Positions 1 through 35,082 of a DNA stretch of 35,082 nt are shown here, piece after piece; position 1 is the first letter of the stretch; each line of letters starts with the position of its first letter. Source of the DNA: Verrucomicrobiaceae bacterium (GTDB lineage Bacteria; Verrucomicrobiota; Verrucomicrobiia; Verrucomicrobiales; V1-33); NCBI GenBank assembly GCA_027486335.1, contig JAIXPK010000363.1, positions 1 to 35,082 on the forward strand. Reading direction: 5' to 3'. The notes beneath the pieces were generated by a model, which saw nothing but the letters and a program-made list of their open reading frames with translations, was not told the DNA's origin and made no database searches. A program made the position numbers and the translations under genes.

Positions 1-927
1 GAGCAGGGGAATTACTTCATGCACAGCAGCTACACGATGCGTGGGACGATTCAGCACCCGGGGATCGGGGCGTGGCTGCTGCGGATGGAAGGGAAGACGA
101 ACCGGACGCTTCCGGGGAGTGTGTGCATTGGCGGTGGTGCCAATGGCGGTGGTGCGGGCTTCATGGAGAGCAAGTATGCGCCGCTGTATATTGGGTCGCC
201 GAATGACGGCGTGCCGAACAGCCGTGCGCTGACGGGGACGCGTGAGTTCGACGACCGGCGGATGCTGGCGGAGAAGTTCGATATGGCGTTCCACAGCAAG
301 TATGATGTGAAGCGGGTGCGGGCGTACAGCGACATGTATGATGACGCGGTGCGGCTGATGCGTTCCGAGGATTTGAAGGCCTTCAATCTGAATCTGGAAG
401 ACCAGAAGGTGCGGGATGAGTATGGAACGGATGGATTCGGGCAAGGGTGTCTGCTGGCGCGGCGCCTGATTGAGAACGACGTACGCCATGTGGAAGTGAC
501 GCTCGGTGGGTGGGATACGCACAACAACAACTTCCAGGCGGTTCAGGGGCTTGCCGGGCGGCTGGACCAAGGGCTTTCTGCACTGCTGAATGATTTGGAT
601 CGGCGCGGGCTGCTGAGTGAGACGCTGGTGGTGCTGACGACCGAGTTTGGGCGGACCCCTTATGTCAACGAGAACGACGGGCGGGATCACTTCCCGAAGG
701 CGTTTTCGGGATTGATGGCGGGCGGCGGGATTGCTGGTGGCCAGGCGTACGGGAAGACGAACGAGCATGCGACCGACGTGGTGGACGGCAAGATGTCTCC
801 GCCGGACTTCAATGCGACGATTGCCTACGGCCTGGGCTTGCCGCTTGATGAAACGATTTACAGCCCATCCAAGCGGCCGTTCACGGTGGCGGACAAGGGA
901 CAGCCGGTGACTTCGGTGTTTGGTTGA
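1..927 (+). CDS. DUF1501 family protein, C-terminal part (5' truncated by window edge)
   Basis: The reading frame is open from the first base, so the gene starts upstream; about 308 residues are visible. Family-typical motifs are present: GGWDTH at about nt 505-525, EFGRTP at about nt 643-660, and GRDHFPKAFSGLMAGGG followed by GG and a short C-terminus. DUF1501 proteins belong to the alkaline-phosphatase/sulfatase-like superfamily and are greatly expanded in Planctomycetota and Verrucomicrobiota. They usually sit beside large DUF1549/DUF1553 cytochrome-like proteins and carry Tat or Sec export signals, which would be outside this window. Substrate and reaction are not established for the family. 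The subtype differs from the minus-strand DUF1501 at the other end, which has a different C-terminus (GRDYRLTDVFG). An intrinsic terminator follows at once, so this gene is probably the last of its operon. Family assignment is firm; function is unknown. Confidence 0.9.
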   Translation, partial: EQGNYFMHSSYTMRGTIQHPGIGAWLLRMEGKTNRTLPGSVCIGGGANGGGAGFMESKYAPLYIGSPNDGVPNSRALTGTREFDDRRMLAEKFDMAFHSKYDVKRVRAYSDMYDDAVRLMRSEDLKAFNLNLEDQKVRDEYGTDGFGQGCLLARRLIENDVRHVEVTLGGWDTHNNNFQAVQGLAGRLDQGLSALLNDLDRRGLLSETLVVLTTEFGRTPYVNENDGRDHFPKAFSGLMAGGGIAGGQAYGKTNEHATDVVDGKMSPPDFNATIAYGLGLPLDETIYSPSKRPFTVADKGQPVTSVFG

Positions 928-948
928 GCGGATAGAATTCGCATTGAG

Positions 949-985
949 CCCGGCGGTTCCATTGAGTGGGGCCGCCGGGTTTTTT
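949..985 (+). terminator. Rho-independent terminator of the first DUF1501 gene
   Basis: A perfect 8-bp stem (CCCGGCGG at 949-956 pairing with CCGCCGGG at 972-979) encloses a 15-nt loop. It is followed directly by six T (980-985) and then GTTTT. It starts 22 nt after the DUF1501 stop and separates that gene from the next transcription unit. Confidence 0.88.
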
Positions 986-1077
986 GTTTTGGATTTCCGG
1001 GGTGGAGAAGAGTTGCCCGGAAGGTGGAGACATGCGACGATGCGGCTGTGGCAGCTGAATATTCAAACATCCCTTCC

Positions 1078-1941
1078 ATGATTTGCCGGTCGAAGGTCGT
1101 CGGGATGGTAATGGCTGCGATGGTGGTGCTGGGGGTGGTGGGAGTGCGGGCCGCGAGCATGGTGGTGAACATATCGTGCGGTTATCTTTACGGGGCGGGC
1201 GGGACGGCTCCGATTGACCGATTGGATCCGGGTACACTGTGTGTGCTGGTGGCGGATGTCGGGGGTGATGGGTTTGATCCTCCGGCGAGAGGATGGGTGG
1301 CGGACGACGACATTGTGCTGACGGTTTTTGATGCGGAGTACCCGTTGGTGTCGGGGGGGACAAAAGGGTTTGATCTTGCGTCAGGCGGGACGGAGCCGGG
1401 ATTGTTCAGTCGTTCCCTGGGAATTGATCTGGCTCAGTTTGGGGGGCGGACGGCTCCGTTGCCGGTGGCGTTGCGGTGGTTTCCTGGGTACCGGGCGGCT
1501 GGGGTGAATGTGGTGACGGACGTTCCGTTGCTGGGGACTCTTTATGGTGAGTTCCGGCGGCTGGTGCCGATGTATCCGGAGGCTGGGACGAGTGGGTGGA
1601 CGTTGCCGATGCGGGCGGGGGCGAATTTGACGCTGGATCCGATTGCGACAGCGGAGTTTGGCGGGGTGGATGGGCCTGCGGTTGCGGCATGGGTGATTTC
1701 GCCGGTGATTCAGCCATCGAGATTGGTTCTTGAGATGGAGGCGGGAGCGGCGACGACGTTGCGTTTTCAGGGAGGGCCGGGGATGCGGTATCGGGTGCAG
1801 CGGTCAGGAGATCTGCGGCAATGGAGCACCGAGGCTACCGTAGTGGCGGATGGAGGGGGACTGGGATTGTGGACTGAGTTGTCGGCGCTGGCGGGTAGCC
1901 GGGCTTTTTACCGTGTTGTCGGGCCGTTGCCGTTGCCATGA
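1078..1941 (+). CDS. Exported hypothetical protein, paralogue of the PEP-CTERM protein at 27436-28134
   Basis: The product is 287 aa from the ATG at 1078. This start is preferred to an in-frame GTG at 1024 because it gives a normal signal peptide (MICRSKVVGMVMAAMVVLGVVG...RAAS); ATG 1105 is also possible. The body aligns along its length with the PEP-CTERM protein at 27436-28134. Shared blocks are NIS-G-LYG-GG, DRL...TLCVLVAD, GFDP, GGT-FDL-SG, FSR-L-DL-QFGGR, VALRWFP, NVVT, YGEF-R-VP-Y and LDP-AT-FGG-DG. The C-termini differ. This copy lacks PEP-CTERM and instead ends in a beta-rich tail around YRVQRSGDLRQWS and AFYRVVG, a type often seen at the end of verrucomicrobial exoproteins. It is first in the co-directional cluster, 24 nt before the rhodanese. 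Function is unknown; a secreted or surface location is inferred. Confidence 0.8.
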   Translation: MICRSKVVGMVMAAMVVLGVVGVRAASMVVNISCGYLYGAGGTAPIDRLDPGTLCVLVADVGGDGFDPPARGWVADDDIVLTVFDAEYPLVSGGTKGFDLASGGTEPGLFSRSLGIDLAQFGGRTAPLPVALRWFPGYRAAGVNVVTDVPLLGTLYGEFRRLVPMYPEAGTSGWTLPMRAGANLTLDPIATAEFGGVDGPAVAAWVISPVIQPSRLVLEMEAGAATTLRFQGGPGMRYRVQRSGDLRQWSTEATVVADGGGLGLWTELSALAGSRAFYRVVGPLPLP

Positions 1942-1965
1942 TGATTCCGCCAAAGAATTCGAGTG

Positions 1966-2490
1966 ATGCATGAAGGATTGAGAGAAGACGGACTGCGGCT
2001 GGCGGTGATGGTGGTGGGTTCTGTTGCGATTGGAGCCATCATCAATGCGGTCAGGACTGATTCGGTGCCTTGGCGGTATGAGCCGAAGGCGCAGCGGATG
2101 TCGCGTGAGCTGGCGCGGATCGGGGTTGAGGAGGGTGGGACGGGAGAGGTGGCGACGGGGACGATTGAGTTGGGGGAGTTTGCGGGAATGGTGCGGGAGC
2201 GGTCGGTACTGGTGATTGATGCGAGGGCACCGCTGTTTTACCGGATGGGGCATGTGCCGGGGGCGATCAACTTGCCTCGGGAGGGATTTGCGTCGTATTT
2301 GGAGCGGAGTGGTCTGCTTGGGGAGGGCAAGTCGGGGGTGGTGGTGGTGTACTGCCAGAGTGAGACGTGCGAAGACAGCCGGATGGTGGCGGAGTCATTG
2401 CGTCGGGTGGGGTTTGGGAGTGTGCGTGTGTTTGGTGAAGGCTGGCGGCGGTGGGTTGAGAGCGGTGAACCTGTAGAGAAGTCGTCATGA
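1966..2490 (+). CDS. Membrane-anchored rhodanese-like protein
   Basis: The product is 174 aa. A hydrophobic segment at about residues 11-27 (LRLAVMVVGSVAIGAII) should anchor it in the inner membrane. A rhodanese domain spans about residues 65-168: VLVIDARAPLFYRMGHVPGAINLP is the typical N-terminal half, and the catalytic loop is Cys130 in YCQSETCED, with a second Cys at 134. Rhodaneses carry sulfane sulfur on the active Cys as a persulfide, or act as sulfur or redox relays. A GTG lies directly before the chosen ATG and could be used instead. The stop overlaps the start of the next gene (ATGA at 2487-2490), which indicates translational coupling. Family is confident; the sulfur donor and acceptor are not visible. 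Confidence 0.9.
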   Translation: MHEGLREDGLRLAVMVVGSVAIGAIINAVRTDSVPWRYEPKAQRMSRELARIGVEEGGTGEVATGTIELGEFAGMVRERSVLVIDARAPLFYRMGHVPGAINLPREGFASYLERSGLLGEGKSGVVVVYCQSETCEDSRMVAESLRRVGFGSVRVFGEGWRRWVESGEPVEKSS

Positions 2491-2936
2491 AGGCGAGTGG
2501 GGGAACAGGCTGGAAGGCACTGGCGAGCCGGTTGGTTTTCAGCGGGGTGTTTTTCTGGGCGGGTTGGGGGAAGTTGCGTGATCCGCTGGCGTTTGCTGAT
2601 AGCATTGCCTCATTTCGCATGCTGCCGCACCCTGTGCTGGTGAGTCTGGTGGCTCTCGGCGTGCCGGTGCTGGAATGGTTGGTTGCGGTGCTGCTGTGGG
2701 TGCCGCGATGGCACCGGGCGGCGATGTGGGTGATGACGGCGCTTTTCGCTACGTTCACGGTCGCCCTGAGCGTGGCACAAGCGAGGGGGTTGGTGATTGA
2801 CTGCGGATGTTTCGGATCGGGCGAACCGACGAGGTGGAGTGTTCCGCTGGCATTGGGGCGGGCGGTCGGGCTTTTGGGGTGGGCGGTATGGTATGGCCGG
2901 AGAGGCCAAGGTCGTTCTGCGGATCGGCGACTGTGA
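2487..2936 (+). CDS. MauE/DoxX-like redox-associated membrane protein
   Basis: The product is 149 aa with four predicted membrane segments: about 13-30, 49-71, 77-97 and 118-136. The motif DCGCFG (Cys106, Cys108) follows the third segment, as in the MauE branch of the DoxX-like family. MauE is needed for methylamine dehydrogenase maturation, where disulfide formation is involved, and MauE-like proteins often accompany thioredoxin-like or DUF1573 proteins. The N-terminal ATG overlaps the rhodanese stop by 4 nt, so the two should be co-translated. No mau structural genes are present, so the protein probably serves another exported thiol substrate. The family call rests on topology plus DCGCFG; the role is inferred. 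Confidence 0.85.
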   Translation: MKASGGTGWKALASRLVFSGVFFWAGWGKLRDPLAFADSIASFRMLPHPVLVSLVALGVPVLEWLVAVLLWVPRWHRAAMWVMTALFATFTVALSVAQARGLVIDCGCFGSGEPTRWSVPLALGRAVGLLGWAVWYGRRGQGRSADRRL

Positions 2937-3062
2937 AGAATTCGACTCATTCCCGAGAGGAACTCGCGCGATTGCTTAAAAGAATTGACGTTTCTCCGAC
3001 GTCTGGTTAATGAGCATTCACCGCGGGTCAGAACCCGTACCGGGTCCCCCCCCCCCACACAG
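2937..3062. other. Intergenic leader with an 11-C homopolymer just before a start codon
   Basis: This 126-bp gap separates the MauE-like gene from the DUF1573/rhodanese gene. It contains a run of eleven C (3046-3056) ending 6 nt before the ATG at 3063, where a Shine-Dalgarno sequence would normally lie. Just upstream are short inverted repeats (GGGTCAGAACCC; ACCCG-TAC-CGGGT). TTGACG at 2985-2990 could be a -35 element, but the -10 candidate (TTAATG/TAATGA at about 3007-3013) is poor, so a promoter here is only tentative. Confidence 0.5.
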
Positions 3063-4337
3063 ATGATTAAAATAACATTGCAGAAAGCACTGGCGATGGT
3101 CACGGCTCTAGGGGGCGTGTGGGCTGGGGTTTACTGGTACCAATCGGGTTCAGCCGGTCGGGTTGCTCATGAGAATGTCCGAATGGAACGGATTCAGGTG
3201 ATTGATTTTGGTACTGAGCGGGAAGCGATTTACGACCTTGGGAAGGTGGCGCTGGGGTCGATCAGTCCGCTGTCATTTGCGGTGAATGGGGTTGATGGTG
3301 GTCAGATTGGGGAGGTGGCGAGTTCCTGTGCGTGCCTTCGAATGGGTTTGACTAGCGGCGAAGGGGTTGAGCCTGCGATTACCGGGCGGTATTTTGCGGT
3401 CAATCCCGGGAAGGTGGATGTGACGCTTGGGGTGAGTCGCGTTGACGCTGGGGGGAAGGAGGCGGTGGCGATGGTTCGGATCGTTGGGGAGGTACTGCCG
3501 GGGGATCCGGCGGTGGCTGCGAGGCTTTCGGAGATCGCGCGGACGCCGCTGTTGGATTTCGGGGTAGTGGATCCTGGATTGAGGGCGGAGGCCGGAGTGG
3601 CGCAGGCTGCGGTGAAGGCTGGGCGTGGGATGGTGATTGATGTCCGCTCAGCAGAGGAATACGCTGAGTCTCATGTGGTGGGCAGCCTGAATATTCGGGT
3701 TTCGCAGCTGAAGGTGAGTCCGGCGTTTCGGGGTCGTGATTTGTATCTGACTGGGCCGGCGCTTTTGACCGGGCCATTGCAGCAGGCGTGCATGCAATTG
3801 CGGAGGCAGACGAGTGCCAAGGTATTTGTGGTGCCGGGGGGAGTGCAGGGGTGGGAAGCTGCGGGGGCGGCCGTGTTTCATCAGCTTGATCCGAGGCCGG
3901 TGATCGGTGGGGTTGGGCTTGCGGATGCCGCGGAGCGGGTGGCTGGGCAGGGAGTGTTGATTGGGGTGGGTGGGATGGAGGCGTTTGAGCGGCAGTACTT
4001 TTTTCCCGAGAGCGAAGCATTGCCGGAAGCGGCTGGCGCGTGGCGAGAGTGGGTTGAGGGGGCGTTGAAGAAGGCGACTGGGCCGGTGGTTCTGGTGGAT
4101 GTGCTAGGAGATCGATTTGGAGTTTTGAATCACGGTGCGCCGGCCTCCTGGCTGGGGCGGGTGTATTACCTGCGGGCTCCGGTGTCGACGTATCGGGAGG
4201 TGGTCAGCCGCATGGCGGCGCTTGCGGCGGCGGAACCGGGGCAGGGGACGTCGTCGGTTCACGGTTTTGCGCGGTCTGATCGGCTGCGTCGCGCTAATCT
4301 TCCATCTGTTCCCGGCTGCGGGACATGTCCGAAATAA
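3063..4337 (+). CDS. Exported DUF1573-like plus rhodanese-like protein with C-terminal CGTC
   Basis: The product is 424 aa from ATG 3063; a TTG start at 2985 would read through the C11 tract and is less likely. A hydrophobic N-terminus (ALAMVTALGGVWAGVYWY) suggests a signal anchor. Residues about 36-146 resemble DUF1573 (DFG, then SSCACL in place of the usual CGCT motif, then NPGKVDVTLGV). Residues about 170-270 form a rhodanese-like fold (MVIDVRSAEEYAESHVVGSLNIR). The catalytic Cys loop is replaced by LYLTGPALLTG, so it is probably not a sulfurtransferase. A second, more degenerate rhodanese-like half follows at about 278-393. The last residues are PGCGTCPK, placing a CXXC pair (Cys419, Cys422) on a free tail. 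The gene ends 17 nt before the giant RHS start, so the two are very likely co-transcribed. A thiol-redox role is inferred. Confidence 0.78.
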   Translation: MIKITLQKALAMVTALGGVWAGVYWYQSGSAGRVAHENVRMERIQVIDFGTEREAIYDLGKVALGSISPLSFAVNGVDGGQIGEVASSCACLRMGLTSGEGVEPAITGRYFAVNPGKVDVTLGVSRVDAGGKEAVAMVRIVGEVLPGDPAVAARLSEIARTPLLDFGVVDPGLRAEAGVAQAAVKAGRGMVIDVRSAEEYAESHVVGSLNIRVSQLKVSPAFRGRDLYLTGPALLTGPLQQACMQLRRQTSAKVFVVPGGVQGWEAAGAAVFHQLDPRPVIGGVGLADAAERVAGQGVLIGVGGMEAFERQYFFPESEALPEAAGAWREWVEGALKKATGPVVLVDVLGDRFGVLNHGAPASWLGRVYYLRAPVSTYREVVSRMAALAAAEPGQGTSSVHGFARSDRLRRANLPSVPGCGTCPK

Positions 4338-4354
4338 TTTTCAGCAGGCACACT

Positions 4355-7300
4355 ATGAAAGCGAAGTTTCCAACAATCCAGTTGCTGTCGGCGTTACTGG
4401 CCGGGCATGGGCTGGCTGCCACGGTACCCTATTCACAGGATTTCGAGGGGGTGATAGGGTCCGAGTGGTCTCTATCCACGGTGAACAATACGCATGTCGC
4501 GGCGTTCACGAAGTTTTCCGGACGGTTCACGAATCAGGCGCAGACCTTGACGCTGAGCGGGCTGACGGTGGGGACGAGTTACACGGTGAGTCTTGACCTG
4601 TATGTGATTGATTCGTGGGACGGGAACGGAGGGTCGGGGCCGGACTATTTCAAGGTGGTGGTGGATGGGACGGCGCGGTTCCGGGAGACGTTCAGCAATT
4701 TTAATGGGAATCCTCCGAGTCAGCCGCAGACATTTGTGGGAGCACCGGATGTCGGGCGGACGCACCTTGGGTTCAGCGGATCGTTTGTGGATGCGATTTA
4801 CCGGAGGATTGAGGTGCCGTTTACGGCGACGGCGGCGACGGCGACGATTGCTTTTCAGGGCGAGAATCTGCAGGATGTGAATGATGAGTCGTGGGGCGTT
4901 GACAATGTGGTAGTGCAGACGTCTGCGAGCCTTGCTGCGACGGCGATTGAGACGGTGACCCTACCGGCGGAGGGTGGGACGACGAGTGATCCGATTGACA
5001 GGTTCAGTATGACGGCGAGCCGGGGATTGAATTCGGCGACGGCCAACGCGGCAGCGAGCTACGATCTGCGCAGGTCTGGGGTGGACGGTGTGTTCGGGAA
5101 TGGAGATGATGTGGTGGTGCCGCTGGTGCCGGCGTATGCGGGAGGGAAGACGGTGTCATTTGTGGTGACGGACAATCCGCTGCAGCCGGGAACATATCGG
5201 TTCCGGACGATCGGGTTGCTGGATGGGGCGGGTCTGCCGGTGACGGATTTTGTGAGGGTTTTCAGTGTGGCGGATCCGGCGGTGGGACGGTTGGAGAACA
5301 TCGACAACAACACGCTGGAGCAGGCTACGGCGCTGCCGATGACGGAGACGCCATCGGGGTCCGGGTTTCTGACTGCGTTAGGTGCGGGGACATTCAATAC
5401 GACAGCTGATGTCGATTACTGGAGATTTGATGCCGAGGCCGGGGATCGGGTCACGGTGCGGTTGGAGGCGGATGCGCTCGGGGTTTATCCGCAGCTTTAT
5501 CTTCAGAACGGAGCGGGAGCAAATCTGGTGACGGCAGGGGGTGATTACAACGGGACGGTGCAGATACAGAACTATGTGGTGACGTCACCGGGATCGCTGC
5601 TGCTGCGTGTGTTTTCGAACAACGCGATCGCGAGGTATCAGATGCGGGTGGATCAGGCGCGCGGGTTGCTGCTGGAGGTTGAAGGCAACGACAGCGTGGG
5701 TGCTGCGAATGTGCTGCCGCTTGCTGGAACGCTTCGGATTGCGGGTGCATTGCCGACGGGTGACAGCGAGGGGGACTATTTCCGGCTGGGCACCCTGAAT
5801 GCGGGGAATGCGATTGACCTGAATGTTTCGTTGCCTGCGGGCGGCGTGCTGGTGCCGGGTGATCTGACGTTGAATCTGTATGCGGACAGCAATGCGACGC
5901 CGATTGCCACCGCGGCGGGAGGATTGCTGAGTCATACCCTTGCGGCGGACGGGGTGATTTATGCTCGCGTCCGCAGCGGAGCGGTGCGGGGATTGCGGGC
6001 GCAATACGTGATGGGGCTTGCGATCTCCGATGGGGTGCCTCCCAGGGTGACGGGGACATCGCTTCCGGCGGAGGCTGGGAGCACCACGGATCTGATCGAT
6101 CGGTTTACGGTGAGTTTTTCGGAGGAAATGCGGGCAGCGACGGTGAATGATCCTGCGAATTTTGAATTGCGGTCGGCTGGGCCCGATGGGGTGTTCGACA
6201 ATGGGGATGATGCGGTATATGGGTTTGTGAGCGGAGGCTACACGAGTGGACTGAGTGCGGCGTACCGGATTACCAATGGTCCGCTTCAGACGGGATCCTA
6301 CAGATTTCGCGCGGCGACGGCGCTGCTGGACCGGGTTGGCAATGGGATGGCTGCCCCGTTCGAGAGGAATTTTGCTGTGGCTGGGCTGGCTGGGTTTCCG
6401 GGTGAGAACCGCAGCAATGGCAATCAGGCGCTGGCGACGACGATGAGTCTGACCCCCGGCACCAATCCGGATGGGACATTTTCTGCTAGCAGCAGTTATG
6501 CATCCGGAGGCAACAACTCGTATCATCTGGTGAGTGGCCGGCTCGATGGCGACGCGTTCGATGATCTAGTGGTGGCGAACTACGGATCGTCTACGATTTC
6601 GGTCCTGCTGGGACGGGGTGACGGTTCGTTTGCTGCGCCGGTGACGTATCCGACGGCGGCGAATCCGCACAGTGTGGTGCTTGGAGATTTGAACGGTGAC
6701 GGGAATCTGGATGTGTTCTATTCGAACTACGGGGCTGGGTCTGTGGGTGTCCGGCTTGGGACTGGGGACGGGACGCTTGGGGCGGCGGTGAATTATGCAG
6801 TCGGGTCGAATCCTCACCGGGTGGTGCTGGCGGATTTCAATGCGGACGGGCGATTGGATGCGGCGGTGACGAATTACGGCAGCAACACTGTTAGTGTCTT
6901 TCCCGGGAATGGTGACGGGACACTTGGGGCGCGGGTGAATGTGGCGGTTGCGGGAGGGCCATTGGGAATTGCGGCAGGAGATGTCAATGCGGACGGCCGG
7001 ATCGACCTCGTGACCGCGAACTACAATTCACACAATCTCAGTGTGATGCTAGGAGACGGGGCGGGTGGATTCGGGGTGCCGACGGTGACTTCCGGGGTGT
7101 CCGGGAGTAATCCGTACGCGTTGGTGCTGAGTGATTTCAATGGCGATGGTGTGCTTGATGCAGCGACGTCTCACCTGAGTACAGCGAACGTTGGATGGTT
7201 TCGAGGGATTGGAGACGGGACATTTGCTGCCGCGGTGGCGGTTCCGACCGGGTTTGGTGGGAACTATCATCTGACGGCGGGTGATTTGAATGGGGACGGT

Positions 7301-10300
7301 CGGCCGGATCTGGTGGTGGCGAACTACAACAACAGCCGGGTGATTGTGCTGGGGAGCAATGTGGACGGATCGATCGCGGCGCCTCTTGTCTATTCGATCG
7401 GGGGTAATCCGATTGCCGTGGCGCTGGGTGATTACAACAAGGATGGGCGTGTGGACATTGCGACGGCGAATCACAGCAATGCGACGGTGACGGTCCTGCT
7501 TGGGAATAGCGTGCAGCCGTTGGTGGAGGATCCGGTTGGGTCGGGACTGACGTCGGGAACTGGTCGCGGGCGGCTGCAGCTTGCGGATGGGACGTGGGAC
7601 GAGGATTACTGGAGTTTTTCCGGAACGGCGGGGCATGTGCTGACGTTTGCGAGTGAGACGCCGGGGAATCCTGGCAGCAGTGGATTGAGATATGATCTCT
7701 ACCGGCCGGACGGAGCATTTCTGACGCGTTTTTATGCGGACAGCAATGGCCGGGGGCAGTCGTCGCCGGTGACGCTTCCGATCAGCGGGCGGTATACGAT
7801 CGGGGTATTTGTGAATCATGGGTACGAAGGCGAGTACCGGATCCGGGTCAGTGCGGCTAGTCCGCCGTGGCAGTGGGAAGACGAGGGGAACGACAGCGTT
7901 GGGGGCGCGGATCCGCTGGTGATCAGTGCGGGGGCGCCCGGGCATCAGATTGCGAGTGTGGGCGGGTACATTGCGAACAATGACACGGCCGGTGATTACT
8001 ACCGGCTCGGCACGCAGGGGGTGGGGACGACGATTGCGCTGACGCTGACGAAGCCTTCGACGAGTCCACTGGTGCCGACGCTGCAGTTGTTCAATGCGGC
8101 GGGTACAGTGGTGGCGAGTGGGACTACGAGTCTGAGCCATACGATTGGCGCGGGTGGGGCGGGAGTGTATTTTGCGAGGGTATCGGGGACGCCGGCGAGC
8201 AGCGGACTGATGTCGGTGTATCTGCTGGAGATGGATGCAGCGGACATTATTGCACCGCTGGTGACAGGGTGCACGCTCCCGGCTGAAGGGACGACGAGCA
8301 CGGCGCTGACTGACAAGTTTTCGCTGAGTTTTTCGGAGGATCTGGTGACTGGTCCGGTGAACAGCATGGCGAATTACGAGTTGCGGTTTGCGGGTGCGGA
8401 TGGGGTTTTCGATAATGGCGACGATTTTCTGCACACGCTGATCGGGGATGGCTACAGCGGGGGGCTGAGTGCTGGGTACCGGATCACGAGTGGGCCGCTG
8501 CAGCCTGGGAGTTATCGGTTCACGGTGGCGACCGAGTTGAGGGATCGTGCTGAGAACAGGCTGGAGGTACCGTTTGTCCGTCTGTTCAGTGTGGCTAACA
8601 TTCCGGGGTATGTTTTTGAAGGGCTGGCCAACGGTAGTCTGGCGGGTGCGACTGGATTGAGTCTCTCGCCGGGGAGCGCGGCGGACGGTTCGTTCGCGGT
8701 GCGCTCCAGTGGTGCGATCGGGGCGCAGGCTTATCAGATTGTGGGCGGGCTGTTCAATGCGGACGCCTTTCCTGACCTTGTCATTACGAACTATGGCAGC
8801 GGGAATGTGAGTGTGCTGCTCGGGAACGGCAATGCGACCTTTGCTGCAGCGGTGAACTATCCGACTGGAGCGAATCCGTTCGGGGTGGCTGTGGGCGATC
8901 TGAATGGCGATGGCCGGTTGGATCTGGTGACGGCGAATGGGGGGAACAACAATCTGAGTGTGCGGCTAGGGAATGGAGACGGAACATTTGGCGCGAACGC
9001 GGTGTTTCCGGTGGGCAGTTCTCCGCGCCGCGTGGTGCTAGGGGATTTCAATGGTGACAGCCGGCTGGATGCGGCGGTGGCGAACGAAGGGAGCGCGAAT
9101 GCGAGTATCCTAGCGGGTAATGGGGATGGGACGTTTGCTGCGCACACGACGGTGGCGGTGGGGGGATCGCCGGTGGGGATAGCGAGCGGCGATGTCAACG
9201 GAGACGGACGGCTGGATCTGGTGGTGGCGAATTACGGGAGCGACACGATCAGTGTGCTGGCTGGCAACGGTGCGGGGGGATTTGCGCCGCAGGCGGTGTT
9301 TCCGTGTCATGCGTCTTGTGATCCTTATGCGGTGGTGCTGAGGGATTTTGACGGCGATGGGCGATTGGATGCGGCGACGTCGAACCTGAGTGCGGCGACG
9401 GTGAGTCTGCTGCGAGGCAATGGTGATGGTACATTTGGAGCGCCTGCGGCGGTACCGACCGGGTTTGCTGGCAATTACCATCTACAGGCGGGCGACCTGG
9501 ACGGTGACGGGATCACCGATCTGGCAGTGGCCAACTACAGCAACAGTCGGCTGATTGTGGTAACGGGCCGGGGAGACGGGAGTTTCGAGGCGCCGGCGGC
9601 CTATTCACTGAGTGGCAATCCGATCGCGGCGGAGATCGGGGATTTCAATCAGGACGGACGCGCTGACATTGCGACGGCGAACCACGGCAATTCGACGTAT
9701 GCGATTCTGACGGGGAACGGAGTGCAGCCGCTGGCTGAGGATCCGGTGGGGAGCGGGTTCCGGTTCGGGACGGCGCGTGGGAATCTTTCGCTGGCGGCGG
9801 GGGTGTGGGATGAAGATTACTGGGGTTTCAGCGGTAATGCCGGTGATGTGGTGACCTTTGCTAGCGAGACGCCGGGCAATCCGGGAAGCAGCGGGCTGCG
9901 TTATGATCTTTACCGGCCGGACGGGACGTTCCTGACGAGATTCTATGCGGATGGGAATGGACGGGGACAGTCTGGGCCAGTGACGCTGCCTCTCAGTGGG
10001 AGGTATACGATTGGGGTTTTTGTGAATCATGGTTATGAAGGCGAGTATCGGTTCCGGGTGACGACGGCACCGCCGCCGTGGCAGTGGGAAACGGAGGGCA
10101 ATGATTCGACCGGAGCTGCGAATGGCCTTGCGATGACGGCGGGTGCGGCCGGGACGCAGGTAGCGAAGGTGGGCGGGTACATTGCGAACTACGATACGGC
10201 AGGGGATTTCTACCGGTTGGGCACTCAGGGTGCGGGTACGACGATCACGCTGGGACTGACGAAGCCGGATTCGAGTCCGCTGGTTCCGACGGTGCAGATT

Positions 10301-13300
10301 GTGAATGCTGCCGGGACGGCGGTGGCGACGGGTGCGACGGGTGCTGAATTTGAGATTCCGGCCGGTGCGGATGGAGTGTATTATGCGAGAGTGAGCGGGG
10401 CGGCGGGAAGCATTGGGCTGATGTCGGTTTATGGATTGGAGATTGTGGCTGAAGACGGAGTCGCGCCGGCGATCACTGCATGCACGCTGCCGGCTGAGGG
10501 GACGGTGAGCACGGTGATACAGGACCGGTTTTCGCTGACGTTTTCCGAGGATCTTGTAGCGGCACCGGTGAACACGATGGCGAACTTTGAACTTCGGCAT
10601 GCGGGTGTGGACGGCGCATTCGGGAATGCGGACGACGTGTTGTATGCGCTGAGCAGTGACGGTTACGGTGGCGGGCTTGGTGTGTCCTTCCGGGTGACGA
10701 ACGGGCCGCTTCAGCCTGGTGCGTTCCGCTACACGGTGGCACCGGTGCTGGTGGACCGTGCGGGGAATGTGCTGGCTGCGCCGTTCATCAGGAATTTCAG
10801 TGTGGCGAACATTCCGGGGTATGTGTTTGAGAACCTCAACAATGGCAGTCCGGCGGTGGCGACGTCACTGAGCCTTGCGCCTGGTGCAGCGTTTGACGGG
10901 TCATTTTCTTCGACGGCGCAAGTCGGGGTTGGTGCCAATCCTTACAATCTTGCTTCCGGGGATCTGAATGGGGATGGCCGACTTGATGTTGTGACTGCCA
11001 ATTATGGCGGCGGGAGTATCAGTGTGCTGATGGGGAACGGGAATGCAGCTTTTGCGCCGGCGGTCAATTACGCTGCGGGGTCCAATCCATTCGGGATTGG
11101 ACTGGGCGACCTGAATGGGGATGGACGGCTGGATGTGGTGGTGGCGAACAGCAGCAGTCACAACCTGGTGGTGCGGCTAGGGAACGGGGACGGTACATTC
11201 GGGGCGTCGACGGCATTTGCGGTGGGCACGACGCCGCGGCGAGTGGTGCTGGCGGATTTCAATGGTGATACGCGGCTGGATGTGGCGGTGGCGAACGAGT
11301 CGACCGACAACATCAGTGTCCTCCTCGGCAACGGGAACGGGACGTTTGCGACGCAGACACCGTTTGCGTCTGGTGATGCGCCGGTTGGCATTGACGCAGC
11401 TGATCTGAACGGGGACGGACGGCCTGACATTGTGGCGGCGAGTTACGGGAGCGACAACCTGAGTGTGTATCTGAACAATGGTTCGGGTGGTTTTTCGGCG
11501 CAGGCGGTCTTTGCGAGCACTGCGAATTCCGATCCGTATTCGGTGGTGGTGCGGGATTTCAACGGGGATGGCCGACCTGACGCGGTCACATCGAATCTGA
11601 GCACTGCGAATGTGTCTTACCTGCCGGGGACTGGGCCGGGTACGTTCGGGGCTGCGGTCACGGTGGGCACTGGATTCAGCGGGAACTACCATGTCGGGGC
11701 CGTGGATTTCGATGGTGATGCTCAGTTGGACCTCGCGGTTTCAAACTACAGCAACAGCCGGTTCATTGTGCTTTCCGGGAATGGGAACGGGACATTCGGG
11801 AGCCCTTCTGTTTATTCGATTGCCGGGAATCCGATTGCGTCGGCACCTGGTGATTTCAACGGGGACGGGCGGATGGATCTGGCGACCTGTCAGTATGGGA
11901 ACTCGACGGTGACGCTGTTTCTTGGCAATGGAGTGCTGCCGCTGGCGGAGGATCCGGTGGGATCGGGGATGGCATCGGGGACGGGTCGGGGGAATCTGCC
12001 ATTGATTGCGGGCACGTGGGATGAGGATTACTGGAGCTTCAGTGGGACGGCTGGTGACATCATCAATTTTGCCAGCGAGACGCCGGGGAGTCCTGGTAGC
12101 AGCGGATTGCGGTATGATCTGTACCGACCAGATGGTAGCTATCTGACGCGATTCTATGCTGACAGCAATGGCCGGGGGCAGTCTGATCCGGTGAGATTGC
12201 CGGTGAGTGGACGGTATTCGATTGGGGTCTTTGTGAATCATGGGTATGAGGGTGAGTATCGATTCCGGGTGACGACGGCGAAGCCTCCGGTGCAGTGGGA
12301 GACTGAGGCGAACAATTCGATTGCGAGTGCTAACGTACTTGCGCTGTCCGCTGGTGATCCCGGGCATCAGGTGGCCACGGTCGGGGGGCATCTGGCGATC
12401 AACGACACGAGTGGGGATTATTTCCGACTTGGGAATCAGGGCGCTGGGACGGTGTTGAGTCTGAGTCTGACGCAACCGGTTTCGAGTCCGCTGGTGCCGA
12501 CGCTGCAGCTTTACAATTCTGCGGGAGTTCTTGTGGCGAGCGGGGCTAGCGAATTGACCCACACGGTGGCTGCCGGGGGTGACGATGCGTATTTTGCGCG
12601 AGTCAATGGAGCGGTTGGGAGTCTTGGCCTGATGTCGGTGTATCAGTTGGCCATTGACGCGGCGGACATCATTGCGCCGCAGATTCTGGGTTCGACCCTG
12701 CCGGCTGAAGGGACGACCGGCACGGGACTGGTTGATCGGTTCGCGTTGAGTTTTTCTGAAGAGATGGTGGCTGCGCCGGTGGTCAATGTGAGCAACTTCG
12801 AGTTGCGGCATGCCGGCGTGGACGGTGAGTTCGACAACGCGGACGACACGGTGTACGCGCTCAGCAGTGACGGATACAGCGGTGGATTGAGTGCATCGTA
12901 CCGGGTGACGGCGGCGCCATTGCAGCCTGGATCCTATCGATTCACGGCGGCAACGGCGCTGGTGGACCGTGCGGGCAATCCGATGGCGAGCGAGTATGTG
13001 CAGCGTTTTGCGATCGCGACGACGGTTGGGTACGTGATGGAGAACCGGGATAACAACACGCGTGCTACGGCGACGGGAATGGTGTTGGAAGAGGATCCGG
13101 CTGGGCATCGTTCGGCTGGGGCGCGCGGGTTTCTGCCCAATCTTCCGGTGACTGGGTGGGATGTCGATTACTGGAAGTTTGATGCGCTGGCGGGAGACCT
13201 GCTGACGCTTGTGGCGGGCAATGTTGGTAATCCCGGGAGTTCGGGGCGGCGGTTTGATGTGTACAGGCCGGATGGTACGCTGCTGCAGGGATTCTACACT

Positions 13301-16300
13301 GAGTGGAACGGGTTAGGGCAGATGGTGCCGGTGGCGGTACCGGTTACGGGCACGTATACGGTGGCGATCTCGATCTGGTACGGGCATGAGGGCGAGTACC
13401 GGTTCCGTGTGAGTACGGTGAAGCCTCCTTTGCAGCTCGAGACTGAGCCGAATGGTACGGTGGGTGCGGCGAGTGGGTTGAGCCTGGCGACGAGTGGGGA
13501 TTCGCGGTTTGGCAGTGTGGCGGGCACGATACAGTCGGCGGGAGAGTTGGATTATTTCAATCTGGGGTCGATTGCGGCTGGGCAGACGATTTATCTGACG
13601 GCGCGGCGTCCGGGGCTGAGCCCGATCACACCGGTAGTGAGTGTCTACACGGCTGCGAATGCGTACATGCCGGAGTCGGGTGGCGGGCGGCCATTTGATG
13701 GCGTGGCGGAGGTGAGGATCACGACGGCGGGGACGTATTATGCGGCGGTTCGGAACGGGAACCCGTCGAGTACATCGCTGGATCAGTATGTGCTGGATGT
13801 TCAGGTGGTGCCGACCGGGTCGCTGGATTTCCCTAACTTGATTGTGTCCGAGATTGTGCCCCCGAGTGGTGGGGGGATTCTGAGTGGCCAGACGATTCAG
13901 CTGGCATTTACGGTTAGGAATGGCGGGGCGCTGGCGACACCGGTGCCGGCGTGGTTTGACCGCGTGGCGCTTTCGAAGAACAACGTGCTGGGGGATGGGG
14001 ATGACATTCCTGTGGGGACGATTGCGCGGAATGGTGCGCTTGATCCCGGGGGAGCGTATGCTGTGAACCGGACGTTCCAATTGCCTGACGGATTGAGCGG
14101 GGACTATTTTGTGATTGTGGAGACTGACTCCGGCAATGCGGTGAATGAGTTTGTGCTGGAGGCGGACAACATTGCGGTGTCGGAGACCACATTCCCAGTG
14201 ACTCTGGCTCCCTATCCGGATTTGAGGATTGAGGGCATGGCGGCTTCGGGTCCGAATGCAGCGGGGTTGATCGGATTGTCGTGGAACTCGGCGAATCGCG
14301 GGAACCGTGCGGCGGCGGCGTGGAAACAGCGGATGACGGTGACCCGCGCTGGGGTGGCTGGGGTGGTGTCTGAAGTGGAGAGTGACGTGACCGGGCCGCT
14401 GAATGCGGGGAACGTGCTGGGGCACAGTGATTCGTTCATGCCTGTGGCGGCTGGGCGTTACACGTTCTCGGTTCTAGCGGATTCGAGGAATGAGGTTTTT
14501 GAGCATGACGGGACGAGCAATGCGAGTGCCGAGAGCAACAACACGGCTACCGTGTCGGTGGATGCGACGCGGGATCTAACGGTGCCGTTGATTGAGGTGA
14601 CCCCTGATACGGGGGTGCAGTCGGGCACGCGGCTGACGATCCGGTGGACTGACCGGAACAACGGTAATCTTCCACTGGGCACGCCGTTTTACGATCGTGT
14701 GACGGTAAGGAACCTGACGACTGGCGAGAACCTGCTGGTGGAGGACCGGTATTATGATCCTGCGACGGCAGGGAACGGGGTGATTGGGGCGGGTGAGACC
14801 CGGGTGCGTGAGACGGGGGTGAATCTGCCGGATGGTCTTCGCGGGGTAGGCGTGATGCAGGTGGAGGTGGTTACCGATTTCCACGGGCAGGTTGCGGAGT
14901 ATCTGGCGGCTGGAGGGGCGGAGGGGAATAACGTGGCGCAGTTGAGCGTGACGTCGGCGATTGCGCCCTATCCTGATCTTCAGGTTACGGGACTGGCGCT
15001 GGCGCCGGCGACGGTTTCGCCTGGGACGGTGGTGACGGTTTCGTGGATTGACCGGAACGAGGGGAATGCGCCGGTGCAGAGGAGTTGGTATGACCGGGTG
15101 ACGGCCGTGAACACGACGACGGGCAGCACGATCTCGGATCAGGTGGTGCACTATGATATTGCGGCTCCGGGCAATGGTGAACTGGCGGCGTCGTCGGGGA
15201 GGTCGCGATCTGCGCAGTTTACGGTGCCTAACGGGGCGGCCGGACTTGGTCAGATCCGGGTGACGGTGACGGCTGATACGTACAATGGGGTGTTTGAGTT
15301 CAATGCGGGAGGAACTGGGGAGACGAACAACGGAGCGGAGCGGACCGTGGCGAGCGCCAACGTTGATTTCACGGGGCCGGTGGTCAGCAATACGCAGTAC
15401 AATGGAGCGGGGATTGCAGATGGAAGTGTGCTGACGGGTTCTGGGCGCATCAGTGCTTCGGTGGCTGATCCGGCGGGGATTGGCCGTGTTGAGTTTTATC
15501 TGCGGCCGCAGGGAGGGGTTGATGTGCTGCTGGGGACGGATAGCAACGGGAGTGATGGGTATTCGGCCGTATGGAACGCGGAGTCGGCAGCCAACGGGAC
15601 CTATGTGTTCACCATTCGGGCGTTTGATACCTTCAGCAATGAGACGGTGCTGACGCGGACGGTGTCGCTCGTGCTGGCACCGCCGCCTGCGCCGGTGATT
15701 ACGGCACCGGTGAGTGGATTCGAGACGAATCAGAGCCTGCTGACGGTACGGGGAACGGCGTTGCCGTCCACGCAGGTGGTGGTGCGGCTGAACGGGGTGG
15801 ATGCTGGTGCGGGGGTGACGGTTGGGGCGGACGGGGCGTGGCAGATTCCGGTGACGCTGGTGAATGGAGCGAACCAGATCACGGCGCGTGCGAGCAATGC
15901 GGCGGGAGCGGGTGCGGCGTCGAATACGGTGACGGCGACGCTGGATCTAACGGTGCCGAGTCCTCCGGGATCGGTGGCTGCGGTTTCGCGGGAAGACGGC
16001 AGGATCCGGGTGACGTGGAGTGCATCGGGCGGGCCGGGGATTGCGGGGTATCATCTTTACCGGTCGGCGGCACCGTTCAGTGATCCGGCTGGGCCGGGTG
16101 TGGTGCGGGTGACTTCCGTGCTGCTGGCGGCGCAGCAGTTTGACGATACGCCGGCGACGGACGGCACGTGGCACTACCGACTGACGGCGACGAGTGTGGC
16201 GGGGAATGTCAGTGTGCTATCGGAATCGGTGTCAGCGGTGAGCGACCGCCTGCCGCCGTCGCTTGGGGCGGTGGTGTTCACGCCGAGGAATGCGGCGCAC

Positions 16301-19300
16301 CTGATCGGCGGCCGGTTCGGCACGGGGATTGTGGATGTTGATGTGCGGGTGAGTGAGCCTCTCAATGGCGTGCCGTTCTTCAGTCTGGTGCCTGCGAGTG
16401 GAGGGTTTCCTCTGCCGGTGACGCTGCGTGAGGGTGCGGATCCGCTGCAGTACGGCGGGAGCTTTACGATTACCGAGGACACGGCGGCGGGCAGCTATCA
16501 GGTTTCGTACTCGATGCGGGATGCTAACAGCAACCGGGGTGCGGGGACGTCGCCGACGGCGGGGTTGGTGATTGATACGAGAGGGCCGGCGGTGGACGGA
16601 TTGACGCTGAGTGCGACGGCGCCGATTTTGAATGATTCAGCCAGTCCGGCGAGCCTTGAGGTGACGCTGCATCTGGACGAAGTGTCGGCTGGGGTGCCTG
16701 AGGTGCAGTGGAGCCTGACGAGACTGCCGGCGAATCTGACGGGGACGCTGGTGGATCTGGTGGCGGGAGTTGATGCGAGGACATGGGTTGGTGTGATCAC
16801 GCTGCCGGCTGGTGCGGGTGCACCGGAACCGGAAGACTTGAGATTTTCGTTCCGTGCGTCTGACGACCTTGGAAATGAAGGTCGCGAGATCAAGGTGACC
16901 TCATCGTTCGAGGTGTATCAGGGGACGCTGCCGGCGCTGGATGCGCCATCCGGGTTCTCGGCGGTGGCGAGAGCTGGCGGGATTATCGACCTTGGATGGA
17001 GCCGGAGGAATGGAGCGTCCGGGTACCAGATTTACCGGTCTGCGGTGAATGGTGGAGCTGGGGTGCTGTTGCCGCTGACGGTGATCAGTGACCCGGCGGT
17101 TTTGTCCTTCAGCGACGCACCGGGTGAGGACGGGGAGTATCATTATGCGATCGCGGCGCTGCGGACTGCGAACGGGGTGACGGTGGCGGGGACGGCGTCT
17201 GCGCCGCCAGTGCATGCGACGGCCGACGACGTGCCGCCTGCTGCTCCGCACGACATGGGCCTGACACTTGCGAGCAACGGGATCCTTTCGCAATGGGTGG
17301 CGGGCATTCCGGCTGAGGCGGGCGTGCGCTATCGTGTTTATCGTGCGACTGCGCCGATTGGTTCGTCGGTGGGATTGACTCCGCTAACGACGACCCTGAC
17401 GGCGACGCGTTATCTGGATCCGAGTCCGGTTCCGGCGCTGCGGTATTATGCGGTGGCTGCGGTGGATGCGGCGGGCAACGAATCTGCGCTTTCGAACAGT
17501 GCCTATCTGAATGCGACACTGTGGGCGGTGAGTTCGATTACGGTGGAGAGACCGGAGAGCGGGCCGCTGGCGCTGTCGTGGACGAATGCGTCGCCGGATA
17601 TCAGGGGTTACAAGTTGTTCCTCGGCCCGGCGCTCGGGGGGACACTGATGTCGCCGACGCTGCTGCCATCGCCGGCGTTTGTGGATCACGGGTATGCTTC
17701 TGGTGACCGGAGGTACAGCATTGTGACGGTAGACAGTGCGGATGCGGAGAGCCCATCGCGGTCGATTGTGCTGCCGGGGATTGAGTATGCGCTGGTGCCG
17801 GATCAGACGGTGCGGCGCGGGCTTGTCAGTCGGCTGCGGGTGAGTGTGCGGAATCTATCGGAGACGGAGACCCTGTCGAATGCGCTGGCGAAGATCACGC
17901 TGGCTGGGCAGGTGCATCAGTCGGAGGCATTCAGCCTGGCTCCGCTGGAGACCCGAGAAGTCGGGGTGGTGGTGGGCGGGTATGCGAGCCTGACGGATGC
18001 GACGGCGCCGGTGGCGTTGCGGATTGAATCGCGACCTGAGGAAGGCGCGCTGCTGCGTTATCTGGCAAGCGGGACGGTGGCGGTGGCGGATGGGGGATTG
18101 TCTGCGGAGGTGATTCCCGGGAAGTTCACGCGTGGTGGGAATGGGAGTTTCCAGTTCAGGGTGCGCAACACGTCGAGTGAGACGGTGGAAGTGGTGTCTG
18201 CGAAGAGCAGCGGCGGGGCGGATTCGCCGGATTTGAGGGTGAGGCTGATTGATCCGAACGGGAACGTGCTTTCTGGCAGGCAGTTGCGGATCAATGTCGG
18301 GCCGAGTGTGGTGACGGTGGCGGATGGCACGAGTGTGCTGCGGATGGCGCCGGGCGGGGAGTTTCTGTCTGACGCGATTGAAATTCCGGTTCCGGAGACT
18401 GGAGCGGCGCAGCTGACGGTGCAGGTTGAAGTGGACCGGGCTTACTATCGGTATGGACGTCCGGAGCAGGTGACGTCGCCGGGAACGAGTGCCCGGGAGA
18501 CGGCGTCGCTGACGGAGGTTGGTTATGACGGGGTGATTGCGGGTGCGTTGCCTGCGGTATCGAATGGAGACCAGCCGGTGGTGATTACGGGGAGAGCGGT
18601 GGCGAGTCCTGGCGGGACGGTGCCGGTTCCGAATGTGGCGCTGCGGCTGGGGATTTCTTCTGGTGGGTTTGAGCGGGTGAATCAGGTGACGACGGATGAC
18701 GCGGGGAATTTCAGTTTCCGGTTTCAGCCACTGGCGACGGAATCCGGGCGTTACAGCGTCTGGGTTTCGCATCCTGACTTGCTGCTCAAGACGCCGCAGG
18801 CAACGTTTGTGATCAGCCGGGTGACGATGGAGCCTGGTTCTGCGTCGATCCGGGTGCCGCGGAATTACACGCAGCGGATTGTTCCAGTGGTGCGAGCCGG
18901 GGAAGGAACGACGGCGACGAATCTGCGGCTTGAGGCTGACGGGGTGGTGCCAGCGGGGATCAGTCTATCACTTGATGCGCGGGCATCGCTAGGGGGCGGC
19001 GAAAGCACGTCGCTGCCGTTCACGTTCATTGGGGACAGCACGGCGGCGGCGACGGGCAGTTTCCGGCTGCGGTTGGTGAGTGATGAGAATGCGGGTGGCT
19101 GGGCGACGCTGGCGGTGGAGTATGCGCTGACGGCGGCGACGGCGGCGGCGACGTTTACGCCGAATGTGATCGACACTGGGGTGAATCCGGGTGGAGCGGA
19201 ATCGGAGACCTTCCGGATCCGGAGTGTCGGGTTGGTGCCGCTGAAGAACGTGCAGCTGGCGTTGGTGAGGATTGATGGAGCGGCGGAATTGCCGCCGCCG

Positions 19301-22300
19301 GCGTGGGCGAATCTGGCGGTGGCTCCGCTGACGGCGGAGATTCCGGTGGGTGACGAGTTGCCGGTGACGCTGAATGTGCAGCCGCCGGGTGACACTGCGC
19401 CGGGCGATTACTTCTTTGATATCCGGTTCAAGGCGGCGAATTACAGTGATGTGAGCATCCCGGTGCGGGTGGTGATTACGGCGTCGGGCACTGGCAATGC
19501 GATATTCAAGGTAGTTGATCTGCTGACACTGACGCCGAATCCGCGGTATGTCGCGCCGGGGAATGCGCAGCATCCTGATCCGCTGTATCAGGGGGTACTG
19601 GGTGCGACGATTCAGCTGCAGAGCGAGGATGTGCCGAGTTTTGTGAGGAGTGTGACGACGGACGGGTATGGTGAGGCCGACTTCCGGGTGGGTGGCGAGC
19701 CAGCGCTGCCGGCGGGACGGTACAAGTACCGGGTGACGGCGGACGGGCACGACAGCCGGACGGGACGGTTGCTGATCCGGCCGGGGGTGACGCTGAGCGA
19801 GACGGTGCTGATTCCGAACCGGTTTGTGACGATTGAGTGGGACGTGGTGCCGATCACGATTGAGGACCGGTATGAGATTCTGCTGGAGGCGACGTTTGAG
19901 ACGAATGTGCCTGCGCCTGTGGTCACGGTGAATCCACCGATTCTGAATCTGCCGGCGATGTGTGCGGGGAGTGTGTTCTACGGTGAGTTTGCGTTTACGA
20001 ACCACGGGCTGATCCGGGCGAACAGTTTCACGTTTGTTCCGCCGGTGAGCGATGAGTACAACCAGTTCGAGCTGCTGGACACGATCCCGACGAGCATTGA
20101 TGCGAGGACGACGATTGTGGTGCCGTACAAAGTGACTAGCAAGAAGTCCTTCCCGGGGATTGTGTGCGGGCCGGAGGCTGGAGGGGATGATGGTCGTTCG
20201 GTGCGTGTTGAGAAGGCGGCGCGCAATGGTTCGTCAGGGGATTGCATCCGGTACACGGCGTGTTTCAATTACACGTACAAGCACCGGTGCCCGTGGGGTG
20301 ATGAAGTGACGAGCAGTGGGACGGTCTGCGCGAACTATGCGTATGGGAACTGCGGTGGGCCGAGTGGGCCGGGGAGTGCGTCAGGCGGGTACTACTATTT
20401 CGGGCCGGGCGGCGGTAGTGGTCCCGGCGGGACCGGACAGGGATGGGGGAACTGGGGTGGGTCGATCAAGGGGAGTTCCGATGGGTGTTTCCCTGATTTC
20501 TTTGACTGCAAGAACCGGAATCCGATCGGGTGCTGGGTGAACTATGTGACGAGGCAGTTTGAGGATGAGGCGCTTGATCTTGAGACGCTGGTTCCGGGGA
20601 GTGGCAATGTGGTGAATCGGGTGCGGCGGTTTTACCGGGACAACCGGTGGAATTTCGAGCATGTTGATGCGGCGCTGGTGATCCGAACGGATGGGAGCGG
20701 GCCGTCGGAGCTGAAGCATCTGGGCAGCACGTTTTCGCCGGTGGACTCGACGAGGCTGGAGTTCAGCAACGGGCGCGACCGGATTCGCCGGGTGTCGGCG
20801 GGCTGGAAGCTGAATGCTGCGAACGGCAACTGGCGGGAGTTCAATGAGAATGGCCGGCTGGAGAAGTCGGGCCGGGATGCGGCTACGCTGCTGGTTTACC
20901 TGTATGACGCGGATGGCAATGTCAGCGGGCTCGGGGCTGCGGATGGGACATCGTTCCTGACATTCACCTGGAGTGGCGGTCACCTGACTGGGGTGACGGA
21001 CGTGCATGGGAGGACGGTGGGCTATGAATACAGTGGGAACCTGCTGTCGACGGTGACTGACAGTGAAGGGGCGGTGACGCGGTATTTCTATGATGGGAGT
21101 GGCCGGATGGACCGCTATGTTGATGCGACGGGGCTGACGCACCGGCTGGCATATGACGGTGCGGGGCATGCGCTGTCATTGCTGGACGAGGAGGGGAATG
21201 GCCGACTGTTCAGTTATGATTATGACAAACTGCGGCGCGAGTATTATCTTGGGGAACAGTTCACGAGTGGATTCCTGCGTGAGCGCTGGTATGACAGTGA
21301 CGGGAACATCCGGCTGGCCAAGTTGAACGGGCAGCTGGTGCGGGAGGTGACGCTGGTCGACCGGACGGAGACGCTGCTTTACGGTGACGGGTCCCAGGTG
21401 GTGCAGGAGTATGATGAGAATGGAGCGATCCGGCGGGTGAGCATGCCGGACGGGTCGGTGCAGGCGTATGAGTATGATCCAGTGACGCGACTGCTGAGCA
21501 AGGCGGTGGATCCGGCGGGAGTGATCACGCTTTATCAGCGGGATGCGGCGGGCAATCTGCTGCAGCTGACGGAAGCGGCTGGGTTGCCGGAACAGCGGGT
21601 GACGGTGTTTGCGTACAATAGCGCGGGCAAGCTGGCGACCGAGAGGATGACGACGGGAGACGGGATGGGGACAACGGAGCGGAGTTACACGTATGATGCG
21701 GACGGCCGGATTGCGACGAGGACCGACGAGGTTGGGAAGGTGACCCGGTATGAGGATCACGATGCGAACGGGTATGCGACGAGGGTGGTGGATCCTGACA
21801 ACCGCGCGCTGCAGTATGTCTATGATGCGAGTGGGCGGATGAAGAGCCGGCAGGACGCGCTGGGGAACCGGTGGCAGTTCGAGCATGATGCGTTCAACAA
21901 TGTGACGGCGACGATTGATGCGGCTGGTGGGCGATCGGAGACTTACTACAACATCGAGAATCTGCCGTCGCGGAGCATGGATGTGTTCGGTACCGAGACG
22001 CGTCGGATCAAGTACGGGCCGGACGGGCGTGTGACTGAGGAGCGGGATGCGGCGGGGCGGGTGACGGTGAACAGTTACGACGATTTCGGGCGGCTTTGGA
22101 AGGTCACGAATCCATCGGGTGAGGTGATCGAGTACCGATACAAGGACACGGATCCAGAAGGGGCGCGTCCGGCGGAGATTGTGTATCCGACGTTCACGAG
22201 AAAGCTGGATTATGAGTACGCGACCCGGAAGGTGACGACGACCGACTGGGTGGGCGGGACGAAGCTGCGGACAACGATTCACGAGATTGACACCAGGGGG

Positions 22301-24307
22301 AACGTGGTTGCGATCACGGATAATGAAGGACGCAGTCAGACCTTCGGTTACGATGCGCTTGGGCGGATGACGCGTGCTGAGAGTGCGGGAGGGCTTGTCG
22401 AGGTGTTCGGGTACAACCGGTTTGACCGGCTGACGACGTACACCTCGCCGGACGGCAAAGTCTGGGAGTATGGGTACAGCAATGACGGGTTGAGGGTGAG
22501 CGAGACCTCGCCGGAAGGCCGGGTGCGGCGGTTTGAGTATACGGATGCGGGCAAGCTGGAGCGGACGATTGAGGCGAACGGGGACGTGGAAGAGATCGGG
22601 TATGACGCGGGTGGGCGTGCGACGAGCTATGAGTATGCAGCGGGCGCGACGCCTGCGGTGGTGCAGAAGGCGGTGACGTTCAGCTATGATGCCGATGGGC
22701 GGATTTCGGGTTATACGATGCCTGGGTCGAGTGCGGTGTATGGGTACGATGCGAAGGGGCGGAAGACGTCGGAGGCGGTGAACTATGGAGCGTTCACGAA
22801 GACGCAGGGCTGGACGTTCAATGCGGACGACAGTGTGGCGACGCATACGAATGCGGCGGGGACGGTGATTGGGTACCGGTATGATGCGGGCGGGAGATTG
22901 GAGTCGATTGAACTGCCTGGAGTGGGGCAGATCACGTACGGGTCGAGGTATGGCGGGCGGGTTGGTGCGATTACGCTGCCTGGAGGGGTGACGCAGACGT
23001 TCAGTTATGATCCGCTGCTGAGGCCGACTGGGATGACGATGCGCAAGGCGGATGGGACGGCGGTGTATGCGTGGACGGAGGCGTTTGATGGACTGAATCA
23101 GGTCCAGGAGCGGGTGATGGACGGCGTGACGGAGAGCTTCGGGTTTGATGCGTCGGGACGACTGACGATGGCGGGCGGGACGGCGTTCACGTATGACGAG
23201 CGAGGGAACCGGACGTCGCGGACGGGAGTGCCTGGGTTGTGGGTGTACAATGACGATGACGAGCTGGAGACGGCTGGCGGAGCGGCCTTCGGGTATGATG
23301 CCCGGGGGAACCGGACGAGCCGCACTGGAGGCGGAGGAAATCATGGGTACACATATGATGCGCAGGGATTGCTGACGTCGGTGGTGACTCCGGCGGGGAC
23401 GGTGAGTTATCGATATGATCCGTTCGGGCGGCGGCTTGCGAAGACTGTGGGTGGGGTGACGACGTATTTCAGTCCGAGCGACGACGGGATTGAGGCTGAG
23501 TTTGACGCGGCTGGGAATGAGGTGGCGAGTTACGGGTATGATCCGGCTTCGGAGTACGGGCAGCGGGCGCTGTGGAAGAAGGTGGGGCCTGTGTATTACT
23601 GGTACGGGTTCGACAAGCTAGGCACACCGTGTGTGATGGTGGACAGTGACGGGCTGGTGGTATGGAAGGCGAGTTACGATGCGTTCGGGGCGGCCACGGT
23701 GACGGTGGCGACGGTGGAGAATCATCTGCGGCTGCCGGGTCAGTATTTTGATGCGGAGACGGGACTGCATTACAACTGGCGCCGGTACTATGATCCTGCG
23801 ACGGGGCGGTTCCTGAGTCGGGATCCGGTGCGGGATGAGTACAATCACTTCCTGTATGCGCAGAACAATCCGCTCACGAAATTCGACCCGGACGGATTGC
23901 GTGCGAAGGTTAGTGTGCCGATTCCTCCGGGTGGGGGCATTTGCAAGGTTTACACGTCGCTCGATTTCTGCGAGTGCGGGGTGAAGTGCGGTGGTTCGCT
24001 GGGTTCCAGTAAGGCCAAGGGTGCGGGTTGCGAGCTGGCGGCGGACGCGGATCTCTGCAATGGGCGGAACGGGAATGGTCCGGGAGGGTTCCCGGCACCG
24101 AAGGTGTGTGTGGCGGCTGGCTGCAAGGTCGGGGACGGAACGTGCAAGGTGGAGCTGCTGAAGGCGTGTTATGACTTCAGTAAGAAGAAGGGGGGGGCAT
24201 CCGGGCCGGCGGTTGGCTGCAAGGCGAAGGGGCCCGGGAAGAGTGAAGGCGAGTTCAAGACGCCACCGATCATCAGGACCGGTGAACGTGATGGCTGGGG
24301 TTACTGA
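4355..24307 (+). CDS. Giant exported RHS-repeat protein with three FG-GAP beta-propellers (6650 aa)
   Basis: ATG 4355 gives a signal peptide (MKAKFPTIQLLSALLAGHGLAA); an in-frame ATG at 4325 overlaps the previous gene and is less likely. Approximate domains by residue: lectin-like jelly roll 23-190; five units of an Ig-like domain with LPAEG plus two pre-peptidase-C-like domains (196-3154), the middle three also holding a 7-bladed FG-GAP propeller; four CARDB-like domains (3156-3669); Ig-like and FN3 domains (3671-4476); further Ig-like and carboxypeptidase-regulatory-like folds (to about 5190); Cys-rich collar (5201-5397); RHS/YD shell (5399-6449); RHS core (6457-6515) ending NPLTKFDPDGL; unique tip (6516-6650). 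RHS shells enclose a C-terminal cargo that is autoproteolytically released after DPxGL in known toxins. The propellers carry DxNxDGxxD calcium loops. The protein is most likely cell-surface or extracellular, for adhesion, contact delivery or degradation; which of these is not shown. No secretion apparatus is visible in the window. Confidence 0.93.
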   Translation: MKAKFPTIQLLSALLAGHGLAATVPYSQDFEGVIGSEWSLSTVNNTHVAAFTKFSGRFTNQAQTLTLSGLTVGTSYTVSLDLYVIDSWDGNGGSGPDYFKVVVDGTARFRETFSNFNGNPPSQPQTFVGAPDVGRTHLGFSGSFVDAIYRRIEVPFTATAATATIAFQGENLQDVNDESWGVDNVVVQTSASLAATAIETVTLPAEGGTTSDPIDRFSMTASRGLNSATANAAASYDLRRSGVDGVFGNGDDVVVPLVPAYAGGKTVSFVVTDNPLQPGTYRFRTIGLLDGAGLPVTDFVRVFSVADPAVGRLENIDNNTLEQATALPMTETPSGSGFLTALGAGTFNTTADVDYWRFDAEAGDRVTVRLEADALGVYPQLYLQNGAGANLVTAGGDYNGTVQIQNYVVTSPGSLLLRVFSNNAIARYQMRVDQARGLLLEVEGNDSVGAANVLPLAGTLRIAGALPTGDSEGDYFRLGTLNAGNAIDLNVSLPAGGVLVPGDLTLNLYADSNATPIATAAGGLLSHTLAADGVIYARVRSGAVRGLRAQYVMGLAISDGVPPRVTGTSLPAEAGSTTDLIDRFTVSFSEEMRAATVNDPANFELRSAGPDGVFDNGDDAVYGFVSGGYTSGLSAAYRITNGPLQTGSYRFRAATALLDRVGNGMAAPFERNFAVAGLAGFPGENRSNGNQALATTMSLTPGTNPDGTFSASSSYASGGNNSYHLVSGRLDGDAFDDLVVANYGSSTISVLLGRGDGSFAAPVTYPTAANPHSVVLGDLNGDGNLDVFYSNYGAGSVGVRLGTGDGTLGAAVNYAVGSNPHRVVLADFNADGRLDAAVTNYGSNTVSVFPGNGDGTLGARVNVAVAGGPLGIAAGDVNADGRIDLVTANYNSHNLSVMLGDGAGGFGVPTVTSGVSGSNPYALVLSDFNGDGVLDAATSHLSTANVGWFRGIGDGTFAAAVAVPTGFGGNYHLTAGDLNGDGRPDLVVANYNNSRVIVLGSNVDGSIAAPLVYSIGGNPIAVALGDYNKDGRVDIATANHSNATVTVLLGNSVQPLVEDPVGSGLTSGTGRGRLQLADGTWDEDYWSFSGTAGHVLTFASETPGNPGSSGLRYDLYRPDGAFLTRFYADSNGRGQSSPVTLPISGRYTIGVFVNHGYEGEYRIRVSAASPPWQWEDEGNDSVGGADPLVISAGAPGHQIASVGGYIANNDTAGDYYRLGTQGVGTTIALTLTKPSTSPLVPTLQLFNAAGTVVASGTTSLSHTIGAGGAGVYFARVSGTPASSGLMSVYLLEMDAADIIAPLVTGCTLPAEGTTSTALTDKFSLSFSEDLVTGPVNSMANYELRFAGADGVFDNGDDFLHTLIGDGYSGGLSAGYRITSGPLQPGSYRFTVATELRDRAENRLEVPFVRLFSVANIPGYVFEGLANGSLAGATGLSLSPGSAADGSFAVRSSGAIGAQAYQIVGGLFNADAFPDLVITNYGSGNVSVLLGNGNATFAAAVNYPTGANPFGVAVGDLNGDGRLDLVTANGGNNNLSVRLGNGDGTFGANAVFPVGSSPRRVVLGDFNGDSRLDAAVANEGSANASILAGNGDGTFAAHTTVAVGGSPVGIASGDVNGDGRLDLVVANYGSDTISVLAGNGAGGFAPQAVFPCHASCDPYAVVLRDFDGDGRLDAATSNLSAATVSLLRGNGDGTFGAPAAVPTGFAGNYHLQAGDLDGDGITDLAVANYSNSRLIVVTGRGDGSFEAPAAYSLSGNPIAAEIGDFNQDGRADIATANHGNSTYAILTGNGVQPLAEDPVGSGFRFGTARGNLSLAAGVWDEDYWGFSGNAGDVVTFASETPGNPGSSGLRYDLYRPDGTFLTRFYADGNGRGQSGPVTLPLSGRYTIGVFVNHGYEGEYRFRVTTAPPPWQWETEGNDSTGAANGLAMTAGAAGTQVAKVGGYIANYDTAGDFYRLGTQGAGTTITLGLTKPDSSPLVPTVQIVNAAGTAVATGATGAEFEIPAGADGVYYARVSGAAGSIGLMSVYGLEIVAEDGVAPAITACTLPAEGTVSTVIQDRFSLTFSEDLVAAPVNTMANFELRHAGVDGAFGNADDVLYALSSDGYGGGLGVSFRVTNGPLQPGAFRYTVAPVLVDRAGNVLAAPFIRNFSVANIPGYVFENLNNGSPAVATSLSLAPGAAFDGSFSSTAQVGVGANPYNLASGDLNGDGRLDVVTANYGGGSISVLMGNGNAAFAPAVNYAAGSNPFGIGLGDLNGDGRLDVVVANSSSHNLVVRLGNGDGTFGASTAFAVGTTPRRVVLADFNGDTRLDVAVANESTDNISVLLGNGNGTFATQTPFASGDAPVGIDAADLNGDGRPDIVAASYGSDNLSVYLNNGSGGFSAQAVFASTANSDPYSVVVRDFNGDGRPDAVTSNLSTANVSYLPGTGPGTFGAAVTVGTGFSGNYHVGAVDFDGDAQLDLAVSNYSNSRFIVLSGNGNGTFGSPSVYSIAGNPIASAPGDFNGDGRMDLATCQYGNSTVTLFLGNGVLPLAEDPVGSGMASGTGRGNLPLIAGTWDEDYWSFSGTAGDIINFASETPGSPGSSGLRYDLYRPDGSYLTRFYADSNGRGQSDPVRLPVSGRYSIGVFVNHGYEGEYRFRVTTAKPPVQWETEANNSIASANVLALSAGDPGHQVATVGGHLAINDTSGDYFRLGNQGAGTVLSLSLTQPVSSPLVPTLQLYNSAGVLVASGASELTHTVAAGGDDAYFARVNGAVGSLGLMSVYQLAIDAADIIAPQILGSTLPAEGTTGTGLVDRFALSFSEEMVAAPVVNVSNFELRHAGVDGEFDNADDTVYALSSDGYSGGLSASYRVTAAPLQPGSYRFTAATALVDRAGNPMASEYVQRFAIATTVGYVMENRDNNTRATATGMVLEEDPAGHRSAGARGFLPNLPVTGWDVDYWKFDALAGDLLTLVAGNVGNPGSSGRRFDVYRPDGTLLQGFYTEWNGLGQMVPVAVPVTGTYTVAISIWYGHEGEYRFRVSTVKPPLQLETEPNGTVGAASGLSLATSGDSRFGSVAGTIQSAGELDYFNLGSIAAGQTIYLTARRPGLSPITPVVSVYTAANAYMPESGGGRPFDGVAEVRITTAGTYYAAVRNGNPSSTSLDQYVLDVQVVPTGSLDFPNLIVSEIVPPSGGGILSGQTIQLAFTVRNGGALATPVPAWFDRVALSKNNVLGDGDDIPVGTIARNGALDPGGAYAVNRTFQLPDGLSGDYFVIVETDSGNAVNEFVLEADNIAVSETTFPVTLAPYPDLRIEGMAASGPNAAGLIGLSWNSANRGNRAAAAWKQRMTVTRAGVAGVVSEVESDVTGPLNAGNVLGHSDSFMPVAAGRYTFSVLADSRNEVFEHDGTSNASAESNNTATVSVDATRDLTVPLIEVTPDTGVQSGTRLTIRWTDRNNGNLPLGTPFYDRVTVRNLTTGENLLVEDRYYDPATAGNGVIGAGETRVRETGVNLPDGLRGVGVMQVEVVTDFHGQVAEYLAAGGAEGNNVAQLSVTSAIAPYPDLQVTGLALAPATVSPGTVVTVSWIDRNEGNAPVQRSWYDRVTAVNTTTGSTISDQVVHYDIAAPGNGELAASSGRSRSAQFTVPNGAAGLGQIRVTVTADTYNGVFEFNAGGTGETNNGAERTVASANVDFTGPVVSNTQYNGAGIADGSVLTGSGRISASVADPAGIGRVEFYLRPQGGVDVLLGTDSNGSDGYSAVWNAESAANGTYVFTIRAFDTFSNETVLTRTVSLVLAPPPAPVITAPVSGFETNQSLLTVRGTALPSTQVVVRLNGVDAGAGVTVGADGAWQIPVTLVNGANQITARASNAAGAGAASNTVTATLDLTVPSPPGSVAAVSREDGRIRVTWSASGGPGIAGYHLYRSAAPFSDPAGPGVVRVTSVLLAAQQFDDTPATDGTWHYRLTATSVAGNVSVLSESVSAVSDRLPPSLGAVVFTPRNAAHLIGGRFGTGIVDVDVRVSEPLNGVPFFSLVPASGGFPLPVTLREGADPLQYGGSFTITEDTAAGSYQVSYSMRDANSNRGAGTSPTAGLVIDTRGPAVDGLTLSATAPILNDSASPASLEVTLHLDEVSAGVPEVQWSLTRLPANLTGTLVDLVAGVDARTWVGVITLPAGAGAPEPEDLRFSFRASDDLGNEGREIKVTSSFEVYQGTLPALDAPSGFSAVARAGGIIDLGWSRRNGASGYQIYRSAVNGGAGVLLPLTVISDPAVLSFSDAPGEDGEYHYAIAALRTANGVTVAGTASAPPVHATADDVPPAAPHDMGLTLASNGILSQWVAGIPAEAGVRYRVYRATAPIGSSVGLTPLTTTLTATRYLDPSPVPALRYYAVAAVDAAGNESALSNSAYLNATLWAVSSITVERPESGPLALSWTNASPDIRGYKLFLGPALGGTLMSPTLLPSPAFVDHGYASGDRRYSIVTVDSADAESPSRSIVLPGIEYALVPDQTVRRGLVSRLRVSVRNLSETETLSNALAKITLAGQVHQSEAFSLAPLETREVGVVVGGYASLTDATAPVALRIESRPEEGALLRYLASGTVAVADGGLSAEVIPGKFTRGGNGSFQFRVRNTSSETVEVVSAKSSGGADSPDLRVRLIDPNGNVLSGRQLRINVGPSVVTVADGTSVLRMAPGGEFLSDAIEIPVPETGAAQLTVQVEVDRAYYRYGRPEQVTSPGTSARETASLTEVGYDGVIAGALPAVSNGDQPVVITGRAVASPGGTVPVPNVALRLGISSGGFERVNQVTTDDAGNFSFRFQPLATESGRYSVWVSHPDLLLKTPQATFVISRVTMEPGSASIRVPRNYTQRIVPVVRAGEGTTATNLRLEADGVVPAGISLSLDARASLGGGESTSLPFTFIGDSTAAATGSFRLRLVSDENAGGWATLAVEYALTAATAAATFTPNVIDTGVNPGGAESETFRIRSVGLVPLKNVQLALVRIDGAAELPPPAWANLAVAPLTAEIPVGDELPVTLNVQPPGDTAPGDYFFDIRFKAANYSDVSIPVRVVITASGTGNAIFKVVDLLTLTPNPRYVAPGNAQHPDPLYQGVLGATIQLQSEDVPSFVRSVTTDGYGEADFRVGGEPALPAGRYKYRVTADGHDSRTGRLLIRPGVTLSETVLIPNRFVTIEWDVVPITIEDRYEILLEATFETNVPAPVVTVNPPILNLPAMCAGSVFYGEFAFTNHGLIRANSFTFVPPVSDEYNQFELLDTIPTSIDARTTIVVPYKVTSKKSFPGIVCGPEAGGDDGRSVRVEKAARNGSSGDCIRYTACFNYTYKHRCPWGDEVTSSGTVCANYAYGNCGGPSGPGSASGGYYYFGPGGGSGPGGTGQGWGNWGGSIKGSSDGCFPDFFDCKNRNPIGCWVNYVTRQFEDEALDLETLVPGSGNVVNRVRRFYRDNRWNFEHVDAALVIRTDGSGPSELKHLGSTFSPVDSTRLEFSNGRDRIRRVSAGWKLNAANGNWREFNENGRLEKSGRDAATLLVYLYDADGNVSGLGAADGTSFLTFTWSGGHLTGVTDVHGRTVGYEYSGNLLSTVTDSEGAVTRYFYDGSGRMDRYVDATGLTHRLAYDGAGHALSLLDEEGNGRLFSYDYDKLRREYYLGEQFTSGFLRERWYDSDGNIRLAKLNGQLVREVTLVDRTETLLYGDGSQVVQEYDENGAIRRVSMPDGSVQAYEYDPVTRLLSKAVDPAGVITLYQRDAAGNLLQLTEAAGLPEQRVTVFAYNSAGKLATERMTTGDGMGTTERSYTYDADGRIATRTDEVGKVTRYEDHDANGYATRVVDPDNRALQYVYDASGRMKSRQDALGNRWQFEHDAFNNVTATIDAAGGRSETYYNIENLPSRSMDVFGTETRRIKYGPDGRVTEERDAAGRVTVNSYDDFGRLWKVTNPSGEVIEYRYKDTDPEGARPAEIVYPTFTRKLDYEYATRKVTTTDWVGGTKLRTTIHEIDTRGNVVAITDNEGRSQTFGYDALGRMTRAESAGGLVEVFGYNRFDRLTTYTSPDGKVWEYGYSNDGLRVSETSPEGRVRRFEYTDAGKLERTIEANGDVEEIGYDAGGRATSYEYAAGATPAVVQKAVTFSYDADGRISGYTMPGSSAVYGYDAKGRKTSEAVNYGAFTKTQGWTFNADDSVATHTNAAGTVIGYRYDAGGRLESIELPGVGQITYGSRYGGRVGAITLPGGVTQTFSYDPLLRPTGMTMRKADGTAVYAWTEAFDGLNQVQERVMDGVTESFGFDASGRLTMAGGTAFTYDERGNRTSRTGVPGLWVYNDDDELETAGGAAFGYDARGNRTSRTGGGGNHGYTYDAQGLLTSVVTPAGTVSYRYDPFGRRLAKTVGGVTTYFSPSDDGIEAEFDAAGNEVASYGYDPASEYGQRALWKKVGPVYYWYGFDKLGTPCVMVDSDGLVVWKASYDAFGAATVTVATVENHLRLPGQYFDAETGLHYNWRRYYDPATGRFLSRDPVRDEYNHFLYAQNNPLTKFDPDGLRAKVSVPIPPGGGICKVYTSLDFCECGVKCGGSLGSSKAKGAGCELAADADLCNGRNGNGPGGFPAPKVCVAAGCKVGDGTCKVELLKACYDFSKKKGGASGPAVGCKAKGPGKSEGEFKTPPIIRTGERDGWGY
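4421..4925 (+). other. N-terminal lectin-like jelly-roll domain of the giant protein
   Basis: This covers residues about 23-190 of the giant protein. It begins YSQDFEG and continues with LDLYVIDSWDGNGG...GPDYFKVVVDG and ends ENLQDVNDESWGVDNVVV. That pattern is typical of concanavalin- or carbohydrate-binding-like beta sandwiches at the front of verrucomicrobial and myxobacterial surface proteins. Sugar binding is a family-level guess. Confidence 0.6.
6521..7510 (+). repeat. FG-GAP beta-propeller 1 (seven blades)
   Basis: Seven consecutive ~49-residue FG-GAP/VCBS repeats follow the pattern GDLNGDGxxDxxxANYxSxxxSVLLGxGDGTF. Each blade carries an Asp-rich calcium loop. Seven copies match one closed seven-bladed integrin-alpha-like propeller. 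Blades 5 to 7 have individual signatures (HLSTANVG; NYHLTAGDLNGDG; GNPIAVALGDYNKDG). Confidence 0.88.
8732..9721 (+). repeat. FG-GAP beta-propeller 2 (seven blades)
   Basis: This block has the same length (990 nt) and blade order as propeller 1. Blade 4 ends in PCHASCDPYA, a Cys pair missing from the equivalent positions of propellers 1 and 3 (SGVSGSNPYA and ASTANSDPYS). The pair could form a local disulfide. Confidence 0.88.
10943..11932 (+). repeat. FG-GAP beta-propeller 3 (seven blades)
   Basis: This is the third 990-nt block of seven FG-GAP blades, starting exactly 2211 nt (737 codons) after propeller 2, which itself starts 2211 nt after propeller 1. The calcium loops are well kept (DLNGDGRLD, DFNGDTRLD, DFNGDGRMD). 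Blade 7 has a single Cys (LATCQYGNS). Confidence 0.88.
13820..15360 (+). repeat. Four tandem CARDB-like domains
   Basis: Four copies of about 125 residues begin at about 13825, 14215, 14575 and 14965. They show the CARDB pattern: PDL at the start (FPNLIVSEI, YPDLRIEGM, YPDLQVTGL), then SG--V-LSW--RN-GN in the first half and a V-V-TD--N-V-E strand followed by NN at the end. CARDB domains are cell-adhesion-related bacterial Ig-like folds. Confidence 0.75.
15955..17780 (+). other. Fibronectin type III and Ig-like stalk region
   Basis: FN3-like domains are recognisable from PPGSVAAVSREDGRIRVTWS...GYHLYRSA, PSGFSAVARAGGIIDLGWS...GYQIYRSA and APHDMGLTLASNGILSQW...YRVYRAT, with a weaker fourth (SSITVERPESGPLALSWTNA...GYKLFLG). 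Two Ig-like modules sit between the first and second FN3 (about 16255-16910). The region probably acts as an extended spacer. Confidence 0.7.
19955..20545 (+). other. Cysteine-rich collar before the RHS shell
   Basis: Ten cysteines occur within about 195 residues (MCAG, VCGPE, DCIRYTACF, HRCPWG, VCANYAYGNCGG, GCFPDFFDCK, IGCW). Between them is a Gly/Tyr/Ser-rich low-complexity stretch (GYYYFGPGGGSGPGG). It lies immediately before CWVNYVTRQF...VRRFYRDN, which resembles the DUF6531-like start of RHS proteins. No known domain is recognised in the collar itself. Confidence 0.65.
20550..23899 (+). repeat. RHS/YD-repeat shell and RHS-associated core domain
   Basis: There are more than twenty YD repeats, such as YEYSGNLLSTVTDSEG, YFYDGSGRMDRYVDATG and FGYDALGRMTRAES. 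They are closed by the core block PGQYFDAETGLHYNWRRYYD, then GRFLSRDP, NNPLTKFDPDGL (ending at 23899). Known RHS proteins wrap these repeats into a hollow cocoon around the C-terminal cargo and cut after the DPxGL motif. Only one Cys is seen in the whole shell (GTPCVMV). Confidence 0.92.
23900..24304 (+). other. 135-aa cysteine-rich RHS tip of unknown function
   Basis: This is everything after the DPDGL cut motif. It holds eleven cysteines, many lysines and glycines, and pairs such as FCECG, VKCGG, VCVAAGC and GTCKVELLKAC. No nuclease, deaminase, ADP-ribosyltransferase or peptidase motif is recognisable. Such tips are toxins in classic polymorphic systems, but the next gene here is an exported Ig-type protein rather than a small immunity gene. 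A disulfide-knotted binding or structural domain is equally possible. An eight-G run lies at 24190-24197. Confidence 0.7.
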
Positions 24308-24320
24308 GAGAACATTCAAA

Positions 24321-26348
24321 ATGAACCAACTTATGAAAGCGATTCAGCGATTGCTGCTTCCCGCCATAGCTCTCCTAGCCGGACCGCTGCCGCGGTTGGG
24401 CGCGCAGGATGTCTGTGCGCGGGTGAAGATCCAGATTGAGCAGGAGCTTACGTTCGAGCGCGAGGCGTTCGAGGCGCGGATGACGATCACGAACGGGTTG
24501 CCGGAGACTGGGCTGACGGACCTGACGGTGACGGTGAATTTTGCGGATGAGGCCGGTGACCCTGTGATTGCGACCAGTGATCCGAACAATCTGGCGGCGC
24601 AGTTTTTCATCCGGCTGCAGGATGGGAGCAGCATACCGTCATCAATTGCTTCGGGGTCGGCGGCGTCGATCAAGTGGCTGATCATCCCGAGTGCCGGGGC
24701 GGGGGGATCTCGGCCCGGGGGAGTGCGTTATCTGGTCGGGGCGGAGGTGAATTACAAGGTGGGTGGGAGTCCTGAGAAGGTGACGGTGGCGCCGGATACG
24801 ATTTCGGTGAAGCCGATGCCGCGGCTGACGTTGGATTACTTTCTGCCGTCGGAGGTGAACGGGGATGATCCATTTACGGCGTTCATTGAGGAACCGGAGC
24901 CGTTTTCGCTGGGGGTGCGGATCAAGAACACTGGGTATGGGCCGGCGACGAAATTGAAGATTGATTCGAGCCAGCCGAAGATCGTGGAGAATTCGCAGGG
25001 CCTGCTGATCGCGTTCCGGCTGCATGGTTGTTCGATTGATGATCTGCCTGCTGCGCCGACGCTGCTGGCGGATTTCGGGACGATTCCAGGCGGATCGACG
25101 AAGATGGGGCGGTGGGTGATGACGAGCAGCCTTTACGGGCGGTTCATTGAGTTCAATGCGAGCTTTTCGCATGCGGATGATTTAGGCGGGCGGCTGACGT
25201 CATTGATTGAGAAGGTGACTGCGCGATTGATGGTGAATGATGTGCTGGTGGATCTGCCAGGGCGGGACACGGTGAGGGATTTTCTGGCGTACACGTCGTC
25301 TGCCAAGACTGAGCTGAAGGTGTGGGAGTCGACTGGGGTGGAGACGGAGGTGAGTGATGTTTCCGGTGGATCGGCGGTGAGCGGATCAGGCAGTACGCAT
25401 GTGGTGACGAATCCCGGGGCGGTGGGGTCGCTGTATCTGAAGAAGACGGATCCGAACAACGGGCGGCGGAAGATTGTGTCGGTGACGAGGGCTGACGGGA
25501 AGAGTTTGTCTCCGACGAATTCGTGGCTATCGAAGACGTACATTCCGGGGGCGCAGCGTTATAACTATTTTCTGAACCTTTTTGATACGGGCAATGTGGC
25601 GGGGCATGCGTACACGGTGGTGTTTGAGGATGTGGTGCTGACGAATCGGAAGCCGCGGATGATTGATCCGGGGAACCGGATTTTTCCTGCTGGGGCGACG
25701 TTTGAGATGCTGGTGCTGGCGGATGATCCTGATGCGGATCCGCTGACGATCTCGGCGTCGTCGCTGCCGACTGGGGCGACGTTTACGAAGATCAATGAAG
25801 GGGTCAGTGCGCTGCGGTGGGCGCCGACGGCTGCGCAGGTGGGGGATTACACGGTAGCGTTTACGGCTTCCGACGGGCTGCTTCAGGACCGGAAGAACAT
25901 AACGATCACGGTGACGAGCGATCCGATCTCGATTGCTTGGCGGTCGAGGATTTTCGGGCCGGATGTGAGGCCGTTTGAGGTATTCTTTTCTGGTGACGAC
26001 GATGGGGACGGGATGGACAACGGGTTGGAGTATGCGTTGAACCGTGATCCGCGGCGGTCGGATGAGAGTTCGATTGTGATGCGGATTGAGTTGAATGCGG
26101 CGGACGAGATGGTGACGACGCTGACGTACATCCGGCGGACGGATGATCCGAATCTTGAGGTGGAGGTGATAGGGTCGGACACGAGCCGTGATGCGGGGCC
26201 GTGGGAAGTGCAGCCACAGGCGGTGGATCCTGATCAGACGGGGGTGCCGGACGGCATGCAGAGGTGGAAGGCGGTTGATACGGTACCGATAACAGGGGCG
26301 CATCCCCGAAGGTTTCTGCGGGTGCGGGCGAAGGTAGGAGCGCCCTGA
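24321..26348 (+). CDS. Exported Ig-domain companion protein of the RHS gene
   Basis: The product is 675 aa from ATG 24321, 13 nt after the RHS stop. This start is chosen because it gives a clean signal peptide (LMKAIQRLLLPAIALLAGPLPRLGAQ); the frame itself is open further upstream inside the RHS tip. The mature N-terminus is DVCARVKIQIEQELTFERE followed by beta-rich, CARDB/Ig-like segments. A cadherin/He-PIG-like Ig domain lies at about residues 440-533 (PRMIDPGNRIFPAGATF...WAPTAAQVGDYTVAFTASDG). After it come a calcium-binding-like DDDGDGMDNGLEYALNRDP at about 558-580 and a C-terminal beta tail (TYIRRTDDPNLEVEV...RRFLRVRA) typical of verrucomicrobial exoproteins. Tight spacing implies co-transcription with the RHS gene. 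It does not look like an immunity protein; a surface partner or scaffold is inferred. Confidence 0.82.
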   Translation: MNQLMKAIQRLLLPAIALLAGPLPRLGAQDVCARVKIQIEQELTFEREAFEARMTITNGLPETGLTDLTVTVNFADEAGDPVIATSDPNNLAAQFFIRLQDGSSIPSSIASGSAASIKWLIIPSAGAGGSRPGGVRYLVGAEVNYKVGGSPEKVTVAPDTISVKPMPRLTLDYFLPSEVNGDDPFTAFIEEPEPFSLGVRIKNTGYGPATKLKIDSSQPKIVENSQGLLIAFRLHGCSIDDLPAAPTLLADFGTIPGGSTKMGRWVMTSSLYGRFIEFNASFSHADDLGGRLTSLIEKVTARLMVNDVLVDLPGRDTVRDFLAYTSSAKTELKVWESTGVETEVSDVSGGSAVSGSGSTHVVTNPGAVGSLYLKKTDPNNGRRKIVSVTRADGKSLSPTNSWLSKTYIPGAQRYNYFLNLFDTGNVAGHAYTVVFEDVVLTNRKPRMIDPGNRIFPAGATFEMLVLADDPDADPLTISASSLPTGATFTKINEGVSALRWAPTAAQVGDYTVAFTASDGLLQDRKNITITVTSDPISIAWRSRIFGPDVRPFEVFFSGDDDGDGMDNGLEYALNRDPRRSDESSIVMRIELNAADEMVTTLTYIRRTDDPNLEVEVIGSDTSRDAGPWEVQPQAVDPDQTGVPDGMQRWKAVDTVPITGAHPRRFLRVRAKVGAP

Positions 26349-26374
26349 AGCGAATCATCAACTCAAACTGAACA

Positions 26375-27430
26375 ATGAAAACTCAATTGATAGTGGCGAG
26401 TGTGCTGTTGATGGCGGCAGCCGCGCCGGTCTGTGCGCAGACGACGGGTGGGGCGACGGCGCTGACCATCAAGGGGGCGTCTGATTCCAGATTGTCGCTT
26501 CCGTATCAACCGCCGCGGGTGGAGGGAGGCACGGTGAGCGGGGTGACGGCGAGCACGCTGGTGCTGCAGGGTGAGGAATGGGAGTCGGACCAGTTCACGC
26601 GGCGTGCGGACGGGACGGGGAAGGCATGTTATGCGTTGTTTCTGGAGGGGCCTTTGGAGGGGGTATATTACAAGATTCTGAGCAATAATGAGGATACGCT
26701 GGTGCTGGATACGGAGGGGGACAGGCTGGATGCGCATCCGCTAGGAGTGATTGCGTTCGGGACGCGGGTGGACATTGTGCCTTACTGGACGGTGGCGGAG
26801 GTGTTTGGAGCGGACGAGGCCTCGGTGCTGCTGGAGCCGCGGGTGTCGCCGTTGTTTCCGACGGATGATGTGCTGCTGTATGACAACGGGCGTGGAGGGA
26901 TCAACAAGGCACCGGTGACGACCTTGTATTTCCGGAAGGGACAGGGATGGCGGAGTGTGGCTGCGCCGTCGGATTCGAGTGCGGACACGGTGCTGCCGCC
27001 GGGGTCGGTGTTTACGGTGCGGCGGCGAGGGGCGACGGATCTTGAGCTGATCAATTTCGGGGTGTACTATCGGCAGCGGCGGGCGGTGTTTGTGGCTGGG
27101 GGAGCGACAGAGGGGAATGACCAGTATGTGTCGCTGCTGCTGCCGGAGCCGGTGACGCTGGATGAGTCGAATCTGGCGAGTGGCGTGGTGCGGCCGTCGG
27201 CGAGTCCGTTGCTGAGGGCGGATGAGGTGCTGGTGTGGCGTTCGGCGAATCCCGGGTTCAACCAGGCTCCGGATACGGTGCTGTATTACCGGCCATTGAT
27301 CGGGTGGCTGAAGGTGGGCGACAATACGCCGCTGGGTGATACGTTTTCGCTGGCGCCTGGCGAGGCGATCATCATCCGGAAGAAACCTTCGAGTCCTCCT
27401 GCGGACTGGCTACAGATTCCACCTCCCTGA
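26375..27430 (+). CDS. Exported hypothetical protein, possibly TIGR02597-type
   Basis: The product is 351 aa starting 26 nt after the previous stop. Its signal peptide is MKTQLIVASVLLMAAAAPVCAQ. The body is beta-rich with repeated turns (VTASTLVLQGEEW, YYKILSNNEDTLVLDTEGDRL, VIAFGTRVDIVPYWTVAEVFG) and two related halves around DDVLLYDNGRGGINKAPVTTLYF and DEVLVWRSANPGFNQAPDTVLYY. It ends APGEAIIIRKK...WLQIPPP. This layout matches, from memory, a lineage-specific exported family in Verrucomicrobiota annotated TIGR02597; the match needs a profile search. Position between the Ig companion and the PEP-CTERM protein makes it part of the same probable operon. Molecular function is unknown. Confidence 0.78.
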   Translation: MKTQLIVASVLLMAAAAPVCAQTTGGATALTIKGASDSRLSLPYQPPRVEGGTVSGVTASTLVLQGEEWESDQFTRRADGTGKACYALFLEGPLEGVYYKILSNNEDTLVLDTEGDRLDAHPLGVIAFGTRVDIVPYWTVAEVFGADEASVLLEPRVSPLFPTDDVLLYDNGRGGINKAPVTTLYFRKGQGWRSVAAPSDSSADTVLPPGSVFTVRRRGATDLELINFGVYYRQRRAVFVAGGATEGNDQYVSLLLPEPVTLDESNLASGVVRPSASPLLRADEVLVWRSANPGFNQAPDTVLYYRPLIGWLKVGDNTPLGDTFSLAPGEAIIIRKKPSSPPADWLQIPPP

Positions 27431-27435
27431 AGATT

Positions 27436-28134
27436 ATGAGACTGGCATTGAGTTCATTGTTAGTGATTCCGGTGGTCCTTGCGGCCGGGGCGGGGTCACT
27501 GGAGGCGGCGAGCATCTCGCTGAATATCTCGAGCGGGTTCCTGTATGGATCCGGTGGGATTACGGTGGCGGACCGGTTGCCGGTGTCGACGCTGTGTGTG
27601 CTGGTGGCTGATCTGGACGGGAACGGATTTGATCCGGTACCGGCTGGTGCGTGGGTTGGTGGGGGGGATGTGCTGGTGGCGATTACCGATCTGGAGTATG
27701 ATGCATCGGCTGGGGGGACGAGGGCGTTTGATCTGACGTCGGGGAGTTCGGGGACGGCGGGATTTTTCTCGAGGACGCTGAATGTGGATCTGGGGCAGTT
27801 TGGCGGCCGGGTGGAACCTGTGGCGGTGGCGTTGCGGTGGTTTCCGGCGATTCTGGCAGGCGTCGACCTGAATGTGGTGACACCGGTGCAGGGGATGGCG
27901 TACGGGGAGTTCAGTCGTGCAGTGCCGGTCTATTCCGGCACTAACGAATGGCTGGTGCCGATGACGGGCGGGGCGATTTTTGATCTGGATCCGCTGGCGA
28001 CGTCTGGGTTTGGGGGGATTGATGGGGATGTGTCGGCGATGGCGACGCTGGCGGTGATACCGGAGCCGGGGGTGGCGAGTCTTGCGGCGATGGGCTTGCT
28101 GGCGGTGTGGCGGAGGAGAGTCCGGTGTGACTGA
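27436..28134 (+). CDS. PEP-CTERM sorted protein, paralogue of 1078-1941
   Basis: The product is 232 aa, starting 5 nt after the previous stop. The signal peptide is MRLALSSLLVIPVVLAAGAG...AAS. The body is homologous to the protein at 1078-1941 across its length (NISSGFLYGSGG, DRLPVSTLCVLVADLDGNGFDP, FSRTLNVDLGQFGGR, VALRWFP, FGGIDGD). It ends IPEPGVASLAAMGLLAVWRRRVR: a PEP motif, a hydrophobic segment and a basic tail, the signal recognised by exosortase for processing and surface attachment. Exosortase genes are normally elsewhere in the genome and are absent here. It is the last gene of the co-directional cluster. The shared body is of unknown function. Confidence 0.88.
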   Translation: MRLALSSLLVIPVVLAAGAGSLEAASISLNISSGFLYGSGGITVADRLPVSTLCVLVADLDGNGFDPVPAGAWVGGGDVLVAITDLEYDASAGGTRAFDLTSGSSGTAGFFSRTLNVDLGQFGGRVEPVAVALRWFPAILAGVDLNVVTPVQGMAYGEFSRAVPVYSGTNEWLVPMTGGAIFDLDPLATSGFGGIDGDVSAMATLAVIPEPGVASLAAMGLLAVWRRRVRCD

Positions 28135-28427
28135 CGCGGGGTGGAGGCGGCTGGGCCTTATGGGGGGTTTCCTGAGTGATTTTCAGGGACGTCCCGAGTG
28201 GCGGGGCGGGGTATTTGGTGGTGTAAGGTGCTTATGGGGAGCCGGTTCGACTGGAACTGGTTTCCTGCTTTGGTCTCCCTACGTACCCCTGAGTTGGATA
28301 AACGAACGCACAGACGCCGGAAAGCAATGACTGCCTGCACAGCCGTGGGCGGTGCGGGGCCGGGACCATGGGCGGTGGTGAGCGTGCGGGCTGGTGGAGT
28401 GGTGGGCCGAAGGGTTGGGAGGAATCC

Positions 28428-28702
28428 GATTGGAAATGATCGGAGCCGTGGTGGTGCAATCGGTCGGCGTGGCGCGGCTGATGGAAGCGAAGATCTCTGT
28501 GAGGGCGGGAGTGCTGCCTGTGACTGGGACCGGGTTGGTTTTCAGTGGCGCGTGGTGCAGCGCCAGACGTTCGGGGGGGGAATGGATGTGAGGACAACCG
28601 TCCAAGTCGAACCCGGAACGTTGAGCGGGCTTTTGGCGCTGCATTTCGATCAGGAAAGCACCGATGCCCTCGCAGAGATATCCCTCCGGGATGAGTGGGC
28701 GG
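28428..28702 (+). pseudogene. Probable relic of a GxxExxY (PD-(D/E)XK-like) gene
   Basis: Reading across frames, LEMIGAVVVQSVG...LMEAKI resembles the family start (EIIGAAIEVHxxLGPGLLES). After a shift, a C/Y-E step and GFQWRVVQRQ resemble YE...RGFxVxRQ. Near the end, SGLLALHFDQES...ALAEISL resembles the family C-terminus (LGLLINFxxxxxKDGIxRISL). The central nuclease-like part (GFRADLIVE...VELK) is missing and frames are broken, so it is not functional. The call comes from remembered family patterns and is tentative. Confidence 0.35.
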
Positions 28703-28760
28703 ATCAGCCGAATGGGACGGATTGGGCGGAGCGGGCTCACGCGAAGACGCGAAGGCTGGT
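28703..28760. repeat. Repeat-like intergenic stretch next to the relic
   Basis: The segment includes GCCGAATGGGACGGATTGG followed by CTCACGCGAAGACGCGAAGG. Similar GGACGGATTGG and CGCGAAGACGCGAAGG strings recur beside GxxExxY genes in many bacterial genomes, to the best of memory. It supports the idea that this gap carries a degraded copy of that dispersed gene-plus-flank unit. Confidence 0.35.
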
Positions 28761-28976
28761 TGGGAGAGGGGCTTGTCGGGAGGGGTTGCCGACCCTGCCG
28801 GGGCGGGGATTTATTTTTGTGTTAGACAGGTGGCTGACGCCACCGGCCAATCTCCGGCAAGCCTCCGGCTTGGGGTGATGAGGGCGGGTTGGGTGCGGCA
28901 CAATCCGGTGGTGTCGCGTTGCTTAACCGCCGGCTGCATGTCGGCACCCCTGCCGGGGAGCGGATTTGTGAGGGGA

Positions 28977-31900
28977 TCAGGCTTCGGGGGTGGCCTGGGG
29001 TTTGGGGGCGGCCTTGATCTGGCGGCGGAGTTTATCGACTTCGGCATTGAGGGTGTCGCGTTCTGCGTCGGTGGCGGCGGAGTCTTTGGTGAGGGCGGCC
29101 TTTTCCTGTTCGAGGGTGGCGATGGATTCTCTTGCTGTGGCGATTTCTTTGCCGGTGGTGCGGTTGAACGTACTGAATTCTTCAGTGAGGTCGGTGACGG
29201 TGCTTAGGAGGGCGGTTTCGCGCGAGGAGAGTTCCTGTTTGGCGGACGCGAGGGCTTTTTCCAGGGTGGCGAGGGCGGTGGCCTTTTCCTTGGCGAGGGT
29301 GGAGGCTCTGGAGGCGGAGGCCTCGGCGGTGGCGAGGAGTTTCTTGAGTTCTGCGGTGGCGATGGTGGCGTCGGCCTGTCGGGCGGTGAGTTCGGATTCC
29401 TTGTCGGCGAGTTTGCGTTCGAGGGCGGCGAGGCTGGTGGTGGCGAGGGCGGCGTTGGTGCTGGCTTCTTTGGCGGCGAGGTCGGCAATGCCGATGGAGG
29501 CTTCGGCGTTGCGTCTGGCGGTGTCAGCGGACGAGTACATGACGCCGGCGACGGCGGCGATGGTGAGGCCGGCGACGGCTGGGAGCGCCTTGATGGGGCG
29601 GGAGACCTGTTGTGGCTGCTGATGAGCGGGCTGGGAGAAGGCGCTGGGCGCGGGGTTGCGCGTTTCGATGGTTTCGATGCGATCTGGTTTGGTCCAGAGA
29701 GTGAACTGGTGGTCAGGGAGGTTGAATCGCGGGGTGGCGGGTGCGGCGGCGAGGGCCGGGGCCGGGGCAGAGGATTTGGTGACCGGGGCGGTGGGGGAGT
29801 CTGGGGATGGGAGCCAGGGGGAGAAGCCGCGGTTGGCGGCGATGGAGATGGGAGGGGCTGTGGCCGGAGTTGGCGCGGGAGGTGCGGGCTGGGGCCATGT
29901 GGATGGATTGAGCCAGAGGGTGAAGCTGTTGCCTGGGAGTTTGAGGCGAGGGCGCGGCCACTTATCGGGGTCGAGCCAGAGCGTGAAGCCATTGGCGGGG
30001 AGACTGAGTTTCGGGATGGGCCATGTGGCTGGATTGAGCCAGACCGTGAAGCCGTTGGCGGGGAGTTTGAGGCGAGGGTGCGGCCACTTGTCGGGGTCGA
30101 GCCAAAGAGAGAAGCCGTTAGCGGGGAGTCTGAGTTTTGGGATGGGCCATGTGGCAGGGTTGAGCCAGAGCGTGAAGCCATTGGCTGGGAGGACGAGAGG
30201 CGGGGCGGGCCCTGTGGCTGGGGAGATGTCGACCGTTTCCGGCGGCGAGGGGAGCGGGAGGGCGCTGGGGTCGGCGGAGGGGGAATCGGGCGGAGAGGAG
30301 AGCTCGTTGGCCTTGTAGGTTTTCCATGCGCGGAAGGATGACCAGAGGGCGGCGAGGGCCATGGTTATGGCTGCGGCTGGGATGCCGTATTTCCGGAAGC
30401 GCATTTCGATGACGGATTTGCTGGCGGGGACGGGTTCCTTGAGGGATTTGGCGAGGAATTCGGTTTCCTGCTGGGTGAGTGACATGTCGCGGAGGCCGAC
30501 GGCGGCCTTGCGGGCTTCTTCGCGGCGGTTATTGGCGGCGAGGCAGGAGACGAGGACGAGCCTCTGGGAGGGCTGAAGGTTGACGGAGTAGATGCTTGGT
30601 TTGTAGCTGGTGAGGTGGACGAGGGCCTGGGGAGCGAGGCCCTTGAGGAGGAGGGCCATGGCGAGGGTGGCACGCGGGGCGATGGCGTCGGGGAAGCGGG
30701 AGCAGCGCTGGGCGATTTCCTCGCGGTCTTCCGGGATATTGAGGAGGAGGTTGAGGTAGGAGAGTTCGCTTTTGATATTGATGTCGCCGGACAGGGCTGG
30801 GGCGGCGGCGGCCATTTCGTAGTACTGGCGGAGGCGGACGGCGTCTTTGCGGGCGCGAGCGGCGGGGATTAGTTTGCGGAAGACGATGCCTGCGGCTGCG
30901 GGGTCGGCGAGAGCTTTGGTGAGGCCTTTGAGGGTGAAGGGGTCATCACCGGCGAGGCAGATGAAGGCGAGAGCTTCGGCGTATTCGCCGGGGCGGCCTT
31001 CGAGGTCAGCGAGGATGCTGCCGTATTCGCCGCGGGCGTCGGTCAGGCCTGAGCGGTAGAGGACGCGGGTGCGGAAGAGTTTTCTGAGGGTGGGCGACAT
31101 GGGGATGTCGCTTTTGGAGAGGGCGTCGAGGGCGACATCGAACTGTTCGGTTCGTTCCATGACTTCGAGCCAGAGGGAGAAGAGATCGCGGTTTGTGAGG
31201 GCGTCGTCGCGGGAGATGAGTTGGGGAACGGCGGCGTGTTCACCGATGGAAGTGAACCAGCGGGCGGCGGCGGCGCGGTCTTCGAGGGGAGCTTTACGGA
31301 GGCGGCCGGCGGTGCGTTCGACGACGATGCCCTTGCCGCGAGGTCGAGCGGAGGCCTCGTAGCTGTCTGCTTTGAGGAGGTCTGAGGGATTGGCGGCGGG
31401 GTGGGTACGGATGACCTCGAGCCATGAGTAGAGTTCTTTGGTTGGGATGACGGCTTTGCTGAGAGCGAGTTCGATGGCATCGAGGCCGTATCGTTCTGGG
31501 CGAGGGGGAACGGCCTTGAGGAGTTCGAGGATTTCTTCGGAGACCTCTGAGAGCGGTCTGTAGCGGATGAGGAAGGTGGCGAGAGCGGCGTGACCGCGGC
31601 CGGCGACGTCATTGGCGGCGATGCTGCGGAATTCCTTTTCTGCGGCGAGGAGGTCGTTTTTGGAGACGAGGTCGAGAGCGTCGCGGATGCGGACGATGAC
31701 GGCTTCTTCGTCTGGCGGGGCGGAGATGGAAGGTGCGGGCGGGTCGGAATCCGGCTGAGGGATGGGGGGGACCGGCTCGTCAGCGGCTTCTGCGGCGGCG
31801 GCTTCGATGGCGGCGAGGAGTTGTTTGGCGTCTGAGTTTTTCGGGTCGAGGTTACGGGCGACGATGAGCATCTGGCGGGCGTCATCGGGCTGGCCTTTGT

Positions 31901-32093
31901 CGATGTAGCGTTTGGCGGTGTCTGTGAGGCGGCGGCTTTCGCCTTTGGTGGACGAGAGGTGGTAGATCCAGCTGCTGCCAGCGGCGACGGCGAGGACGAT
32001 GGCGAGGGTGATGCGCCGGGCTGTGGCGCCGATTGACTGGATGGTTTTGCTGTCGTGTGGGGCGAGGTCTGGGAGGTGGTGGTTGTCGTTCAT
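28977..32093 (-). CDS. Large membrane protein with TPR-like helices, 21-aa Trp/Pro repeats and a coiled coil
   Basis: The product is 1038 aa. A membrane segment at about residues 28-46 is followed by a TPR-like motif (AKRYIDKGQPDDARQMLIVARNLDP) and a long Ala-rich helical domain to about 560. A second membrane segment lies at about 567-588, then a Pro-rich linker. Five 21-residue repeats (635-739) read LPANGFTLWLNPATWP and variants, with two degenerate copies after them. A third membrane segment (about 835-854) is followed by a long coiled coil (about 858-1030) rich in Ala, Lys, Glu and Thr. With three membrane passes, the repeat and coiled-coil regions would lie on opposite sides. It is transcribed against all its neighbours. 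No known family is recognised; a structural or scaffold role is only a guess. Confidence 0.85.
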   Translation of the reverse strand: MNDNHHLPDLAPHDSKTIQSIGATARRITLAIVLAVAAGSSWIYHLSSTKGESRRLTDTAKRYIDKGQPDDARQMLIVARNLDPKNSDAKQLLAAIEAAAAEAADEPVPPIPQPDSDPPAPSISAPPDEEAVIVRIRDALDLVSKNDLLAAEKEFRSIAANDVAGRGHAALATFLIRYRPLSEVSEEILELLKAVPPRPERYGLDAIELALSKAVIPTKELYSWLEVIRTHPAANPSDLLKADSYEASARPRGKGIVVERTAGRLRKAPLEDRAAAARWFTSIGEHAAVPQLISRDDALTNRDLFSLWLEVMERTEQFDVALDALSKSDIPMSPTLRKLFRTRVLYRSGLTDARGEYGSILADLEGRPGEYAEALAFICLAGDDPFTLKGLTKALADPAAAGIVFRKLIPAARARKDAVRLRQYYEMAAAAPALSGDINIKSELSYLNLLLNIPEDREEIAQRCSRFPDAIAPRATLAMALLLKGLAPQALVHLTSYKPSIYSVNLQPSQRLVLVSCLAANNRREEARKAAVGLRDMSLTQQETEFLAKSLKEPVPASKSVIEMRFRKYGIPAAAITMALAALWSSFRAWKTYKANELSSPPDSPSADPSALPLPSPPETVDISPATGPAPPLVLPANGFTLWLNPATWPIPKLRLPANGFSLWLDPDKWPHPRLKLPANGFTVWLNPATWPIPKLSLPANGFTLWLDPDKWPRPRLKLPGNSFTLWLNPSTWPQPAPPAPTPATAPPISIAANRGFSPWLPSPDSPTAPVTKSSAPAPALAAAPATPRFNLPDHQFTLWTKPDRIETIETRNPAPSAFSQPAHQQPQQVSRPIKALPAVAGLTIAAVAGVMYSSADTARRNAEASIGIADLAAKEASTNAALATTSLAALERKLADKESELTARQADATIATAELKKLLATAEASASRASTLAKEKATALATLEKALASAKQELSSRETALLSTVTDLTEEFSTFNRTTGKEIATARESIATLEQEKAALTKDSAATDAERDTLNAEVDKLRRQIKAAPKPQATPEA
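29877..30191 (-). repeat. Five 63-nt (21-aa) tandem repeats, LPANGFxLWL type
   Basis: Five units start at 30191, 30128, 30065, 30002 and 29939, reading down the minus strand. Units 1 and 3 read LPANGFTLWLNPATWPIPKL or close to it. Units 2 and 4 read LPANGFSLWLDPDKWPHPRL or close to it. A 42-aa dimer therefore seems to have been duplicated. Unit 5 (LPGNSFTLWLNPSTWP) is drifting, and two remnants follow (NRGFSPWLPSPDS; LPDHQFTLWTKPD). Confidence 0.92.
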
Positions 32094-32254
32094 GCCGTGG
32101 GATGGGAGATGGTGGCGACGTGCGGGCGTGCGGAAACCGGAAATCTAAGAACTGGCTCGATTAAACGCGTGTCGGGGAGGTGGTGGCGGGAATTCTGGAG
32201 GAGGGAGCGGGTTGGGGATTGAAGGTTGAGCGTGTGAAGATTAGTGGGGGTGGC
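32094..32254. promoter_or_regulatory. Divergent intergenic region between the membrane protein and the Fe-S genes
   Basis: This 161-bp gap lies between two divergent start codons, so promoters for both directions are expected here. No convincing -35/-10 pair or operator is seen. The stretch before the plus-strand gene is G-rich. Confidence 0.4.
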
Positions 32255-32614
32255 ATGAGCGAGCAAACAGGGGATCCCCGGGTGATATACTGTCGGTGTG
32301 CGTATGCGCAGGTGGTGCCGCCGGAGGTGAAGGACGGGGTGCTGGAGCATTTGAGTGGCGGGGGGCGTGCCTTTGAGGCGGTGGCGGATTTGTGCGAGAT
32401 GTCTGCGCAGCGTGACGGGCGGTTGGTGGAGATAGCAGGAGGCGGGCCTTTGAAGATTGCGGCGTGTCACCGGCGTGCGGTGCTGTGGTTGTTTCATGCG
32501 GCTGGGGCGCCGCTGGCTGCGGAGGGAGTGGAGGTGGTGAACATGAGGACGCTGAGTGCGGCGGCGGCATCCGCGAGGTTGGATGTGGCGGAGATTGACA
32601 GTGCGGCGGACTGA
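32255..32614 (+). CDS. Small four-cysteine protein resembling the HdrA N-terminal Fe-S domain
   Basis: The product is 119 aa from ATG 32255 (MSEQTGDPRVIYCRC); the frame is open further upstream but the conserved part starts here. Cysteines are at 13, 15, 47 and 71 in the order CRCAY ... DLCEMSA ... KIAACHRRA. This matches the spacing logic of the HdrA N-terminal cluster domain (CxCG ... MCSxxG ... VVAACSPR) in heterodisulfide-reductase-like proteins, but without the flavin domain. It lies 16 nt before a 2x[4Fe-4S] protein, so the pair probably forms an electron-transfer module in the cytoplasm. The HdrA link is by motif recall and is moderate; an unknown Fe-S or zinc protein is the alternative. 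Confidence 0.65.
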   Translation: MSEQTGDPRVIYCRCAYAQVVPPEVKDGVLEHLSGGGRAFEAVADLCEMSAQRDGRLVEIAGGGPLKIAACHRRAVLWLFHAAGAPLAAEGVEVVNMRTLSAAAASARLDVAEIDSAAD

Positions 32615-32630
32615 ACGTCTTTAGGGGGTC

Positions 32631-33479
32631 ATGGCGATTGCACCACACGTTCAGGTTTTGATTTATGAAGGCAGCGGGGCTGCGGAGCTTGCTCCGGGGC
32701 GGCGGTTTGCGGTGATGGCGTCGCTGCTGGACCGCGGGTATGCGGTGAGTGTGGCTGGGCGGGGTGGGCGTGCGGTGGCTGCGGGGACGCTGGTGGTGCT
32801 TGGGGAGTTTGGGGGGAATGCGCCTGTGCTGGAGGATGCGACTGGGGAGCGTGTGATTGCGACGCTGGATATTTCCGGGGTGGAGGATGGGAAAGTGGCG
32901 GATGTGGTGGACCGGCAGCGTGGGGAGCGGGTGATGAATCAGCCGGGGATGTGGAAGCCGTGGTTTCCGGTGATTGATTATTCGCGGTGCACGAACTGCA
33001 TGCAGTGTCTGAGTTTCTGTCTGTTTGATGTGTACGGGGTGAGCAAGGAGGGGAAGCTGCAGGTGCAGAACAATGACAACTGCAAAACGAACTGCCCGGC
33101 TTGCTCGCGGGTGTGTCCGGAGGTGGCGATCATGTTTCCGAAGTACAGTGGCGGGCCGATCAACGGGGAGCCTGTTAGTGAGAGCGGGGTGCAGCGTCAG
33201 GCGATGAAGGTGGATATATCGGCGCTGCTGGGCGGGGATATTTATTCGCGGCTGCGGCAGCGGAGTGACGAGGCGAAGGACCGGTTCAGCCGGGAGCGGG
33301 ATGCGAGCAAGGCGCTGGCGGAGCGGAAGAAGTGTCTGACGAAACTGGCGGCGGACGGGTTTATTCCTGCGGATGTGCTGGCGAGCCTGCCGTCGCCTGA
33401 GGAGATTCAGAGGAAGGCTGGGGAGGCGGCGGCGCGTGCGAAGGCGGCGCTGGAGATGCAGGGCGGGGCTGGGGCGTGA
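32631..33479 (+). CDS. Ferredoxin-type protein with two [4Fe-4S] clusters
   Basis: The product is 282 aa, with AGGGGG just before the ATG. The N-terminal ~100 residues are unassigned (VQVLIYEGSGAAELAPGRRFAVMASLLDRGYAVSV looks like a small alpha/beta fold). Two cluster motifs follow: C120-TN-C123-MQ-C126-LSF-C130 and C151-KTN-C155-PA-C158-SRV-C162-P, each suited to one [4Fe-4S] cluster. The C-terminal third is charged and helical (SRERDASKALAERKK, then a tail of KAGEAAARAKAA). It is paired with the preceding four-Cys protein and followed 28 nt later by a TSUP permease. Partner and substrate are unknown; the fusion of an N-terminal domain to the ferredoxin is not a standard family I recognise. 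Confidence 0.85.
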   Translation: MAIAPHVQVLIYEGSGAAELAPGRRFAVMASLLDRGYAVSVAGRGGRAVAAGTLVVLGEFGGNAPVLEDATGERVIATLDISGVEDGKVADVVDRQRGERVMNQPGMWKPWFPVIDYSRCTNCMQCLSFCLFDVYGVSKEGKLQVQNNDNCKTNCPACSRVCPEVAIMFPKYSGGPINGEPVSESGVQRQAMKVDISALLGGDIYSRLRQRSDEAKDRFSRERDASKALAERKKCLTKLAADGFIPADVLASLPSPEEIQRKAGEAAARAKAALEMQGGAGA

Positions 33480-33507
33480 GGGGTGTGGAGCAGCGGGGGA
33501 ATTTGTG

Positions 33508-34263
33508 ATGGAATGGTGGCATTATGCGGGATTGGCGCTGGCTGCGCTGGCGGCTGGTTTTGTGGATGCGATTGCTGGCGGGGGCGGATTGCTGACGGTG
33601 CCTGCGCTGCTGTGGGCGGGCCTTGATCCTGCGGCGGCGCTGGGGACTAATAAGATGCAGTCGTGCTGCGGGACGGCGCTGGCGGTGAGGAATTATGCGC
33701 GTGCGGGTTTGCTGCGGGAGCAGCCGCTGCTGGCGGGGATTCTGTGGACGGCTGGGGCGGCGGCGGTGGGAGCGATGGTGGTTTCGCGGGTGCCGGTGGA
33801 GCTGTTGCGGCGGAGTGTGCCGTGGCTGCTGATTGTGATCGCGATTTATACGGCGGTGTCGCCGAAGATGAGTGACCTGCACGGCGAGCGGCGGGTGAGC
33901 GGGGGGGTGTTTGCGTGCGGGTTCGGGTTGCTGCTGGGGTTTTACGATGGGGCGTTCGGGCCGGGGACTGGGTCGTTCTGGACGATGGCGTGTGTGCTGC
34001 TGCTGGGGTTAGGATTGCGGCATGCGACGGCGTACACGAAGGTGATGAATCTGACGAGCAATCTGGCGTCGCTGGCGGTGTTTCTGTGGGCCGGGGTGGT
34101 GAAGTTCGAGGTCGCGGCGGTGATGATCGCGGGGCAACTGGCGGGAGCGCAGTTAGGGTCCGGGATGGTGCTGAAGAACGGGTCGCGGGTGATCAGGCCG
34201 GTGCTGATCACGACGGTGCTGCTGATGGCGGGGAAACTGCTTTGGGAGCAGTGGCGGCGTTGA
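33508..34263 (+). CDS. TauE/SafE (TSUP, YfcA-like) membrane permease
   Basis: The product is 251 aa from ATG 33508; a GTG one codon earlier is possible and GGGGGAA precedes both. About seven or eight hydrophobic segments span the length. The signature GFVDAIAGGGGLLTVPALLWAG...GTNKMQ is the first half of the TSUP family, and GFYDGAFGPGTGSFW with AYTKVMNLTSNLASL is the second half. TSUP proteins move sulfite, sulfoacetate or related organosulfur anions across the inner membrane, although many members have unknown substrates. It shares an operon with the two Fe-S proteins, which would fit sulfur-anion chemistry but does not prove it. It converges with the next gene, with only 15 nt between the stops. 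Confidence 0.9.
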   Translation: MEWWHYAGLALAALAAGFVDAIAGGGGLLTVPALLWAGLDPAAALGTNKMQSCCGTALAVRNYARAGLLREQPLLAGILWTAGAAAVGAMVVSRVPVELLRRSVPWLLIVIAIYTAVSPKMSDLHGERRVSGGVFACGFGLLLGFYDGAFGPGTGSFWTMACVLLLGLGLRHATAYTKVMNLTSNLASLAVFLWAGVVKFEVAAVMIAGQLAGAQLGSGMVLKNGSRVIRPVLITTVLLMAGKLLWEQWRR

Positions 34264-34278
34264 GGTGCGGATGAGGGA

Positions 34279-35082
34279 TTAGGTCAGGATTCCGCTGACG
34301 ACCTTGCCGAAGACATCGGTGAGGCGGTAGTCGCGGCCCTGGGAGCGGTAGGTGAGCTTCGTGTGATCGATGCCGAGGAGTTTGAGCATCGTGGCGTGGA
34401 CGTCGTGGACGTGGACGGGGTTTTCGACTGGTTTGTAGCCGAGTTCGTCGGTGGAGCCCCACTGGGTGCCGCCTTTGATGCCGCCGCCGGCCATCCAGAT
34501 GGAGTAGGCGAGCATGTGGTGGTCGCGGCCGTCGCCCTGGGACATGGGGGTTCTGCCGAATTCGCCGGCGAAGACGATGAGGGTATCGTCGAACATGCCG
34601 CGTTGTTTGAGGTCGGTGATGAGGGCCATGCAGGCGCGGTCGATTTCCGAGGCTTTGAGGCGGACCCCGTCTTTGACGCCGCCGTGGTGGTCCCAGTCTT
34701 TGTGGTAGAGCTGGATGAAGCGCGTGCCGCGTTCTGCGAGACGTCGGGCGACGAGACAGTTGGAGGCGAAGGAGCCGTCGCCGGGGGTGCAGCCGTAGAG
34801 GTCTTTGATGTGCTGGGGTTCGGAGGCCATGTCCATGAGGCCGGGGACACTGGCCTGCATGCGGAAGGCCATTTCGTACTGGGCGATGCGGGCGGCGATT
34901 TCCGGGTCGTGGAGGGTTTGGTCGTGTTGTTCGTTGAGGTCGCGGACCGTGCTGACGACATCGTGCTGGAGGTCGCGGGAGTAGCCTGGAGGGTTGCTGA
35001 GGTAGAGGACGGCGTCGCCTTTGCTGCGGAGGTGGACCCCCTGGAAGCGGCTGGGGAGGAAGCCAGCGGACCACTGGCGAGC
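34279..35082 (-). CDS. DUF1501 family protein, C-terminal part (5' truncated by window edge)
   Basis: The minus-strand frame is open to the window edge, giving 267 visible residues. It starts ARQWSAGFLPSRFQGVHLRSKGD and includes LYGCTPGDGSFASNCLVARRLAERG, DWDHHGG, GEFGRTPMSQGDGRDHH, WMAGGGIKGG and the C-terminal TYRSQGRDYRLTDVFG. These are textbook features of the planctomycete/verrucomicrobial DUF1501 family, which is alkaline-phosphatase-like. The N-terminal export signal lies outside the window. A DUF1549/DUF1553 partner gene would be expected upstream on this strand. It is not the same subtype as the DUF1501 at 1-927. Confidence 0.92.
   Translation of the reverse strand, partial: ARQWSAGFLPSRFQGVHLRSKGDAVLYLSNPPGYSRDLQHDVVSTVRDLNEQHDQTLHDPEIAARIAQYEMAFRMQASVPGLMDMASEPQHIKDLYGCTPGDGSFASNCLVARRLAERGTRFIQLYHKDWDHHGGVKDGVRLKASEIDRACMALITDLKQRGMFDDTLIVFAGEFGRTPMSQGDGRDHHMLAYSIWMAGGGIKGGTQWGSTDELGYKPVENPVHVHDVHATMLKLLGIDHTKLTYRSQGRDYRLTDVFGKVVSGILT

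Follow-up and report, generated by a model that had tools for sequence, protein, structure and literature searches.

The window, a stretch of 35,082 nucleotides from a Verrucomicrobiaceae bacterium, encodes on one of its predicted membrane proteins a tandem array of short aromatic peptide units, for which there is perhaps an even chance that it is a strip of docking motifs, cytoplasmic, disordered and multivalent, displayed on a single-span membrane scaffold. This reading is favoured because the units share a conserved aromatic core, appear disordered, are irregularly spaced in relatives, have multiplied by duplication, and recur on other proteins. The repeat, the purifying selection acting on it, the architecture of its carriers, the gene fusion in the window and the restriction of the motif to one lineage are established by the comparisons described below.

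The array and the fused gene that carries it

The array (29877-30191, minus strand) covers residues 635-739 of a 1038-residue open reading frame (28977-32093, minus strand) and consists of five in-frame units of 21 residues in the order A-B-A-B-C, the coordinates, frame and repeat pattern being exactly those given in a preliminary description of this DNA. Tandem Repeats Finder, applied to the array DNA, scored a period of 126 (474) above one of 63 (277), and nucleotide identity is highest between units 1 and 3 (86%) and between units 2 and 4 (87%), as against 62-78% for the remaining pairs. It follows that the preliminary description was right to propose duplication of a 42-residue A-B dimer; a paralogue described below has A-B-C only. 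The five full units stand, but two degenerate copies had been missed: AANRGFSPWLPSPDSP at residues 752-767 (29793-29840, minus strand), where paralogues retain L before W, and a last copy, LPDHQFTLWTKPDRIE, at residues 792-807 (29673-29720, minus strand), which is matched by a held-out profile with an i-E of 4.2e-6 and has a counterpart in most relatives (alignment A3). The 21-residue repeat is likewise real, but it is a locally amplified form, and relatives conserve only a nine-residue core.

The array does lie between membrane segments, as had been proposed. On one side is a hydrophobic helix at residues about 570-587 (TM helix 2; 30333-30386, minus strand), modelled as a helix at 573-599; on the other is TM helix 3 at residues 834-852 (29538-29594, minus strand), supported by sequence, alignment and AlphaFold2. 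The latter leads into a long single helix or coiled coil at residues about 855-1027 (29013-29531, minus strand), predicted by AlphaFold2 mostly with pLDDT >90, for which Pfam and NCBIfam gave only weak generic coiled-coil matches. The N-terminal half begins with TM helix 1 at residues about 28-45 (31959-32012, minus strand), which was called from sequence and falls within a long modelled helix (15-65). It continues as a predicted helical-repeat, TPR-like region at residues about 55-555 (30429-31931, minus strand), modelled as helix pairs with pLDDT 50-86. A Pfam TPR_19 match there stays below the cut-off (16.7 bits against 25), and the best Foldseek matches are TPR and related helical-repeat proteins, at E 3.9e-5 but with TM-scores of 0.18 or less. 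Elsewhere in the window, inspection by eye picked out a 6660-residue open reading frame (4325-24307, plus strand) in which VLGDLNGDGRLD-type (FG-GAP/VCBS-like) segments recur and the C-terminal region has YD/RHS-like repeats, and a putative secreted protein (27436-28134, plus strand) with a PEP-CTERM-like tail, VIPEPGVASLAAMGLLAVWRRR.

Elsewhere in the genome to which the window belongs, a search recovered a second strong array (G000:C224:6322-6588), 72% identical, in a 406-residue protein composed of units A-B-C, two degenerate copies, a TM helix and a coiled coil, and encoded directly downstream of dxs (DXP synthase; Pfam, 354 bits). The N-terminus of this paralogue aligns with the part of the window protein that starts near residue 600, and its residues 9-24 match PDSPSADPSALPLPSP at the presumed joint (residues about 597-600; 30294-30305, minus strand). 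Residues 1-597 of the window protein match stand-alone TPR-like paralogues in the same genus at 28-35% identity (G000:C327, two at G000:C567, and others in G001 and G003); these share the N-terminal TM helix and stop just past the counterpart of TM helix 2. Since the N-terminal half thus has lone homologues and the rest an unfused one, the window gene is, on these alignments, evidently a fusion of a TPR-like paralogue with a complete repeat-TM-coiled-coil protein. The orthologue G001:C198, 89% identical to the window protein over residues 1-596, shares this fusion; its contig terminates inside the array, and the remainder of the gene is probably on C81. The preliminary description was correct in placing the array between a helical domain and a coiled coil, the helical part being TPR-like; that the array links the two is a real arrangement, but one due to a gene fusion peculiar to a single genus.

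Most of the TPR-like paralogues displayed from genus g1 have a hydrophobic helix at either end and terminate in a short basic tail, as called by a crude hydropathy scan that missed some helices. At G000:C567 and G001:C209 such paralogues occur as tandem pairs. Another TPR-like relative (L208, G010:C21) carries in its N-terminal part, ahead of a likely TM segment, four tandem copies of approximately FKKR[VIL]PF[DN][DG][AS]FAPIAPGAPVLVPE, the first slightly different; this bacterial family thus has another motif array, unlike the first in kind.

The nine-residue core, its selection and its carriers

The core conserved across relatives is LP[GA]xx[FH][ST][LVIM]W. Among 87 distinct units the W is present in all 87, S/T in 86, F/H in 83 (H in place of F in 16), L/V/I/M in 81, P in 72 and L in 69, and 58 fit the strict core; two matches in the TPR region were removed before this count, and the ActC units discussed below fall outside it, the pattern needing seven residues after W. 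Collected sequences contain 68 matches to the core, whereas 200 shuffles averaged 0.0, a descriptive figure given that the motif was derived from the same sequences. The core is conserved while its spacing varies, successive cores lying 20 to 158 residues apart in different relatives. Scaffolds have from one to about six copies, which precede a single membrane helix and a long coiled coil. The repeat units are under purifying selection: dN/dS within the repeat is about 0.13 between the window gene and its paralogue, 0.27 between C224 and G001:C96, and 0.17 between units 1 and 3. The window gene compared with G001:C198 gave dN 0.070 and dS 0.276 over 599 codons. Scaffolds of genera g15 and g31 (family f3) keep the order motifs, TM helix, coiled coil, but their units have lost the W-P half and retain the core alone; in G140 (genus g14) a looser version, PSRAFTLW, occurs twice ahead of both a hydrophobic helix and a coiled coil. 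A longer type of scaffold, with one or two motif copies, exists in g15 as well, its gene lying next to one for a sodium/solute symporter. In three of these long scaffolds (L190, L187, L188) the N-terminal tails contain not only the core motif but also another recurrent peptide, RGFSLP[DH].

The motif is restricted to one uncultured family of Verrucomicrobiales and three genera of a second family. A profile (A1) built from 29 single units matched, at E<=0.001, 19 genomes in a sample of 386 from the order, namely 11 of the 13 members of family f1 together with G029, G097, G100, G129, G140, G149, G183 and G531 (family f3). The G183 match looks like chance, its open reading frame not being gene-like by eye, and the sole match in G531 is an ActC tail. 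The two f1 genomes in which the motif was not found are G007 and G006, the latter only 77% complete. In the phylum sample 2 of 387 genomes matched at E<=0.002, the window's own genome and G444, whose open reading frame is again not gene-like by eye. In the class sample a second profile matched 7 of 384 genomes at E<=0.01, these being G000, G004 and five with weak single matches; the open reading frames in G839 and G903 were not gene-like by eye, and the matches in G153, G462 and G730 yielded nothing in the same scripted check. Because only about 22 candidates per genome were scored in these large samples, weak members may be missed. When 84,980 genomes of named species were scanned with the arrays, 10 loci came up, all of them in metagenome-assembled genomes labelled Verrucomicrobiales, Verrucomicrobiaceae or Akkermansia. 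Short open reading frames of 87-130 residues containing SNAFTGWTKP (G000:C190, G001:C88, G003:C10) were left out of the carriers. The motif is not a proteome-wide tag, strong matches being confined to one to three genes per genome.

An array gene follows dxs in seven genomes (G000, G001, G004, G009, G010, G011 and G012), and in G002 and G005 it lies at another place. Eighteen other regions downstream of dxs, including those of G002, G005 and G007 and leaving out the contig-edge regions L257 and L266, have no array gene; on both counts a link to isoprenoid synthesis was rejected. The neighbours of carrier genes differ (dxs, the Na+/solute symporter and others) and offered no candidate reader or partner.

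The core also occurs on proteins unrelated to the scaffold. ActC is the NrfD-like subunit of alternative complex III (PMC5928083), and in both g31 genomes seen (G097 and G531) it carries one C-terminal copy, ending in LPGNAFTLWIKK and LPGNPFTLWIKKK respectively (consensus LPGN[AP]FTLWIKK); the last part of these tails is otherwise unalignable before the motif. The assignment to NrfD is clear (Pfam, 74.7 bits, the cut-off being 25.8). ActC was matched in 32 of 37 genomes searched, and among the tails read, at 9 of 30 loci, only those of G097 and G531 bear the motif, so that ActC in general appears to be without it. No further ActC was found among the inspected matches of a DNA pattern search (189 genomes) or of profile A1 (386 genomes). 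In G097 the motif is present on both scaffold and ActC. The other case is G008:C689, a soluble-looking protein with two motif copies in a variable C-terminal extension; its conserved part, for which Pfam gave no match, was recovered from 10 of the 13 genomes searched, and the one homologue with a readable tail, in G015, does not have the motif there. When the ActC and G008:C689 rows were excluded before scoring, the held-out profile returned sequence E-values (Z=100000) of 3.1e-3 for ActC of G097, 8.7e-4 for ActC of G531 and 1.4e-5 for G008:C689. These are suggestive rather than overwhelming, because the pattern search screened 189 genomes and its reversed-pattern control gave 6 matches. Every non-scaffold carrier is confined to one genus or one genome. 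A further occurrence, LPDKAFTLW in a cupredoxin of G097 and G531, lies within the cupredoxin-like C-terminal domain and was taken from its sequence as coincidence.

Predicted structure, membrane side and known systems

The array is predicted to be intrinsically disordered: its pLDDT is about 29-42 in two AlphaFold2 models, a low confidence that rests on 10-11 sequences. A model from 10 aligned rows gave pLDDT 29-39 across the array and the TM helix and coiled coil as one helix of 187 residues, mostly with pLDDT >90, and the full-length model has helical repeats in its first half at pLDDT about 45-86. In the latter, DSSP assigned short strands at S/T-L-W in units 2-5 (662-664, 683-685, 704-706 and 725-727), with pLDDT about 40; they are mostly missing from the second model, and are the sole faint trace of the stacked or ligand-binding folded segment suggested in the preliminary description, which is not supported by an array left unfolded and a 21-residue period lost in relatives. 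A folded ligand-binding repeat was rejected on the missing family match, low pLDDT and irregular spacing, and the last two argue in the same way against a beta-solenoid or other closed repeat fold. A short linear motif is the better description of the unit.

The array is tentatively placed on the cytoplasmic side of the membrane on four grounds. No signal peptide is visible before it in the unfused forms, which start near the array; the net charges of the 15-residue flanks of the TM helix, summed over 18 proteins, come to +12 next to the array and -11 next to the coiled coil; in the fused TPR-like protein the helices ahead of the array are even in number; and the termini of ActC are cytoplasmic in a solved ACIII (PMC5928083). 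K+R alone, counted over the same 18 proteins, gives 41 on the coiled-coil side and 25 on the array side, opposite to the positive-inside rule.

Neither Pfam, NCBIfam (array or scaffolds) nor PHROGs (window protein, E<=0.01) gave a match above cut-off, the best Pfam scores on the array being HMG_WDHD1 (20.0 bits against 51.6, over 11 residues) and BiPBP_C (15.8 against 26.8), and 177635 distinct PDB sequences gave 0 matches to profile A2 at E<=1 and 0 to profile A1 at E<=10; the motif, unrecognised when first noticed, thus has no counterpart in these curated collections. A literature search turned up no description of it, which is not proof of absence, and the motif, its carriers and their bacterial membrane setting appear undescribed. 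In the order of its parts the scaffold would resemble TolA-like single-span proteins, in which an N-terminal cytoplasmic part is followed by one TM helix and a long periplasmic helix. It differs in having no TolA domain match above the Pfam cut-off, and TolA is not known to have a motif array.

Disordered regions that bear motif arrays are nevertheless known, and the traits of multivalent short linear motifs are present here: the core is short and conserved, it occurs in several copies at variable spacing and, on AlphaFold2 evidence, its context is disordered. The closest analogue in kind is the set of 8 DPW motifs of epsin, which like the 15 DPF motifs of Eps15 bind the alpha subunit of AP2 (PMC7787433). 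There, too, the protein is membrane-associated and a short aromatic motif recurs at variable spacing along its disordered, proline-rich tail, but epsin and Eps15 are eukaryotic, use another motif with a known reader and share no homology with the present carriers, which are bacterial transmembrane coiled-coil proteins. The tandem repeats of Borg elements (PMC9879509) are likewise in genes under selection, disordered, linear-motif-like and often in membrane proteins; they are near-perfect, recent and absent from non-Borg homologues, whereas the core described here is common to two bacterial families.

Competing explanations and significance

If the docking interpretation is correct, copies of the core would act as docking motifs, exposed to the cytoplasm by an inner-membrane protein that crosses the membrane once and extends its C-terminal coiled coil into the periplasm. 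With several copies, one scaffold could hold several molecules of a putative cytoplasmic reader, or other carriers of the motif, and copy number would tune avidity. In the window gene the scaffold is fused to what would be the cytoplasmic tail of a two-helix, TPR-like protein of the periplasm, and this would tie that protein into the same network. It is tempting to go further and suggest that the motif is a private docking code gathering unrelated membrane complexes around the coiled-coil scaffold, a built-in assembly site to which a putative cytoplasmic reader, or the motif itself, recruits ACIII (through the added ActC tail) and the TPR-like protein (through gene fusion), but this more ambitious proposal is doubtful.

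That the carriers cluster without any separate reader, their aromatic F-[ST]-L-W segments acting as stickers that stack in a beta or condensate-like manner, is a minority possibility. It would account for the in-register S/T-L-W strands of units 2-5 in the full-length model and for the presence of the motif on both scaffold and ActC in G097; the low confidence of those strands and their near-absence from the second model weaken it, as does the irregular spacing, and the invariance of S/T together with the exchange of F only for H looks like recognition by a pocket and not generic stickiness. The aromatic-aliphatic character of the core, and the fact that the majority of carriers are membrane proteins, would also suit an interface anchor, in which these Trp/Phe/Leu/Pro peptides press the disordered tail to the inner leaflet. 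This is improbable: the 16 units with H for F should insert less well, the exact order L-P-G-x-x-F-S/T-L-W exceeds the specificity that an interface peptide needs, and the models do not show the peptides as amphipathic helices.

The sharing of the same short peptide by unrelated genes recalls in-frame mobile or palindromic elements that spread into genes, for which the palindromic elements of Rickettsia are the comparison case. Such an origin is extremely improbable here, with few strong carriers in each genome, codons that differ among carriers, and no non-coding match at E<=0.001 except the chance-like G183 and G444. Lastly, the array might be a proline-rich spacer of variable length, amplified by replication slippage and with no specific binding. 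The number of units varies among relatives, the 42-residue duplication is recent, and tandem repeats commonly yield disordered regions, as reported for Borg elements (PMC9879509); such a low-constraint linker is unlikely all the same, given that the units are under purifying selection, that a different family keeps the core despite other spacing and linkers, and that non-homologous proteins carry the same core.

Tandem arrays of short linear motifs are well studied in eukaryotes. If the docking reading is true, a conserved, lineage-specific bacterial array on a membrane scaffold, its core recurring at the tail of a respiratory subunit and in a natural gene fusion, would provide a testable case of modular docking in the Verrucomicrobiota. 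Should the ActC and G008 cases prove accidental, there would remain an undescribed family of membrane coiled-coil proteins; a reader, if one came to light, could reveal the way in which membrane complexes are organised in these bacteria.
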